DNA from: Allobosea sp. WAO
Lineage (GTDB): Bacteria; Pseudomonadota; Alphaproteobacteria; Rhizobiales; Beijerinckiaceae
DNA: 64,000 nt
Direction of reading: 5' to 3'
Assembly (NCBI RefSeq): GCF_001509835.1
Contig: NZ_JXTJ01000006.1
Span: 62,001 to 126,000 of the forward strand
Each line of letters opens with the position of its first letter. Position 1 is the first letter of the stretch. The notes beneath the pieces were generated by a model. It saw nothing but the letters and a program-made list of their open reading frames with translations, was not told the origin of the DNA and did not search any database. This document shows, piece after piece, positions 1 through 64,000 of the stretch. Made by a program: the position numbers and the translations under genes.

Positions 1-8
1 AGTCTAGA

Positions 9-1274
9 ATGGAGCTGCCAGCCTTGATCGAAGCCGTCATGCTCGTTGCGCTCGGCTTCCTGGCTGCCAGTCTGCTTGCGCTCGCGGCGCTGCCGGCTTT
101 GGCGCGGCGGGCCGATCGGCTGGCGCGCCGGCGGGCCGAAGCCGCCTTTCCGCTGTCGCTGGCGGAGATCGCTGCCGACCGCGACCATTTGCGGGCCGAA
201 CTCGCCATGCGCGAGCGGGCGCTCGAGCAGCGGGCCGAGAGCGGCTTTGCCGCCAAGGCCGGCGCGATGAGCGAGATCGGACGGCGCGACATGGCGATCA
301 GCCGGCTGGAGAGCGATCTTTCCGAGCATGGGAAGCGCATCGAAGGCCTCGAAGCGGACCTGACGCAGACCCGGCACGATCTTGGCCTCACCCGCGAGGA
401 ACTCGCCCGGGAAAGCGCCGGCCATCAGACCACGCAGGCGACGCTTTCGGAGCGTGTCGATGATCTTGCGGCGCTCGAACAGCAACTCGCCGAGACGCGC
501 ACCGCGCTCGGCGGCACCGGTGCCGACCTTGCGGCGCGGAGCCACGAACTCGCCGAAAGCAGGGAGACGAACGGCCGGCTCGAAACGGTCCTGGCGGAGC
601 GCGATGCGGAGCTGGCGGAGCTCCGGATTGCGCATGGCGGCCAGCATGTTGCCCTGGTCGAGGCTGGCACGCAGCGCCTGACGCTGGAAACCAGGCGCGA
701 CGAGCTTGCCTCCCGGCTCTCTGCGAGCGAGAAGGCGCTGGCCGAGGTGCGGACAGCGTTGGCGGCGATGAAGATCGACCGCGACAGCGAGCGCCTGCGC
801 GCCGATGCGATCACCGGCCGTGCCGTCGAGGCCGAGGCCGCGCATGCGGCGGCCGATGCCAATGCCGTCAAGCTCGGAGCCGAGATCGTCAGGCAGGAGG
901 CCGCAGTGAAGCAGGGATCGGTCGAGCTCGCCGAGGCGCTGGCCCGGATCGCGACCTTGGAGAAGCAGCTGGAAACCGCGGCGGCCGCCAAGGCCGAACT
1001 CGAGCAGGGGCTGGCAACGGAGGCAAAGCGGCAGCGCGAGACCATGCGCGAGCGCGACGAGACGATCGAGGCGCTGCATGGCGAGGTTCTGACCCTGCGG
1101 GGCGCGCGCGATCAGGCACGGGCGGATCGTGCAGGGCTGAAGCGTGAGCTTGCGACGCTGCGGCGCCAGGGCGGCACGGGTGACAAGGCGGACGAGGCCG
1201 CCTTGCGCCAGGAGATCGTCAGGCTGGCCGACACCTTGCTGGCATCGGCCGAAAGCCGCGAGGCGGCGGAGTAG
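9..1274 (+). CDS. Membrane-anchored long coiled-coil protein, function unknown
   Basis: The predicted protein has 421 residues. An N-terminal hydrophobic segment (about residues 8-32, rich in Leu, Ala and Val) is followed by a basic stretch (RRADRLARRRAE) that would stay in the cytoplasm. Almost all the rest (about 50-420) is a charged, Ala/Glu/Leu/Arg-rich heptad-type coiled coil with no enzymatic motif. This arrangement suggests a membrane-tethered rod or scaffold. The ATG sits only 8 bases into the window, so its ribosome binding site cannot be judged and no in-frame stop precedes it; the true start may lie upstream. It converges with the deaminase gene. Low-complexity coiled coils attract spurious matches to SMC or myosin-like proteins, so no function is offered. 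Confidence 0.75.
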   Translation: MELPALIEAVMLVALGFLAASLLALAALPALARRADRLARRRAEAAFPLSLAEIAADRDHLRAELAMRERALEQRAESGFAAKAGAMSEIGRRDMAISRLESDLSEHGKRIEGLEADLTQTRHDLGLTREELARESAGHQTTQATLSERVDDLAALEQQLAETRTALGGTGADLAARSHELAESRETNGRLETVLAERDAELAELRIAHGGQHVALVEAGTQRLTLETRRDELASRLSASEKALAEVRTALAAMKIDRDSERLRADAITGRAVEAEAAHAAADANAVKLGAEIVRQEAAVKQGSVELAEALARIATLEKQLETAAAAKAELEQGLATEAKRQRETMRERDETIEALHGEVLTLRGARDQARADRAGLKRELATLRRQGGTGDKADEAALRQEIVRLADTLLASAESREAAE

Positions 1275-1286
1275 GCCGCGCCTGCC

Positions 1287-2006
1287 TCAGTAGGGATGAC
1301 GGTCCTTCTTGTTCATCCAGGCCTCATAGGCCTTCAGACCGGTTTCCCGCTCGAAGTTCTCGGCGACCTTGATGCGCCGGTCGGCCCAGGGCTTGGCGAA
1401 GTCCTCGTACTGGAAGGCGTCGTCGAAGCCGATCGCGCTCGTATCCTTCAGGCTCGCGGCGAAATAGACATTGTCGATGCGCGACCAGTAGATCGCGCTC
1501 ATGCACATCGGGCAGGGGGCGCCGTTGATGTAGATGCTGCAGCCCTTGAGCATGCGGGCGCGCTCGGGAACCGGATCGGGCGAGCCAGCCTCGCGCGGGA
1601 TCATTTCGAGGATGGTGCCGGCGCCGTAGTCGCTGCCGAGCAGGGCCTTCGGGTTCAGCCGTGCCGAGGCGTCCATGATCGCGGTGACCTCGGCATGGAA
1701 GACCGGGATGCCGGTGAGCAGCACGCGATTCTGGCCGCGGCCGATGATCTCGCCGTCCTTGACGATCACCGCGCCGAACGGGCCGCCCCAGCCCTTCTCG
1801 ACCGATTCGATGGCGAGGCGGGTGGCCTCCTCCATGAATTTCTTGTCGCCGGGCGGGGGCGGGGCGGCGTTGGCCGAGCGGGCCGACAGGGCCATCACGC
1901 CGGCAGCGCCGGTGGCGACCGCCGTCGCCAGGAATTTGCGCCGTCCCGGCGCCGCGGGCGCCTCGCACCCCGCCTCATGGGCGGCCTTGCAACTGCAGGT
2001 CTTCAT
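1287..2006 (-). CDS. Tat-exported nucleoside deaminase-family protein (CMP/dCMP deaminase fold)
   Basis: The 239-residue protein carries the zinc-deaminase signature: HAE in FHAEVTAI supplies the His ligand and proton-shuttle Glu, and PCPMCMSAIYW supplies the two Cys ligands. The fold resembles guanine deaminase or TadA-type enzymes. The N-terminus is unusual: three Cys in the first 15 residues, then a twin-arginine motif GRRKFLATAV, a hydrophobic stretch and an AXA-type site (ANA), which together read as a Tat signal peptide. The start at 2006 is preferred over 2063 because a GAGAG-like ribosome binding site precedes it and the signal peptide then has normal length. The substrate is unknown. 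Cytoplasmic deaminases of this family lack a signal, so a periplasmic place of action is inferred only from the N-terminus. Confidence 0.85.
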   Translation of the reverse strand: MKTCSCKAAHEAGCEAPAAPGRRKFLATAVATGAAGVMALSARSANAAPPPPGDKKFMEEATRLAIESVEKGWGGPFGAVIVKDGEIIGRGQNRVLLTGIPVFHAEVTAIMDASARLNPKALLGSDYGAGTILEMIPREAGSPDPVPERARMLKGCSIYINGAPCPMCMSAIYWSRIDNVYFAASLKDTSAIGFDDAFQYEDFAKPWADRRIKVAENFERETGLKAYEAWMNKKDRHPY

Positions 2007-2264
2007 GCCGTTTGGCTCTCTCGCTTGGTGAGGGAATTCTGACAGGCCGGATGCGGACGCCACCCGCCTGCTTGCGACAGGATGGGGTGGCGCGCAGAGC
2101 CGCGCCTCTGCTTACGGCAGAAGTGCTGTGCGATTGGTTACCTTGCGTCATGACCTGGTCGGCGGGAGAGCGGAAAACCGGTTTCCACTTTTCGGCCGGA
2201 TGCTCTAGGGAGACGACGCGTCTTCGCTTGGGCGCAGCCTCTTTGTGCGGCTCTATCGGTAGGG

Positions 2265-3200
2265 ATGATGACGGATATCGTTTGTATCGGCGAGCCCCTG
2301 GGCGAGTTCAACGCGACGCGCGGCGAGGCAGGCGCGTACCGCTTCGGCCTGGGAGGCGACACCTCAAATTGCGCCATCGCGGCGGCGCGGCAGGGCGCCA
2401 GCGTCGCCTATGCCGGGGCGCTCGGCAATGACGAGCCCGGGCGCGCGCTCCGGACGGCCTGGGCGCAGGAAGGCATCGACGACAAGCATGTCTCGACCCA
2501 TGCGACGGCGCCGACCGGGCTCTATTTCGTCGCGCATGGCGAGCAGGGGCACGTCTTCTCCTATCTGCGGGCCGGTTCGGCCGCGAGCCTCTACGGCCCG
2601 GCCGATCTGCCGCGGGAGCTGATCGCTTCGGCCAAGGTGGTCCAGGCCTCCGGCATCAGCCAGGCGATCTCGGCCAGCGCCTGCGATGCGGTGTTCGAGG
2701 CTTTCGAGCTGGCGCGCCAGAACCGCGTGCTGACCGCCTACGACACCAATCTGCGCCTCAAGCTCTGGCCGCTGACCCGCGCCCGGGCGATCGTCCATAC
2801 CGCCTGCCAGATGGCCGACATCGTCCTGCCGGGCGACGGCGACGCCAAGCTCCTGACCGGCCTCGAAGAGCCCGACGCGATCGTCGACTTCTATCTGAAG
2901 CTCGGTGCCAAGGTCGTGGCGCTGACCCTCGGCCATGAAGGCTCGCTGGTCGCGACGCCCGAGCGGCGCCAGCGCTTCGTGCCGATCAAGGTCGAGGCGG
3001 TCGACGCGACCGGGGCCGGCGACTGCTATGACGGCGCCTTCCTCGCCGAATACATCCGTACCGGCGATGCTTTCGTCGCCGGCGCCTACGCGAATGTCGC
3101 GGCGGCGCTCTCCACCCAGGGCTATGGTGCGGTAGCCCCCCTGCCGCGCCGGGCCGAGGTCGAGGCGCGGATCGCAGCAGAGGCAGCTCTCAAGGCATGA
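2265..3200 (+). CDS. PfkB-family carbohydrate kinase (2-keto-3-deoxygluconate kinase-like)
   Basis: The 311-residue protein has the ribokinase/PfkB layout. The start IVCIGEPLGEFN is followed by a glycine-rich patch (GLGGDTSNCAIAAARQGA) and the C-terminal signature DATGAGDCYDGAF, whose Asp is the catalytic base and whose GAGD forms the anion hole. ATP-dependent phosphorylation of a sugar or sugar acid is expected. The N-terminus resembles KDG kinases, but substrate cannot be fixed from motifs. Two adjacent ATG codons (2265 and 2268) follow an AGGG ribosome binding site; the second may be the one used. The stop overlaps the start of the HAD phosphatase gene (ATGA), so the two are probably translated together and may act on the same metabolite. 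Confidence 0.88.
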   Translation: MMTDIVCIGEPLGEFNATRGEAGAYRFGLGGDTSNCAIAAARQGASVAYAGALGNDEPGRALRTAWAQEGIDDKHVSTHATAPTGLYFVAHGEQGHVFSYLRAGSAASLYGPADLPRELIASAKVVQASGISQAISASACDAVFEAFELARQNRVLTAYDTNLRLKLWPLTRARAIVHTACQMADIVLPGDGDAKLLTGLEEPDAIVDFYLKLGAKVVALTLGHEGSLVATPERRQRFVPIKVEAVDATGAGDCYDGAFLAEYIRTGDAFVAGAYANVAAALSTQGYGAVAPLPRRAEVEARIAAEAALKA

Positions 3201-4057
3201 CTATTCCGATCCTGACGCAAGCGGGTGAGCTTCTCGCCCGCTACGAAGTGCTGATCAGCGACGTCTGGGGCGTCGTTCATGACGGCGTGCTGGCGCTGCC
3301 GCCGGCCTGCGAGACCCTGACGCGTTACCGCGAGGCGGGCGGCGTGGTCGTCCTGCTCTCGAATGCGCCGGGGCCGTCGGCGCAGATCGCCGACGTGCTC
3401 GACGACAAGCGCGTGCCTCGCACCGCCTGGGACCGTCTCGTCACCTCCGGCGACGTGACGCGGGCGCTGATCGGGGCGAGCCATATGCGCAAGGCCTATC
3501 ATATCGGCTGGCAGGAGGACCGGGCGGTGTTCGAGGGCTTCGATGTCGAACTCGTCGACGAGGACGAGGCCGAATTCGTCGTCGCGACCGAGCTCAACGA
3601 CTACCGCACCGAGCAGCCCGAGCAGTACCGGCCGCAGCTCGCGCGCTTTGCGGCGCGGGGGCTGCCCTTCATCTGCGGTAATCCCGATCTCGTCGTCCAT
3701 GTCGGCCATGATCTCCTGCCTTGCGCCGGTGCGCTGGCGACGATCTACGAGGAGCTCGGCGGCCGGGTCGCCTGGGCCGGCAAGCCGCATCGGCCGGCCT
3801 ATGACCTCGCTCTGGCGGCAGCGCGCGATGCGCGCGGCGGTCGCGACGTCGACGCCGGCAAGGTGCTGGTGATCGGTGATGCCGTGCGCACCGACCTCGC
3901 CGGCGCGCGCCTGATGGGCTTCGACAGCCTGTTCATCGCCGGCGGCATCCATCGCGACGAGACGATCCGCGATGGCGCGGTCGATCCTGCGGGGCTCGCC
4001 AAGGTGCTGGCGACGCATGCACCGCTCCCGGTCGCCGCGATCGCAGCGCTGGCCTGA
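3197..4057 (+). CDS. HAD-IIA family phosphatase (TIGR01459-type)
   Basis: The protein has 286 residues. HAD motif I appears as ISDVWGVVHDG near residue 20 (the nucleophile position Asp, with a tryptophan in the place usually held by Leu or Met, typical of this subfamily). Motif II is VVLLSNAPGPS (Ser/Asn), and motif IV is VLVIGDAVRTDLAGA, where an Asp binds magnesium. The cap sits between motifs II and III, as in the NagD/HAD-IIA class that includes p-nitrophenyl phosphatases and sugar phosphatases. It begins inside the stop codon of the PfkB kinase gene, suggesting a kinase-phosphatase pair in one pathway or a phosphatase that clears mis-phosphorylated product. The exact substrate is unknown. 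Its 3' end nearly meets the converging YfhO-type gene. Confidence 0.87.
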   Translation: MTIPILTQAGELLARYEVLISDVWGVVHDGVLALPPACETLTRYREAGGVVVLLSNAPGPSAQIADVLDDKRVPRTAWDRLVTSGDVTRALIGASHMRKAYHIGWQEDRAVFEGFDVELVDEDEAEFVVATELNDYRTEQPEQYRPQLARFAARGLPFICGNPDLVVHVGHDLLPCAGALATIYEELGGRVAWAGKPHRPAYDLALAAARDARGGRDVDAGKVLVIGDAVRTDLAGARLMGFDSLFIAGGIHRDETIRDGAVDPAGLAKVLATHAPLPVAAIAALA

Positions 4058-4060
4058 GGC

Positions 4061-6457
4061 TCACACCGGCGGCGGGTTCGCCTTGCGGATCCGCTCGCCG
4101 ATCGCCTGGAAGAGGCCTTCGAACGGCCGGAAGGTGAAGCGGATCGTCGAGCGGCCCGGCGGCACCTGCACGGCGCGGAAGATCACATTGGCACGCAGCA
4201 GCTCGGCCGGCTTGCCGTCGACCTCGACCTGCCACCAGGGCTGCCAGACATCGTTGAGGACGACGAAGCCGCCTGCGGGCGCCTCTGCCTCCAGCGTGAC
4301 GTCGGTGGTGCCGTAGTCGCGAATGCTCACCGTTCCCGGCCCGGCGGGCCCGCCCGGCAGCTTCGGCGGTGCCTTGTCGAGCAGCACGGTACGCCGCGGA
4401 TCGAAGCCCGCCGGCCATTGCCCGCTTTTCAGGATGGCGTCGAAATCGGCCTGCTGCGCACTCGTGACGAGCAGGACGCGCGGCAGGGCCCGCGGATTCT
4501 CGTAGATGAAGGCGTCGGCGGTCCGGGCGATCTGGATGAGGTCGCCGGGCTTCAGTGCCTTGTCGATCTCACCGACCGGCACGCCGGTGGCGATGAAGCG
4601 CAGGCCGAGCATGTCGGCGAGCAGCGAGCGGTAGGACGGCATCAGCGCCGAGAAGGTCCGCTGGTCGGGTAGCGCGACATGGTCGCCGGCGCCGGTGGCC
4701 GCGCTGTAGAGGCCCAGCCGCAGGGGATTGTAGCCGAGCGTATTGTCCAGCCCGTGGACCAGGCTGGCATTGGGCCAGTGGAAGTCGATGCCGGCGAGCT
4801 CGATGCGGTCGCGCCGGTCGGGACCGGCAGTGCGCGCGGTCTCGCGCTTGAGCAGGGCTATGGTCTCGTTCGTGCTGTCGGCGCGCAGGACCTCGTAGCG
4901 GGAGGTGGGCAGGGCGGTCGACTCGCTTGGGCCGTTGTTGACCGAGAGATCGATGGTCATGGTCATGGCGAGGATCAGCGTCGCGGCCATGCCGGCCCCC
5001 TGCAGAGCAAGGCCGCGCGCGGCGACGAGAGCGCCGGCGACCAGCAGAAGGCAGAGCGAGGCCGTGATCAGCGGCAATGCGGCGACAGCGAGCCGGCCCG
5101 TCGTCCAGGCGAGCCAGATGGCGAGGCCGAAGGCGGCGCCGAGCAGGGCGGCTTCCAGCGCGATCTGCCAGCGCCGGGGGCGCGGGGCGGTGTCGGTCAG
5201 GACGAGATGGATGAAGTAGCCGCCGAGGATGGCGAAGAGCGCGCCGAGGATGAAGAGCGCGTCGGCCGGCCGGCGATAGAGGTCGATGCCGGGTAGCGCC
5301 GCGAACATCACCTGGAAGCCCGGCGTATAGCGGCCGAGTGCGTAGACCAGCACCAGAATGGCGGCGACGCTGAGGGCGATGATCTCGCGCCGCCAGAGGC
5401 CGCCGCGCACCACCCCCACACCAATGATCATCAGCAAAGGCAGCAGGCCGAGATAGAGCACGCTCATATTGCGGGCGAGGTAGAGATCGACCGGGCCGAA
5501 GCGGGCCTCCCAGGCCGGGCTCGGCGGGCCCCAGAAATTCTCCAGCGGGCCGGCGGCGCCATAGAGATTGGCGATCAGCCCGGTGAGCAGTGAGGCCGGA
5601 TGCAACGAGCCCTTGCCGGCTCCGGCGAGGTCGATCATCGGCCGGTTGGATTCCTGGGCCAGGAAGGCGGTGAGCAGGATCGGTACGGCGGCGACCAGAA
5701 CCGCGCCGAGCACGCCGAGTGACAGCGGTATCAAGCTGCCCTTGAGGGCGCGCAGCGGCTGCTTCGCCATGGCGATCGCGGCGATGACGAGCCCTGCGAG
5801 GACATAGACGCCGATCAGCGCGACCTGGTCGCGCCCGAGCACCATGAAGCCGGCGACGATCCCTGCGAGGAAGCCATAGGTCCATGAACCGCGCTCCAGC
5901 GCCCGCGAGAGCAGCAGCAGCGTGACGGCGAAATAGGCCAGGCTCAGCACCTGCCCGACATGCTGGATGCGCCAGGCGGCCGAAGCCCCGAAGGCGAAGG
6001 CGAGGGCGCAGACCACGGCACCGCCCGGATGCCAGTTGCGGTCGCGGAAGACGAGGACGAGGCAGAGCGCGCTGACCAGCAGCGAGCCGAGCAGCGCGCC
6101 GTCGCTCCAGCGGAAATCCGGCGCCGGATTGATCAGCGCGATCAGCGCGAAAGGCGGCGAGAAGATCAGTGACTGCGGATCGGCGACCTGCGGCGAGCCG
6201 GCGAAGACGAAGGGCGTCCAGAACGGCGACAGCCCCTTGTGCAGGGCGCTGGCGAGGAACTGGAGCTGCGGGTGAAAATGCGCCTTGGCGTCCCAGGGCA
6301 CGGTGACGACGCCCGACAGCCAGGGCCAGGACAAAGCGAGCCAGGCGGCGCAGACGATCAGGAAGACCTTGGCGACAGGCCAGGGCGGGCTCACCGCCGC
6401 GAGATCGGACCGCTCTTGCTCGGACAGCTTCTGCTCGGACCGCTTCTGTTCGGACAT
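4061..6457 (-). CDS. Large polytopic membrane protein, YfhO-like
   Basis: The 798-residue protein starts with a hydrophilic, repetitive SEQKRSEQKLSEQER-type tail. About a dozen hydrophobic segments follow through residue 520, then a C-terminal extracytoplasmic domain of about 270 residues. The C-terminal part ends with the pattern GGFVVLNDVWQPWWQVEVDG and a PPG-S-I-R-F-F-PF strand, as in YfhO/GT-C-like proteins that act on lipid-linked sugars and teichoic-acid or exopolysaccharide decoration. The start at 6457 has an AGGAAG ribosome binding site; the longer reading from 6544 would overlap ribA. An acidic residue pair typical of GT-C enzymes is not obvious to me, so sugar transfer is inferred from resemblance only. 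Confidence 0.8.
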   Translation of the reverse strand: MSEQKRSEQKLSEQERSDLAAVSPPWPVAKVFLIVCAAWLALSWPWLSGVVTVPWDAKAHFHPQLQFLASALHKGLSPFWTPFVFAGSPQVADPQSLIFSPPFALIALINPAPDFRWSDGALLGSLLVSALCLVLVFRDRNWHPGGAVVCALAFAFGASAAWRIQHVGQVLSLAYFAVTLLLLSRALERGSWTYGFLAGIVAGFMVLGRDQVALIGVYVLAGLVIAAIAMAKQPLRALKGSLIPLSLGVLGAVLVAAVPILLTAFLAQESNRPMIDLAGAGKGSLHPASLLTGLIANLYGAAGPLENFWGPPSPAWEARFGPVDLYLARNMSVLYLGLLPLLMIIGVGVVRGGLWRREIIALSVAAILVLVYALGRYTPGFQVMFAALPGIDLYRRPADALFILGALFAILGGYFIHLVLTDTAPRPRRWQIALEAALLGAAFGLAIWLAWTTGRLAVAALPLITASLCLLLVAGALVAARGLALQGAGMAATLILAMTMTIDLSVNNGPSESTALPTSRYEVLRADSTNETIALLKRETARTAGPDRRDRIELAGIDFHWPNASLVHGLDNTLGYNPLRLGLYSAATGAGDHVALPDQRTFSALMPSYRSLLADMLGLRFIATGVPVGEIDKALKPGDLIQIARTADAFIYENPRALPRVLLVTSAQQADFDAILKSGQWPAGFDPRRTVLLDKAPPKLPGGPAGPGTVSIRDYGTTDVTLEAEAPAGGFVVLNDVWQPWWQVEVDGKPAELLRANVIFRAVQVPPGRSTIRFTFRPFEGLFQAIGERIRKANPPPV

Positions 6458-6524
6458 GGCGGCTTCCTGCCCCAGGCTCCGCACCGGATCAATGCCCGGC
6501 GCGGGTTCGCTGCCTGGAGCGAGG

Positions 6525-7652
6525 TCAATCCTTCGGGGCGGCACGCGCCATCAGCGCGTCCATGTCGATGAAATGGCCGGCGCGGTCGCGCTTCGAGGCG
6601 AGATAGCGGACATTGTGGATATTCGGGCGGCCGAGCACGCGCTGGGTCGCGGCGACCTCGAGCCCGGCAGCCTTGATCGCGCCGACCTTGAGCGGGTTGT
6701 TGGTCAGTGCCGTGACGCTGCTGACGCCTAGCTGCTTCAGCATCTCCGCTGCGAAGTCGAAATGGCGCTGGTCGAGATCGAAGCCGAGGACCTCGTCGGC
6801 GTCGTAGGTGTCCCAGCCCTGGCTCTGCAGCTTGTAGGCACGCATCTTGTTGGAGATGCCGTTGCCGCGGCCTTCCTGGTCGAGATAGAGCAGGATGCCG
6901 CCCTCGTTCTGCGCCATCCACTCGACGGTCTCGCGCAGCTGGTCGCCGCAATCGCATTTCAGCGAGCCGAACAGGTCGCCGGTCAGGCAGGCGGAGTGCA
7001 GGCGCACCGGCACGGCGGCCGAGAGGTCCGGCTTGCCGACGATGATCGCGACCTGATCGCGCAAGCCCTCGCCACCACGGAAGACCACGAATTCGGTATC
7101 GGGGGCGCCTTCCAGCGGAACCGGCGCACGGCCGACGATGGCGAGCGTTGCGACCTGGGCAGCGCGATAGCCGTTGATGGCGGCGATGGCGACCTCGACC
7201 AGGGGTTCCCCGGCGATCTGCGCCGCGGCGACCGGTACCAGGATGATGGCGGGCAGCACCAGCGCGAGACCGGCGAGCTCGAGCGCTGCGGCGTCGAGCG
7301 CGTTGGCGGGGCCGACCGGCGCATCGACGCGCGCATCGATCTTGAGGGCGAGGGTCTCGACACGGGCGATGTCGATCGCGGGCATGGCGAGGACGCCGGT
7401 TTCACTGCGTCCCTTCGCGCCGAGGCGGCGCAGGCGCGCGGCGCTCAGCACCAACCTGGCGTTACCTTCGGCAAGCGTGTCGAGCCGGCCGGCGATGTCG
7501 GCATCGGCGAGCTCGGCCGAGAGTGCCAAAGCGAGGTTCTCGCCGTCGCGCAGGAGGACGGGACGGCCGGCCCGGAATTCGGCGAGGGCCCGGTCGACTG
7601 CGATGATCTCGGTCTCGCCGGGACGGCCGAAAAGCGTACGCGACTTAGGCAT
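6525..7652 (-). CDS. ribA: GTP cyclohydrolase II with a degenerate DHBP-synthase-like N-terminal domain
   Basis: The 375-residue protein ends in a complete GTP cyclohydrolase II domain (about 185-375). The zinc ligands C222, C233 and C235 lie in CLTGDLFGSLKCDCGDQL. The substrate motif DQEGRGNGISNK follows, then LTNNPLKV and the HNVRYLASK tail. It converts GTP to 2,5-diamino-6-ribosylamino-4-pyrimidinone phosphate, the first step of riboflavin synthesis. The first 180 residues look like the fold of 3,4-dihydroxy-2-butanone-4-phosphate synthase (RibB), but the acidic signature DDEDRENEGD is replaced by LRDGENLALAL and the HTEAT motif is absent, so this half is probably inactive. The start at 7652 is the first ATG next to the conserved core; the upstream extension to 7781 looks non-coding. 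No other riboflavin gene lies nearby. Confidence 0.92.
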   Translation of the reverse strand: MPKSRTLFGRPGETEIIAVDRALAEFRAGRPVLLRDGENLALALSAELADADIAGRLDTLAEGNARLVLSAARLRRLGAKGRSETGVLAMPAIDIARVETLALKIDARVDAPVGPANALDAAALELAGLALVLPAIILVPVAAAQIAGEPLVEVAIAAINGYRAAQVATLAIVGRAPVPLEGAPDTEFVVFRGGEGLRDQVAIIVGKPDLSAAVPVRLHSACLTGDLFGSLKCDCGDQLRETVEWMAQNEGGILLYLDQEGRGNGISNKMRAYKLQSQGWDTYDADEVLGFDLDQRHFDFAAEMLKQLGVSSVTALTNNPLKVGAIKAAGLEVAATQRVLGRPNIHNVRYLASKRDRAGHFIDMDALMARAAPKD

Positions 7653-7922
7653 GGCTGCGTCCGTCAGATTGCGCCGGCTGGCGGCGGAGGAGATGGTCTT
7701 ATACGCTCGTCTGGGCGGGACGGATGCCATCCGGCGCAATACGGCGTTGCTACAACGTGTACGGTGGTGTGTGGTTCCCAAATTCGTGAGCCCGACCGGA
7801 TTTCAGGCGGCTTTCGACTGCGATCCGGTTGGCCGCAATCTGGCGTATAAGAACGGGACATTGAACACGAGATGAATGGCGGTGCCAGGCCCTGATCTGG
7901 GGTCTCGAGGGACGGATGCGAA

Positions 7923-8507
7923 ATGATCAGGGCACATGACCCCATGAGCGGGGTGGCAGGTCGTGCCGCCGTCTACAGCCCCGCGGCGCGGCGGTTCCAT
8001 TGGATCACGGTGGCGGCCGTCTTCATCATGATCCCGCTTGGCCTCGGCATGACCTATCGCGGCAACGCGCTCGATATCTGGGACGGGCTGACCAACGCGC
8101 TCTATTCCGCGCATAAGCTGCTCGGCTTCCTCGTGCTCTGGCTGACGGCGGGACGGCTGGCCTATCGGCTCCTGCACGGCTGGCCACCGGACGAGCCGAC
8201 GCTGGCCTGGTGGCACAAGGCCGCCTCCCATCTCGTCCATTGGGCACTCTATGGGCTGCTGCTGGTCGTGCCGTTGCTCGGCTGGATCGGCGTCTCGCTG
8301 TATCCCGCCCTGACGATCTTCGACCTGTTCAACCTGCCGGCGCTGGCCGCTCCGAACGAGGAGGCGGCGAAGCGCGTGCTCGCCCTGCATGGCTGGCTGG
8401 CGATCCTGCTCGCGCTCGCCATCTGCGGGCACATCGTCGCGGCGCTCTCTCACCATTTCATTCGCAAGGACGGCGTGCTGCGGCGCATGCTGCCGGGGCT
8501 GAGATAG
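7923..8507 (+). CDS. Cytochrome b561-family di-heme membrane protein
   Basis: The 194-residue protein has four transmembrane helices, each bringing a histidine suitable as heme ligand: FHWITVAAVF in helix 1, SAHKLLGFLVLW in helix 2, HLVHWALYGLLLV in helix 3 and LHGWLAILLALAICGHIVAAL near helix 4. This is the bacterial cytochrome b561 (CybB) pattern, a quinol-linked electron carrier of the inner membrane that can act as superoxide:ubiquinone oxidoreductase. An ATG at 7944 is a possible alternative start; the first ATG is kept because GAGGGA lies upstream of it. The gene stands alone: it is divergent from ribA across 270 bases and converges with the NUDIX gene. Confidence 0.88.
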   Translation: MIRAHDPMSGVAGRAAVYSPAARRFHWITVAAVFIMIPLGLGMTYRGNALDIWDGLTNALYSAHKLLGFLVLWLTAGRLAYRLLHGWPPDEPTLAWWHKAASHLVHWALYGLLLVVPLLGWIGVSLYPALTIFDLFNLPALAAPNEEAAKRVLALHGWLAILLALAICGHIVAALSHHFIRKDGVLRRMLPGLR

Positions 8508-8510
8508 GCC

Positions 8511-9029
8511 TCACCAGCGGCTGTCGATCGGAGCGCCCTCGGTGATCTCGGCGAGGCGGCGGCGCGTACCGGCCGTCGTCGTCTCCGGCAAGGCTGAAAG
8601 CGCGAAGAAGCCGATTTCGGCGATCTCCAGATCGGAGCTTTTCGGCGCGGTCCGGGTGAAGTCGCGGATGATGAAGACCGCGACATGGTCGCGACGCGCC
8701 CCTTCGTAACTCAGAAAAAGGCCGTGCAGTATGGCGGGGCCGGTCAGCGCGACATTGGCCTCCTCGCGCAATTCCTTGCCGATCGCTGCGAAGACGGTCT
8801 CGCCCGGCTCGACGCCGCCGCCAGGCAGATGCCAGCCGGGGGTGTAGGTGTGGCGCACCAGAAGGACCTCGCCCGCCTCGTTCATGACGGCGGCGCGCAC
8901 GCCCAGTGTCAGGCCACGGCTCATCCGGAAATAAAGATGGAGGAGTCGGCCGAACACGCCCCGCAGCGGCTTTGGGACATAGTCGATCGGCGCGCGCCGC
9001 GTCGGTTGCGGTGGAAGGGAATTGCTCAT
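8511..9029 (-). CDS. NUDIX hydrolase
   Basis: The 172-residue protein carries a NUDIX box near residues 70-95 (GGVEPGETVFAAIGKELREE). It matches the consensus GX5EX7REUXEEXGU apart from Lys in place of the first Arg and Asn in place of the last Gly. The preceding strand RHTYTPGWHLPGG is typical of the family. Such enzymes hydrolyse nucleoside diphosphates linked to another moiety, using divalent metal held by the glutamates. The start has moderate support. The gene converges with cytochrome b561 three bases apart. Substrate cannot be predicted; a relaxed NTP or sugar-nucleotide pyrophosphatase is the usual guess for this subfamily. Confidence 0.87.
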   Translation of the reverse strand: MSNSLPPQPTRRAPIDYVPKPLRGVFGRLLHLYFRMSRGLTLGVRAAVMNEAGEVLLVRHTYTPGWHLPGGGVEPGETVFAAIGKELREEANVALTGPAILHGLFLSYEGARRDHVAVFIIRDFTRTAPKSSDLEIAEIGFFALSALPETTTAGTRRRLAEITEGAPIDSRW

Positions 9030-9167
9030 CTGGTCGGCATTTTTCGCTGTGCGGCGAAATGTCTATGCAATAGGCGCATATCGGACCCCATATTTGCCCT
9101 CTCGTACCAACACAAACGCGCCTTAAATCAGGCGGATAAGGCCTCACCTACCGCTGGGGAATTTGTC

Positions 9168-9284
9168 ATGCTTCTCGCCTTCATCACCTCCTGGTTTCAG
9201 GCCAAGCCCGCCTTCGTCTGGAAGCCGGCGCTGACCCTGACCGATCCGCGCATCGTCTCGGAACTGACCGACTCGTTCAACTGA
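9168..9284 (+). CDS. Possible small protein, 38 residues
   Basis: An ATG preceded at proper distance by GGGGA opens a 38-codon frame ending at TGA. The peptide begins MLLAFITSWFQAKPAFVW, amphipathic or weakly hydrophobic with three aromatic residues, then turns polar (LTLTDPRIVSEL). It lies in a 338-base gap between the NUDIX gene and the metallophosphoesterase, where no other gene is apparent; the rest of this gap shows only a short inverted repeat (CGCCT-AGGCG) near 9118-9133. Evidence is limited to the ribosome binding site and the plausible composition, so it may be chance. Confidence 0.4.
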   Translation: MLLAFITSWFQAKPAFVWKPALTLTDPRIVSELTDSFN

Positions 9285-9367
9285 GACGGCCCTGGACCCT
9301 GCGTCACATTGGTCCGATCTTCCGTCTTTGCTTGACTGCGCCTGCCTGCTGAGGGCAAGCGCAAGGT

Positions 9368-10264
9368 GTGTTCACGCTTGCGCATCTGTCGGACCCGCAT
9401 CTCGGGCCGCTCGCCCGGTTCTCCCTGCGGGAGCTGATCGGCAAGCGCGCGACCGGCTATGTCAACTGGCGGCGCAAGCGTCGCCATGCTCATGACATGG
9501 AGATCCTCGGGCTGATCGTCGCCGATATCCTGGCGCAGAAGCCCGACCATATCGCCTGTACCGGCGACGTCTCGCATATCGGTCTGCCGAACGAGTTCAA
9601 GACGGCGCTGACCTTCCTCGACACGCTCGGCCCCCGTGACAGGGTCTCATTCGTTCCCGGAAACCACGACGCCTATGCCCGCTCCTCGCTGAAGGCGCTG
9701 GCCGGCGAGCTCGGCCCCTGGTGCGCCAGCGACGGCGGCGGCGCCGGCTATCCCTGGTATCGCCGACGTGGTCCCGTCGCGCTGATCGGCATGAATTCGG
9801 GCATCCCGACGCTGCCGCTGATGGCGACCGGGCGGATCGGTCCGGCGCAGATCGTCATGGCCGAAAAGCTCCTGGCGCAGGCCAACGCCGAGGGGCTGAT
9901 CCGCGTCATCCTGATCCATCATCCGCCCTATGTCGGCGGCGCCCGGCGCACCCGCGAACTGCTCGACGCGCCGGCCTTCGAGGCATTGCTCGCCCGCGTC
10001 GGTGCCGATCTCGTCCTGCACGGCCATAATCATCGCTTCTCGCTGGCCTGGCGGCCAGGCGCCGGCCGCGACGTGCCGATCGTCGGCGTGCCCTCGGCCT
10101 CGATCGGACCACGCGGCCATGGGGAGATGGCGTCCTGGCACCTGCTGAAGATCGAGGGCACGGCGGAGGCGCCGGCGATCACGCTCGAGCGGCGCTGCTT
10201 CGATCTCGATGGCACGGTGAAGCTGCAGCAATCGATACCGCTGACCGGCGGCGGCATCGTCTGA
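9368..10264 (+). CDS. Calcineurin-like metallophosphoesterase
   Basis: The 298-residue protein has all blocks of the binuclear metallophosphoesterase family: DPH near residue 10 (LAHLSDPHLG), TGDVSHIG, PGNHDAY, HHPPYVGG and LHGHNHRF. These provide the Asp, His and Asn ligands for two metals. The group hydrolyses phosphomonoesters or diesters, including cAMP (CpdA-like) and UDP-diacylglucosamine (LpxH-like). The substrate here is unknown. The start codon is GTG with only a weak upstream AAGG; no better in-frame start precedes the conserved first strand. It is followed by a palindromic intergenic repeat. Confidence 0.87.
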   Translation: MFTLAHLSDPHLGPLARFSLRELIGKRATGYVNWRRKRRHAHDMEILGLIVADILAQKPDHIACTGDVSHIGLPNEFKTALTFLDTLGPRDRVSFVPGNHDAYARSSLKALAGELGPWCASDGGGAGYPWYRRRGPVALIGMNSGIPTLPLMATGRIGPAQIVMAEKLLAQANAEGLIRVILIHHPPYVGGARRTRELLDAPAFEALLARVGADLVLHGHNHRFSLAWRPGAGRDVPIVGVPSASIGPRGHGEMASWHLLKIEGTAEAPAITLERRCFDLDGTVKLQQSIPLTGGGIV

Positions 10265-10285
10265 CGTTCCAGCAACCTCATCAGC

Positions 10286-10397
10286 CCTCATCCTGAGGAG
10301 GCCGCGTAGCGGCCGTCCCGAAGGATGCTCCAGGAGGGGCGGAAGTCGCTGAAGCATCCTTCGAGACGCAGCCTGAGGGCTGATCCTCAGGATGAGG
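10286..10397. repeat. Intergenic palindromic repeat, family A, copy 1
   Basis: Outer arms CCTCATCCTGAGGA (10286-10299) and TCCTCAGGATGAGG (10384-10397) are perfect 14-base inverted copies. Inner arms AAGGATGCT (10321-10329) and AGCATCCTT (10353-10361) also pair, so the whole element can fold into a long cruciform. It lies between convergently transcribed genes. A related copy is at 14910-15026. The composition matches dispersed repeats seen in many rhizobial genomes. Confidence 0.85.
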
Positions 10398-10417
10398 CGG
10401 AGTTGTGCGATTGCCGC

Positions 10418-11164
10418 TCAGACGCAGCGGCCGCCATCGACCGCCAGCACCGAGCCGGTGACCATTTCGGACTCGTCCGAGCAGAGGAACAGCGCTGCGT
10501 TGGCGATGTCCTGCGGCGTCGAGAAGCGGCCCCAGGGAATGGTCGCGGTGAAGGCCTTGCGCTTCTCCGGCGTGTCCTCGCCCATGAAGGTCGCGAGCAG
10601 CGGCGTCTCGCCGGCGACCGGGGCGATGGCGTTGACGCGGATGCGGTCGGGGGCGAGCTCGACCGCCATCGACTTCGACAGCAGGTTCGCGGCGCCCTTC
10701 GAGCCATTGTACCAGGTCAGGCCGGGGCGGGGCCGCACGCCGGCGGTCGAGCCGATGTTCAGGATGACGCCGCCGCCATGCTCGCGGAAATGCGGCACCG
10801 TCGCCTTGGCCATCAGGAAGATCGACTTCACGTTGACGTCGAAGACGCGGTCGAACTCGGCCTCGCTGACGTCGAGCATCGGCTGGTTGCGGTGACTGAT
10901 GCCGGCATTGTTGACGACGATATCGAGCCGGCCGAAGCGCTTGATCACGCGGGCGGCGGCGCTGTCGACGCTGCGGGCCTTGCCGACATCGCAGGCGACC
11001 GCGAAGGCCTTGCGGCCGATCGCCTTGGCGGCCTCTTTCGCCCTGTCGCCGTTGATGTCGAGCACCGCGACGCGCGCGCCCTCGCGCACGAAGGTCTCGG
11101 CGATGCCGAAGCCGAACCCTTGCGCCGCGCCGGTGATCAGCGCGGTCTTGCCCTTCAGTCTCAT
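10418..11164 (-). CDS. Short-chain dehydrogenase/reductase (SDR)
   Basis: The 248-residue protein is a classical SDR. The cofactor motif TGAAQGFGFGIA is followed by an Asp at the end of the second strand (AVLDINGD), favouring NAD over NADP. NNAG lies near residue 85, the catalytic Ser is in NIGSTAG and the YNGSK motif provides Tyr and Lys. It oxidises or reduces a hydroxyl/keto group of an unknown substrate in the cytoplasm. The start at 11164 has a GAGGAAA ribosome binding site; the longer frame from 11275 has no such site. The gene is monocistronic between a repeat and a divergent amidase gene. Confidence 0.9.
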   Translation of the reverse strand: MRLKGKTALITGAAQGFGFGIAETFVREGARVAVLDINGDRAKEAAKAIGRKAFAVACDVGKARSVDSAAARVIKRFGRLDIVVNNAGISHRNQPMLDVSEAEFDRVFDVNVKSIFLMAKATVPHFREHGGGVILNIGSTAGVRPRPGLTWYNGSKGAANLLSKSMAVELAPDRIRVNAIAPVAGETPLLATFMGEDTPEKRKAFTATIPWGRFSTPQDIANAALFLCSDESEMVTGSVLAVDGGRCV

Positions 11165-11395
11165 GGTGTTTCCTCGGGATTCTTCGTGTCCGAGGAGTTT
11201 GGGGCGTTTTGCCGGCGGGGATAAATACGCTTTCGCGATTGGGCGGATAGAAAAAAGGTATGGGCGGTCGGCCATGGCGCGCCCGCGGCAGCAGCCGGAT
11301 CGGCGGGGCCCCCTTGCAGCGCGGCCATGCAGGGACGTCTCGGCATTGTCAGCTTGTCGGCGCTAGGATGCGATGCCGAGACGACCATCACGAGC

Positions 11396-12496
11396 ATGCC
11401 TATGACCAGACCATCCCATCGCCCTGATCAGCGGCCGCGCCTTGCGCGGCGCCGCTTCGCGGCCTTGGCGCTCGTCGCCGCTCTGCTCGCGGATTCCGCT
11501 GCCCAGGCCTGCACCCGCGTCGTCTACTTCGGTGCCGAGGGCCGAAACCTGACGGCGCGCTCGATGGACTGGAAGAGCGATGTCGCGACCAATCTCTGGA
11601 TCCTGCCCCGCGGGATCGAGCGCAATGGCGAAGCCGGGCCGAACTCGTTCAGATGGACGGCGAAATACGGCAGCGTCATTGCCTCCGGCTACGACATCTC
11701 GACGACCGATGGCGTCAACGAGGCCGGGCTTTCCGCCAATCTGCTCTGGCTGGTGGAATCGGAGTATCCGAAGTTCGACGCGGGCTCCAAGCCGGGCCTG
11801 ACCATTGCCGCCTGGGCTCAGTACGTTCTCGACAGTTTCGGCACCGTGGCGGACGCCGTGGAGGCCCTGCGCAAGGAGCCCTTCACGATCGTCACCGACG
11901 CGGTCCCGGGCGAGACACGGCTCACGACGCTGCATCTTTCGATGTCGGATGCGACGGGCGACAGCGCGATCGTCGAGTACATCGACGGCCGGCAGGTAAT
12001 CCATCATGACCGGGCCTATCAGGTCATGACCAATTCGCCGATTTTCGACCAACAGCTCGCGCTCAATACATACTGGAAGCAGATCGGCGGCACCGCGATG
12101 CTGCCGGGGACCAACCGCGCCTCCGACCGCTTCGCTCGCGCTTCGTTCTACGTCAACGCGATCCCGAAATTCGACGATCCCGACCGCGCCATCGCCAGCG
12201 TCTTCAGCGTCATCCGCAATGTCTCGGTGCCGTTCGGGCTGACGACGCCGGACCAGCCCAATATCTCCTCGACGCGCTGGCGCACCGTGGTCGACCACGC
12301 GCGAAAGCTCTATTTCTTCGAATCCGCGCTGACCCCGAACACGTTCTGGGTCGACCTGAAACAGGTCGATTTCTCAGCCACCGGCGGTGTTCGCAAACTC
12401 GATCTCGGCAAGGACCAGACCCAGATCTACTCCGGCAATGCGACCGCCCGTTTCGTTCCGGCCAAGCCGTTCCTGTTCCTGGGCAAGAATCCGTAG
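11396..12496 (+). CDS. Exported choloylglycine hydrolase/penicillin acylase-family amidase
   Basis: The protein belongs to the linear C-N amide hydrolase group (Ntn fold). The mature enzyme would begin CTRVVYFG, whose Cys is the autocatalytic nucleophile, and RSMDWKSD carries the conserved Arg, Asp and Trp. An N-terminal signal with an RRRFAAL twin-arginine-like motif, a hydrophobic core and the cleavage site AQA lies directly before the Cys, so secretion would expose the active residue. Expected chemistry is hydrolysis of an N-acyl amide such as a bile salt conjugate, penicillin V or acyl-homoserine lactone. Start choice is uncertain: ATG at 11396 or 11402 both give a normal signal; the frame is open back to 11327. 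Confidence 0.85.
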   Translation: MPMTRPSHRPDQRPRLARRRFAALALVAALLADSAAQACTRVVYFGAEGRNLTARSMDWKSDVATNLWILPRGIERNGEAGPNSFRWTAKYGSVIASGYDISTTDGVNEAGLSANLLWLVESEYPKFDAGSKPGLTIAAWAQYVLDSFGTVADAVEALRKEPFTIVTDAVPGETRLTTLHLSMSDATGDSAIVEYIDGRQVIHHDRAYQVMTNSPIFDQQLALNTYWKQIGGTAMLPGTNRASDRFARASFYVNAIPKFDDPDRAIASVFSVIRNVSVPFGLTTPDQPNISSTRWRTVVDHARKLYFFESALTPNTFWVDLKQVDFSATGGVRKLDLGKDQTQIYSGNATARFVPAKPFLFLGKNP

Positions 12497-12510
12497 CTCA
12501 ATGGCTTCCG

Positions 12511-12540
12511 GCGCCGGCAGGCAAACTGCGGCCGGCGCTT
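12511..12540. terminator. Hairpin between convergent genes, possible bidirectional terminator
   Basis: GCGCCGGC (12511-12518) and GCCGGCGC (12531-12538) form a perfect 8-base stem that can be extended inward by GCAG/CTGC. Only two T follow on the plus strand, so it is a weak intrinsic terminator. It lies exactly between the stops of the amidase and uup genes. Confidence 0.5.
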
Positions 12541-12559
12541 GCGTTCCGACGAAGCGCGC

Positions 12560-14371
<1,812 letters not shown>

Positions 14372-14463
14372 GGCGATCCTTTGATGTCAGGCCGCCCGGA
14401 TAGACCGCCCGGCCGGTGCTGTCACCTCCGGCACGGGCTTGTCTGTTTCGGAATCCATTATAG

Positions 14464-14478
14464 GATACAAATTGTATC
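14464..14478. promoter_or_regulatory. Perfect palindrome, possible operator
   Basis: GATACAA and TTGTATC are perfect inverted 7-mers around a single A. The site lies 22 bases before the GTG start of the 118-residue gene and is markedly AT-rich against a GC-rich background. The spacing and symmetry fit a dimeric regulator (GntR-like sites are similar), but no regulator gene is adjacent. Confidence 0.5.
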
Positions 14479-14500
14479 TCTTGGTGGATGGACGCTTCCC

Positions 14501-14857
14501 GTGAAACAGCCGGCGCCTCGCAAGCCACGTACCGCCCGCATCGGTGACAATGGCGGTCCGCCACTGGAGGAGAAAAAGCGCGAGTGGGAGAGCGGGAAGG
14601 GCGAGATCGGCCGCTATTTCGACTGGCGCTTCGCGCATCGCCGAGCCTGGAAGAAGCCGCGCGAGATCTCGCTGCGGCGGCAGGAACGGGCCGAGACGCT
14701 CGGCCTCACCTATGAGGAGTATACGCTCGAAGTCCTGGAGCGCGGCTATTTTCCTCAGCCGGAACATGTCGAGACGATCGTCGCCAAGCGGCCGGAACGG
14801 CGGCGCGATGGCGGCGTGGTCGGGCAGTCGCTAAAGGGCATGCGGCTGAAGAAATAG
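14501..14857 (+). CDS. Small conserved-type hypothetical protein with DNGGPPL motif
   Basis: The 118-residue basic protein starts with GTG; a longer frame exists upstream but runs antisense to uup and is not credible. Near residue 13 it has IGDNGGPPLEEKKREWE, a motif I associate with small alphaproteobacterial and phage-related proteins. A helical, Arg- and Glu-rich region follows, with TYEEYTLEVLERGYFPQ near residue 75. No enzymatic signature, signal or membrane segment is visible. A palindrome and an A/T-rich stretch directly upstream suggest its own promoter. Function is unknown; a nucleic-acid binding role is only a guess from its charge. Confidence 0.7.
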   Translation: MKQPAPRKPRTARIGDNGGPPLEEKKREWESGKGEIGRYFDWRFAHRRAWKKPREISLRRQERAETLGLTYEEYTLEVLERGYFPQPEHVETIVAKRPERRRDGGVVGQSLKGMRLKK

Positions 14858-14909
14858 GGCGGCTGCGCCGGGACAACTCCTCCGACCACACCGTGACACA
14901 AATCTCCGG

Positions 14910-15026
14910 CCCTCGTCCTGAGGAGGCCCGTAGGGCCGTCTCGAAGGGCGCTTCAGCTCGCTCCGGAGACTCCTGGAGCATCCTTCGAGACGCCATCTCT
15001 GGCGAAATAGCTCCTCAGGATGAGGG
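14910..15026. repeat. Intergenic palindromic repeat, family A, copy 2
   Basis: The outer 16-base arms (14910-14925 and 15011-15026) are inverted copies with one mismatch and share the CCTGAGGAG core with the copy at 10286. Inner arms CGTCTCGAAGG (14937-14947) and CCTTCGAGACG (14982-14992) pair perfectly. A further partial unit, CAGGATGAGG, lies just downstream near 15052. It sits between convergent genes. Confidence 0.85.
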
Positions 15027-15081
15027 CGCGATGAATGCCCGGTCAGACACCCAGGATGAGGTGGAAGCGAGGTGCGCTCTG

Positions 15082-16125
15082 TCAGGCCCGCAACAGGCGC
15101 CGGAACAGCTTCGTCATCGGCTTCTCGAACCAGCGATAGACGGCGACGGCGGCGATAACGGCGGCGAGCAGCGCAGTCGCAATGAACAGGGTCGTCGCGC
15201 CGGGTGCGAGGCGCAGAAAGATCTGGCGCGCGCCTCGCATGGCGAAGGGGTGGACGAGGTAGAGCGCGTAAGAGGCATCGCCGAGCCGCGCGAACTGGCG
15301 TACCAGCGCCGAGGGAGCCGATTGGCCACGTCCGCAGGCCGCGGCGGTGACGAGGAGCAGCGCGGCCGGGCCGCGATAGGCGAGCGAGCCCCAGGGCGTC
15401 AGCGCCCATTCGCTGCCGGCTGCAGCGACCAGTATCGCCACGCCAGCGGCGACCATCAGCCAGCGCAAGCGGCCTTCGAGACGCAGACCGCGGTTACGCA
15501 GCAGCGCGATCGCCATGCCGCCGGCGAATTCGAGCACGATCGGCTGGGCCCAGAAGCCGAAGGGCAGCGGCAGAGGGGTCATGGCCTGCGTCGCGACGAG
15601 GCCGAACAGAGCGAGGCCCGTCGCCAGCACGACGAGGCGCGCCGGCAGCAGCAGCGCTGCGCCGAACAGCGCGTAGAACAGCATCTCGTAGTTCAGCGTC
15701 CAACCCAGTGAATAGACCGGCTGGACCGCCCCGGTGGCATCCGCCAGCGGCCAGAACAGGTAGGAGGCGAGGATCTGCCCGGCGCTCGGTGCACCTGAGT
15801 TCAGCAGCGCCGGCGAGGCGAACATCACCAGCAGGAACAGGGTCGTCGTCGCCCAGTAGAGCGGCACGATCCGGGCGATGCGGCGGGCGAAGAACAGGCG
15901 CGCGCCGCCTGCCTGCCCGAACAGGCCGGACGAGGCGTGCACCATGATGAAGCCGGAGATGACGAAGAACAGGTCGACGCCGGCGTTCCACGGCAGGATA
16001 TCCGAGGGCGAGAAGGCCGTGCCGGCCCGGCCGGCCAAGAAGGCGGCGTCGGACTGGACATGGTGCACGGCGACCATCAGCGCCGCGAGCGCGCGCAGGA
16101 CCTGGATGCCGTAGAGCTGGGACAA
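15082..16125 (-). CDS. Acyltransferase 3 family membrane protein
   Basis: The 347-residue protein has about ten hydrophobic segments. The N-terminal motif QVLRALAALMVAVHHV carries the conserved Arg and the catalytic His pair of the acyltransferase 3 (OafA/NodX) family. A second landmark is GVDLFFVISGFIMVH near residue 52 and SLGWTLNYEMLFYALFG near residue 130. Such proteins transfer acetyl or other acyl groups onto extracytoplasmic carbohydrates such as O-antigen, peptidoglycan or exported glucans. The acceptor is unknown. The gene is followed on the same strand by nothing close and preceded by the glucokinase gene 61 bases away, so weak co-transcription is possible. Confidence 0.87.
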   Translation of the reverse strand: MSQLYGIQVLRALAALMVAVHHVQSDAAFLAGRAGTAFSPSDILPWNAGVDLFFVISGFIMVHASSGLFGQAGGARLFFARRIARIVPLYWATTTLFLLVMFASPALLNSGAPSAGQILASYLFWPLADATGAVQPVYSLGWTLNYEMLFYALFGAALLLPARLVVLATGLALFGLVATQAMTPLPLPFGFWAQPIVLEFAGGMAIALLRNRGLRLEGRLRWLMVAAGVAILVAAAGSEWALTPWGSLAYRGPAALLLVTAAACGRGQSAPSALVRQFARLGDASYALYLVHPFAMRGARQIFLRLAPGATTLFIATALLAAVIAAVAVYRWFEKPMTKLFRRLLRA

Positions 16126-16186
16126 GGCGCGAAGGGCTCGAAAGCGGGAACGGGATCGCTACGGCGTCAGTCGAGCCGCAGCGCGT

Positions 16187-17191
16187 TCACGCAAACCACA
16201 ACCGGGCGGGGTCGTCGAGCCCGAAACGTTCCGGCGCGGTGGCTATCGCGGCAATTCCGTGCTCGGCGGCTGCGTCGGAGGTGATGACGTGCAGGGCAAA
16301 ACGGGCGGCGAGGTCCTCGACCGGCGGCTTGGCGCTGAAGACGGCGTGGATCGTCGCCTTGTCGGCGAGCGGCAGGATGCGCGGCGCTATACCGCCAGCG
16401 AGGTAGACGCCGCCGGTTGCCTTGTAGGCGAGGGCGAGATCGCCGGCGACGCGCGCCAGCAAACGCCAGAAGCAGACGACCGCCATCAGAGCGGCCGGGT
16501 TGCCGTCCAGGGCGAGGGTGGTGACGTCCGCGGCGCTGACATCCGGCTCGGCGAGCCCGGATTCACGCACAACGGCACGGTGAAAGCGGACGAGCCCGTC
16601 GCCGCGCAGCAGCGCTTCGATGGTGACGCGCGGCAGACCTTCCGACAGCGCCGGCCAGAGACGGACCTCCGCGGGATCTTCCGGGCCGATGCCGATATGG
16701 CCGCATTCGGTCGGCACCAGCACGCCGGACTTGCCACGGCTCAGCAGGGCCGCGGCGCCGAAGCCAGTGCCAGGACCGAGCACCAGGCGCGGCCCTGAGG
16801 GTTCCGGCTTGCCGGGGACGAGGGTGACGATGTCCTTGTCCCGCAGCACCCCGAGATAGGCGGCGAGCCCCTCGAAATCATTGACCAGAAGCCCCTGTTC
16901 GAGCCCGAGTGCCCGCGCCAGTTTCGGCCCGTCGAAATGCCAGTTGGCATTGGTGAGCTGGGCGCTGCGTCCGTCGAGCGGGCCGGCGACCGCAAGGATC
17001 GCTGAGCGCGGCCGGGTGTGGAGCGTCGCGAGCACCGACTCCAGTGCGGCTTCCGGGGTCGGATGCGCACCGGTGGGGACGCGTGCGAGCGGCTCCGGCG
17101 CTCCCCCAGGCTGCGAGACCAGCGACAGCCGACAGTTCGTACCGCCGATATCGGCGATCAGAACCGGGCTGGGGAAGCGCGGGGCGCTCAA
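16187..17191 (-). CDS. glk: Glucokinase
   Basis: The 334-residue protein matches the proteobacterial hexokinase-like glucokinase rather than ROK kinases. LIADIGGTNCRL is the phosphate-1 motif, LTNANWHFD holds the sugar-binding Asn, LLVNDFEGLA provides the catalytic Asp, and VLGPGTGFGAA and PTECGHIGIG follow. It phosphorylates glucose with ATP in the cytoplasm. The start is TTG at 17191, overlapping the stop of hyi as TTGA. An upstream frame to 17431 is only antisense-like extension over hyi and lacks the domain. The overlap implies translational coupling with hyi. Confidence 0.9.
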   Translation of the reverse strand: MSAPRFPSPVLIADIGGTNCRLSLVSQPGGAPEPLARVPTGAHPTPEAALESVLATLHTRPRSAILAVAGPLDGRSAQLTNANWHFDGPKLARALGLEQGLLVNDFEGLAAYLGVLRDKDIVTLVPGKPEPSGPRLVLGPGTGFGAAALLSRGKSGVLVPTECGHIGIGPEDPAEVRLWPALSEGLPRVTIEALLRGDGLVRFHRAVVRESGLAEPDVSAADVTTLALDGNPAALMAVVCFWRLLARVAGDLALAYKATGGVYLAGGIAPRILPLADKATIHAVFSAKPPVEDLAARFALHVITSDAAAEHGIAAIATAPERFGLDDPARLWFA

Positions 17192-17967
17192 GCCGGCGCC
17201 TTCCAGCCGGCGAACCAGCCCAAGCCTTCGAGGGTGCCGGCGCGCGGCCGATACTCGCAGCCGACGAAGCCGGGATAGCCGAGCGAGTCGAGCTGGGTGA
17301 ACAGGCTCGGATAGTCGGGCCGTGTGCCGTCGGGCTCGTGCCGGCCCTCGGCATTGGCGATCTGGACATGGCCGACGAGCGGGTAGAGCGCTTCCAGCCG
17401 CGCACCGACATCGCCGTGGATCAGCTCGCAATGGTACATGTCGAACTGCAGCTTGACGTTCGGCCGGCCGGATTCGCGGACATAGGCGGCCGCAGCGTCG
17501 AAATCATTGAGGAAGTAGCCCGGCATGTCCTTGCCGTTGATCGGCTCGAGCAGCAGATCGATGCCGTGCTCGCCGAGCTTGTCGGCGGCATAGGCGATCG
17601 AGGCGCGATAGGCCTGCTGCGCGGCGGGATCCTTCGGGTCGGCATGGCCGGCCATCATGTGCAGGCGCTTGACGCCGGTCTCATGGGCATAGGCCAGGGC
17701 GGTTTCGATGCCCTTTCGGAACTCCGCCTCGCGGCCCGGGATCGCGGCCATGCCGCGCTCGCCCTTCTCCCAGTCGCCCGGCGGAAGGTTGAACAGGGCC
17801 TGTTCGAGCTCGCCGCCGGCCAGAGCGAGGCCGACCTGCTCGGGCGGATGCTCATAGGGGAACAGGAATTCGACAGCCTCGAAGCCAGCATCCGACGCCG
17901 CCTTGAAGCGGTCAAGGAAAGCCCATTCGTTGAACATCATCGAGAGATTGGCGGCAAAGCGAGGCAT
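17188..17967 (-). CDS. hyi: Hydroxypyruvate isomerase
   Basis: The 259-residue TIM-barrel protein has the Hyi pattern MPRFAANLSMMFNEWAFLDRF at its start (shown here as first and last parts only in sense), EPINGKDMPGYFLN near residue 145, FDMYHCELIHGD near 180 and GHVQIANAEGRHEPDGT with CEYRPR near the C-terminus. Two Glu, Asp and His residues in these blocks bind the metal. It interconverts hydroxypyruvate and tartronate semialdehyde in glyoxylate/glycerate metabolism; related enzymes (OtnI) act in acid sugar pathways. It is coupled to glk downstream. No glyoxylate carboligase gene is in the window. Confidence 0.87.
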   Translation of the reverse strand: MPRFAANLSMMFNEWAFLDRFKAASDAGFEAVEFLFPYEHPPEQVGLALAGGELEQALFNLPPGDWEKGERGMAAIPGREAEFRKGIETALAYAHETGVKRLHMMAGHADPKDPAAQQAYRASIAYAADKLGEHGIDLLLEPINGKDMPGYFLNDFDAAAAYVRESGRPNVKLQFDMYHCELIHGDVGARLEALYPLVGHVQIANAEGRHEPDGTRPDYPSLFTQLDSLGYPGFVGCEYRPRAGTLEGLGWFAGWKAPA

Positions 17968-18115
17968 GGAGTTCTCTTCAGTCGATTCAGCCGGGGCAAG
18001 CTAGTCCGATCCGGCCGCCGCGTCATGCGGATAACGCGGCTGGGCGCCCTGCGTTCCCCGGATGCGCGCAGATGTTGGCGCCGGCGGGCGAAGGGCAGGT
18101 AGCCCGCGGGGCAGG

Positions 18116-18871
18116 TCAGGACGCGCCGGCGAACTTCGGCAAGGACGATGCGAGCAGGGCGAAACCGGACAGCGTGAGAAGGCCGAGCACGACCCTGCGG
18201 AAGCTCGCCTCGCTGATGCCGATGTAGAGCCGCGTGCCGAACAGCGTCGGGATCAGCATGGCCGGCGCGACCACGGCGAAGCCCGGCAGCATTTCGCGGG
18301 TGACGGCGCCGCTGGCGAGATAGGCCAGCATGGTGGCGGCGAGTGTCGCCAGGTTGAAGTTCTGGATGATGCTGCGCTGGGTGTGCTTGTCGTAGCGGCG
18401 GAGCGTGCACCAGAGCGTCGGCAGCACGCCGGTGAAGCCGCCGAAGCCGCCCATGACGCCGCCGGCGAGCCCGACCGCGCCATCGACCGCGCGCCCGCCG
18501 AAGCGGATGGCGGGCAGATGCGTGGCGAACAGCATGGCGGGGCACCAGATGACGAGCAGGAGCCCGAGTGCCGCCTTGAACATGTTGGCGTCGAGCAGGG
18601 GCAGGATGGCGACGCCGATCGGGATGCCAGTGAGCCCGCCGAGCAGGAAGGGCCAGAGCCGGGCGAGATCGAAGCCGCGACGCACCGAGAAGGCGGCGAT
18701 GACCTGACCGGTCAGGCTGCCGAACACCGCCATCACGGCGGCGAGCTTCGGGTCGAGCGTCCAGGCCCAGATCGACATCGCGACCAGGCTGAAGGCGAAG
18801 CCGGAAAGGCCCTGCACGAAGCCGGCCAGCGCCGCGCCGAGTGCGAGGCTCAGGATGATGGTGGTGTCCAT
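18116..18871 (-). CDS. TauE/SafE family permease (sulfite/organosulfonate exporter type)
   Basis: The 251-residue protein has seven to eight hydrophobic segments. It begins with a short helix (TTIILSLALGAALAGFVQGL) and SGFAFSLVAMSIWAW, and has the internal repeat symmetry of the family, including GGVMGGFGGFTGVLPTLW near residue 135. Members move anions such as sulfite, sulfoacetate or sulfolactate across the inner membrane. No sulfonate-metabolism gene lies nearby, so the substrate is open. The gene stands alone, with a palindromic repeat upstream of its start. Confidence 0.85.
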   Translation of the reverse strand: MDTTIILSLALGAALAGFVQGLSGFAFSLVAMSIWAWTLDPKLAAVMAVFGSLTGQVIAAFSVRRGFDLARLWPFLLGGLTGIPIGVAILPLLDANMFKAALGLLLVIWCPAMLFATHLPAIRFGGRAVDGAVGLAGGVMGGFGGFTGVLPTLWCTLRRYDKHTQRSIIQNFNLATLAATMLAYLASGAVTREMLPGFAVVAPAMLIPTLFGTRLYIGISEASFRRVVLGLLTLSGFALLASSLPKFAGAS

Positions 18872-18913
18872 GAGCCGGCCTGTTCGGTCATTCGCCTCGA
18901 TTCAACGCCTTGG

Positions 18914-19019
18914 TCGTCCCGGGCGACCGGAGGAGATCCGGGACCCATTCCGGAACCTTCATCGGAAGGGCTCAGGAATGGATCCCGGATCGGCGCCGCT
19001 GCGCGGTTGTCCGGGACGA
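18914..19019. repeat. Intergenic nested palindrome, family B, copy 1
   Basis: Outer arms TCGTCCCGG (18914-18922) and CCGGGACGA (19011-19019) are perfect. Inside them, ATCCGGGACCCATTCC (18936-18951) and GGAATGGATCCCGGAT (18975-18990) pair with one mismatch. The element occupies most of the gap between the TauE/SafE gene and the secreted-protein gene. Confidence 0.85.
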
Positions 19020-19043
19020 GTCGTGAGGAGATTTGGCGAAGAG

Positions 19044-20027
19044 CTACTTCTTCGCCTCCGGCTTGGCCGCCGGGTTCGGGTCCTTCGAGAAGCTGCGGAA
19101 GACCATGTCGGGCGAGGAGGTGTTGTGGCGCGAATGGGTGGCGCGGCCCATCCAGACATCGGTCGCCTTGCCGCCGGCGAAGGGCATCAGCGCTTCCTCG
19201 CGCCAGCCCTTGGCGCCGGGCTCGCGGATGGCGATGCGGGCGACGTCGTTGTTGAACTCGGTGACGTACATCGAGCGCAGGGCGGCGAAGGCCTTGCCGC
19301 CGGTCACCGGCTTGTCGAGCATGGCGTCGAGCACCATGCGGTCCTGGTCGACGCTGTCGAGCTTGAGCGTGCCGGAGGAGCCGTCCTTGAAGGCGAGGTT
19401 GAAGGATAGCGTCTTCGGGTCGAAGGCGATCTCCTTAATGTTGACGACGGGGCGCGCACCGTCCTGCTCGATCGGCCCGAACAGGAAGGAGGAGCCGTAG
19501 GCGGCAGCGGAGAGCTGCGGCGGCGGCAGCGGCCGGACGCGCCAGTAGCCGTCCTGCGGATAGACCACCAGCACCTCATAGGAGCCGGTCTTGCCGAGCT
19601 TCCAGAGCTGGACGAGGTGCAACCCCTTCTCGACGCGGTCGCCGACCCGGAAGGTGGTGTCCGCCGGGCGCCAGAAGCTCTCGAAGGTGTAGCCGACCAG
19701 CCAGTACTCGATGCTCTCGTAGAAGGTGATGCGCTGCGGCGGCACCGGCGACTTGTGGACGGGATCGCCACTCATGTCGCAATCGGTCCAGTCGGCATCC
19801 CAATTGTCGCGCAGCAGCCCGGCGATATAGGCCGGATGCGCCGCCTCGATGCGGAAACGCCGGACCTCGGGCGAGATCGCCTTGATGGTGACGTTGTCCT
19901 TCTCGGCGCAGAGCACCGGCTCCGACTCGTTCTTCACCTCGACGGCGACGTCGCTGGCGGCATGGCCGGTGGCGGCCGAGATCAGCAGGGCGAGCGAAAC
20001 GGCGAGCGGGCGGGCGAAGCTGAGCAT
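19044..20027 (-). CDS. Secreted protein of unknown function
   Basis: The 327-residue protein starts with a signal peptide (MLSFARPLAVSLALLIS then AATGHA-A). The mature part is rich in beta-prone sequence, with one Cys pair candidate (VLCAEKD and WTDCDMSG). I recognise no domain. Landmarks are YESIEYWLVGYTFESFWRP near residue 115 and a late segment TKATDVWM-type region. The start at 20027 is chosen because GAAGGA lies six bases before it; another ATG is at 20033. It is transcribed in the same direction as opgH and fkbM, 165 bases after fkbM, so a link to envelope glucan is possible but unproven. Confidence 0.7.
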   Translation of the reverse strand: MLSFARPLAVSLALLISAATGHAASDVAVEVKNESEPVLCAEKDNVTIKAISPEVRRFRIEAAHPAYIAGLLRDNWDADWTDCDMSGDPVHKSPVPPQRITFYESIEYWLVGYTFESFWRPADTTFRVGDRVEKGLHLVQLWKLGKTGSYEVLVVYPQDGYWRVRPLPPPQLSAAAYGSSFLFGPIEQDGARPVVNIKEIAFDPKTLSFNLAFKDGSSGTLKLDSVDQDRMVLDAMLDKPVTGGKAFAALRSMYVTEFNNDVARIAIREPGAKGWREEALMPFAGGKATDVWMGRATHSRHNTSSPDMVFRSFSKDPNPAAKPEAKK

Positions 20028-20192
20028 GTCCATCCTTCGAAAGCGGAGCGGGCCGCCATGGTGAGCAGGGCGAGATGAACGCAGGCTGGCTGGCGCCTGC
20101 CCGCATCCCCCTCGCTTCATAAAGAAGGCCACGCGTCGGCGGAAGCGCGTGGCGATCCTGCCTTGCCGGCCAAACCGTTCGGATTGCTGCCG

Positions 20193-20951
20193 TCAGCGCG
20201 GCAGAAATGCGTAGACGTCGCCGGAATTCGCGGCGTGCGGGAGGTCGCGCAGATAGCTGCCCATCGCCTCGGCACCGACGGCCTCGGGAAAGACGAGCGT
20301 CTGGCTTTCGCCGAGCGCGACATTGAAGCGGTAGGGGCCGAGCGCCTCGACCAGCGCGAGGCAGGCCTCGGCGACGTCGCGCTGGATGGTGGTGAATTCG
20401 AAGGAGAGCGCCGCCGGCGTCCGGGTCAATCCGGCGAGGACATGCGCCTCGAAGCCCTCGACGTCGACCTTGATGAAGGCCGGCAGGCCGTGCTGGCAGA
20501 TCAGCGCGTCGAGCGTGGTGCTGGGAACTTCGAGCTCGCGATCCCAGATCTGCTCGCGCCAGCCATCGGCATCGACGGCGGCGCCGACGAAATCCGTCGA
20601 GACGGTCGAGACCGTCGGGTTCGCGCTGTTGATCCTGAGCGTCACCGTGCCCGGCCGGTCGCCGCAGGCGGCCTCGACCAGCGTGACGTCGGGGTCGCGG
20701 CCATGGATCAGCCGGATGGCGCGGGCCGGGCCGGGCTGCGGTTCGAGCGCCACGACGCGGGCGCCGAGTCGGCGAAAACTGGAGATGCGGTCGCCGACAT
20801 GCGAGCCGATATCGAAGGCAAGGTCGCCAGCTTTCAGGAAGCGCGCATAGAGCGCGTCCATGGCGGCGTTGCGGGCGCTATCGCCATGGTAGACGCGCAG
20901 CGAGCGCGACAGGCTCTTGGCGGTGCCCCTGGGGTAGGCGACGGGCTTCAT
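20193..20951 (-). CDS. FkbM-family SAM-dependent methyltransferase
   Basis: The 252-residue protein has a Rossmann-type SAM site (LAFDIGSHVGDRIS near residue 45), an acidic strand end VVALEPQPG and the FkbM hallmark FIKVDVEGFEAHVLAGL near residue 165. It should O-methylate a sugar or similar hydroxyl. The start ATG at 20951 overlaps the stop of opgH (ATGA), so the enzyme is translationally coupled to the glucan synthase. Inference: it may modify the periplasmic glucan or its lipid-linked precursor, although FkbM proteins more often act on nodulation factors, antibiotics and glycans generally. A longer frame to 21656 is antisense-like in character and is excluded. Confidence 0.87.
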   Translation of the reverse strand: MKPVAYPRGTAKSLSRSLRVYHGDSARNAAMDALYARFLKAGDLAFDIGSHVGDRISSFRRLGARVVALEPQPGPARAIRLIHGRDPDVTLVEAACGDRPGTVTLRINSANPTVSTVSTDFVGAAVDADGWREQIWDRELEVPSTTLDALICQHGLPAFIKVDVEGFEAHVLAGLTRTPAALSFEFTTIQRDVAEACLALVEALGPYRFNVALGESQTLVFPEAVGAEAMGSYLRDLPHAANSGDVYAFLPR

Positions 20952-22774
20952 TTCGGCTCGTCCGCCTGGACGGCGACGAGCTCGGGCGGCGGGTCGAAAT
21001 CCTCGGGAATGCCGCAAAGGCCGCGGCGCGCGAACCAGCGCCCGAGCGCGGGGGAGGCGGTGAGCATGGCGAAGGGGATGGCGAGGACATAGCCGGCCGT
21101 CAGCGGCAGCGACCAGATCAGCACCGTCGGCGAGAGCAGAGCGAGCGTGCCGAAGATGTAGAGACCGAAGAGCAGATGCGGCCAGAGCCCCGCGAAGGCG
21201 GTGGCGAAGGAGAGGGCGTGGGCGTCGCGGGCCTGGCCGTTCCAGCCGATCTTCGCCTTGCCGAAGGCGAGGCCGACCATGAAGATCGTCGTGCGGAAGG
21301 TCGAGACCGCGCCCTGCAGGAAGGCGAAGACGACCTCGATCAGGGAGGAGACGAGGAAGCGCCCGGTGCCGCCATAGCGCTTCGTGCCGCCCTTGCTGAG
21401 CAGGATGTCGGCGAAGCCGGCGAGCTTCGGCGAAAGATACATGGCGAAGAACAGCACATAGAAGAAGGCGGCGAAGCCGGCCGGATAGGCGGCGAGGCCG
21501 CGATCCTCCCAGACCTTGAGCGGCAGGAGCGCGATCATCAGCGTCCAGGCCGGCAGGCCGATGAACATCAGGATCGCCCAGGCGAGCTGGAAGCGGCTCA
21601 TGAACTTGAGCCCCGGAATATCCATCAGCTTGAGATATTGCAGGTTGCCGAGGCACCAGCGCAGGTCGCGCTTGGCGAATTCGAGCATGGTCGGCGGGTT
21701 TTCCTCCCAGCTGCCCATCTCGACCGGCAGCACCCGGACCTCGTAGCCGGCGCGGCGCATCAGCGTCGCCTCGACCTGGTCATGGCTCATGACGGGGCCG
21801 CCTAGCGGCGGACCGCCGGGCAGGACCGGCAGATGGCATGCGTCACGGAAGGGCGCGATCCGGACCAGGGCGTTATGCCCCCAGAACGGTCCGCAATCGC
21901 CGATCCACCAGGCTGAGCCCATCGTATAGGGCCGCATGCCGTGGCGCATGCCGAACTGGAAAATGCGGGCAAAAGCGGACTTGCTCGGCATGCCAACCAC
22001 AAGGCTCTGCAGGATGCCGAGCTTCGGCAAGGCCTGCATCATCCGCGTCATCCTGACGATGGCGTCACCGGACATGACGCTATCGGCGTCGAGCGGCAGC
22101 ATCAGCTCGTAGCGGTCGCCCCAGCGCTCGCAGAAATCGCGGACATTGCCGGCCTTGTAGCCGGCATTGTCGGTGCGGCGGCGATAGGTCAGGCGCGAGG
22201 CGTCGCCGATCGTCGCGGCGAAGGCGGCGGCGAGCTTCTCCTCGGCCTCGGTCACGGCGGCGTCGTTGGTGTCGGAGAGCACGAAATAATCGAACCAGGC
22301 GCCTTCGCCGGTCGCGTCAAGGCTCTGCTTGACGATGGCGAGCCGGCGGAAGGCGCGGGCCGGGTCCTCGTTGCGCAAGGTCATCAGGATCGCCGTGCGG
22401 ATGGCGAGCGGCGTCGGTTCGTCGCCGGCCGCTGCGAAGGGCGCGACCCGCTCGAGCCCGTCCTCGACGCCATGCAGCAGCCAGAGGCCGATCGCTGCAT
22501 TCCAGAAGCCGAGCACCGTCCAGGGCGCGCCGACCAGGAAGGCGATGAAGATCACGATGTCGGCGAGGCTCCAGCCGCCGGCCACCAGCACATGGGCGAG
22601 GCCGTAGAGCAGGGCGGCGAGCGTCGCGAGGTTGAGACCTGCGACTAGCAGGCGGCGCAGGCGCAGCACCGCGGTGCGCTGCATGCCAGCCGGCGTGAAG
22701 CCTCTCTTGTCCCCGGCATCATTGCGCTCTTGCGCCGCCGCCTGGAACGTGTTCGGACCGGGGCGCTGGTTCAT
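20948..22774 (-). CDS. opgH: Glucans biosynthesis glucosyltransferase (MdoH/OpgH)
   Basis: The 608-residue inner-membrane protein has two N-terminal helices (about 40-100), a cytoplasmic GT2 domain, and five or six C-terminal helices. GT2 motifs include FVLSDTNDAAV, the metal/UDP site LPLDADSVMSGD, HDQVEATLMRRAGYEV and the acceptor motif KRDLRWCLGNLQYLKL. It builds the beta-1,2-glucan backbone of osmoregulated periplasmic glucans from UDP-glucose. The start at 22774 follows AGAGA; ATG 22789 is an alternative, and the frame to 23092 overlaps the divergent gene. E. coli OpgH is longer (about 850 residues). The usual partner opgG is not in the window; instead fkbM overlaps the 3' end. Confidence 0.88.
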   Translation of the reverse strand: MNQRPGPNTFQAAAQERNDAGDKRGFTPAGMQRTAVLRLRRLLVAGLNLATLAALLYGLAHVLVAGGWSLADIVIFIAFLVGAPWTVLGFWNAAIGLWLLHGVEDGLERVAPFAAAGDEPTPLAIRTAILMTLRNEDPARAFRRLAIVKQSLDATGEGAWFDYFVLSDTNDAAVTEAEEKLAAAFAATIGDASRLTYRRRTDNAGYKAGNVRDFCERWGDRYELMLPLDADSVMSGDAIVRMTRMMQALPKLGILQSLVVGMPSKSAFARIFQFGMRHGMRPYTMGSAWWIGDCGPFWGHNALVRIAPFRDACHLPVLPGGPPLGGPVMSHDQVEATLMRRAGYEVRVLPVEMGSWEENPPTMLEFAKRDLRWCLGNLQYLKLMDIPGLKFMSRFQLAWAILMFIGLPAWTLMIALLPLKVWEDRGLAAYPAGFAAFFYVLFFAMYLSPKLAGFADILLSKGGTKRYGGTGRFLVSSLIEVVFAFLQGAVSTFRTTIFMVGLAFGKAKIGWNGQARDAHALSFATAFAGLWPHLLFGLYIFGTLALLSPTVLIWSLPLTAGYVLAIPFAMLTASPALGRWFARRGLCGIPEDFDPPPELVAVQADEPK

Positions 22775-22835
22775 GGCGGTCTCTGTCATGCGATGGGCTG
22801 AGCTGAAGCTGCAGGGAACGTCGCGGAGGGTCAGC

Positions 22836-23834
22836 GTGATAGAACCGGCAAAGCCCGCCAAGGCAAGCGGCAAAGCGGCTGCGACCGCGCTCTGGTATGT
22901 CGGTCCGCGTGAATGCGCCCTGAACGATGTCGAATTGACGCAGCGCGGTGCCGAGGACTGCCTCGTCCGGACGCTGTGGAGCGGCATCAGCCGCGGCACG
23001 GAACGGCTGGTCTTCGAGGGGAGGGTGCCGCCCGCGGAGCATGAACGCATGCGGGCGCCGTTCCAGGAGGGGGCGTTCCCGTTCCCGGTCAAATACGGCT
23101 ACTGCGCCGTCGGGATTGTCGAGGAGGGGCCTTCGGCGCTGATCGGCGAGACGGTGTTCTGCCTGCATCCTCATCAGGATCGCTTCGTGGTGCCGGCGAG
23201 CCGTGTCGCGATCGTGCCGAAGGCCGTGCCGGCGCGGCGCGCCGTGCTCGCCGCCAACATGGAAACCGCGCTCAACGCGCATTGGGATGCCGGCTCCGGC
23301 CCGGCCGATCGCATCGTCGTGGTCGGTGGCGGCGTGCTCGGCCTGCTGACCGCCTTCATCGCCGCGCGGCTGCCGGGCGCAGAGGTGACATTGGTCGATG
23401 TCGATCCTGCCCGCGCTGCATTGGCAGAGGCGCTCGGCTTCGGCTTCGCTCTGCCACCAGACGCTCCGGGGGATGCCGACCTCGTCTTCCACGCCAGTGC
23501 CAGTGCGGCGGGGCTCGCGACTGCGATCGGCGCTGCCGGCTTCGAAGCCCGGATCGTCGAACTCAGCTGGTATGGCGAGGGCGCGGTCGCGGCCCCGCTG
23601 GGCGGGGCCTTCCATTCGAGGCGGCTGCAATTGGTTTCGTCGCAGGTCGGGCAGGTTTCGCCCTCGCGCCGGCCGCGCTTCGATTATGCCCGCCGGACGC
23701 AGGCGGCGCTCGCATTGCTGGCGGATGAGCGGCTCGATGCGCTGATCTCGGAGGAGATCGCATTCAGGGATGCGCCGGCGCATCTGCCGGCGCTGTTCGC
23801 CGGCAGCGGCATCACGGCGGTGCTGCGCTATTGA
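22836..23834 (+). CDS. MDR-superfamily dehydrogenase without catalytic-zinc ligands (BchC-like)
   Basis: The 332-residue protein is an MDR dehydrogenase. The nucleotide site is IVVVGGGVLGLLTAFIAA (about residues 166-183), with an Asp after the next strand (TLVDVDPA) that favours NAD. The usual zinc ligands (Cys in CGxD and the GHE motif) are missing. In their place it reads WSGISRGTERLVFEG and KYGYCAVG, resembling the SGISxGTE motif of BchC rather than zinc alcohol dehydrogenases. The GTG start at 22836 has GGAGG seven bases upstream. It heads a cluster in one direction with a PTPS-like gene, a GT4 and a methyltransferase. It is divergent from opgH across only about 60 bases. Confidence 0.85.
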   Translation: MIEPAKPAKASGKAAATALWYVGPRECALNDVELTQRGAEDCLVRTLWSGISRGTERLVFEGRVPPAEHERMRAPFQEGAFPFPVKYGYCAVGIVEEGPSALIGETVFCLHPHQDRFVVPASRVAIVPKAVPARRAVLAANMETALNAHWDAGSGPADRIVVVGGGVLGLLTAFIAARLPGAEVTLVDVDPARAALAEALGFGFALPPDAPGDADLVFHASASAAGLATAIGAAGFEARIVELSWYGEGAVAAPLGGAFHSRRLQLVSSQVGQVSPSRRPRFDYARRTQAALALLADERLDALISEEIAFRDAPAHLPALFAGSGITAVLRY

Positions 23835-23896
23835 CCTTGAAGGGTAGGCAGAAGCGCGCGACGGGCTTAAGCAGACTGCGCTGAAGGAGACTGCCC

Positions 23897-24298
23897 ATGT
23901 TTTCCGTCGAAGTCCGCGACCGCATCATGATCGGCCATTCGCTGCCCGATCCCTTCTTCGGCCCGGCGCAGGCCATGCATGGCGCGACCTTCGTCGTCGA
24001 TGTCGCCTTCTTCCGCGAGAACCTGACGCGGCACAACGTGGTCGTCGATATCGGCGCGGCGCTATCCGTGCTGAATGAGACGCTGAAGCCGCTGAACTAT
24101 AAGAATCTCGACACGCTGCCGCAGTTCCGGGACGTGCTGACCACCACCGAATTCCTCTGCAAGTACATCTTCGATGCGATGGCGGCGGCGGCCCGCTCCG
24201 GCAAGCTCGGCGCGGACGCGGCCGATCTCGCAAAGATCCGCGTCACCCTGCACGAGACCGACCTTGCCCGCGCCAGCTATGAGGGCGCGCTCGCGTGA
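23897..24298 (+). CDS. Atypical 6-pyruvoyl-tetrahydropterin synthase-like protein
   Basis: The 133-residue protein has the tunnelling-fold pattern of PTPS/QueD. H14 (IGHSL) and H28 (MHGATF) match two zinc-binding His, NTTEFL-like TTTEFLCKYIF matches the substrate PTxE motif (E85), and HETDLARASYEG at 119-130 provides the substrate Glu. Key positions differ: the third zinc His is A30, the catalytic Cys near residue 25 is absent, and the Asp-His dyad (LDHxxLN) is replaced by L66-N67-Y68. Canonical QueD activity is therefore unlikely without compensation. It follows the MDR gene by 62 bases and overlaps the GT4 start as GTGA. A second role in pterin-like chemistry is inferred. Confidence 0.85.
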   Translation: MFSVEVRDRIMIGHSLPDPFFGPAQAMHGATFVVDVAFFRENLTRHNVVVDIGAALSVLNETLKPLNYKNLDTLPQFRDVLTTTEFLCKYIFDAMAAAARSGKLGADAADLAKIRVTLHETDLARASYEGALA

Positions 24299-25347
24299 GC
24301 GAGATCGTCTTCGCCATCCCCGGCGATCTTACGCTGCCTACCGGCGGCTACGGTTATGATCGACGGCTGTTGGCGGAGTGGGAAGCGATGGGGGTGTCGG
24401 CACGCCATCTCGGACTCCCCGGCAGCTTCCCGGCGCCGAGCGAGGCCGATCTCGCCGAGACCGGCAGGGCGATCCTGTCGCAGCCCTATGAGAGCGTGCT
24501 GCTGATCGACGGGCTGGCCTATGGCGCCTTTCCGGAAGGCATCGCCGCCGGGCTCGCCGGACGCGTCGTCGCGCTGGTGCATCATCCGCTCGGCCTCGAG
24601 GCGGGCCTGCCCCCGGAGCGCGCCGCTGCCCTGCTGGCCAGGGAGACGGCGGCGCTGCGCTATGCCAGCGCAGTGATCGTAACCAGCCAGAGCACCAAGA
24701 GGCTGCTGGTCGCTGATTTCGACGTGCCGGAAGCCCGGATCACTGTGGCTGAGCCCGGCGTCGACCCGGCGCCGCGCGCCGTCGGCTCACAGGCGGGGGC
24801 GCCGCTGCAACTGCTGGCCGTGGGCTCGCTGGTGCCGCGCAAGGGCTATGACGTGCTGGTCGCGGCGCTTGCCGGGCTCGAGGATCGCAGCTGGCGCCTG
24901 ACCATCATAGGCGTGGCGGATCGCGCGCCCACGACCGCGGCGGCGCTTGCGGCCCAGATCGCGGAGGCGGGTCTTGGCGACCGTATCCATCTCGCCGGGG
25001 CGGTCGATCAGCCGTCGCTGGAAGCGGCCTATGCCGCCGCCGATCTCTTCGTCATGCCCTCGCTGTTCGAGGGCTACGGCATGGTGTTGACCGAAGCCCT
25101 GGCGCGCGGTTTGCCGATCCTATGCACCACCGGCGGAGCTGCCGCCGAGACGGCGCCGGATGCCGCCGCGCTCAAGGTTCCGCCCGGCGACATTGCCGCG
25201 CTGGGGGCTGGGCTCGTCCGCCTGCTCGACGATGCCGGGGAGCGCAGAAGCCGCTCCGATGCAGCCTGGCATGCAGCAGGTGCATTGCCGCGCTGGCGAG
25301 ACACCGCGACAATCGTCGCGCAAACCTGTGCGAAGGTGTCACCATGA
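24295..25347 (+). CDS. GT4-family glycosyltransferase
   Basis: The 350-residue protein has a GT-B fold. The N-domain contains PTGGYGYDRRL, a His-rich VALVHHPLGLE strand and TSQSTKRLL. The C-domain shows VGSLVPRKGYDVLV, a donor site YAAADLFVMPSLFEGYGMVLTEA (split here by sense) with the E-x7-E type motif, and TTGGAAAE. It transfers a sugar from a nucleotide donor to an unknown acceptor. The start is GTG overlapping the PTPS-like stop (GTGA) and the end overlaps the methyltransferase start (ATGA), so three gene products are probably made in fixed ratio. Given its neighbours the acceptor may be a pterin-like or redox-active small molecule; that is inference. Confidence 0.88.
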   Translation: MSEIVFAIPGDLTLPTGGYGYDRRLLAEWEAMGVSARHLGLPGSFPAPSEADLAETGRAILSQPYESVLLIDGLAYGAFPEGIAAGLAGRVVALVHHPLGLEAGLPPERAAALLARETAALRYASAVIVTSQSTKRLLVADFDVPEARITVAEPGVDPAPRAVGSQAGAPLQLLAVGSLVPRKGYDVLVAALAGLEDRSWRLTIIGVADRAPTTAAALAAQIAEAGLGDRIHLAGAVDQPSLEAAYAAADLFVMPSLFEGYGMVLTEALARGLPILCTTGGAAAETAPDAAALKVPPGDIAALGAGLVRLLDDAGERRSRSDAAWHAAGALPRWRDTATIVAQTCAKVSP

Positions 25348-26183
25348 GTGGATTCTCCCCGGACTGGCTCGCCTTGCGCGAGCCGGCCGACCATGCCGCC
25401 CGCAACCCGCAGGTGCTGGCTGCGGTCGGTGCCGCCTTTGCCAGTCGGCAGTCGCTGACCATCGTCGACCTCGGCTGCGGCGCGGGCTCGAATCTGCGCG
25501 GCACCTATTCTGCGCTGCCGGCGCGCCAGTACTGGACGCTGGTCGATTTCGACCCGGCCCTGCTGGCCGTGGCCCGCGAGCGCCTCACCGCCTGGGCCGA
25601 CGAGGCGGAGGCGCTGGGCGAGGAGCTGGTGCTGCGCAAGGGCGACAAGTCGCTGACCGTCGATTTCCGCAAGGCCGATCTCAACACCGATCTGGAATGG
25701 GTGCTCGGCTGGCAGCCGGACCTCGTCACCGCCGCCGCGCTGTTCGACCTGACCTCGGTACGCTGGCTCGAGCGTTTCGTCGCCTCGCTGGCGAGTCAGC
25801 GCCTGCCGCTCTACACCGCGCTGACCTATGACGGGCGTGAGAGCTGGGAGCCGGCCCACCCCGCCGATGCGAAGATGCTGGCCGCTTTCAACCACCACCA
25901 GCACAGCGACAAGGGTTTTGGCCCTGCCGCCGGCCCGGAAGCGACCGAGACGCTGGCGCAGGCCTTCCGCAAATCGGGCAGCGCCGTTACCGTGGGCGAG
26001 AGCCCCTGGGTGCTGGACGCCGGCAGCGCCGCGCTGACGCGCGAGCTCACGGCCGGCATCGCAGCGGCAGTGGCGGAGACCGGCCATGTCGATGCGGAGA
26101 CGATCGCGAGCTGGCTCGCGGCGCGTGCCAAGGCGGGTTCCGGCCGGATCGGCCATCAGGACCTCTGGGCCCGGCCGGTCTGA
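25344..26183 (+). CDS. Class I SAM-dependent methyltransferase
   Basis: The 279-residue protein has motif I VDLGCGAGSN near residue 38, an acidic motif II at TLVDFDPALLAV, and DLVTAAALFDLTS as motif IV. The C-terminal third contains NHHQHSDKGFGPAAG, a His-rich segment that may shape the substrate pocket. It closes the four-gene cluster, starting inside the GT4 stop codon (ATGA). It probably methylates the product of the preceding enzymes. A longer frame back to 25122 overlaps the GT4 gene and is ignored. The next gene, an acetyltransferase, follows after 68 bases and may or may not belong. Confidence 0.87.
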   Translation: MSGFSPDWLALREPADHAARNPQVLAAVGAAFASRQSLTIVDLGCGAGSNLRGTYSALPARQYWTLVDFDPALLAVARERLTAWADEAEALGEELVLRKGDKSLTVDFRKADLNTDLEWVLGWQPDLVTAAALFDLTSVRWLERFVASLASQRLPLYTALTYDGRESWEPAHPADAKMLAAFNHHQHSDKGFGPAAGPEATETLAQAFRKSGSAVTVGESPWVLDAGSAALTRELTAGIAAAVAETGHVDAETIASWLAARAKAGSGRIGHQDLWARPV

Positions 26184-26251
26184 CGCTGCTGGGGTTCGCG
26201 GCCACGACACGATTGCCATTTCATGCAAATTCCGCCATCCCGCTGCCGACC

Positions 26252-26752
26252 ATGACCTCCCTGCCTCTGACCATCCGCCAGGAACTGCCGGGCGACGCCG
26301 CGGCGATCGAGCGCCTGCATGAGCGCGCCTTCGGGCCGGGGCGCTATGCTCGCACCGCATTTCGCCTCCGAGAGGGCAGGCCACCGGACCCGGCGCTGTC
26401 CTTCGCCAGCCATGTCGGCACCTTCCTGGTCGGCTCGGTCCGAGTGACGCCGATCCTGGCGGGCGGCGGGCCGGGGTTAATGCTGGGACCGCTGACAGTC
26501 GATCCGGCCTTCGAGGGGCGCGGCATCGGCGCTGCGCTGATGAACGCGGCGATCGAGGCGGCGCGCGGCCAGGGCCATGAGCTGATCCTGCTGGTTGGCG
26601 ACGCGCCCTATTACGCGCGATTCGGCTTCAAGCCGGTGAAGCCCGGCCAGCTCGTCCTGCCCGGGCCGGCCGATCCCGGCCGCTTCCTGGCGCTGGAGCT
26701 CGTCGACGGCGTGTTGGCCAAGCGCAGCGGCGCGGTGGCGACGCTCAGATAG
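26252..26752 (+). CDS. GNAT-family N-acetyltransferase
   Basis: The 166-residue protein has the GNAT core: LTIRQELPGDAAAIERLHERAF at the N-terminus (first part), an LGPLTVDPAFEGRGIGAALM stretch with the acetyl-CoA loop GRGIG near residue 90, and LLVGDAPYYARFGF with the late Tyr typical of YhbS-like enzymes. Acetyl acceptor is unknown. The ATG at 26252 is preferred over 26213 because the domain begins directly after it. The gene lies 68 bases after the methyltransferase and could be part of that operon, but no overlap exists. A palindromic repeat follows. Confidence 0.83.
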   Translation: MTSLPLTIRQELPGDAAAIERLHERAFGPGRYARTAFRLREGRPPDPALSFASHVGTFLVGSVRVTPILAGGGPGLMLGPLTVDPAFEGRGIGAALMNAAIEAARGQGHELILLVGDAPYYARFGFKPVKPGQLVLPGPADPGRFLALELVDGVLAKRSGAVATLR

Positions 26753-26765
26753 GCAAGGGCGTTAT

Positions 26766-26851
26766 TCTCGGGCTCGACCCGAGAGTATCCTGACGAGAAG
26801 GCGGGGGCTGGAAACTCCTCCGGCCTGAGATGCTCGGGGCAAGCCCGAGCA
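26766..26851. repeat. Intergenic palindromic repeat, family B, copy 2
   Basis: Two hairpins lie in tandem: TCTCGGG-CTCGA-CCCGAGA (26766-26784) and TGCTCGGG-GCAAG-CCCGAGCA (26831-26851), both perfect. The element fills the space between the convergent acetyltransferase and VWA-protein genes. A similar paired unit is at 60811-60877. Confidence 0.85.
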
Positions 26852-26863
26852 TGACGGCGGTCG

Positions 26864-28951
26864 TCACCCCTCGCGCTTGAACCTGCGGCCGCTCTCGCCG
26901 ATCCAGCCGGCGACCAGCGCGCCGAACAGCAAAGCGAGACCGATCAGCCCGATGAACAGCGGGGAGATCTGCACGCCGCGGACGATGCCGGAATCGCTGA
27001 TGCGCAGGCCGATCCAGTCGGCACCGGCGAATTGCCGGCCCGAGCGCACGGGCACGATGCGCGGCACGCTGACGCCCGAGCCGTTCTCCTGGCCGATACG
27101 GCGCGAGGAGCCGCCGGTCGCTTCCGCCAACGCCTGCAGCTGGGTGGGGTCGCTGACCACCTCCATCAGCTCGCGTGGGTTCTCCGGGCCGACGCTGGCG
27201 AAGGCGGTGAGGTTCTCGCTGGTGACCTTGTGCAAGCCGAACTCCGTCGTCGCCGTGCGGGCGGTGAACAGGCCGGGGCGGCCGGGCTCGAAGGGCACGG
27301 TGCGGGTCGAGCCGTCGGGAGCGGTGATCGTCGCCGGGGCCGGCGCATCGCCCAAGGTCTGGCGTTCGATCTCGAGATTGCGACCGCGGGCGACGGCGCG
27401 CAGCGCCTCCTCCTCCAGGTCCGGCTCCTTCATCAGCCAGTGGCCGAGCCGGCGCAGCAAATCGAGATGCGGACCGCCATCGCGGAAGCCGCGGGCCCAG
27501 AGCCAGGCATGGTCGGAGAGGAAGAGGGCGACGCGGCCCTTCTGCTCGCGTGCCAGCATCAAAAGCGGGCGCTCGCCCGGACCGGTCATCACGGCCGAGC
27601 CGGTACGGGCGCGGGCGCCGACCATGCGCAGCCATTCGCCCCAGCGCGGCGGCTCGACCTCGGCGCCCGGCAGGTCGCGGGTGACCGGGTGGCGGCGGCC
27701 GGGCTCGCTGACGCGGGCGCGGTAGGCCTCGTCGATGACGCTGCCATCGGGCTGCGCCGGCAGGATCTGGCCGAGCGGCGTACGCGCGAGCGATTGCGAG
27801 CCGGAATATTCCGGGCCGGCGGCGACCAGCAGGGCGCCGCCCTCGCGGACATAGCGGACGATGTTGTCGAAGTAGAGCAGCGGCAGGATCGACTGGTTGG
27901 CGTAGCGGTCGAAGATGATCAGGTCGAAATCCCTGATCTTGACCTGGAACAGCTCACGCGTCGGGAAGGCTATCAGCGAGAGCTCGTTGATCGGCGTGCC
28001 GTCCTGCTTCTCCGGTGGGCGCAGGATGGTGAAGTGGACCAGGTCGACATTGGCGTCGGCCTTGAGCAGATTGCGCCAGGTGCGCTCGCCCGGATGCGGC
28101 TCGCCCGAGACCAGCAGCACGCGCAGCTTGTCCCTGACGCCCTCGATGGTGATGACGGCGCGGTTGTTGGCGAGCGTCAGCTCGTTGTCGAGTGGCGCGG
28201 CCTCGATCTCGACGACGTTCGGCCCGCCGCGGTCGATCCTGACCGGCACCTGCACCGTCTGCCCGGCGATGACCTCGCGGCGCGCGATGACCTCGCCGTC
28301 GCGGCGCACGGTGAGCGCGGCGCGGCCCGGGCCGCCCTTCTCGACGACGCGCAGGCGGATGTTCTGATCCTTGCCGACGATGCCGAAGCGCGGAGAATCG
28401 ACGAGCACGATGCGCCGGTCGATCTCGCGCTCGCGGCCGGTGGTCAGAACGTGCAGCGGGGCGCGCAGGCCGAGTGCTTCGGCATTGGCCGGTGCATCAT
28501 GGGCGAGGCCGTCGGTGATCACGATCGCTCCCGCGACGCGCTCGGAGGGAACGTCGGCGAGGCTGGAGGCCAGCGCCTCGAACAGCCTTGTGCCGTCGCC
28601 GGCGCCCTGCGCATCGGTGACCTCGACGGTACGCGTCTCGACTCCGCTGACGCCGCGCAACTGGTTCTCGACCTCGGCCTGGGCGGCCTGCGTCTGCGCA
28701 CTGCGATCGGAGAGGCGGTTCGAGCCGGAGCGGTCGACGACGACGGCGACGACGTCCTTGACCGGCTCGCGCTCCTCGAAGACCAGCGACGGGTCGGCGA
28801 GGGCGATGGTCAGTACGGTCAACGCCAGGGCGCGCAGGATGGCGCTGCGGCCGGCGAGCACCAGCGCCGCGCCGGCGGCGAGCGCGGCCAGCACCGCGAG
28901 CCCGATCAGCAGCGGCAGCGGCACCAGCGGGGCGAAGGTCAGGCTCCACAT
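26864..28951 (-). CDS. Membrane protein with VWA and glutamine-amidotransferase-like domains
   Basis: The 695-residue protein has two N-terminal transmembrane helices (about 7-60). A VWA-like domain follows with a metal-site motif DRSGS (VVAVVVDRSGSNRL) and VITDGLAHD. After a beta-rich region comes a class I amidotransferase-like domain (FDLIIFDRYANQSILPLLY, then REGGALLVAAGPEYSGS), without an obvious catalytic Cys. A C-terminal helix (LFIGLIGLALLFGALVAGW) precedes a short basic tail. It is the last gene of moxR-DUF58-DUF4159, 35 bases after the DUF4159 gene. It is probably part of a membrane complex controlled by MoxR; its role is unknown. The ribosome binding site is weak. Confidence 0.8.
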   Translation of the reverse strand: MWSLTFAPLVPLPLLIGLAVLAALAAGAALVLAGRSAILRALALTVLTIALADPSLVFEEREPVKDVVAVVVDRSGSNRLSDRSAQTQAAQAEVENQLRGVSGVETRTVEVTDAQGAGDGTRLFEALASSLADVPSERVAGAIVITDGLAHDAPANAEALGLRAPLHVLTTGREREIDRRIVLVDSPRFGIVGKDQNIRLRVVEKGGPGRAALTVRRDGEVIARREVIAGQTVQVPVRIDRGGPNVVEIEAAPLDNELTLANNRAVITIEGVRDKLRVLLVSGEPHPGERTWRNLLKADANVDLVHFTILRPPEKQDGTPINELSLIAFPTRELFQVKIRDFDLIIFDRYANQSILPLLYFDNIVRYVREGGALLVAAGPEYSGSQSLARTPLGQILPAQPDGSVIDEAYRARVSEPGRRHPVTRDLPGAEVEPPRWGEWLRMVGARARTGSAVMTGPGERPLLMLAREQKGRVALFLSDHAWLWARGFRDGGPHLDLLRRLGHWLMKEPDLEEEALRAVARGRNLEIERQTLGDAPAPATITAPDGSTRTVPFEPGRPGLFTARTATTEFGLHKVTSENLTAFASVGPENPRELMEVVSDPTQLQALAEATGGSSRRIGQENGSGVSVPRIVPVRSGRQFAGADWIGLRISDSGIVRGVQISPLFIGLIGLALLFGALVAGWIGESGRRFKREG

Positions 28952-28986
28952 CGGCTAGAATTCCAATCCCATGCCGGTCCGCCGCA

Positions 28987-31809
28987 TCACTGCCCGAGCC
29001 TTTCGAGCAGGGCCGGGACGTGAACCTGGTCGGCCTTGTAGTTGCCGGTAAGGGCGTACATCACGAGGTTGACGCCGGCGCGCAGAGCCATTTCGCGCTG
29101 GCGTGGATCGCTGCCCGACATCGGCACCAGCGCCTCGCCGCGCCGGCCGACTGCCCAGGCCGAAGCGAGATCGTTGGAGGTGATGACGATCGGCGAGACG
29201 CTGTCGCCGGCGCGGGCCGGGCGCCGGCCATCCTCGCCCGCCGGCGGCAGGATCTCGACCCAGGTCGTGCCGGTGTCATAGCGGCCGACGAAGCCGTCGA
29301 GGATGTAGAAGGTCTTGGTCAGGACGTGGTCGCGCGGGATCGGCTCCAGCTCCGGAATGTCGAGCGTCTGCAGCATGCGCCGGAGCTGGTCGCCCTCGGG
29401 CGTTGCGCCGCCGCCGGGCCGGGAGCTCATCGCATCGCGGGTGTCGAAGATCACGAGGCCGCCGCCCTTCATATAGGCTTCGAGCTTGCGCAGGGTCTCG
29501 GCCGAGGGGATTGGCCGCCCGGCGACGACCGGCCAGTACAGGATCGGGAAGAAGGCGAGCTCGTCGCGGGCGACGTCGACGCCGACGGCTTCGCCCGGCT
29601 CGAGCGCGGTGCGGGCGCCGAGCACGATGTTGAGCCCGGCCAACCCGGCCTTCGACATGTCGTCAACCGCCTTGTCGCCGGTGACGACATAGGCGAGGCG
29701 CGTGACCGCTCCGGCGGCGAAGAGCTCGCGCGGGATCGGCGGGCGCTGGTCGGCCGGCGCGGCGGGCACGGGGGCGGGCTGCTGCGCCAGCAGAGGCTGG
29801 GGCAGCGCAAGCAGGCCGAAGCCGAAGGCGAGCAGGAGCGCGACAGGCGCGGCGCGCCGGCGGGCGATGTTGAGCCGCCCGCCGAGCCAGAGCGTCGCCA
29901 GCGTGTCGGCGACGAGGAGGACGAGCGCCAGCACGAGAAGCAGCGGCCGGATATCCTTCGCCACCGGCTGGTCGACCGGCAGCAGCGGCGCACCGAGCGA
30001 AGCGAGATCGAGGGCGGCGAGCGTGTCGGCCGGAGCGAGCGTGTTCACGGCCATGGTTCCGTCGCTGGGCCCGTAAATGCCGGGCGGATGCGCCAGGATC
30101 GCACGGCCGGTGAAGCTGCGCGGTACCGGCTGGGCCGTCACCGGCGGACTGCGGAAGGCGCCGAGCCCATCGAGGACGCGGGTCGGCGACAAGGTCTCGA
30201 CCCGGGCATCGCCCGCCTGCGGCTCGGCGGCATTGGCCCCGGACAGCGAGACGATCTTGCGCAGCATCTCGACGAAGAGGCCGGAGAGCGGCAGGTTCGA
30301 CCAGGTCGTGTCGGCGGTGACGTGCATCATCGCGAGCATGCCGTCGCCGCGGCGTTCGCCGGTGACGACCGGCGTGCCGTCCTCCAGCGCCGCCCAGGTT
30401 TTGCGGGCGAGGTCGGCCTCGGGCTCGGCCAGGATCTGGCGGCTGACGCGGATCTCGTCGCTGATCTGGGCGCCGAAGAAGGGGCTCTCGCGGTTGAACG
30501 GGGCGAGCTTGCGCGGCGTCTCCCAGGACAGGCCGCCGCCGAGCGTGCGTCCGCCGCGGCGCAGGCGCACCGGCGTCAGCTCGTCGGAGGCCGCGGCCAG
30601 GCGCGCGCCGGCGAAGCGCAGCAGCACGCCGCCGCGCTCGATGAAGGCGTTGACCTTGTCGGCGGTATCGCGGTCGAGCGCGCCGATATCGGCCAGCACC
30701 AGCACGGAGAGATTCTGGGCCAGCAACTCGCCGATCGGGTCGGTCGAGCCGGCACGCGGCTCGCGGATCTCGGCGAAGGGGGAGAGCGCCCGCGAGACGT
30801 AGTAGGTCGGGGAGAGCAGGGGCTGGGCGGTATCGGCGGTGGCGCCGGAGACGATGCCGACGCGGCGCCGCTTGGCACGGTCATCGAGCAGCGCGACCGC
30901 TCCGGCGCTGCGCTCGCCGACGATCTCGAGCCGGGAGACGGCGTTGCGGACCTCGATCGGCAGGGTGAGCCGGGCGCTGGTCTGCAGTTCCGTGGCGCCG
31001 AAGACGAAGGGGGCGTCGCCGAGCGGCAGGCCCTTGAGGTCGAGCGCCCGGACCTGGCCACTGGCGGCGGCATTCACGCTCGGACGCAGCACCTTGACGG
31101 TGAGTGCGCCGGCGAGGTTCTCAGGTGCGGTCAGCGCGAGCTGGTCGGCCGGGCTGGTATGGATCGACAGGCGTCCCGCCGAGGCTTCCTGCCGCATTCT
31201 TGCGAGGAAATCATCGTCGCCGCCGAGCCCAAGCCCGTCGGCGATCCAGACGGTTTCGGCCTGCGGCTGGGCGCGCCAGAAGGCTTCGAGGCGCTGGAGA
31301 TGCGCGCCGCGATCGGGCGCATGGGGCTGCAGCGAAAAGGCGCGCAGGCGCTCGACCGCGGCGCGCGGCTCGGACAGCGCGATCTCGGCCGGAGCTTCGG
31401 CGAGGCCGACGAGCGCAACGGCGCGGCCGTCGCGGGCTGCGGCGGCGACGCGGTTCTCAGCGATCGCCAGCCGCTCCGTCCAGTCGGTCGCGGCGCCGAA
31501 GCCATTGTCGATCACCAGCAGCATCGGGCCGCGCAGGGCCGCAGCGTCGCGCACCGGGTTCCAGACCGGGCCGGCGACGGCGAGGATCGCGAGCGCCGCC
31601 ACCGCCATGCGTAGCGCCAGCAGCCACCAGGGCGTGTGAGCCGGCATTTCGCGCTTGGCGACGAGGTCGCGCATGATCTTCAGCGGCGGGAAATCGATCC
31701 GGCGCGGACGCGGCGGCGTGACCCGCAGTATCAGCCAGAGCGCCGGCAGCAAGGCGAGCGCGATCAGGGCCAGCGGGGCTGAGAAGGCGATCGGTAGGGA
31801 TGACAGCAT
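28987..31809 (-). CDS. DUF4159 protein with BatA-like N-terminus
   Basis: The 940-residue protein opens with a double-transmembrane BatA-type domain (LALIALALLPALWLILR, PRRIDFPPLKIMRDL, then a second helix near residue 75). A VWA-like region lacks the DxSxS metal motif (LLVIDNGFGA). An amidotransferase-like segment (VLVLADIGALDRDTADKV, FIERGGVLLRFAG) follows. A transmembrane helix near residues 655-690 precedes a C-terminal DUF4159 domain with FPILYWPVVAGRPIP and GGGLVIFDTRDA. GAGGGAGGG lies before the ATG, 13 bases after the DUF58 stop. The protein resembles the rhizobial member of MoxR clusters. Function unknown; a scaffold in the periplasm and membrane is inferred. Confidence 0.82.
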   Translation of the reverse strand: MLSSLPIAFSAPLALIALALLPALWLILRVTPPRPRRIDFPPLKIMRDLVAKREMPAHTPWWLLALRMAVAALAILAVAGPVWNPVRDAAALRGPMLLVIDNGFGAATDWTERLAIAENRVAAAARDGRAVALVGLAEAPAEIALSEPRAAVERLRAFSLQPHAPDRGAHLQRLEAFWRAQPQAETVWIADGLGLGGDDDFLARMRQEASAGRLSIHTSPADQLALTAPENLAGALTVKVLRPSVNAAASGQVRALDLKGLPLGDAPFVFGATELQTSARLTLPIEVRNAVSRLEIVGERSAGAVALLDDRAKRRRVGIVSGATADTAQPLLSPTYYVSRALSPFAEIREPRAGSTDPIGELLAQNLSVLVLADIGALDRDTADKVNAFIERGGVLLRFAGARLAAASDELTPVRLRRGGRTLGGGLSWETPRKLAPFNRESPFFGAQISDEIRVSRQILAEPEADLARKTWAALEDGTPVVTGERRGDGMLAMMHVTADTTWSNLPLSGLFVEMLRKIVSLSGANAAEPQAGDARVETLSPTRVLDGLGAFRSPPVTAQPVPRSFTGRAILAHPPGIYGPSDGTMAVNTLAPADTLAALDLASLGAPLLPVDQPVAKDIRPLLLVLALVLLVADTLATLWLGGRLNIARRRAAPVALLLAFGFGLLALPQPLLAQQPAPVPAAPADQRPPIPRELFAAGAVTRLAYVVTGDKAVDDMSKAGLAGLNIVLGARTALEPGEAVGVDVARDELAFFPILYWPVVAGRPIPSAETLRKLEAYMKGGGLVIFDTRDAMSSRPGGGATPEGDQLRRMLQTLDIPELEPIPRDHVLTKTFYILDGFVGRYDTGTTWVEILPPAGEDGRRPARAGDSVSPIVITSNDLASAWAVGRRGEALVPMSGSDPRQREMALRAGVNLVMYALTGNYKADQVHVPALLERLGQ

Positions 31810-31822
31810 GGCTCGCCCTCCC

Positions 31823-32737
31823 TCAGCCGCCCGGGCCGCGCGCGGCGGCGATCAGGCTGGCGACGCGCAGCACTGCCTCGCTGGCCGGTCGGTCGGTGCG
31901 ATGCAGGGTCAAGGTCCAGCCGGCATGGCGGCAGGCCTCGCGGATGGCGTCGCGATGCGCCTGCAGGCGCTGGCGATATTCCTCGCCCCAGGCGCCGGCA
32001 TCGCCGACGCGCAACGACAGCCCGTCCTCGAGATCGAACAGCTCGGCCTGGCCGGAGAAGGGGAAGGTCTCCTCGATCGGGTCGACAATCAGGAGGATGT
32101 GGCCCTTGGCACCGCTGCTCGCCATGGTGGCGATCCGCCTCGCCAGCCCGTCCGCCGGGGTGAGCGCGTCGGTGATCAGGATGGCGTCGGCAAGCCGCGG
32201 GAGCGGCTGGTCCGGCGGCAGGTCGGCCTCGCCGCCTTGCCTGTCGGTGAGGATCGCCTGCGCCAGCGTCTCGACGACGCGGCGCGAGGCCAGCGCCCGG
32301 GTCAGGCCCATATGGCCGACGCGTTCGCCGCCCTCGACCAGCGCTTCGGCGAGCGCGAAGCCGCAGACGAGGGCGCGATCGATCTTGCTCGCCTGTGCGA
32401 GCGAGGAGGAAAAGCCCATCGATGGCGAGCGGTCGATCCACAGCCAGATCGCGTGCGAGGCCTCCCATTCGCGCTCGCGCACGAAGAGATGGCCATCGCG
32501 GGCGGAGCGGCGCCAATCGATGCGCGAGGCGGATTCACCGGCGACCAGCGGCCGGTACTGCCAGAAGGTCTCGCCGGGCCCGGAGCGGCGGCGACCATGG
32601 ATGCCGTGCACGCTGGCCGAGACCCGGCGCGCCTCGAGCACCAGCCGTGGCAGGCGGGCGGCGAGATCGAGCGAGGCCTTCAGGACCGGCTGGGCCGGCT
32701 GGCGTTCAGCCGGCCCGAGGACGCGCGTGCGCAGCAT
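31823..32737 (-). CDS. DUF58 domain protein (VWA-like, MoxR partner)
   Basis: The 304-residue protein has the DUF58 hallmark RPLVAGESASRIDWRRSARDG near residue 80 and a VWA site with WIDRSPSMGF, where D-R-S-P-S fits DxSxS. Unlike many DUF58 proteins it has no N-terminal transmembrane pair. DUF58 proteins are commonly encoded beside MoxR AAA ATPases and are thought to be their metal-ion-dependent partners. The start at 32737 is preferred to 32800 because GAGGGA, overlapping the moxR stop region, lies at good distance, and the longer frame would overlap moxR. Confidence 0.86.
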   Translation of the reverse strand: MLRTRVLGPAERQPAQPVLKASLDLAARLPRLVLEARRVSASVHGIHGRRRSGPGETFWQYRPLVAGESASRIDWRRSARDGHLFVREREWEASHAIWLWIDRSPSMGFSSSLAQASKIDRALVCGFALAEALVEGGERVGHMGLTRALASRRVVETLAQAILTDRQGGEADLPPDQPLPRLADAILITDALTPADGLARRIATMASSGAKGHILLIVDPIEETFPFSGQAELFDLEDGLSLRVGDAGAWGEEYRQRLQAHRDAIREACRHAGWTLTLHRTDRPASEAVLRVASLIAAARGPGG

Positions 32738-32747
32738 CAGCTTTCCC

Positions 32748-33776
<1,029 letters not shown>

Positions 33777-33960
33777 GACGATCTCCTTCAGCCTCGCCGC
33801 GGCGCGGCCATGACCTTTGTTCCGGAACTGTGGCCCCGGGGAGGGACCGGCTCAAGGGGCCTGTGCGTGCCGGTGCACAACACTGCGCTTCACGATTATG
33901 TAGAGTTCAAGGCGAGAAAGCGATGCAACCGGCATGCCGCAGGCAGGAAACAGGTCACAG

Positions 33961-34542
33961 ATGAGTGAGACGGGAAGCGCCATGGACCGGCTGCTCGGCG
34001 CGCTGGGTAACGGTAAAACGCGCGGCCTGCCGCCGGTAGAGCGCTGGAATCCGCCTTTTTGCGGCGATCTCGACATGCGTATCGCCAGCGACGGCACCTG
34101 GTTTTATCTGGGCACGCCGATCGGCCGTCCAGCTCTGGTCAAGCTCTTCTCCTCGGTGCTGTGGCGCGAGGGGGCTGATTACTTTCTCGTGACCCCGGTC
34201 GAAAAGGTCGGGATCAAGGTCGAGGATGCGCCGTTCCAGGCGGTGGAGATGGCGGTCTCAGGGGAGGGGGATGCCCGTAGCATCGCCTTCCGCACGCAGG
34301 TCGACGAGGTCGTGAATGTCGATGGCGCGCATCCGATTCGGTTCGAGCGCTCCCACGGCGACGGGGTGAAGCCCTATGTCCATGTCCGGCGCGATCTCTG
34401 GGCGCGGGTGACGCGGGCGCTGACCTACGACCTGCTGGCGCTCGGGGAGGTCCGCGAGGTCGATGGTGTCGCGCAGTTCGGCGTCGTGGTCGCGGGAGCG
34501 TTCTACGTCGTCGCGCCGGCAAGCGAGATCGAGGGACTGTGA
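33961..34542 (+). CDS. DUF1285 domain protein
   Basis: The 193-residue protein contains [20 protein letters not shown] (residues about 34-53), the mark of DUF1285, followed by [20 protein letters not shown] and [12 protein letters not shown]-like strands ([18 protein letters not shown]). It has no signal or membrane segment. The fold of this family is known but its role is not. The ATG at 33961 follows AGGAAACAGGT; another candidate is 33934. It starts a run of five genes on the plus strand: DUF1285, a NUDIX hydrolase overlapping by one base, a tiny frame, DUF6111 and cca. The intergenic region upstream carries the promoters of this run and of moxR. Confidence 0.85.
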
Positions 34543-35219
34543 TGCCGGTTACAGGGCGGCTGCTGCGACAGGGCCAGGATTGGGATTTCTCCGATATCGC
34601 CGATGTGCTGGCAGGAAGGCTGCGCGCCGTCCCACCGGCTTTCGGCGACCTGATCGCCCGGCCGCGCGGCGACCATGATTTGCAGGAGGAACCCGTCGAG
34701 GTTCCGGACGAGGCAGCCGCGATCGAGGCGGCGGTGCTGATCCCGATCGTGCTGCATCCGGGCGAGCCGACCGTGCTGCTCACCCAGCGGGCAACCGCGC
34801 TGCGCAATCATTCCGGGCAGGTCGCCTTCCCCGGCGGGCGGGTGGATGCGGTCGACGGCTCGCCGCTGATCGCAGCGCTGCGCGAGGCGGAGGAGGAGAT
34901 CGGGCTGGCGCGCGACAGGGTCCGGACCGTCGGTTATCTCGACGCCTATCTGACCGGGACCGGCTATCGTGTCGTGCCGGTGGTCGGGCTGGTCGAGCCG
35001 CCGCTTGCGCTGACGATCAATCCGCATGAGGTCGACGAGGCCTTCGAGACCCCGCTCTCCTTCCTGATGGACCCGGCCAATCACCAGCGCCATGGCCGCG
35101 AATGGAAGGGGCGACGTCGTACCTACTATGCGATGCCGCATGACGGTCACTATATCTGGGGTGCGACGGCCGGGATGATCCGCAATCTTTACGAGCGCCT
35201 CGCCGCCGGAGAGCTGTGA
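34542..35219 (+). CDS. CoA pyrophosphatase-type NUDIX hydrolase
   Basis: The 225-residue protein has the CoA-diphosphatase signature LRNHSGQVAFPGG directly before the NUDIX box (GGRVDAVDGSPLIAALREAE then EEIGL), as in NudL/YeaB. It should cleave CoA or acyl-CoA to 4'-phosphopantetheine and 3',5'-ADP, using metal bound by the REUXEE Glu residues. LTQRATAL upstream is also typical. The stop of DUF1285 and this ATG overlap as TGATG, so translation is coupled. A GTG three bases upstream (34539) is a less likely start. Confidence 0.9.
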   Translation: MPVTGRLLRQGQDWDFSDIADVLAGRLRAVPPAFGDLIARPRGDHDLQEEPVEVPDEAAAIEAAVLIPIVLHPGEPTVLLTQRATALRNHSGQVAFPGGRVDAVDGSPLIAALREAEEEIGLARDRVRTVGYLDAYLTGTGYRVVPVVGLVEPPLALTINPHEVDEAFETPLSFLMDPANHQRHGREWKGRRRTYYAMPHDGHYIWGATAGMIRNLYERLAAGEL

Positions 35220-35226
35220 GAAGAGT

Positions 35227-35292
35227 ATGATGCCGTTCGAATATCTGACGTCCGCCTTCGGCATGATGCTCGTGGGGATAGGTCACGCCTGA
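35227..35292 (+). CDS. Possible 21-residue leader or micro-ORF before DUF6111
   Basis: ATG at 35227, preceded by GAGAAG, opens a 21-codon frame (MMPFEYLTSAFGMMLVGIGH and a final Ala). Its TGA overlaps the ATG of DUF6111 as TGATG. Composition is hydrophobic. It may be a translational coupler or chance; no further evidence. Confidence 0.3.
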   Translation: MMPFEYLTSAFGMMLVGIGHA

Positions 35293-35558
35293 TGCTGCGC
35301 ACGCTGATCGAGGAGTTCCTGCTCTTCGTCCTGCCCTTCTGCCTGTTCGCGGGCTATCTCGTGATCCGGCGGCGCAATCCGTTCGACGTCGAGCACTGGA
35401 GCGGCCATTTGTTCTGGCTCTCGGTGGTCGGGCTCGTCCTCGGCATCTCCGCCTTCATCTATGCCGGCATCGTCGCGCCGCGTCACACCGGCGCTTTCGT
35501 GCCGCCGCATGTCGAGGGCGGGCGGCTGGTGCCGGGCGAATTCAATGACAAGCCCTGA
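35292..35558 (+). CDS. DUF6111-type small membrane protein
   Basis: The 88-residue protein has two transmembrane helices (LIEEFLLFVLPFCLFAGYLV and FWLSVVGLVLGISAFIYAGI) separated by a short loop with RRRNPFDVEHWSG. The C-terminal tail APRHTGAFVPPHVEGGRLVPGE is hydrophilic. This pattern matches a small protein encoded before cca in many Hyphomicrobiales; the family has no known function. Its stop lies 14 bases inside cca, so the two are probably co-translated. Confidence 0.83.
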   Translation: MLRTLIEEFLLFVLPFCLFAGYLVIRRRNPFDVEHWSGHLFWLSVVGLVLGISAFIYAGIVAPRHTGAFVPPHVEGGRLVPGEFNDKP

Positions 35559-36792
35559 GCACCGGCTCGCGCCGCTGCTGGCGCGGGAGGAGATCGCGGC
35601 GCTGATGGCGGCGCTGAACCGGGACGGCGAGGAGGCGCGCATCGTCGGCGGCGCCGTCCGCAACGCGCTGCTCGGCGAAGATGTAGCCGATATCGATATC
35701 GCGACGACAGCGCTGCCGGAGGAAACGGTGCGGCGGGCGAAGGCTGCCGGCTTCAAACCGGTGCCGACCGGGATCGAGCATGGCACGATCACCGTCGTCG
35801 TCTCCGGCATGCCTTTCGAGGTCACAACGCTGCGCCGCGATGTCGAGACCGATGGCCGCCACGCCGTCGTCGCCTTCGGCCGCGATTTCCGGGAGGATGC
35901 GCTGCGGCGGGACTTCACGATCAATGCGCTGGGGCTCGATGCCGCCGGCAGGCTGCACGACTATGCCGGGGGGCTGGCCGATCTGGCGGCGCGCCGGGTC
36001 CGCTTCATCGGGCAGGCACGCGAGCGCATCGCCGAAGACTACCTGCGTATCCTGCGCTTCTTCCGTTTCCATGCCCGCTATGGTGCCGGCGAGCCGGACA
36101 AGGCGGCTTTCGACGCTTGCACCGAGGGGCGAGCCGGGCTCGGCGGCCTGTCGCGCGAACGAGTGCGGGCCGAACTGCTGAAGCTGCTCGCCGCGCCGCG
36201 CGCCGCGGCGACTCTGCGGGCGATGGCGGGGGCAGGGCTGCTGGTACCGGTCATCGGCGGCGTGCCGCAGCTCTCGCGCTTCGAGGCTGTTGCGGCAGAC
36301 GGCGAAAAGGGTGGGGATCGCGTCCATCCGGATTTCAGGCTGGCGGCCCTGGCGGTCCTGACCCGCGAGGACGCGACGCGGCTGCGCGAAAAGCTGCGGC
36401 TGTCGAACGCCGAGTCCGGGCGGATCGAGGCGATTGCGCTGGCCCTCGAGGCGATCGCTGGGCGCGAGAGCCTGCCTGCCCTCGCCGAACTGCGCGAGAC
36501 GGCGCACCGTGTCGGGACCGATGCGGTCGCCGCGGCGCTCGTCTTGCTGAACGCCACCGCGGGCGCGGCGCGGGCGGAGGAAGGGCAGGCGCTCATCGCC
36601 GGCCTCGGCCAGACGCCGCGGTTCCTGCCGAGCGGCAAGGATCTGCTGGCGCTCGGCGTGGCGGCGGGGCCGCTGCTCGGGCAGGTGCTGGAGCAGGCGC
36701 GGCGCGACTGGATCGCGGCCGGCTGTCCGGCCGGGCGCGACGAGCAGATGGCGCTGGTCGCAAAAGCGGCCGCTGTGCTGTCGCCCGCATAA
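35545..36792 (+). CDS. cca: CCA tRNA nucleotidyltransferase
   Basis: The 415-residue protein is a class II nucleotidyltransferase. GGAVRNALLG and DIDIATTA carry the DxD metal site near residue 50. RRDFTINALG, ARRVRFIGQARERIAEDYLRILRFFRF (split at the underlying RF) and the HD-less C-terminal helical region follow. It adds or repairs the 3' CCA of tRNAs. The ATG at 35545 lies inside the DUF6111 gene; the earlier in-frame codon 35461 is not near a ribosome binding site. Because no HD phosphohydrolase motif is evident, it is the short form typical of alphaproteobacteria. Confidence 0.9.
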   Translation: MTSPEHRLAPLLAREEIAALMAALNRDGEEARIVGGAVRNALLGEDVADIDIATTALPEETVRRAKAAGFKPVPTGIEHGTITVVVSGMPFEVTTLRRDVETDGRHAVVAFGRDFREDALRRDFTINALGLDAAGRLHDYAGGLADLAARRVRFIGQARERIAEDYLRILRFFRFHARYGAGEPDKAAFDACTEGRAGLGGLSRERVRAELLKLLAAPRAAATLRAMAGAGLLVPVIGGVPQLSRFEAVAADGEKGGDRVHPDFRLAALAVLTREDATRLREKLRLSNAESGRIEAIALALEAIAGRESLPALAELRETAHRVGTDAVAAALVLLNATAGAARAEEGQALIAGLGQTPRFLPSGKDLLALGVAAGPLLGQVLEQARRDWIAAGCPAGRDEQMALVAKAAAVLSPA

Positions 36793-36864
36793 GCTTACCG
36801 GTCGCCCGGAGCGCCGCTGCTGCGGGGCTTCGGGGTAATAACCGGCCTCAGCGACGGGCCGTGA

Positions 36865-37788
36865 TCACGGCCACCGTACCGTCGGCGGCAACGAGGACAG
36901 GATCGAATCGACATTGCCGCCGGTGCGGAGACCGAAGATCGTGCCGCGGTCGTAGAGCAGGTTGAACTCGACATAGCGGCCGCGGCGGACCTGCTGCTCG
37001 TGCCGGTCGGCCTCGGTCCACGGCGTGCCGAGATTGGCGCGCATGATCCTCGGGTAGATGTCGAGGAAGGCCTCGCCCACGGCGCGGGTGAAGGCGAGAT
37101 CGGCCTCCGGCTCGCCGCTCCAGACATAATCGTAGAAGATGCCGCCGATGCCGCGCGGCTCGCCCCGATGCTTCAGGAAGAAATACTCGTCGCACCACGC
37201 CTTGAAGCGGGCATAGTCGGCGACGCCGGCATGCGCCTCGCAAGGCGCCCGCATCGCGGCGTGGAAGGCCTGCGCGTCCGGGTCGTCCTGCTCGCGCCGG
37301 CGCACCAGAACCGGCGTCAGGTCGGCGCCGCCGCCGAACCAGGGCTTGGTCGTCACGACGAAGCGGGTGTTCATGTGCACGGTCGGCGCGTGCGGGTTCC
37401 AGGGATGGGCGATCAGCGAAATGCCGGTGGCGTGGAAGCGCGGATCCTCGGCCGAGCCCGGGATCTGGCCGGCGAATTCCGGCGCAAAGGTGCCGTGCAC
37501 GGTCGAGACGTGGACGCCGACCTTCTCGAAGACGCGCCCGCTCATCAGCGACATCACGCCGCCACCGCCGGGCGCGCCGTCATGGTTGCGGCGCTGCCAA
37601 GGCGTGCGGACGAAGCGGCCCGGCGTCGCGGTTTCCGGTGGGTAGGGGCCGACAGCCTCATCCTCCAGCGTCTCGAAGGCGGCGCAGATGCGGTCGCGCA
37701 GGCTTTCGAACCAGGCGGCCGCGCGTGGCTTCAGCGCCTCCACGGTGGCGGGGTCGAAGCTCGGGCTCGCAGTCTCTTGCTTTTGCAT
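36865..37788 (-). CDS. hemF: Oxygen-dependent coproporphyrinogen III oxidase
   Basis: The 307-residue protein has the family blocks [46 protein letters not shown] and [18 protein letters not shown], with the signature of HemF. It oxidatively decarboxylates coproporphyrinogen III to protoporphyrinogen IX with O2. trmL follows upstream in the same orientation, 20 bases before, suggesting co-transcription. The C-terminal run [19 protein letters not shown] closes the family region. Confidence 0.95.
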
Positions 37789-37808
37789 GTCTGTCTCGTT
37801 CGAACGCG

Positions 37809-38279
37809 TCAGGCGGCCGGGGCGGGATAGCCGCCAAGCTGCCGCAAGGCCTCGCCAACTACCAGCGCTGCGGCGATCGCGACATTGAGCGAACGCAAGC
37901 CCGGGCGCATCGGCACATGTACGCTGGCTTCGGCCGCCGCCGCGACCTCAGGCGGGACGCCGGCCGATTCGCGCCCGACCAGCACGATGTCGCCGGGCTG
38001 GAACGCGAATTCCGTATGGGCGACGGCGCCGTCCGTTTCCGCTAGGATCAGGCGATGGCCGACCTCGCGGCGCCAGTTCTCGAAGGCGGCGAAGGAATCA
38101 TGTCGCTGAATCGCGGCGCGCTCGAGATAGTCCATGCCCGAGCGACGGAAATTGCGGTCGGACACATCGAAGGAGGCCGGCTCGACAATGTCCACGGCGA
38201 CACCGAGGCAGGCTGCCATGCGGATCATCGTGCCGGCGTTCTGCGGGATGTCTGGCTGGTAGAGGGCGAGGCGCAGCAT
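37809..38279 (-). CDS. trmL: tRNA (cytidine/uridine-34 2'-O)-methyltransferase TrmL
   Basis: The 156-residue SPOUT protein starts [17 protein letters not shown] and has the knot motif blocks [14 protein letters not shown] and [26 protein letters not shown] (as one knot region). TrmL methylates the ribose of the wobble base in tRNA-Leu. Length fits E. coli TrmL (157). It is separated from hemF by 20 bases and by 45 bases from the RidA-type gene that precedes it. Confidence 0.93.
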
Positions 38280-38324
38280 GGGCGCGTCATCCGCGCTGCG
38301 CCTGCCGGCGTCAAGGCATGACGC

Positions 38325-38783
38325 TCAGGGGCGGACGGCGATGGCGACGATCTCGACCTTCGCATCAAGGGGAAGGCGCGCGACCTCGACCGTGGCGCGC
38401 GCTGGCGGGGCGGTCTTGAAATAGCTGCCATAGACCCCGTTCATCTTGCCGAAATCGTTGAGGTCCTTCAAGAAAACGTTGGTCGAGACGATATGGTCCA
38501 TGGTCAGGCCGTCGGCTTCGAGCACGGCCTTGAGGTTTTCCAGCGTCTGCCTGGTCTGGTCCTCGATGTTGGCGTCCTTCATGAACTGCTTGGTCTTCGG
38601 ATCGATCGCGACCTGCCCGGCGAGAAACACCATGTTCCCGACCTTGATCGCCTGCGAATAGGGGCCGATCGCCTCGGGCGCGTTCGGTGTCGCGATCACC
38701 GTCTTGCCCGCGGTCTGGGCAATGGCCTGTGTGGCCAGAAGCAGTGTGCCCGCCAAGGCGAGCGCGGCGTGAAACCTGATCAT
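38325..38783 (-). CDS. Exported RidA-family protein
   Basis: The 152-residue protein begins with a signal peptide (MIRFHAALALAGTLLLATQ, AIAQ) and cleavage near residue 22. The mature part is a RidA trimer fold: PEAIGPYSQAIKVGNMVFLAGQVAID, TRQTLENLKAVLEADG, and PPARATVEVARLP with the Arg that binds the carboxylate of 2-aminoacrylate-like imines. Cytoplasmic RidA deaminates such intermediates. The signal sequence would place this copy in the periplasm, so its substrate may differ. It lies upstream of trmL, with the ABC exporter divergent on the other side. Confidence 0.87.
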   Translation of the reverse strand: MIRFHAALALAGTLLLATQAIAQTAGKTVIATPNAPEAIGPYSQAIKVGNMVFLAGQVAIDPKTKQFMKDANIEDQTRQTLENLKAVLEADGLTMDHIVSTNVFLKDLNDFGKMNGVYGSYFKTAPPARATVEVARLPLDAKVEIVAIAVRP

Positions 38784-39060
38784 CGAGCAGACCTCCGGAT
38801 CGCCGTCTTCATGCGCGGCGCGGCCTCATGCTCTGTGGTGTGATGATGCCCGGCAAGCGGGAAACCGGCGCGATTGCAACTTAAGTTGGGAGTCTTTCGT
38901 CGTAGATCCTGCGGCCACTGCAGGGCGACGCGCTTGCGCCATGCTGCAGTCTGCTGTCATGGCATGACGGAGCTGCGCTTGCAGGCTCTGGTTGCCGCAA
39001 GGCGCACGCACCATATCGGTCACGTAGCCATTGCCTGCCTAGGAGGGCGATCCCACGTCC

Positions 39061-40926
39061 ATGTTCGCCCCGCTGTTCCGGTTCCTCGAAAGCCGCGTCG
39101 ACGTCTTCGAGCCCTTCGACGAGACCAAGACGCCGCCACGCGGCGTCTTCCCTTTCATGTGGCATCACATCAAGGGCGTGAAGGGTTGGATGGCGCTGAT
39201 CATGCTGACCGGCCTCGGCTTTTCCGGCATCGAGGCGGCGATGTATCTGATGGTCGGCTGGTTCGTCGACCTGCTCACCACCCAGTCGCCCGAGACGGTT
39301 TTCCGAGAGCATGGCTGGCTGCTCGCCGGCGCGGCTTTCCTCGTGGTGGTGGTGCGGCCACTCATCTATTTCGCCAACCACGCGATCGTCGACCAGGTCG
39401 TGGTGCCGCAGATCACCAACCAGATCCGCTGGCGCAACCATGTCTACACGCTCGGCCACGCGCTTTCCTATTTCCAGAACGACTTCGCCGGTCGGCTCTC
39501 CGCCCGGGTGATCCAGGCCGGCCAGGCCATTCGCGGCGCGACGATCGAGGTGATCGACGACCTCTGGTACGCGCTGATCTTCGCCTCGGTGGCTATCGGC
39601 TTCTTCGGTTCGACCAGCCTCTGGCTCGCCCTGCCGGTGATCGTCTGGCTCGCGGCCTATGTCGCGCTGCTGATCTATTTCGTCCCGCGCGCCAAGAAGC
39701 GCTCGGAGGCGAACTCGCTCGGTCGCTCGACCACGACCGGGCGCATCGTCGACGCCTACACCAACATCCTGACGGTCAAGCTCTTCGCCCGTGCCGACGC
39801 CGAGCGCTCGGCGGTGCGCGATTCGCTGACGCGCTGGAACGATTCCTTCCTCAACCTGTCGCGGCTGATCACCGGGGTCAGCGTCATCCTGCAGACGATG
39901 AACAGCCTGCTCGTCGTGGTGACGGCCTGGCTCTGCCTGATGCTGTGGAGCCAGGGCGAAATGACCCCCGGCGCGGTGGCTGCGTCAATCGGTCTCGTAC
40001 TGCGTCTCGTCCAGATGTCGACCTGGCTGATCCACCTCGTGCGCGGCATCTTCGAGAATATCGGCTCGGTGCAGGAGAGCATGGAGACGATTGCCAAGCC
40101 GCACGACCTCAGCGACGCACCGGATGCAAAGCCGCTGGCGGTCACCCAAGGCGCCGTGCACTTCGAGCATGTCCGCTTCAACTATGGCCGCAAGACCGGG
40201 CTGTTCGAGGATCTCGACCTCGCGATCCGGCCTGGTGAGAAGGTCGGGCTGGTCGGCCCGTCCGGCGCCGGCAAGTCGACGCTGGTCAACCTCCTGCTGC
40301 GGCTCTACCCGCTCGAAAGCGGGCGCATCCTGATCGACGGGCAGGACATCGCCGGGGTCACGCAGGAATCGCTGCGGGCGCAGATCGGCATGGTGACGCA
40401 GGACAATTCGCTGCTGCACCGCTCGATCGGCGACAATATCGCCTATGGCCGGATCGGCGCCACGGAAGCCGAAATCGCCGAGGCGGCGCGGCGCGCCGCC
40501 GCCCATGACTTCGTGATCGGCCTGACCGACCAGGACGGACGCAAGGGCTTCGAATCGCGGGTCGGCGAACGCGGCGTCAAGCTCTCGGGCGGCCAGCGTC
40601 AGCGCATCGCGATCGCCCGCGTGCTGCTCAAGGACGCGCCGATCCTGATCCTCGACGAGGCGACGTCCGCCCTCGACTCGGAGGTCGAGGCCGAGATCCA
40701 GGCGCAGCTCACCACGCTGATGGAAGGCAAGACGGTGATCGCCATCGCCCATCGACTTTCGACGATCGCGGCGCTCGACCGGCTGATCGTGCTCGACAAG
40801 GGCAAGATCGTCGACAGCGGTAGCCATGCCGAGCTCGTCGCGCGCGGCGGGCTCTACGCCCGGCTCTGGGCGCGTCAGTCGGGCGGCTTCCTGGCGCTGG
40901 CCGACAGCGACCAGATTCCGGTCTGA
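39061..40926 (+). CDS. ABC exporter, fused permease and ATPase
   Basis: The 621-residue half-transporter has a hydrophobic domain with six helices (about 30-330) and an ATPase domain. Walker A is GPSGAGKST near residue 400, the Q-loop is IGMVTQDNSLLHRSI, the signature is LSGGQRQRIAIARVLL and Walker B is ILILDEATSALD. It acts as a dimer to export lipid, peptide or drug-like molecules. It resembles the MsbA/HlyB-type multidrug group. A strong AGGAGG lies unusually far, 14 bases before the ATG. It is monocistronic. Confidence 0.9.
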   Translation: MFAPLFRFLESRVDVFEPFDETKTPPRGVFPFMWHHIKGVKGWMALIMLTGLGFSGIEAAMYLMVGWFVDLLTTQSPETVFREHGWLLAGAAFLVVVVRPLIYFANHAIVDQVVVPQITNQIRWRNHVYTLGHALSYFQNDFAGRLSARVIQAGQAIRGATIEVIDDLWYALIFASVAIGFFGSTSLWLALPVIVWLAAYVALLIYFVPRAKKRSEANSLGRSTTTGRIVDAYTNILTVKLFARADAERSAVRDSLTRWNDSFLNLSRLITGVSVILQTMNSLLVVVTAWLCLMLWSQGEMTPGAVAASIGLVLRLVQMSTWLIHLVRGIFENIGSVQESMETIAKPHDLSDAPDAKPLAVTQGAVHFEHVRFNYGRKTGLFEDLDLAIRPGEKVGLVGPSGAGKSTLVNLLLRLYPLESGRILIDGQDIAGVTQESLRAQIGMVTQDNSLLHRSIGDNIAYGRIGATEAEIAEAARRAAAHDFVIGLTDQDGRKGFESRVGERGVKLSGGQRQRIAIARVLLKDAPILILDEATSALDSEVEAEIQAQLTTLMEGKTVIAIAHRLSTIAALDRLIVLDKGKIVDSGSHAELVARGGLYARLWARQSGGFLALADSDQIPV

Positions 40927-41120
40927 GCCTGCCGCAAGGCCGGGTTGCTGCGCCGCGACAGGCTGCGGCGCGAGCGACAGTAGACTTCATCAAAACTGCA
41001 TGCCAAAGAGCCCCGAGCCGACAAGCTGCCTCACGGCGGCGGAGGCTGGCGTTCGCGTTGCGGGCGCCTGACATTTTTGTTTGAGCCGGCAGGGCCGGCG
41101 GCCGAGTAGGGAACTGGATC

Positions 41121-41672
41121 GTGGCGCACGCGACCGAGACGACAGGCACCGAGACCACCCGCCGTGACTTCCTGATGCTGGCGACCGGTGCTGCAGGCAT
41201 TGTTGGAGCCGGCGCGGTCCTGGTGCCGCTGATCAGCCAGCTCGCCCCCGACGCGCAGACCGTCGCCGCCGGCGCCCCGATCGAGCTCGATCTGGCTCCG
41301 ATCGCGGAAGGTCAGGCGATCAAGCTGTTCTGGCGCGGCAAGCTGGTGTTCGTGCGTCACCGCACGAAGAAGGAGATCGACGAGGCGCGGGCGGTGAACG
41401 TCGCGACGCTGCCCGATCCGCAGTCCGACCAGGATCGCGTCAAGGAAGGCCACGCGCAGTTCCTCGTGGTGTACGGCAACTGCACCCATCTCGGCTGCGT
41501 GCCGCTCGGCAATGCGCCGGGAGACCCGAAGGGCGATTACGACGGCTGGTTCTGCCCGTGCCACGGCTCGCACTACGATTCGTCGGGCCGCATCCGCAAG
41601 GGACCTGCGCCGCTGAATCTTCCTATCCCGCCCTACGCATTCACGGCGGACACCAAGATCAAGATCGGCTGA
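41121..41672 (+). CDS. petA: Ubiquinol-cytochrome c reductase iron-sulfur subunit (Rieske)
   Basis: The 183-residue protein has a Tat motif TTRRDFLMLATGAAG at residues 13-27 and a transmembrane anchor, then the Rieske motifs CTHLGC and CPCHGS that bind the 2Fe-2S cluster. It is subunit of complex III, transferring electrons from ubiquinol to cytochrome c1. The GTG start at 41121 precedes the Tat helix at normal length. It opens the petABC operon. In the preceding 194 bases I see no clear promoter. Confidence 0.95.
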   Translation: MAHATETTGTETTRRDFLMLATGAAGIVGAGAVLVPLISQLAPDAQTVAAGAPIELDLAPIAEGQAIKLFWRGKLVFVRHRTKKEIDEARAVNVATLPDPQSDQDRVKEGHAQFLVVYGNCTHLGCVPLGNAPGDPKGDYDGWFCPCHGSHYDSSGRIRKGPAPLNLPIPPYAFTADTKIKIG

Positions 41673-41732
41673 GCCTGATTAAACGGGCGAAGACGGCATT
41701 CAGCGGATTTGAGAGAGCTTGAGGCGAGCAGC

Positions 41733-43016
41733 ATGAGCGGGCACAGCACCTATCAACCGAAGACGGGTATCGAGCGTTGGCTCGACGCGCGCCTGCCGAT
41801 CGTGCGGCTGATGCACGATTCAGCGGTGTCCTATCCGGTGCCGCGCAACCTCAACTATCTGTGGACCTTCGGCGGCATCCTGATGTTCATGCTGGTGGCC
41901 CAGATCATCACCGGCGTGGTCCTGGTGATGCACTACACGCCGCATGCCACGATGGCCTTCAACTCCGTCGAGCACATCATGCGCGACGTGAACTATGGCT
42001 GGCTGCTGCGCTATCTGCACTCCAACGGCGCCTCGATGTTCTTCGTCGCCGTCTACATCCACATCTTCCGCGGTCTCTACTACGGCTCGTACAAGGCCCC
42101 GCGCGAGGTGCTCTGGATCCTCGGCGTCGTCATCTTCCTGCTGATGATGGCCACCGCCTTCATGGGCTACGTCCTGCCCTGGGGTCAGATGTCCTTCTGG
42201 GGCGCGACCGTCATCACCAACCTGTTCTCGGCGCTGCCGGTGATCGGCGAGACGATCGTCACCTTCCTGTGGGGTGGCTACTCGGTCGACAACCCGACGC
42301 TGAACCGCTTCTTCTCGCTGCACTACCTGCTGCCGTTCATGATCTTCGGCGTGGTGATCCTGCACATCTGGGCGCTCCACGTCGTCGGCCAGAACAACCC
42401 GACCGGCGTCGAGGTGAAGAACGTCGCCAAGGACACGGTGCCCTTCACCCCCTATGCGACGATCAAAGACCTGTTCGGCATGGTCTGCTTCATGTTCGTG
42501 TTCGCCTATTTCGTGTTCTATCAGCCGAACTTCATGGGCCACGCCGACAACTACATTCCGGCGAACCCGGCGGCGACGCCTGCCCACATCGTCCCGGAAT
42601 GGTACTTCCTGCCGTTCTACGCGATCCTGCGCGCCATCCCGGACAAGCTCGGCGGCGTCATCGCCATGGGCGCTGCCATCGCGATCCTCGCCTTCCTGCC
42701 CTGGATCGACACCTCCAAGATCAAGTCGATGACCTATCGTCCGATCGCCCGCCAGTTCTTCTGGGCGTTCCTGGTGGTCTGTATCGCGCTCGGCTATCTC
42801 GGCGCCATGCCGGCGGAAGGCGGCTACGTCATCGCCTCGCAGATCTTCACCGTTCTCTATTTCGGCTACTTCGTCGCGCTGGCTCTGATCGGCATCTTCG
42901 AGCGGCCGCGGCCTCTGCCTGCTTCCATTGCGGACTCGGTGCTGGGCAATCTCCAGGGCGGTTCGGGCGCGCGTCTCGGCGCCGCCACCGCCTCCGCACC
43001 GAACGCCAAGGGTTGA
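41733..43016 (+). CDS. petB: Cytochrome b of the bc1 complex
   Basis: The 427-residue protein has eight transmembrane helices with the heme-binding pairs of His in helices B and D ([19 protein letters not shown]) and [20 protein letters not shown]. The PEWY motif appears as [10 protein letters not shown] and [16 protein letters not shown] is the Qo-loop region. It holds the two b-hemes and both quinone sites. The start at 41733 follows GAGGCGAGC; the ORF also extends to TTG 41709 but that has no clear site. The C-terminal tail of about 30 residues is long and low-complexity. petC follows after seven bases. Confidence 0.95.
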
Positions 43017-43023
43017 TGAGACC

Positions 43024-43896
43024 ATGCGCATGATCCCTGTCCGTCTCTCGCTCGCCGCTGGCTTGGCCGTCATGGCCCTGGCCGGCCCGGCTTTCGGTGC
43101 CGGTGACCGCGTCAAGCCGCCGGCCGAGACCTGGTCCTTCTCCGGTCCTTTCGGCAAGTTCGATCAGGCCCAGCTCCAGCGCGGCTTCAAAGTCGTCAAG
43201 GAAGTCTGCGCCAGCTGCCATTCGATGAACCTGATCAAGCTGCGCAACCTGTCGCAGCCGGGCGGGCCGGGCTTCACCGCCTCGCAGGTGGCGGCCCTGG
43301 CCGCGACCTACACGGTCAAGGATGGCCCCAACGAGTCCGGCGAGATGTTCGACCGTCCGGGCCGTCCGGCGGACGCTTTCCCGGCGCCGTTCCCGAACGA
43401 GCAGGCCGCGCGCGCCGCGAGCGGCGGCGCCTATCCGCCGGATCTCTCGGTGCTCGCCAAGGCGCGCACCTATGAGCGCGGCTTCCCCTGGTTCATCTTC
43501 GACATCTTCACGCAGTACCAGGAGCAGGGGCCGGACTACATCACGGCGCTGCTGCGGGGCTATACCGAGCCGCCGGCCGGTCACTCGCCGCTGCTGCCCG
43601 GCCAGTATTTCAACACCTATATGCCCGGCAACCTGATCGCGATGCCGCAGCCGCTCAATGACGGCCAGGTCGAGTATCCGAAGGGCCCCGACGGCAAGCC
43701 GCAGGTTCCGGAGACCGTGGCGCAGTACGCCAAGGACGTCTCGGCTTTCATGATGTGGATGGCCGAGCCGCATCTCGAGGCGCGCAAGCGCATCGGCATG
43801 CAGGTGATGCTGTTCCTGATCATCTTCGCGGGCCTTCTCTACTACACCAAGAAGAAGGTCTGGTCGCGTCTGCCCGAGCACGCCTCGTCGCACTGA
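43024..43896 (+). CDS. petC: Cytochrome c1
   Basis: The 290-residue protein has a signal peptide (MRMIPVRLSLAAGLAVMALA, GPAFGA), one c-type heme site CASCH near residue 67 and a C-terminal transmembrane helix (QVMLFLIIFAGLLYYTK). The axial Met is probably in the PGNLIAMPQPL segment. It carries electrons from the Rieske centre to soluble or membrane cytochrome c. The start ATG at 43024 comes after the TGA of petB. A strong terminator follows the gene. Confidence 0.95.
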   Translation: MRMIPVRLSLAAGLAVMALAGPAFGAGDRVKPPAETWSFSGPFGKFDQAQLQRGFKVVKEVCASCHSMNLIKLRNLSQPGGPGFTASQVAALAATYTVKDGPNESGEMFDRPGRPADAFPAPFPNEQAARAASGGAYPPDLSVLAKARTYERGFPWFIFDIFTQYQEQGPDYITALLRGYTEPPAGHSPLLPGQYFNTYMPGNLIAMPQPLNDGQVEYPKGPDGKPQVPETVAQYAKDVSAFMMWMAEPHLEARKRIGMQVMLFLIIFAGLLYYTKKKVWSRLPEHASSH

Positions 43897-43912
43897 GCGT
43901 GATCTGAGTTGG

Positions 43913-43941
43913 AAAGGGCCCCGGTGACGGGGCCCTTTTTG
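43913..43941 (+). terminator. Intrinsic terminator of petABC
   Basis: A perfect 11-base stem (AAAGGGCCCCG with CGGGGCCCTTT) around a GTGA loop is followed by a run of T. It lies 17 bases after the petC stop, so it ends the bc1 operon before the methylthioadenosine genes. Confidence 0.9.
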
Positions 43942-43955
43942 TTTCTGGGGCTCTT

Positions 43956-43999
43956 CCGTCGTTCCGGGCTCGGCGCTTCGCGGCACCTCGGAATGACGG
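43956..43999. repeat. Short palindromic repeat, family B-like
   Basis: CCGTCGTTCCG (43956-43966) and CGGAATGACGG (43989-43999) are inverted with one mismatch. It follows the petC terminator and precedes the mtnP gene, using similar TCGTTCC/GGAATGACG words as other family B elements. Confidence 0.6.
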
Positions 44000-44097
44000 C
44001 ACTCCGCAGTCCGGGACGGCGCGTGCAGTTGAGCGCACTGCCGTATTGCGGCTGTCACGAAACTCGATCCTTATCCGGCAATCATCGGAGAGCTGAC

Positions 44098-44979
44098 ATG
44101 ACTGAAGCAGTTCTGGGCATCATTGGCGGCTCGGGCATCTATGATCTGCCGGGGCTGACCGATCTGCGCGAGGAGCGCATTGAGAGCCCGTGGGGCGAGC
44201 CTTCCGACGTGCTGCGCATAGGGCGGATGGGGACGACGAAGATCGTCTTCCTGCCGCGCCATGGCCGCGGCCATGCGATCCCGCCTTCCGAGATCAACTA
44301 CCGTGCAAATATCGACGTGCTGAAGCGGGCTGGCGTTACCGATCTCGTCTCGCTCTCGGCCTGCGGCTCCTACAAGGCCGAGCTCTATCCCGGCCTGTTC
44401 GTGCTGGTCGACCAGTTCGTCGACCGCACGGCGGGGCGGCGGAGTTCGTTCTTCGGCAAGGGCTGCGTCGCCCATGTCTCGCTGGCACATCCGGTCGGCC
44501 CGGCCCTGCGAGAGCGGATAGCCGAGGCGGCGACGGCGGAGGATCTACCCTTCGTCAATGGCGGTACGCTCGTCACCATGGAAGGCCCGCAATTCTCGAC
44601 CTTGGCGGAATCGCTGACCTACAAGGGCCTCGGCTACGACCTGATCGGCATGACGGCGATGCCGGAGGCCAAGCTCGCCCGCGAGGCCGAGATCACCTAT
44701 GCGACCGTCGCGATGGTGACCGACTATGACTGCTGGCATGAGGAACATGGCGCGGTCGACGTCGCCTCTGTGATCGCGGTGCTGCACGCCAATGCCGACA
44801 AGGCACGTCGGCTGGTGGCGCGGCTGGCCGCCGATTTCCCGGCCGAGCGCGTGCCGTGCCCGGCCGGCTCCCACAACGCCCTCGACTTCGCGCTGGTCAC
44901 GGCGCCGGAGTTCCGCGACCCGGCCCTGCTCGCCAAGCTCGATGCGGTGGCGGGGCGCGTGCTGAAGCCGGCCGGCTGA
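44098..44979 (+). CDS. mtnP: S-methyl-5'-thioadenosine phosphorylase
   Basis: The 293-residue protein belongs to the MTAP/PNP fold: LGIIGGSGIYDLPGL at the N-terminus, FLPRHGRGHAIPPSEINYRAN with phosphate-site residues, SACGSYKAEL, VTMEGPQFSTLAES and MTAMPEAKLAREA. It phosphorolyses 5'-methylthioadenosine, or 5'-deoxyadenosine, to adenine and (5-deoxy-/methylthio-)ribose 1-phosphate. The ATG at 44098 follows GGAGAG. It begins a four-gene run with apt, mtnA and an aldolase. Confidence 0.92.
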   Translation: MTEAVLGIIGGSGIYDLPGLTDLREERIESPWGEPSDVLRIGRMGTTKIVFLPRHGRGHAIPPSEINYRANIDVLKRAGVTDLVSLSACGSYKAELYPGLFVLVDQFVDRTAGRRSSFFGKGCVAHVSLAHPVGPALRERIAEAATAEDLPFVNGGTLVTMEGPQFSTLAESLTYKGLGYDLIGMTAMPEAKLAREAEITYATVAMVTDYDCWHEEHGAVDVASVIAVLHANADKARRLVARLAADFPAERVPCPAGSHNALDFALVTAPEFRDPALLAKLDAVAGRVLKPAG

Positions 44980-45088
44980 GCCTCAAGCCTGGCCGCGGCG
45001 CCGGCGATGCCGGCAAGTCGAGGGGGGACATCGCGAAAGCGGGTTCCCAGTGCTTCGCCTCCTGCTCTAAGAGGGAGCACCGCAGCCG

Positions 45089-45646
45089 ATGGAAGACCTG
45101 ATGGACCGGCCCTCTTTCTCCGACCTGAAGAACGCGATCCGGACGATTCCCGATCATCCCGCGCCGGGCATCCTGTTCCGCGACATCACCACGCTGCTCG
45201 GCGATGCGCGGGCCTTCCGCCGTGCCGTCGATGAACTCGTCCAGCCTTTCGCAGGGTTGAAGATCGCCAAGATCGCCGGGATCGAGGCACGCGGCTTCAT
45301 TCTCGGCGGGGCGGTCGCGCACCAGCTCTCGGCCGGCTTCGTGCCGGTGCGCAAGAAGGGCAAGCTGCCCCATCAGACTGTGAGCATGCCCTACTCGCTG
45401 GAATATGGCAGCGACGAGATCGAGGTTCACAAGGACGCGGTCTCGCCCGGCGAGCGGGTGCTGCTGGTCGACGATCTCGTCGCGACCGGCGGCACGGCGG
45501 AGGCGGCGGTGAAGCTGCTCTCCTCGCTGGGAGCGGAGGTCGTCGCCGCCTGCTTCATCGTCGACCTGCCGGATCTCGGCGGAGCCGACAAGGTTCGTCG
45601 GCTCGGCGTGCCCGTGCGCACGCTGGTCTCCTTCGAAGGGCATTGA
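45089..45646 (+). CDS. apt: Adenine phosphoribosyltransferase
   Basis: The 185-residue protein has the APRT landmarks [44 protein letters not shown] and the PRPP motif [14 protein letters not shown]. It converts adenine plus PRPP to AMP, taking up the adenine released by the preceding phosphorylase. ATG at 45101 is another possible start, with GGAAG in front. It is 110 bases after mtnP and eight before mtnA. Confidence 0.95.
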
Positions 45647-45653
45647 GGCGGGC

Positions 45654-46763
45654 ATGAAGATCGACGGCAAGGCCTATCGCACGATCTGGCTGGACGAGGA
45701 TGGCTGGAGCGCCGTGGTCATCGACCAGACCAGGCTGCCCTTCAGCTTCGAGACGGTCCGGCTGACGCAGGTCGAGGAAGCCGCCGACGCCATCCGCCAC
45801 ATGACCGTGCGCGGCGCGCCACTGATCGGCGCGACCGCCGCCTATGGCGTGGCGCTGGCCCTACGGGCCGATACCTCTAACGCAGCGCTTGAGCGCGCGC
45901 TCGCCTTGCTCGGCGCGACGCGCCCGACTGCGGTCAATCTGCATTGGGCGCTGGCGCGAATGCGGGCGCGGCTGATTGAGCTGCCCGAGGCGGAGCGCGT
46001 TGCCGCCGCCTATGCCGAGGCCGCGGCGATCTGCGACGAGGATGTCGCGCTCTGCCGCGCCATTGGTGAGCACGGCCTCGGGCTGATCCGCACGATCGCG
46101 GCGGCCAAGCCGGCCGGCGAGCGGATCAACATCCTCACCCATTGCAATGCCGGCTGGCTCGCCACGGTCGACTGGGGCACGGCGCTGGCGCCGATCTACC
46201 TGGCGCATGATGCGGGCATTCCCGTGCATGTCTGGGTCGACGAGACGCGCCCGCGCAATCAGGGCGCGGCGCTGAGCGCCTATGAACTCGGCGCCCATGG
46301 CGTGCCGCACACGGTTATCTCCGACAATGCCGGCGGCCATCTGATGCAGCATGGCGAGGTCGACATGGTGATCGTCGGGACCGACCGGACGACCGCGACT
46401 GGCGATGTCGCCAACAAGATCGGCACCTATCTCAAGGCTTTGGCGGCGCGGGACAACGGCGTTCCCTTCTATGTCGCCCTGCCTTCGCCGACCATCGACT
46501 GGTCGCTCAGCGACGGCCTCGCCGAGATCCCGATCGAGGAACGCTCGTCCGGCGAGGTCACGCATCTGCGCGGGCTCGGCGAGGATGGCCGTCCGGGGCT
46601 CTTCCAGGTCACGGCGCCGGGCAGCCCGGCGGCGAACCCGGCCTTCGACGTCACGCCGGCCCGGCTCGTCACCGGCCTCGTCACCGAGCGCGGCGTCGCG
46701 CCGGCGAGCTTCGAAGGGCTGAGCCGGCTTTTCCCTGAACTGGCGCAGGAGCGCGTGAAATGA
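45654..46763 (+). CDS. mtnA: S-methyl-5-thioribose-1-phosphate isomerase
   Basis: The 369-residue eIF2B-related protein shows [16 protein letters not shown] near residue 50, [13 protein letters not shown] (catalytic Cys), [42 protein letters not shown] (as parts of one block) and the catalytic Asp in that last block. It converts methylthioribose 1-phosphate, or 5-deoxyribose 1-phosphate, to the ribulose form. It overlaps the following aldolase start by four bases (ATGA). Confidence 0.94.
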
Positions 46764-47404
46764 CCGAGACCGAACTTCGCCAGCAGATCGTCGAGGTGGC
46801 GCAGGCGATCGACCGTGCCGGCTTCTGCCCGTCGAAATCCGGCAACGTCTCGGCCCGCTTCGAGGGCGGTCTGCTGATCACGCCGTCTGGCCTGCCATAT
46901 GCTAAGACGAAACCGCAGGACCTGCTTCACTTGGCGCTGGACGGCACTGTGCTCTCGGGCACGGGCAAGCCGTCCTCGGAATGGCCCTTCCATACCGAGA
47001 TCTACAAGGCGCGCCCGGATGCGCAGGCGATCGTGCACACGCACTCGCCGCGCGCGACTGCGCTCGCCAGCGCACGGCGCGGCATTCCCGCCTTCCACTA
47101 CATGATAGCGCTCTGTGGCGGGGCTGATGTACGCTGCGCCGAATACGCCACCTTCGGCACGCCGGAACTGGCGGCGAATGCGGTGAAGGGGCTGGAGGGC
47201 CGCAAGGCCGTGCTGCTCGCCAATCACGGCGTGATCGCGCTCGGCGGCAGCCTCGCCGGCGCCCACACCATCGTCGCCGAGGTCGAGAACCTGGCCGGGC
47301 AGTATCTCGACCTGCTGGCCTCCGGGCTCGAGCCGGTCATCCTCGATGCGGCCGAAATGGAGCGGGTCTCGGCGAAGTTCGCAGGTTACGGAAAGGTAGG
47401 TTGA
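46760..47404 (+). CDS. Class II aldolase (5-deoxyribulose/methylthioribulose 1-phosphate type)
   Basis: The 214-residue protein is a fuculose-aldolase type enzyme. [17 protein letters not shown] near residue 28, the catalytic Glu in SSEWPFH, zinc ligands in VHTHSPRA and a third His in [11 protein letters not shown]. In the mtnP-mtnA context it is expected to cleave ribulose 1-phosphate derivatives to dihydroxyacetone phosphate and an aldehyde ((methylthio)acetaldehyde or acetaldehyde). The alternative, a dehydratase (MtnB) of the universal methionine salvage route, is less favoured because no mtnC/D genes are adjacent. Confidence 0.85.
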
Positions 47405-47457
47405 TCTTAACGGCACGTCTTACTGCTTGTTAAGGCCTCTTCTTTAATCAAGGGGTT

Positions 47458-48765
47458 ATGAAGCTCTCGCGCTATCTGCTCGATTCGCTCGACGCGCTCG
47501 GTATCGGGGCCTGCGAATACGATGCCAGTATGCGGGCCTTGGGCTGGAACAGCACCTTCCTGCAGCTCTTCCCGGAGGACGAAGGCGAGATCTATGTCGG
47601 CGAGCCCTATGCCGACAATCTCGTGCGCTTCTATCGACGTAGGCTGCCACCGGAAGAGCTGCCGGATATCGACCGGCATGTCGCCGAAGGCGTCGCACGC
47701 CACGAGAACCAGACTCAACCTTTCGAGTTCATCCATAACGGGCGACGCCTGCGCGCCGCTTCGCTGCAGGCGCCGGATGGCGGGCGCGTCCGCCTCTGGC
47801 AGCGGCTGGACGTCGAGAGTCATGCTGAGGCGGCGCCCGAGTTGGTGCTGCCGCTGATTGACGCGCTGCCCTTCATTCCAGATGGTGCGACCATTCTCGA
47901 TGCGAACGACCGCATCATCGCTGCCAACAATGCCTTCCGGCGGCTCTATGACTTGCCGCGGGGCACGCTTGTCGTCGGGCGCAAGCTCGACGAGATCATC
48001 GCTCGGTGCTGGGCCGGAACCTCGCCCGTGGCGGCCTGGCGCGCTGCGATCAGCAACGGGCTGCGCTATGATGGCGTGCCGTTCGAGATCGAGCTTCCAG
48101 GACAGCGTTGGCTCAGGCTGATCGCGCGGCACAGCGCCGGCGGCCTCAGCTTCTTCACCCATGCCGACATCACCGTCGCCAAGCGCCAGCAGATGGAGCT
48201 GCTGGAGGCCCAGGAGGCGTTGCGCCGGGCCAATGCGGCGTTGGCGGAACTGGCCGAGACGGACGGCCTGACCGGCCTCGCCAACCGCCGTCGCTTCGTC
48301 GCACGCCTCGCCGACGCGGTCGCGCTGACGCAGCCGCTCTCGCTGATGATGATCGATGCCGACCACTTCAAGTCGATCAATGACCGCTTCGGCCATCTGG
48401 TCGGCGATGCCTGCCTGCGGACGATCGGCAAGGTCATTGCGGATCAGGTCGCGCCGGTCTCGGCCCTGGTCGCTCGGATCGGCGGCGAGGAGTTCGGCGT
48501 GCTGCTCGCCGGTGTGCGCCTCGAGGCGGCATACGGCATGGCGGCGGCCATTCGTCGCTCGCTCGCCTCAGTGCCCTGGCCGACGCTCCACCCTGATCTG
48601 ACGGGCGTCACAGTCTCTATTGGTGTCTGCGCCGGCGAAGGGCCGCTGGACGCCACTAGCCTGCATGCGCGGGCCGATGACGCGCTCTATGCGGCCAAGC
48701 GCAATGGCCGCGACCGTATCGAGACCGCGAGCGGGCCGGCGCTGCCACGGCGCATCGCCGGCTGA
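47458..48765 (+). CDS. PAS-GGDEF diguanylate cyclase
   Basis: The 435-residue soluble protein has two N-terminal PAS-like regions (about 1-120 and 135-250), a short helix linker and a GGDEF domain from DGLTGLANRRRF to the end. The active-site loop is RIGGEEFGVLL, so it should make c-di-GMP from GTP. No RxxD inhibitory site is visible before it. The PAS regions may sense a redox or small ligand. AAGGGG lies close to the ATG. It meets the converging MaoC gene end to end, with no gap. Confidence 0.9.
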   Translation: MKLSRYLLDSLDALGIGACEYDASMRALGWNSTFLQLFPEDEGEIYVGEPYADNLVRFYRRRLPPEELPDIDRHVAEGVARHENQTQPFEFIHNGRRLRAASLQAPDGGRVRLWQRLDVESHAEAAPELVLPLIDALPFIPDGATILDANDRIIAANNAFRRLYDLPRGTLVVGRKLDEIIARCWAGTSPVAAWRAAISNGLRYDGVPFEIELPGQRWLRLIARHSAGGLSFFTHADITVAKRQQMELLEAQEALRRANAALAELAETDGLTGLANRRRFVARLADAVALTQPLSLMMIDADHFKSINDRFGHLVGDACLRTIGKVIADQVAPVSALVARIGGEEFGVLLAGVRLEAAYGMAAAIRRSLASVPWPTLHPDLTGVTVSIGVCAGEGPLDATSLHARADDALYAAKRNGRDRIETASGPALPRRIAG

Positions 48766-49788
48766 TCAGGCGCGCCGTTCGACGAACGCGCAGCCCTCGA
48801 AGCTGAACACGGTCTCGCCGTTCTGGTTCACGCCCGTGTTGTGGTGGAAGAACAGGCCCCATTGCGGCCGCGAGGCGCTGGCGCGCTTGTCGGCCAGCAC
48901 CGAGTGATAGGTGATGCGGTCGCCGGCATAGACCGGCTTCAGCCAGCGCAGGTTCTTGAAGCCGGGGGAGGGGCCGAGGCGCGGCGCGCTGGCATCTCCG
49001 AAGGTGGCCTTGAAGGCAGCCTCCTGGCCACGGCGGTGAACGACCATCGCGGCCATCCAGCCAGCCGCAGTGTGCCAGCCCGAGGCGCAGAGTCCGCCGA
49101 AAGAGCTCTTCCGGGCCGCGTCCTCATCCATATGGAAGGGCTGCGCGTCGAAGGAGCGAGCGAAGGCGACGATCTCCTCGGCGGTGAAGACGAGGCTGCC
49201 GAGCTCATGGCTCTCGCCGAACACGAGATCGTCGAAGAAGCGGGCCTGGCTTGCCGGGCCGGCGGCCGGCTCGACCTCGCTGGTCCGGGCCGGCGCGACA
49301 TAGCTCGGTGAATGCGCCAGCCAGTTGCCGGCAGGAGCCTCGAAGCCGGAGCCGCGGCGGCCGAACATGATCCAGTTGATCTGCTCGAGCACGGGCTCGC
49401 CGCGCTGGTTGAGAAGCTCGAAGCGGAACTTGACCAGGCCCATTTCCGGGCGCGAGCGCGATTCCTTGGTTTCGACGACGGTCCAGCGCAGGCTGATGAC
49501 GTCGCCCGGTTTGAGGGGCCGCAGCCATTTCACCTCTTCGATTCCGGGCGCGCCCATCGAGGTCGAATCGAGAATGAAGCTTTCGGCGATCAGCCGCATC
49601 AGAAGCGCGCAGCTATGCCAGCCCGACGCGATCAGGCCGCCGACGAAGCTCGCCTTGGCCGCCTCCGGATCAGTGTGGAAGTCCTGCGCGTCGAAGCGGC
49701 GGGCATAGGCGAGGATATCATCCTGCGAGATGGCGAGCGCGCCGCCCTCGACGACCGCGCCCGCGACGAAATCCTCGAAATACCGCAT
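48766..49788 (-). CDS. Tandem MaoC-family hot-dog dehydratase
   Basis: The 340-residue protein is two hot-dog domains in tandem. Each half has a hydratase-type motif: RRFDAQDFHTDPEAAKASFV in the first and ARSFDAQPFHMDEDAARKSSF in the second, followed in both by GG-ASGWH. Asp and His are retained, but the conserved Asn is Gln. Family members hydrate enoyl-CoA such as (R)-specific enoyl-CoA hydratases or mesaconyl-type dehydratases. The start at 49788 has AGGGGG upstream; the frame to 49848 would leave it without one. It lies 66 bases after ychF on the same strand. Confidence 0.87.
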   Translation of the reverse strand: MRYFEDFVAGAVVEGGALAISQDDILAYARRFDAQDFHTDPEAAKASFVGGLIASGWHSCALLMRLIAESFILDSTSMGAPGIEEVKWLRPLKPGDVISLRWTVVETKESRSRPEMGLVKFRFELLNQRGEPVLEQINWIMFGRRGSGFEAPAGNWLAHSPSYVAPARTSEVEPAAGPASQARFFDDLVFGESHELGSLVFTAEEIVAFARSFDAQPFHMDEDAARKSSFGGLCASGWHTAAGWMAAMVVHRRGQEAAFKATFGDASAPRLGPSPGFKNLRWLKPVYAGDRITYHSVLADKRASASRPQWGLFFHHNTGVNQNGETVFSFEGCAFVERRA

Positions 49789-49854
49789 TGCCGATGCCCC
49801 CTGTCCGGCGCGAGTTGCGAGCGTTCGCCCGTTGGCGGGCGAACGCAAAGCGCG

Positions 49855-50952
49855 TTAGTTGGCGAAGCGGAAATGCAGCACGTCGCCATCGGCGACGACA
49901 TATTCCTTGCCTTCTAGCCGGAACTTGCCGGCCTCGCGCGCGCCCGCCTCGCCCTTGTTGGCGATGTAGTCGTCATAGGCGATGGTCTCGGCGCGGATAT
50001 AGCCCTTCTCGAAATCGGTATGGATCACGCCGGCGGCGGCGGGGCCCTTGGTGCCGTTCTCGATCGTCCAGGCGCGGGCTTCCTTCGGGCCGACGGTGAA
50101 ATAGGTGACGAGGTTGAGCAGGGCGTAGCCGGCGCGGATCACTCGGTTGAGGCCGGGCTCCTCGAGGCCGACGGCATCGAGATAGTCCTTCTGGTCGGCC
50201 TGCGGCAGCACCGCGATCTCGCTCTCGATCTTGGCGGAGACGACGACGGCGACCGCACCTTCCTCGGCTGCGCGCGCCTTGACCAGCTCGGAGAAGGCAT
50301 TGCCCTTGTCGGCGCTCGCTTCCTCGACATTGCAGACATAAAGCACGGGCTTGGAGGAGAGCAGGCCGAGCATTGCGAAGGCCTTGCGTTCCTCGGCGGC
50401 GACCTGAACCAGGCGGGCCGGCTTGCCGTCACGCAGCAACGTGAGGCAGCGGTTCATCAGATCGGCCGCTTCCTTGGCCTCCTTGTCGCCGGATTTCGCC
50501 TTCTTCTCCAGCGGCAGCACGCGCTTCTCGAGGCTGTCGAGATCGGCGAGCATCAACTCGGTCTCGATGGTCTCGATGTCGTCGATCGGCGAAATCTTGC
50601 CTTCGACATGGGTGATGTCGCCATCCTCGAAGCAGCGCACGACATGGGCGATGGCGTCGCATTCGCGGATGTTGGCGAGGAACTGGTTGCCGAGGCCTTC
50701 GCCGCGCGAGGCGCCGCGGACCAGTCCGGCGATGTCGACGAAGGTCAGCCGGGTCGGGATGATCTCCTTCGAGCCGGCGATCGCGGCGAGCTTCTCCAGC
50801 CGGTCATCGGGCACCGCGACGTCGCCGACATTCGGCTCGATCGTGCAGAAGGGATAATTCGCCGCCTGGGCCGCCGCGGTCTGCGTCAGCGCGTTGAACA
50901 GGGTTGACTTGCCGACATTGGGCAGGCCGACGATACCGCATTTGAAGCCCAT
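49855..50952 (-). CDS. ychF: Redox-regulated ATPase YchF (Obg-related)
   Basis: The 365-residue protein starts MGFKCGIVGLPNVGKSTLFN with a P-loop, then VDIAGLVRGASRGEGLGNQF as the G3-like block. The nucleotide-specificity loop reads YVCNVEE instead of NKxD, so ATP is preferred over GTP as is normal for YchF. The C-terminal TGS-type domain contains TFEKGYIR-like DFEKGYIRAETI. It is an ancient ATPase linked to ribosome function and oxidative stress. The start at 50952 has weak GAGCG. Longer frame to 51141 is spurious. Confidence 0.95.
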   Translation of the reverse strand: MGFKCGIVGLPNVGKSTLFNALTQTAAAQAANYPFCTIEPNVGDVAVPDDRLEKLAAIAGSKEIIPTRLTFVDIAGLVRGASRGEGLGNQFLANIRECDAIAHVVRCFEDGDITHVEGKISPIDDIETIETELMLADLDSLEKRVLPLEKKAKSGDKEAKEAADLMNRCLTLLRDGKPARLVQVAAEERKAFAMLGLLSSKPVLYVCNVEEASADKGNAFSELVKARAAEEGAVAVVVSAKIESEIAVLPQADQKDYLDAVGLEEPGLNRVIRAGYALLNLVTYFTVGPKEARAWTIENGTKGPAAAGVIHTDFEKGYIRAETIAYDDYIANKGEAGAREAGKFRLEGKEYVVADGDVLHFRFAN

Positions 50953-51155
50953 TTTCGCTCGCTCATCAGGTCGCGGCCGCGCTCCGGCGGCTGCGATACA
51001 GAATTTCGGTTCTTGGGGGGCGTTATTGGGTGCATGGCAGCAAAAGACAAGATGGCACGCCCGCGAGTCGCTCGCGCGAAAGTGCATGGCGGTCGCAACT
51101 GGCGGGGCGCAGGACTGCGTCCTCAGCCATCTGCCCACCACCGGAGATCGGTGCG

Positions 51156-51764
51156 ATGCGCCTTCTTTCGTTTGCCCTCGTTACTGCCCTGGTCTGTTCC
51201 GCCGTCGTTTCCATCAGCGCGGCGGCGCACGCGCAACAGATCCGCATCCGCGGGAGCGTCGAGCGCGTTGAGGGACAGATACTCACCGTGAAGACGCCGG
51301 AAGGCGTAGCTTCCGTCGCTCTGGCGCCGAACTATGCGGTCGGTGCCATCGTCAAGGCGTCGATGGCCGACATCAAGAAGGGCAGCTTCATCGGCGTCGG
51401 GGCGCGGGCATCGTCAGGCGGTGAGCTCCAGGCGGTGCAGGTCGTCATCTTCCCCGAGGCGATGCGCGGCACCGGCGAGGGGCATCGACCCTGGGCGGTG
51501 CTGCCGGAGGCGACGATGACCAACGCCACGGTCGCCGAGACGGTCACGCGGGTCGAGGGCGGCAGCGTCACGCTGACCTATCCCGGCGGCGAGCAGAGGA
51601 TCGCGATCCCGCCCGAGGCCAACATCATCATGGCGGTGCCGGCGCAGGCGAGCGACCTTGCCCCCGGGGCGCAGGTGGCGCTGACGGCGCAGCGCTTGCC
51701 CGACGGCGGCCTGACCACCAGCCGTGTCACCGTTGCCAGAGCCGGCGCGCAATTGCCGCTCTGA
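51156..51764 (+). CDS. Periplasmic protein with two small beta-barrel-like repeats (DUF5666-like)
   Basis: The 202-residue protein has a signal peptide (LLSFALVTALVCSAVV, then AAAHAQ). The mature part has two similar units: QIRIRGSVERVEGQILTVKT and later VAETVTRVEGGSVTLTY, each leading into VAL or IAI strands. This resembles DUF5666-like OB folds that often bind metal or nucleotide-like ligands. No catalytic motif is seen. GGAG lies upstream of the ATG. It faces the converging pth gene. Confidence 0.8.
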   Translation: MRLLSFALVTALVCSAVVSISAAAHAQQIRIRGSVERVEGQILTVKTPEGVASVALAPNYAVGAIVKASMADIKKGSFIGVGARASSGGELQAVQVVIFPEAMRGTGEGHRPWAVLPEATMTNATVAETVTRVEGGSVTLTYPGGEQRIAIPPEANIIMAVPAQASDLAPGAQVALTAQRLPDGGLTTSRVTVARAGAQLPL

Positions 51765-51770
51765 GCGGCG

Positions 51771-52382
51771 TCAGTCCGCCTTCTCGCCGAGGCGCTTCAC
51801 CGCGCCATGGCCGCGCGCCTCCATGAACAGGTGCACCTTGTTCTGGAAGCCGGCATCGTCATGGGCGGCGAGGAGGGCGGCATTGTCGGCGCAGGCGCTG
51901 CAGAGGTCCTCGACCCACGGCTCCTCGGCCTTGCCGAAATCGTTCAGCACATAGGCGTGCACGAGAGCCTTGTCGCCGGGATGGCCGATGCCCATGCGCA
52001 CGCGGCGATACTCGTTGCCGATCGCGGCCGTGGTCGAGCGCAGCCCGTTATGCCCGGCATTGCCGCCGCCGAGCTTGATCCGCAGCTTGGCCGGGGCGAG
52101 GTCGAGTTCGTCATGGAAAACGATCACGTCCGCGGGCGCGACCTTGTAGAAGCGCGCGGCCTCGCCGATGGCCCGGCCGGATTCGTTCATATAGGTCTGC
52201 GGCTTGAGCAGGAGCACCTTCTCGTTGCCGATCGTCGCTTCGCAGGCCTGGCCCTGGAAGCGCACGCGCCAGGGCGCGGCGCGGCAGGCACGCGCGATCG
52301 CCTCGACCGCCATGAAGCCGATATTGTGGCGGTTGCGTGCATAGCGCGTGCCCGGATTGCCGAGGCCGGCGAAGATCAGCAT
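51771..52382 (-). CDS. pth: Peptidyl-tRNA hydrolase
   Basis: The 203-residue protein shows [20 protein letters not shown] with the catalytic His, [13 protein letters not shown] and the [27 protein letters not shown] block (read as parts). It releases peptides from stalled peptidyl-tRNA. The start at 52382 follows GGAGAG five bases upstream; the frame to 52559 runs into the rplY terminator and is discarded. It follows rplY in the usual order, with a terminator between. Confidence 0.95.
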
Positions 52383-52403
52383 TCCTGCTCTCCAGCATCT
52401 GCC

Positions 52404-52433
52404 AAAAGAAAACGGCCGGGCGAGCCCGGCCGT
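52404..52433 (-). terminator. Intrinsic terminator between rplY and pth
   Basis: On the minus strand ACGGCCGGG and CCCGGCCGT form a perfect 9-base stem with a 4-base loop, followed by TTTCTTTT. It lies 37 bases after the rplY stop. It should cut most transcripts before pth, leaving some read-through or a separate pth promoter. Confidence 0.87.
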
Positions 52434-52470
52434 CTGACGGTAGTCGCCCCGTATGGCGAAAGGGCCCTGA

Positions 52471-53082
52471 TCAGGCCTTGGCGGCTTCCGGCTCGGCGGC
52501 CGCTTCCGGCTCGGCCTCGACGGTCGGCGGGAGGATCGTGACCAGCGTGAGGTTGTCACGCGAGGTCAGCGAAACGCCGGCCGGCAGCTTGATGTCGTTG
52601 CTGTGCAGGGTATCGCCGACCTCAAGGCCAGCGACCGACACTTCGAGGAACTCCGGGATGCTCTCGGGAGCGACGTCGATCTCGACAGTGTGCTCGACGA
52701 TCTGCATGGTGCCGCCGCTCTTCAGGCCGGGCGACGATTCCTGGCCGACGACGTGCACGGGCACCTGGACCTTGATGGTCTGGCCGGCAGCGACGCGCAG
52801 GAAGTCGACGTGAAGAGGGGTGTCCTTGACCGGGTCGAGCTGGTAGTCGCGCGGGATGACGCGGGTCTTCTTGCCGTCGACGTCGATCTCGAAGATCGTG
52901 GTCAGGAAATGGCCTGCATAGATCATCAGGCGGGTCTGGTTGGCGTTGAGCGCGATGGCCTGCGGGGCTTCGCCGGCGCCGTAGATCACGGCGGGGGTCA
53001 GGCCCTGACGACGAACTGCCCGGGCGGCCCCCTTGCCGACCTGAGCGCGCGCCGAAGCCTGGATCTGCTTCACAGCGGTCAT
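52471..53082 (-). CDS. rplY: Ribosomal protein L25 (Ctc form)
   Basis: The 203-residue protein is the long Ctc-type L25. The N-terminal domain binds 5S rRNA ([20 protein letters not shown], then [11 protein letters not shown]), and the C-terminal beta domain ([18 protein letters not shown] and [18 protein letters not shown]) is followed by a low-complexity Glu/Ala tail ending [11 protein letters not shown]. The start at 53082 has AAGGA upstream. A structured leader and a likely promoter lie before it. Confidence 0.95.
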
Positions 53083-53110
53083 TGGTGTTGTCCTTGCTTT
53101 CAAATGACAA

Positions 53111-53172
53111 GGCCGCCTGGTGGCGGCCGTCTCGGTTCGCGCTCCTGCCTCCAAGGGTGTCAGTGGAGCGCA
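53111..53172 (-). promoter_or_regulatory. Structured mRNA leader of rplY
   Basis: In transcript sense two stems form: GCGCTCC with GGAGCGC (arms at about 53166-53172 and 53139-53145), overlapping an alternative AGGCAGG/CCTGCCT pairing, then a strong GGCCGCC-ACCA-GGCGGCC hairpin (53111-53128) 30 bases before the ATG. Autogenous control of rplY by L25 is known in E. coli; a similar role here is inferred. Confidence 0.55.
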
Positions 53173-53178
53173 GGCAGG

Positions 53179-53207
53179 CTCATAAGCGAAATATCAGCCG
53201 ATCTCAA
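53179..53207 (-). promoter_or_regulatory. Candidate sigma-70 promoter of rplY
   Basis: On the minus strand TTGAGA (53202-53207) and TATGAG (53179-53184) are separated by exactly 17 bases. Four of six positions agree with consensus at -10. Transcription would start near 53172, giving a leader of about 90 nucleotides. Confidence 0.5.
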
Positions 53208-53218
53208 CCCCGACCGGT

Positions 53219-55069
53219 TCAGGCTGCGGTCGCGGTCCGTGCGTCCGGCTGCATCGCCGGGCCGCGTTGGCGCAGGTCCTCGATGAAGCTGGCGATGCCG
53301 GCGGCGGGTATGGCGCGCGAGTAGAGATAGCCCTGGCCGAAAACGCAGCCCATGGCGCGCAGGCGCGCGAGTTGTTCAGTGGTTTCGATGCCCTCGGCGA
53401 CGATCTTGACGCCGAGCCGGTTGGCGATCCCGACCAGCGCCTCGACGATGACGTTGCTGCGGGCGCCGGCCTCGATGCCTCCGATGAAGGAGCGGTCGAT
53501 CTTGATGATGTCGACCGGAAAATCGAGCAGATGCGTCAGGGAGGCGAAGCCGGTGCCGAAATCATCGAGCGCGACCTGGATGCCGCGCTCGCGCAGGGCT
53601 TCCATGGTGCGGGCCACGCCGTCGCGCCGGCCACCCATGATGACCTGCTCGGTGATCTCGACGACGAGGCGCTCGAGTGGGAGCTGGGCGCGCTCGAAGA
53701 CCCGGGAGATGCGCTGGACGAGATCACCCTTCTGGAAATCGGCCGTGGTGAAGTTGATGCCGACATGCCGGAGTTCGAGCCCGACGCTCTGCCATTGCGC
53801 CATGTCGGCGGCAACGGCGGCGAGCATCTGGCCGGAGATTCGGTAGGCGACCTTGGGATCGAGCATCGCCTCGTGGAACTCGCCGGCGGCGACGATGCGG
53901 CCATCGTCGAGCCGCATCCGGGCCAGCGCCTCGACGCCGGCGAGCTCGCCTGTGTCGAGGCGGATGATCGGCTGGTAGTGCGGCAGCACCCGGCCGCCGG
54001 CGAGGGCGTCGTCGACGGTCTGGACGATCTGGACGCGCCGCATCATCGAGGTGCGCAGCCCGTATTTGAAGCGGACATAGCGGCCGCGCCGGGTCTCCTT
54101 GGCGTGATACAGCGCGAAATCGGCGTTCTGGCGCAAGGTGACGCTGTCGGTGCCGTCGGCTCCGGCGAGGGCAGCCCCGATCGTGACGCTCGGAATGATG
54201 GTATTGCCGTCATGGTCGAACGGGGCGGGCATGGCGGCCAGGATGGCGGTCGCCGCTGCGCGCAGCTGCGGGGCCTGGCCGCAATCCGGCAGCAGCACGG
54301 CGAACTCGTCGCCGCCGATCCGGAAGGCCGTGCCGGTGCCTGCGACCTCCGCCAGGCGTGCCGCAACGGTTTCGATCAGGCGGTCGCCGGTGGCGTGGCC
54401 CATCGTGTCGTTGACCGCCTTGAGATGGTCGATGTCGATCAGCAGCAGGCCGAAACAGGGCTCGGCCCTGGCGGTCATGCGGGCGATGGCGTCGTTGAAC
54501 TGCGCCCGGTTCGGCAGGCGGGTCAGTGCATCGAAATAGGCGAGCTGATGGTTGCGCGTCCTGACCTCGTCATGCTCGATCGCGATGGCGCAGAGATGGA
54601 CGCAGGTGGCAACGATGCGGCGCTCCAGCGTGTCGGGACCGCGCTTGCGGCGATAATAGAAGGCGAAGCTGCCGACCACGCGGCCATCGCGCGCCTTGAT
54701 CGGGCTCGACCAGCAGGCCTGCAGGCCGAGCGGCAGCACGAGATGCTCATGGCCCTGCCAGAGCGGGTCGCTGGCGATGTCGGTCACCTCGACCGCGGAG
54801 CCGCGATGGATCGCGGTACCGCAGGAGCCGACGCGTGGTCCGGAGGGAACGCCGCGCAGGGCCGCAGCGTAGCTCGCCGGCAGGCTCGGGGCCGCCAGCG
54901 GCTGCAGGCGGCTTTCCGCGTCGACGGCGACGACTGAGCAGACGACCTCGGGAGCGATGGCTTCGACCCGCAGGCACAGCGAGGTCATGATCGCCGCCAG
55001 CGGCTCGCCGCGCGCGATCGCCTCCAGGGTTGCGTTCTGCAGGGACTGGAGACGTTCGACGGAGTCCAA
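53219..55069 (-). CDS. GAF-GGDEF-EAL c-di-GMP enzyme
   Basis: The 616-residue soluble protein has an N-terminal GAF domain (SCGTAIHRGSAVEVTDIASD near residue 80), then a GGDEF domain with intact RIGGDEFAVLL, then an EAL domain with EALARM, NFTTADF, EITEQVIMGG, LDDFGTGFASL, KIDRSF and VAEGIET. All usual catalytic residues seem present, so it may make, cleave or switch c-di-GMP. The start is TTG with GAGG five bases before. It lies alone between rplY and the VUT gene. Confidence 0.88.
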   Translation of the reverse strand: MDSVERLQSLQNATLEAIARGEPLAAIMTSLCLRVEAIAPEVVCSVVAVDAESRLQPLAAPSLPASYAAALRGVPSGPRVGSCGTAIHRGSAVEVTDIASDPLWQGHEHLVLPLGLQACWSSPIKARDGRVVGSFAFYYRRKRGPDTLERRIVATCVHLCAIAIEHDEVRTRNHQLAYFDALTRLPNRAQFNDAIARMTARAEPCFGLLLIDIDHLKAVNDTMGHATGDRLIETVAARLAEVAGTGTAFRIGGDEFAVLLPDCGQAPQLRAAATAILAAMPAPFDHDGNTIIPSVTIGAALAGADGTDSVTLRQNADFALYHAKETRRGRYVRFKYGLRTSMMRRVQIVQTVDDALAGGRVLPHYQPIIRLDTGELAGVEALARMRLDDGRIVAAGEFHEAMLDPKVAYRISGQMLAAVAADMAQWQSVGLELRHVGINFTTADFQKGDLVQRISRVFERAQLPLERLVVEITEQVIMGGRRDGVARTMEALRERGIQVALDDFGTGFASLTHLLDFPVDIIKIDRSFIGGIEAGARSNVIVEALVGIANRLGVKIVAEGIETTEQLARLRAMGCVFGQGYLYSRAIPAAGIASFIEDLRQRGPAMQPDARTATAA

Positions 55070-55170
55070 ACAAGCCTCGAGGCATCAACAAGCACGTTTC
55101 CGCGATCCTGCCCTAAGGGCATGAACCTACGGTTGCGCCGTTGTCTCGAATTGTTCGGAAAATGGCCGCT

Positions 55171-55734
55171 TCAGGCCGGCATCAGGCCGAGGCGCTCGTC
55201 GCGCCGCCGCAGCCAGAACATTAAGGGCAGCGCCAGCAGCACCATCCAGGCCTTGCCGATGATCTGGCCGGTCAGGAAATCGAGGCTGCCGAACGCGAGC
55301 TGCAGGAAGACGATGCTGTCGACGACGAGCCCCATGACGCTGGAGGCGGCGACCGCGGCAACGAAATGGTTGCGCTGTAGCGGCGTGTAGACCGCGAAGT
55401 CGGTGAGCTCCGACAGCAGGAAGGCCGCCACCGAAGCTATGACGATTGCCGGCGGGGCGAGCAGCCCGGAGAGCAGCGCGCCCGCGGCGATCGCCATCAG
55501 GGCGGCTTTGGCGCCGAGCCGGCGCTGGACCATGTCGCGCAGCACGAGCGCGAGCCCGACCATCAGCACGCCGCTCGGCGCCATGATGCCGGGGGCGACC
55601 GGGACGAGGCATGGGCCGTTCGGCACGCAGACCGTGCCGGCATTGCCGATCAGCCAATTGGCCGCCGGAATGCTCAACCCGAAGAGGACGAGGGCGATCA
55701 GGCCCTCGATGCGCTGTTGCCTGTCAGTCGTCAT
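55171..55734 (-). CDS. VUT-family (YhhQ-type) queuosine-precursor transporter
   Basis: The 187-residue protein has five or six hydrophobic helices. Landmarks are [19 protein letters not shown] in the first part, [37 protein letters not shown] and [22 protein letters not shown]-type region. The family imports preQ0/preQ1 or queuine; the DFAVYTPL loop is typical. The ATG at 55734 lies inside queC by 11 bases, a tight coupling that strongly supports a queuosine-precursor substrate. The longer frame to 55920 is not used. Confidence 0.85.
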
Positions 55735-56467
55735 AACTCGGTCCGCTGTCACCTGGCGCGGCCTCGAAGGCCGCGAAACCTCTTGAACGCAAGTCGCATG
55801 CCGGGCAGTGGCCGCAGCCATAGCCCCAGTCGTGCCGCCTGCTCCGGTCGCCGAGATAGCAGCTATGGGTATCCTCGACCACCAGGTCGAGCAGGGGCTG
55901 GCCGCCAAGCCGCCGCGCAAGGGCGAAGGTCTGGGCCTTGTCGCGCCACATCAGCGGTGTGTGCAGCACCAGCCTGCGGTCGAGGCCGAGGCCGAGCGCG
56001 ACCTGCATCGCCTTGATGGTGTCGTCACGGCAGTCGGGATAGCCGGAATAGTCTGTCTCGCAGACGCCGAGCACGATGTGGCGGCAGTCGCGGCGATAGG
56101 CGAGGGCGGCGGCGAAGGAGAGGAAGATCAGGTTGCGGCCGGGCACGAAGGTGGTCGGCAGGCCGCTTTCGGCGAAGGCGATCTCGCTCTCGCTGGTGAG
56201 GGCGGTGTCCGAGATGGCGCCGAGGGTCTTCAGGTCGAGGAGATGGTCGAGGCCGAGGCGCTCGGCATAGGCGGGGGCGAGCCCCGGCAGCTTCGAGCGG
56301 ACGACCTCGCGGCATGCGAGCTCGACGCGATGGCGCTGGCCATAGTCGAAGCCGACCGTCTCGACGCCGGAAAAGCGCTGCAGCGCCCAGGCGAGGGCGA
56401 CGGTCGAATCCTGGCCGCCCGAGAAGAGGACGAGGGCTCGGTCGCCGCCGGGCGTCGGGGCCGCCAT
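55724..56467 (-). CDS. queC: 7-cyano-7-deazaguanine synthase QueC
   Basis: The 247-residue protein has the PP-loop [15 protein letters not shown] at residues 11-25, [32 protein letters not shown] and four zinc Cys near the end (SCYLGD and [12 protein letters not shown]). It makes preQ0 from carboxydeazaguanine, ATP and ammonia. It follows prs by 10 bases and overlaps the VUT gene. No queD or queE is in the operon; the PTPS-like protein at 23.9 kb lacks QueD catalytic residues. Confidence 0.95.
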
Positions 56468-56477
56468 TGCGGGCCCG

Positions 56478-57422
<945 letters not shown>

Positions 57423-57513
57423 GCCGGGCGCACCGTGAGGACTGGCAGTCCAAGCCGCGAGGGGCCGGCTTGGTTCGAACGGCTCTTAACAGCGGCGCGA
57501 CGGTGAGTCGACC

Positions 57514-57540
57514 GTTGCACTGCAACAGAACTGCAACAGA
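57514..57540. promoter_or_regulatory. Palindrome and tandem repeat upstream of prs
   Basis: GTTGCA-C-TGCAAC (57514-57526) is a perfect inverted repeat. Two exact direct copies of ACTGCAACAGA follow (57519-57529 and 57530-57540), so TGCAAC occurs twice in phase of 11 bases, one helical turn. The site is about 95 bases before the prs start. A binding site for a dimeric regulator is plausible. Confidence 0.45.
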
Positions 57541-57606
57541 ATCGTAGAAAAGCCGTGACCGGTCGGGCTGCCGATAGGTCAGGCAGGCCGGTCCGGCCAC
57601 CGCCTG

Positions 57607-58161
57607 TCAGAGGCGCTTGGCACCGCTCGCCGATGCCGTCCTCGATTTGCTCTCGGCTGCCTTGCCCTTGGCGTCGGGCTTGGCCTCGGCCTGCGGCGCC
57701 GTGGTCAGGAAGCCGGCGATCGCATCCATCGAATCCGAGGCGGCCTTGGCGACGATGGTCTGGTCGATGCCGGCCCAGGGATCGCCGCCGCTGCTGCGTC
57801 GACCAAGGCTCTCGCCCTGGACGCGCTGCGCCCGCTTCTTGGTCTCGTCATAGACGTCCCAGACGAAGGCGAGCGAGGTCTGGCCGTCCTCGGTCGGCTG
57901 CGCAGTCAGGTAGCCGCGGACGCGGAACCGAGCCGGCTTGTCGCCGGGAACGATTTCCATCCTGCGCTCGGCCGCTGCCTCGCCGAGCAGCCCGGCGAAG
58001 GCGGTGGTGACCTGGTCGGGCGCGCCGGAAATGCTCTGCACCGAGACGGGCACGCCGGGAGCGTCGACGCGAGGTCGCGCGGCGGTAGTGGTCTCCTGGC
58101 AGCCCGCAAGTGCAAGCGCAACGAGCGACCCCAGAAGGGGTGCGTAAGTACGAATCGACAT
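57607..58161 (-). CDS. Lipoprotein of unknown function
   Basis: The 184-residue protein has a lipobox (LALAGC) at residues 16-21 after a hydrophobic helix. The mature part reads SISGAPDQVTTAFAGLLGEAAAER, then a beta-type region (RFRVRGYLTAQPTEDG, LAFVWDVYDETKKRAQRVQG), ending with an Ala/Lys/Ser-rich tail. I recognise no motif for catalysis. It is like envelope lipoproteins of Hyphomicrobiales that carry a short beta domain. Its location alone between prs and the M24 gene suggests no pathway. Confidence 0.8.
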   Translation of the reverse strand: MSIRTYAPLLGSLVALALAGCQETTTAARPRVDAPGVPVSVQSISGAPDQVTTAFAGLLGEAAAERRMEIVPGDKPARFRVRGYLTAQPTEDGQTSLAFVWDVYDETKKRAQRVQGESLGRRSSGGDPWAGIDQTIVAKAASDSMDAIAGFLTTAPQAEAKPDAKGKAAESKSRTASASGAKRL

Positions 58162-58363
58162 GTTGCCTCCCGCCCTGTTTGTTGTCGGGCTCGGATTGCT
58201 TGGTCTTCCCTGCGGCGTCCGTTCTAGATCATGTCGTGCGAAAGTGAAATGCGCTTTCGATGTGCAAGACTAACCGGCTCTTCATCAAACTCCTTGACGG
58301 CCCGGCGATTCAGGCTCGCGGGAAGCGCAGTTCACGATCCCGGCAAGGCCTGCGCGTCCCGGA

Positions 58364-59515
58364 TCAACGCAAGGCGAGCGTGAGATCGGGCAGGTTCAGC
58401 GCCTCGGCGCCGTCTTCTCCGACGAGATAGGTCCGACCCAGGCACATCGCGGTTTCACTCTCCGAATCCATCAGGATCATGTGAGCGAACATCACCATGC
58501 CGGGCTCGAGCACCCAGTCATTGCCTTCGTAGAACATCGGCCAGTCCATCCAGGACGGGGTGAACTTGGCGCCGAGCGAATAGCCGCAGGCGTTGAGCCG
58601 GTGGTCCGACAGGCCATGGGCGTCGAAGCTGCTGGCATGCGCAGCGAAGACGTCGCCGGCGGGGTTGCCGGGCTTCAGCGCCGCCTCGCAGGCAAGGAGC
58701 GCGTCCTTTGCTGCCTCGTGATAGCGGATGTGCAACGGGCGCGGCTTACCGACCACGACGGTGCGCATGATCGCGGCATGGTAGTGCCGGTCCGTGCCGG
58801 CGAATTCGAGCGTGATCTGATCGTCGGCGTCGAGCTTGCGGCGGCCGCTCTTGTAGCGGCAGAGCAGGGCGTCGCGGCCCGAGCCGATGATGAACTCGTT
58901 GCCGGGATAGTCGCCGCCGCCGGAGAAGATCGCATTGTGCTGGGCGGCGAGGATTTCGCCCTCGTCGGCGCCAGCGCGGATCAGGTCGAGCGCCGCCTTG
59001 TCGGCCGCGTCGGACAAGGCCGCGGCGCGGCGGACATGGGCGATCTCCTCTACCGACTTCACCGCCCTGAGCCGCGTCACCAGCAGGGAGGCGTCGACGA
59101 GCTCGGCGACGCCGGTGAAGGCAGTCTCGAGCTTGCGGCCATTGGCGGCGACGAGGCCGTAGGATTCGAATTCGACGCCGATGCGTTTGCCGGCAAGCCC
59201 CATCTCGCGCGCCAGCTCCTGCAGATCGCGAACGGGGTTGGCGTCGCGGCCATCCTTCCAGATCCGGATGTCCGAGAGGTTGGAGGTGTGCTGGGCCTGG
59301 CGCAGATCGGCCGAGCGGGTCAGCAGTGCCATGGTGCCATCGGCCTTCACCACGAGGCACTGGAAGAAGCAGAAGCCGAAGGTGTCGTAGCCGCTGAGCC
59401 AGAACATCGATTCCTGCTGGAACAGGAAGGCGGCGTCGAGCCGCTCGCGCGCCATGGCGGCGAGCAGGGCGTGACGGCGGCGGGCGAACTCGGCGGACGA
59501 GAAATGCAGGGCCAT
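58364..59515 (-). CDS. Peptidase M24/creatinase-fold protein lacking usual metal ligands
   Basis: The 383-residue protein has the creatinase N-domain (SMFWLSGYDTFGFCFFQ near residue 36) and the pita-bread C-domain. In aminopeptidase P the ligands D, D, H, E, E bind two metals. Here the first site reads LEFAGTDRHYHAAIMR near 236-251, where Glu and Ala stand for the two Asp; later VLEPGMVMFAHMIL and ETAMCLGRTYLVGEDGAE take the other positions. This resembles metal-free creatinase and ectoine hydrolase more than peptidases. The substrate is unknown. The start at 59515 is placed before the conserved fold; upstream ATGs at 59563 and 59656 are weak. Confidence 0.85.
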   Translation of the reverse strand: MALHFSSAEFARRRHALLAAMARERLDAAFLFQQESMFWLSGYDTFGFCFFQCLVVKADGTMALLTRSADLRQAQHTSNLSDIRIWKDGRDANPVRDLQELAREMGLAGKRIGVEFESYGLVAANGRKLETAFTGVAELVDASLLVTRLRAVKSVEEIAHVRRAAALSDAADKAALDLIRAGADEGEILAAQHNAIFSGGGDYPGNEFIIGSGRDALLCRYKSGRRKLDADDQITLEFAGTDRHYHAAIMRTVVVGKPRPLHIRYHEAAKDALLACEAALKPGNPAGDVFAAHASSFDAHGLSDHRLNACGYSLGAKFTPSWMDWPMFYEGNDWVLEPGMVMFAHMILMDSESETAMCLGRTYLVGEDGAEALNLPDLTLALR

Positions 59516-59702
59516 GGCGAAGACGATCCGGCGTTGCGAGGCGTCAGGGATAGCGCGCTCCATCCACGGAGGCGAGCGCGGGTAAAGCCGCGTAGGCCTG
59601 GAGGAAAGCGCCGGGCCGGTGCATGCGCGATTGCGCACCGCGCGCTCCTTCGCCATATCTCCGGTTCAGGGCGCACAGGGCGCCGCAGCGCCGGAGGCCG
59701 CC

Positions 59703-59957
59703 ATGGTCAGCACCAGCAACCGCATCCTCGACGACATCGCCCGTCTGGCAACCGACGCGGCCGGGGCGGCACAGGGCGTGCGCCGCGAGGTGGAGACCGT
59801 GGTCAAGACCCAGATCGAGCGGCTGCTGCGCGACATGGACGTCGTCACCCGCGAAGAATTCGAGGCGGTGCGCGAAATGGCGCTGCTGGCCCGCGAGGAG
59901 AACGACAAGCTCGCCGCCCGCCTCGCCGCGCTCGAGGGCAAGTCCGCGAAGGACTGA
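59703..59957 (+). CDS. ubiK: UbiK/BMFP family accessory factor
   Basis: The 84-residue protein is a coiled-coil BMFP: ILDDIARLATDAAG, then EVETVVKTQIERLL and TREEFEAVREMALLARE with a C-terminal leucine-rich helix. Members trimerise, bind lipid and help ubiquinone synthesis by the UbiJ-UbiK complex. GGAGG lies before the ATG at 59703. The frame to 59619 is longer but lacks a site. No other ubi gene is in the window. Confidence 0.88.
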   Translation: MVSTSNRILDDIARLATDAAGAAQGVRREVETVVKTQIERLLRDMDVVTREEFEAVREMALLAREENDKLAARLAALEGKSAKD

Positions 59958-60252
59958 GCTGCTCCCCTCGCATGGCTCGCGCTGTGGACAGCGCCGCGAG
60001 GGGATTGAGCCGGCGGTCGAATCCGCCGAGCTTGGATAGCGTGTTGGGCACGTTGACCGCCTGCGCTATCGTCGATGAAGAGAGGTGATTCGTCGGCAGG
60101 CTTCGTCTCGCGAAGCTTTCCGATGATCCGGCGGCCGCTTGCGGCCGTTCAGTCGGGTTGTGTGCCTTACGCTTTTCCCAGTCGCCGTGTTCCTGTTCTC
60201 AAACGCGTCGGACCTGCATAGGCAGGGCGCCGGCAGTTGGACCCTGGGCATG

Positions 60253-60756
60253 ATGGACCTTGATCTGGATGCTGAGAGCGATCGGCCTTCCAATCCTCTC
60301 GACCTGATTGAACGCCTTGCCTCCCTCAACCATTGGAGCTTCGATCGCGACAGCGACGATGAGCTCTCCGTCGCCGTCACCGGTGGTTGGGCCGACTACC
60401 ACGTCGCGATCACCTGGCTCTCGGAAGTCGAATCGATCCATGTCGCCTGTGCCTTCGACCTGAGGGTGCCGGACCGCCGCCGGTCCGAGGTCCTGAACCT
60501 GGTGAGCCTGGTCAACGAGCAGCTCTGGCTCGGCCATTTCGACCTGTGGAGCAACGAGAATGTGGTGATGTACCGCCATGCCCTCCTGCTCTCGGGGGGC
60601 GCGGAGCCGACCGAAGAACAGGCAGCCGGGATGATCAAGGCGGCGATCGACGCCTGCGAGCGCTATTTCCAGGCGTTCCAGTTCGTCGTCTGGGCCGGGA
60701 AGAGCGCCCGCGAAGGCCTCGAGGGCGCGCTGCTGGAGACGGTCGGCGAAGCCTGA
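60253..60756 (+). CDS. YbjN domain protein
   Basis: The 167-residue protein has a YbjN-like core: NPLDLIERLASLNHWSFDRDSDDEL, HVAITWLSEVESIHVACAFD, LVNEQLWLGHFDLWSNENVV and MYRHALLL (as successive strands and helices). It resembles type III secretion chaperone folds. The start is probably ATG 60253 or the adjoining 60250; a TTG at 60139 gives a longer frame whose extension looks non-coding. In many rhizobia the order YbjN-proC is conserved. Role unknown, possibly in motility or stress. Confidence 0.83.
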   Translation: MDLDLDAESDRPSNPLDLIERLASLNHWSFDRDSDDELSVAVTGGWADYHVAITWLSEVESIHVACAFDLRVPDRRRSEVLNLVSLVNEQLWLGHFDLWSNENVVMYRHALLLSGGAEPTEEQAAGMIKAAIDACERYFQAFQFVVWAGKSAREGLEGALLETVGEA

Positions 60757-60810
60757 ACGGCTTGCCTGCGGCCGCGATCGGGCTTGACCCGGCACCCCGC
60801 ATGCGCGTCA

Positions 60811-60877
60811 TGGTCGGGCTTGACCCGACCAGCTCATGACAGAGATTCTCGGGCCTCCGCTTCGCTGCGCCCGAGAA
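60811..60877. repeat. Intergenic palindromic repeat, family B, copy 3
   Basis: TGGTCGGG-CTTGA-CCCGACCA (60811-60831) and TTCTCGGGC/GCCCGAGAA (60846-60854 and 60869-60877) are both perfect hairpins, in the same paired layout as 26766-26851. It fills the gap before proC. Confidence 0.85.
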
Positions 60878-60907
60878 TGACGCGCGGCATCGACAAGAGA
60901 GACGCCC

Positions 60908-61723
60908 ATGTCCAGCCTGCTTCCGCAATCCCTCGTGCTCGTCGGCGCCGGCAAGATGGGCGGCGCCATGCTCGAAGGCTGGCTCCGGATCGGTATGAAG
61001 GGGCCGGGGATCACCTTGGTCGATCCGCATATCAGCGACGCCATGTCGGCGCTCGCCGCCGAGAAGGGCATGACGGTCAACCCGCCGAAGGTTGCTGCCG
61101 CTGACGTGGTGGTGCTGGCGACCAAGCCGCAGATGCTCGACACCGCCGCCCCTGCGGTGCAGGCGCTGATCGGCCCGCGCACGCTCCTGATCTCGATCCT
61201 CGCCGGCAAGACGCTCGGTGATCTCGCCCAGCGCCTCCCCAATGCCGGGGCGATCGTGCGCGCCATGCCGAACCTGCCGGCGTCGGTGCAGCGCGGCGTC
61301 ACCGCCGCCGCTGCCGGCTCCGGCGTCAGCGCCGCCCAGCGGGAGATGGCCGACGCGCTGCTCGGCAGCATCGGCAAGGTCGAATGGCTGTCCGATGAGG
61401 GACTGATCGACGCCGTCACGGCGGTCTCGGGCTCCGGGCCGGCCTATGTCTTCCATCTCGTCGAATGCCTCGCGGCTGCCGGCGCAGCTGCCGGCCTGCC
61501 GGCAGATCTGGCGGGCCGGCTTGCGCGGGCGACAGTCGAAGGCGCCGGCGAGATGCTGTTCCAGTCGGATCTGGCGCCGGGAACGCTGCGCCAGAACGTG
61601 ACGTCGCCCGGCGGCACGACTGCCGCGGCACTCGAAGTGCTGATGGCCGATGACGGCATGCCGCTGCTGATGCGCCACGCGGTTGCTGCCGCCAAACGTC
61701 GCGCCGAAGAGCTTTCCGGCTGA
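60908..61723 (+). CDS. proC: Pyrroline-5-carboxylate reductase
   Basis: The 271-residue protein starts LVLVGAGKMGGAMLEGW (nucleotide motif), then VVLATKPQML, RAMPNLPASVQRGVT and the C-terminal signature TAVSGSGPAYVFHLVE with NVTSPGGTTAAAL. It reduces pyrroline-5-carboxylate to proline with NAD(P)H. It follows the YbjN gene and a palindromic repeat and precedes the TetR-like gene by 65 bases. Confidence 0.95.
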   Translation: MSSLLPQSLVLVGAGKMGGAMLEGWLRIGMKGPGITLVDPHISDAMSALAAEKGMTVNPPKVAAADVVVLATKPQMLDTAAPAVQALIGPRTLLISILAGKTLGDLAQRLPNAGAIVRAMPNLPASVQRGVTAAAAGSGVSAAQREMADALLGSIGKVEWLSDEGLIDAVTAVSGSGPAYVFHLVECLAAAGAAAGLPADLAGRLARATVEGAGEMLFQSDLAPGTLRQNVTSPGGTTAAALEVLMADDGMPLLMRHAVAAAKRRAEELSG

Positions 61724-61788
61724 GCGGCCTTTCAACCGGCGCCAGCGAGGCCTAGATTCAAGGCTTCACTGGGCGACAGGAGAATCCG

Positions 61789-62529
61789 ATGGCACGCAAG
61801 CCCGCTTCCCCCAAAGCCGAGTCGGCTGCCGCGAAACCGGCGGCCCCGAAGCCCGATCCGCGCCGCGCCGTGGTCGATGCGCTGTTCCGGCTCGCGGCCA
61901 ATCGCTCCTGGGACGAGATCGAGCTGCCCGATATCGCCCGCGAGGCCGGGTTGAGCCTCGCCGAGATGCGCGGCCTGTTCCCTTCGAAGCTCGCCATTCT
62001 CGGCGGACTCGGGCGCATCGCCGACGACGCGGTGCTGGCGGGGAACTCCGACGATCTGATGGAGGAAAGCTACAAGGAGCGCGTCTTCGATCTGGTGATG
62101 CGCCGGCTCGACGCGCTGGCGCCCTACAAGGCCGGGCTGCGCACCGTGATGCCGGCGCTGCGGCGCGACCCGCTGGCGCTGGCGGCGCTCGGCCGCAACG
62201 CCGTGAACTCCTGGCGCTATATGCTGGCCTCTGCGGGCATCCGGACCGAGGACAGCCTTGGCGGCGTCAGGGTACGTGGCGCCGTGCTGCTGATGAGCCG
62301 CGTCGCCGAGACCTGGCTCGAGGATGACGAGCCGGAATTGTCGCGGACCATGGCGAAGCTCGATCGCGAGCTGAAATCCGCCGGCCGGATCATGGCGCGC
62401 GTCGAGGATGTGCACCGGCTGACGGCGCCGCTGCGCGGCCTTGCGCGGGCGCTGTGCGGCGGCACGCGCGAGAGCCGCCGCGAGCGGCTGCGCAACGAGG
62501 ATGGTGACGGCTACGCGGCGGCGATCTGA
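61789..62529 (+). CDS. TetR/COQ9-like regulator or lipid-binding protein
   Basis: The 246-residue protein has an Ala/Pro/Lys-rich disordered start (about 25 residues), then a TetR-like helix-turn-helix (ELPDIAREAGLSLAEMRGLF) and FPSKLAILGGLGRI, followed by a helical ligand domain. The C-terminal tail is Arg-rich. The recognition helix is less charged than in most TetR proteins. The COQ9 lipid-binding family has the same fold, and UbiK is close by, so a ubiquinone link is possible. The ATG at 61789 follows GACAGGAGAAT. Confidence 0.78.
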   Translation: MARKPASPKAESAAAKPAAPKPDPRRAVVDALFRLAANRSWDEIELPDIAREAGLSLAEMRGLFPSKLAILGGLGRIADDAVLAGNSDDLMEESYKERVFDLVMRRLDALAPYKAGLRTVMPALRRDPLALAALGRNAVNSWRYMLASAGIRTEDSLGGVRVRGAVLLMSRVAETWLEDDEPELSRTMAKLDRELKSAGRIMARVEDVHRLTAPLRGLARALCGGTRESRRERLRNEDGDGYAAAI

Positions 62530-62633
62530 GGCGCCGCGCCGGGGCGGCCGGGATCGTGGCCAAACCGTGGCAGTGTTAAGCGGCCTTTAGCGATTTCTCG
62601 CAACTGTGCGGACCTCACCTTCGAGGTTCGCCA

Positions 62634-64000
62634 ATGTCATTTCTGAAGAAGATCGCCTCCCTGTCGATCGGCCGCTCGTTCGGGCTGGTCGCGCTTCTGG
62701 CCGCCGGCATCGGCGTCGCCAGCGTTGCCGTGACGCTGAACCAGGCCCGCATCGACATGATGGACCTCAAGCGTTCGGAGGTGAAGGATATCGTAGACGC
62801 GGCCGCTTCGACCGTGAACGCCTATCTGGCGCGGGTCGAGAAGGGTGAGCTCAAGGAGGCAGAGGCTCAGAAGCTGGCGCTCGACGCCATTTCCAATGCC
62901 CGTTTCGACAACGGCAACTACCTGTTCGTGGTGCGCTTCGACGGCGTCAACATCGCCCATGCCAGCCCGAACCTGGTCGGCACGGACATGATGGCGTTCA
63001 AGGACGCCAATGGCCGCTTCTTCGTCAAGGACATGGTCGAGCTCGGCAAGACCAAGGGCTCGGGCTTCGTCGACTATTTCTGGCTGAGGAGCGGCGACAA
63101 GCAGCCCTCGCTGAAGATCTCCTATGTCGCCGCCGTGCCGAAATGGCAGTGGGCGATCGGCACCGGCATGCATGCCGACAGCGTCGATGTGGCCTTCGCG
63201 GGGCTGGTCCAGGACGTCGCCATCGTGCTGGTTCCGCTCGCCTTGCTGATGTTCGGCCTCGTCTTCTATCTGAGCCGCCGCGCCTCGCGCATGCTCGCCG
63301 GGCTCTCGGAGAACATGGGCGCGCTCGCCGCCGGCGATCTTCGGGTCGCGATCGACCATCAGGAACGTCAGGACGAAGTCGGCAACATGGCGCGGGCGCT
63401 GGTCGTCTTCCGCGATGCCGCGCTGGCGAAGCAGCAGGTCGAGGCCGAGAAGGCTCAGGCCGAAGCCGAGGCGACCGATCAGCGCCGCGCCGCCGATACG
63501 CAGCGCAATCTCAACGAGGCGCAGCGCAGCGAGGAGGCGCAGAAGCAGGCCGTTGTCGTGGCAGAACTGGGCGCCGGGCTCGAGCACCTGACCGCGGGCG
63601 ATCTGACCTATCGCATCGATGCCGTCTTCAGCGGCGAATACGCCAAGCTGAAGCAGGACTTCAACACCGCCATCGCCCATCTCGAAGAGACGATGCGCCA
63701 GATCGCGACCAACACCGAGAGCATGAAGGCCGGTGCCGGCGAGATCAGCCAGGCGGCGGACGACCTCGCCAGCCGTACCGAGCAGCAGGCCTCTTCGGTC
63801 GAGGAGACCGCGACGGCGCTCGACCAGCTCACCGCGACGGTGCGCCAGACCGCCGAGGGGGCTCGCCAAGCCAGCCAGGCGACCACGCAGGTCAAGGGCG
63901 AGGCCGAGCAGTCCGGCCAGATCGTTCGCGAGGCGGTCGCCGCCATGGGCGGCATCGAGAAGTCCTCCGAGGAGATCTCGCAGATCGTCGGCGTGATCGA
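62634..64000 (+). CDS. Methyl-accepting chemotaxis protein (partial, 3' end outside window)
   Basis: About 455 codons are visible. The protein has an N-terminal transmembrane helix (SFGLVALLAAGIGVASVAVT), a single-cache extracellular domain with NYLFVVRFDGVNIAHASPNL and WQWAIGTGMH, a second helix near residue 200 (IVLVPLALLMFGLVFYLSR), two HAMP units (the second at AELGAGLEHLTAGDLTYRI) and the start of a signalling domain (TEQQASSVEETATALDQLTA). The ligand may be a short organic acid, as is common for sCache-type receptors. It runs off the window end, so the stop and the receptor tip are not seen. Confidence 0.9.
   Translation, partial: MSFLKKIASLSIGRSFGLVALLAAGIGVASVAVTLNQARIDMMDLKRSEVKDIVDAAASTVNAYLARVEKGELKEAEAQKLALDAISNARFDNGNYLFVVRFDGVNIAHASPNLVGTDMMAFKDANGRFFVKDMVELGKTKGSGFVDYFWLRSGDKQPSLKISYVAAVPKWQWAIGTGMHADSVDVAFAGLVQDVAIVLVPLALLMFGLVFYLSRRASRMLAGLSENMGALAAGDLRVAIDHQERQDEVGNMARALVVFRDAALAKQQVEAEKAQAEAEATDQRRAADTQRNLNEAQRSEEAQKQAVVVAELGAGLEHLTAGDLTYRIDAVFSGEYAKLKQDFNTAIAHLEETMRQIATNTESMKAGAGEISQAADDLASRTEQQASSVEETATALDQLTATVRQTAEGARQASQATTQVKGEAEQSGQIVREAVAAMGGIEKSSEEISQIVGVI

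Follow-up and report, generated by a model that had tools for sequence, protein, structure and literature searches.

GTP-derived compounds enter several described routes that share part of their enzymology with the locus analyzed here. In cyanobacteria, pterin glycosides arise when a glycosyltransferase modifies a GTP-derived compound, and they are built on GTP cyclohydrolase I (GCHI) and a canonical PTPS. In toxoflavin biosynthesis, GTP cyclohydrolase II (GCHII), a RibD-type protein, and a methyltransferase feed a non-flavin product; to our knowledge, this pathway involves no PTPS-IV, MDR, or GT4 protein. Archaeal ArfA, ArfB, and ArfC lead to riboflavin by the same cyclohydrolase-deformylase-reductase logic as the BrbF/BrbG route of Sinorhizobium. 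The PTPS-IV subfamily of COG0720 was reportedly recognized by Phillips in 2012.

As set out in passages of the paper that describes it (PMC9478397), the BrbF/BrbG route resembles the present cluster in combining a cyclohydrolase, a creatininase-family deformylase, and a reductase, but it ends in riboflavin, and PTPS-IV, MDR, GT4, and the cluster methyltransferase are not known to take part in it. For PTPS-IV itself, passages of the AGeNNT paper (2017, PMC5445326) give the FGPAQ signature and neighbourhoods that include PF00925 and PF01872; our cluster shares the signature, and its relatives the neighbourhood. The association with these two families has thus been in print since 2017. The paper labels PF00925 "GTP cyclohydrolase I / FolE2", whereas the Pfam name is GTP cyclohydrolase II, and these passages do not describe an operon of MDR, GT4, and methyltransferase genes. 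Zallot et al. (2016) mention an unpublished F420 role for PTPS-IV. Our literature searches found neither a product nor a study of the four-gene set.

A conserved four-gene cluster

The window, a stretch of 64,000 nucleotides from Allobosea sp. WAO, carries at positions 22836-26183 four open frames in the same direction. They encode an MDR-family, BchC-like dehydrogenase (22836..23834, + strand, GTG start), a T-fold protein of the PTPS-IV subfamily (COG0720, FGPAQ) with a degenerate canonical active site (23897..24298, +), a GT4 glycosyltransferase (24295..25347, +), and a class I SAM methyltransferase (25344..26183, +). The last three genes overlap, PTPS-like with GT4 through GTGA and GT4 with methyltransferase through ATGA. 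Coordinates and open frames agree with the layout given by an earlier sequence-only reading. Neither Rfam, at its gathering threshold, nor a tRNA scan gave a match in the window.

The four genes are in the same order at 66 of 68 usable loci from the best 80 of 222 matches, 12 of the 80 having been dropped from this count for short flanks; the two exceptions (L061 and L077) have no MDR match. Since the 80-locus counts over-represent close relatives, a sample of 150 genomes of the order (42 with PTPS-IV and 108 without) and a one-per-family sample are fairer. Each of 19 families in the order also has loci with all four genes in this arrangement, and PTPS-IV occurs in 26 of the 87 genera of the order sample; one of its 42 matches (G077) spans only 55 residues. 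MDR was found in all 42 PTPS-IV genomes and, as weak or partial matches, in 3 of the 108 others; it lies within 0.5 kb of PTPS-IV in 41 of 42 genomes and at 5 kb, on the same contig and strand, in the remaining one (G141). The core set is also present on plasmids of Streptomyces, Microbacterium, and Thiodictyon, and all 16 plasmid records with MDR are PTPS-IV records. Exceptions do occur: L098 has no GT4 next to its core and in L096 the gene is displaced, no methyltransferase turned up in L103, and on three Streptomyces plasmids PTPS-IV stands by itself. Distance matrices of PTPS and five other genes correlate with r of 0.60-0.72 (0 of 2000 permutations as high; these Mantel figures ignore relatedness), which may mostly reflect shared descent. 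Conservation of the four genes is far above chance. The earlier reading had proposed a dedicated small-molecule cluster that would fail if the genes did not co-occur elsewhere; neighbourhood comparison shows that they do, and this wide co-occurrence strongly supports the proposal.

Core proteins

The PTPS-like protein matches Pfam PTPS (PF01242, 74 bits). In a 100-row alignment, two rows of which are the window gene, the F, G, and A of FGPAQ are present in every row, P in 99, and Q in 97. In all 100 rows HGA replaces HGH (the second zinc histidine becoming Ala), Tyr replaces the catalytic His, and Gly22 and Ala24 occupy the Cys positions; PDB alignments agree on the missing canonical Cys and Asp-His pair. 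Neither the motif of canonical PTPS (PTPS-II, CxxxxxHGH) nor that of QueD (PTPS-I, CxxxHGH) is present, nor is the catalytic Asp-His. With the zinc His, the catalytic His, and the Cys lost, ordinary pterin chemistry appears unlikely, and we rejected canonical PTPS catalysis. The best PDB match is SCO6650 of Streptomyces coelicolor (3d7j, E 1e-36), a PTPS-IV protein that matches over its full length; this solved close relative is labelled "uncharacterized". Our analysis suggests that the "6-carboxytetrahydropterin synthase" (queuosine) labels on PTPS-IV proteins are misleading.

These residues bear on a classical pterin route, in which GCHI would supply dihydroneopterin triphosphate, PTPS would convert it to pyruvoyl-tetrahydropterin, MDR would reduce it, and GT4 would form a pterin glycoside as in cyanobacteria. 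A PTPS fold alongside a dehydrogenase and a glycosyltransferase fits this scheme, as do weak matches to animal PTPS chains (E 4e-4 to 6e-7), but the loss of the catalytic Cys, the Asp-His pair, and one zinc His, together with a co-occurring cyclohydrolase of type II, makes it very improbable. None of the 10 annotated plasmid clusters lists FolE, QueE, or QueC, which is weak evidence because these gene tables are incomplete. An F420 or deazapurine (queuosine-like) pathway is hardly credible: the unpublished statement in Zallot et al. places PTPS-IV in archaeal F420 synthesis, but CofH (TIGR03551) has no match in this genome, rated 100% complete, and for a deazapurine the annotated plasmid neighbours and the missing CxxxHGH motif of QueD point the other way. 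We rejected both the F420 and the deazapurine route on these grounds.

The MDR protein gave a weak Pfam match (ADH_zinc_N, 24.4 bits, below the cut-off of 31.8), and its start may be later than the GTG, with BLAST homology and model confidence beginning near residues 13-19. In zinc MDR alcohol dehydrogenases, a Cys that binds the catalytic zinc is conserved, as is a GHE motif; the window protein shows neither. Across 21 aligned sequences no Cys is invariant or nearly so, which means that the usual Cys ligands of zinc have not been kept, and YGY stands at 87-89. The first 50 fold matches to its AlphaFold model (pLDDT 89.9) are MDR enzymes of 13-20% identity, including threonine and polyol dehydrogenases. 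The GT4 domains clear the Pfam cut-off (PF13692, 98.5 bits; PF00534, 96.8 bits). The methyltransferase just reaches that of Methyltransf_25 (27.1 vs 27.0 bits) and has no NCBIfam match; it has the GxGxG motif (D42, G44, G46, and G48 invariant in 23 sequences) and the fold of class I SAM methyltransferases. A PDB search with its model (pLDDT 95.8) gave 772 matches at E<=0.001; most of the 50 listed are methyltransferases, and the nearest is 3mgg at 12-13% identity. The MDR and methyltransferase models gave fold-level neighbours only and no hint of a substrate.

Partners from the riboflavin branch

In the 150-genome order sample, a stand-alone RibD-type reductase (E<=1e-40) was found in 31 of 42 PTPS-IV genomes vs 0 of 108 others, and a RibA-type GCHII (E<=1e-60) in 22 of 42 vs 4 of 108, with significance figures that ignore relatedness. 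At these thresholds, 11 of the 42 lack the reductase, and 5 lack both the reductase and a window-type RibA. Of the 14 plasmid records with RibD, 13 also have PTPS-IV, and the other is a Bacillus ribD. In many relatives, the methyltransferase has RibA downstream of it. In G060, however, reductase and RibA are found together at 4.4 Mb from PTPS-IV along the contig, or about 0.6 Mb should the contig be a closed circle, and in G065 and G097 they are 56-60 kb away, so the co-occurrence is not only close linkage. Entry into the pathway, judged from these gene families, appears to be through the riboflavin branch rather than a classical pterin or deazapurine route. For the earlier suggestion of a pterin- or deazapurine-like product, a classical origin is thus not supported, given the PTPS-like active site and these partners, while the product may still be a glycosylated, methylated pteridine.

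The PF00925 and PF01872 neighbourhood is seen across relatives, but in the window some 15 kb separate the core from RibA, which sits in a moved, inverted block. This RibA-type GCHII (6525..7781, -; NF006456, 497 bits vs a cut-off of 464; the start may be later) has the CDC cysteines in its translation (CLTGDLFGSLKCDCG) and the tyrosine of the RAY motif, as expected of a GCHII. The second gene of the block encodes a cytochrome b561 (7923..8507, +; PF01292, 92 bits) and the third an 827-aa candidate membrane protein, weakly YfhO/PMT-like with Pfam matches below cut-off (4061..6544, -), of which homologues are found at 41 of 80 loci (best 80 of 222) and follow RibA in L018, L056, and L062. A search of the window genome for the cluster-type reductase matched only housekeeping RibD (36% identity), and the one other RibD_C protein, short and on contig C1, did not match the query; we therefore rejected the idea that this genome must have such a reductase. 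In the RibBA protein, encoded on contig C2, the GCHII part lacks the cysteines, so the window RibA could simply serve riboflavin.

Among 19 GCHII hits, Met takes the place of Tyr in both Streptomyces clusters having RibA, and each of these RibA genes adjoins a creatininase gene; of the other 17, 16 have Tyr, and the motif of L122 is unreadable. A strict rule pairing Met with creatininase and Tyr with its absence was dropped, because L131 combines Tyr with a creatininase-family gene (about 30% identical) just past RibA; L123 has one far away.

F420 synthesis requires 5-amino-6-ribitylaminouracil, and PTPS-IV could be a base deaminase or similar tailoring enzyme acting after the reductase, giving a separate pool of this compound for secreted flavins, lumazines, or an ARP-derived metabolite by the archaeal/fungal order of steps. 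The reductase is indeed stand-alone (that of L065, from Rhabdaerophilum, shows RibD_C only), and three cluster reductases reach 102-116 bits with the archaeal reductase model TIGR01508, whose cut-off is 186. PTPS-IV comes at the point in the scheme that calls for a deaminase, and the F420 role mentioned by Zallot et al., as an unpublished statement, would fit. A methyltransferase and a GT4 in the operon imply more than flavin supply, however, and we regard this reading as unlikely. We know of no T-fold deaminase.

Envelope-type neighbours

Divergent from MDR and about 50 bp from its start lies a gene for an MdoH-type glucosyltransferase (20948..22786, -, start codon approximate; NF003963, 915 bits vs a cut-off of 884), whose stop overlaps by ATGA a gene for an FkbM-family methyltransferase (20193..20951, -; TIGR01444, 79.5 bits for 20193-20924, vs 37.7). 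Among the best 80 of 222 matches, MdoH was found at 72 loci and FkbM at 66, and in 15 of 19 families MdoH occurs close to the core. The MdoGH pairing of osmoregulated glucan synthesis is absent here: MdoH adjoins FkbM rather than MdoG, and the four MdoG matches of the genome are on contigs C10, C4, C41, and C34, the window being on C39. This weakens the view that MdoH belongs to the cell's ordinary glucan pair.

Clusters of Rhizobiaceae, Streptomyces, Microbacterium, and Thiodictyon contain a CDP-alcohol phosphatidyltransferase, accompanied in Rhizobiaceae by flippase-like and sulfatase genes; among 34 loci, 19 have MdoH, 11 the phosphatidyltransferase, and none both. Such neighbours, and their mutual exclusion, would fit a module for a cell-surface glycolipid or glucan that recruited the PTPS-like protein for an unrelated reaction. 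This account is rather improbable, as it leaves the link to RibD and RibA unexplained, and a phosphatidyltransferase-sulfatase-cytochrome b set is also present on plasmids without a PTPS-IV hit, for which reason we dropped the phosphatidyltransferase as a strict partner.

Proposed pathway

From the observed gene content, gene order, co-occurrence, and residue losses, we infer every reaction of the following pathway and its product. We give about an even chance that these genes form the four-member core of a dedicated pathway branching off early riboflavin synthesis, fed by GCHII and leading to a glycosylated, methylated 2-aminopyrimidine or pteridine. RibA-type GCHII would convert GTP to 2,5-diamino-6-ribosylaminopyrimidinone 5'-phosphate; in Streptomyces, the Tyr-to-Met variant and a creatininase-family protein would take its place, the latter probably deformylating the intermediate. 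In most relatives, the stand-alone RibD-type reductase would turn ribosyl into ribityl and, having no RibD deaminase part, may leave the guanine-derived 2-amino group. As the cluster-type reductase is missing here, housekeeping RibD, another reductase, or the unreduced ribosyl compound would have to serve. PTPS-IV retains a Thr-Thr-Glu stretch and, late in its sequence, an invariant Glu, which together should bind the 2-amino edge, and it may close the second ring, giving a pteridine, or change the base. MDR would then oxidize or reduce its product, the methyltransferase methylate it, and GT4 glycosylate it; envelope enzymes may finish it, here MdoH-type glucosyltransferase and FkbM, elsewhere the CDP-alcohol phosphatidyltransferase.

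A more specific and quite improbable version would make the product an envelope-attached redox or light-absorbing cofactor of a new class: a GCHII-derived, ribityl-bearing 2-amino-pteridine, glycosylated, fixed to glucan (MdoH type) or phospholipid (CDP-alcohol phosphatidyltransferase type, the ribityl phosphate used as glycerol phosphate would be), and served by cytochrome b561.

In summary, a widespread gene set, present in 42 of 150 genomes of one order and on plasmids in Actinomycetota and Gammaproteobacteria, would encode a metabolite that has no product in the literature searched. Tying PTPS-IV to GCHII and a RibD-type reductase gives it a defined starting compound and makes its function directly testable in vitro.

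Four-gene core and its PTPS-like protein

The sequence-only reading placed a four-gene cluster at 22836-26183, and its coordinates and families are borne out. Genes for an MDR dehydrogenase (22836-23834), a PTPS-like protein (23897-24298), a GT4 glycosyltransferase (24295-25347), and a SAM methyltransferase (25344-26183) lie on the plus strand in the frames described, with a GTGA overlap between the second and third and an ATGA overlap between the third and fourth. The genome comprises 42 contigs (6.1 Mb), and several Bosea genomes encode PTPS-like proteins 93-96% identical to that of the window, which is why we describe the organism as Bosea-like.

This protein bears FGPAQ, the signature of subfamily PTPS-IV according to an excerpt of the 2017 AGeNNT paper (PMC5445326), which cites Zallot 2016 (PMC5041015). 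In an alignment of 100 rows, to which the window gene contributes two, the invariant residues include His14, Gly22, Ala24, His28, Ala30, Asp51, Tyr68, Thr84, Glu85, and Glu120. When aligned to solved PTPS and QueD, His28-Gly-Ala30 occupies the zinc-binding His-Gly-His position and Asn67-Tyr68 the catalytic Asp-His position, and the Thr-Thr-Glu stretch is retained; the zinc-binding and catalytic roles are those of the residues in rat PTPS. Judged by its residues, the protein appears to fall outside the known kinds of pterin synthase. Its best solved relative, SCO6650 (3d7j), is labelled uncharacterized.

Conservation across genomes and plasmids

Among the closest relatives (80 genome loci, the best 80 of 222 PTPS matches), the flanks were long enough for assessment in 68, of which 66 kept order and strand of the core; the two exceptions (L061 and L077) have no MDR match. 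With one locus per positive family, all four genes were found in order in 19/19 families. In a draw of 150 genomes from the Rhizobiales, PTPS-IV occurred in 42 (26 of 87 genera; one match, in G077, partial). MDR was present in all 42, at most 0.5 kb from PTPS-IV in 41 and 5 kb off in G141, and the 108 genomes without PTPS-IV gave 3 weak or partial MDR matches. A partial MDR (144 aa matched; G102, contig C12, 184805-185236), in a genome with a RibA match and without PTPS-IV, is perhaps a decayed cluster.

The PTPS gene was present on 20 of 72,556 plasmid records, from Streptomyces, Arthrobacter, Microbacterium, Thiodictyon, Rhizobiaceae, Rhodobacterales, and Methylosinus. The core was complete and in order on 12 of the 18 plasmid loci examined; GT4 is displaced or missing in L096 and L098, L103 has no methyltransferase match, and three Streptomyces loci (L095, L104, and L106) carry PTPS without the other core genes. 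Genes for cupins, sigma factors, and BTAD regulators surround PTPS-IV on each of these three plasmids, where the protein may serve a second purpose.

Envelope-type neighbours

About 50 bp upstream of the core, in divergent orientation, lies an MdoH-type glucosyltransferase gene; the next gene, for an FkbM methyltransferase, overlaps it at an ATGA. Adjoining these, a 362-aa protein without family and with a signal-peptide-like start (19044-20132, minus strand) has homologues in 66 of the best 80 of 222 loci. The 34 loci compared comprised one representative of each of 19 families, 13 of the 18 examined plasmid loci, L065 from Rhabdaerophilum, and the window. MdoH occurred in 19 of these loci, a CDP-alcohol phosphatidyltransferase in 11, both in none, and neither in 4, a pattern of two envelope versions. 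A set of phosphatidyltransferase, sulfatase, and cytochrome b genes is likewise present on plasmids in which no PTPS-IV was found, so its link is looser; examples are L116 (Paracoccus, 7135-10066) and L117 (Qingshengfaniella, 7794-15708). On the other side of the core, a co-directional MoxR-type operon (26864-33776, minus strand) encodes a MoxR ATPase, a DUF58 protein, and two long proteins, of which one shows weak GATase1 similarity.

Riboflavin-branch partners and proposed pathway

In many relatives the methyltransferase gene is followed by genes for cytochrome b561, a stand-alone RibD-type reductase, and a RibA-type GTP cyclohydrolase II (GCHII), the whole set being seen in L065 and in L118, whose genome belongs to the same family as the window. 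In the window, the genes for cytochrome b561, RibA, and an 827-aa protein form an inverted block at 4061-8507, the first two lying ~14-15 kb left of MDR. In the 150-genome draw, the cluster-type reductase was found at E ≤ 1e-40 in 31/42 PTPS-IV genomes versus 0/108 others, and RibA at E ≤ 1e-60 in 22/42 versus 4/108, with Fisher values that ignore relatedness; six further genomes gave reductase-query matches at E 1e-25 to ~1e-30 in housekeeping-RibD-like frames of 392-486 aa. In G060, reductase and RibA are immediate neighbours, but PTPS-IV is 4.4 Mb away along the contig, or ~0.6 Mb if the contig is circular; in G065 and G097 the distance is 56-60 kb. Close linkage alone therefore does not explain the co-occurrence. 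Among plasmids, MDR (E ≤ 1e-30) was matched in 16 records, all of which carry PTPS-IV, and the reductase (E ≤ 1e-15) in 14, of which 13 carry it. These partners point to the riboflavin branch.

From this gene content we infer every reaction of the proposed pathway. GTP would be converted to a diaminopyrimidine ribosyl phosphate and then to its ribityl form, on which PTPS-IV would act, ring closure being favoured and deamination possible; redox, methylation, and glycosylation steps would follow. A weak point in this organism is the missing cluster-type reductase: the query matched only housekeeping RibD (36% identity) in the window's genome, and the one other RibD_C protein there, short and on contig C1, was not matched. 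Another is that RibA may mainly serve riboflavin, because the RibBA protein on contig C2 (L003) keeps its RibB part and has a GCHII part without the CDC cysteines and QEGR motif. A third, divergent GCHII relative on contig C23 (L004, 62.8 bits) resembles the uracil-catabolism type (URC1).

The GCHII of the two Streptomyces clusters with RibA (L089 and L105) carries Met where 16 other readable sequences carry Tyr, and in both a creatininase-family gene directly adjoins it. According to Spoonamore and Bandarian, the Tyr-to-Met variant SCO6655 stops at a formylated intermediate. Archaeal ArfB, a creatininase-family enzyme, deformylates this intermediate. Sinorhizobium BrbF is described, in an excerpt of PMC9478397, as a creatininase-family deformylase of the same intermediate. 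Against the ArfB model, with its cut-off of 180, the L089 creatininase reached only 37 bits; its top-scoring model was MftE, again below cut-off, so its role is presumed. A strict pairing of Met with creatininase is countered by L131, which has Tyr in GCHII, yet a creatininase-family gene (~30% identical) just past RibA; the pattern fits the riboflavin branch in part. Four matches to the creatininase family were found in the window's genome, all of them outside the window, so this organism may have a BrbF-type route as well.

In excerpts of earlier papers on S. coelicolor, SCO6655 is one of a list of genes most of which are described as upregulated in stationary phase (PMC2853524), and SCO6652 is tabulated with other genes whose expression changes (PMC3610822). 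The 2017 paper already connects PTPS-IV with PF00925 and PF01872, calling PF00925 GTP cyclohydrolase I/FolE2 in the excerpt (PMC5445326), and our literature search found no product for the gene set. We therefore regard the set not as categorically new but as known enzyme kinds in a new variant.
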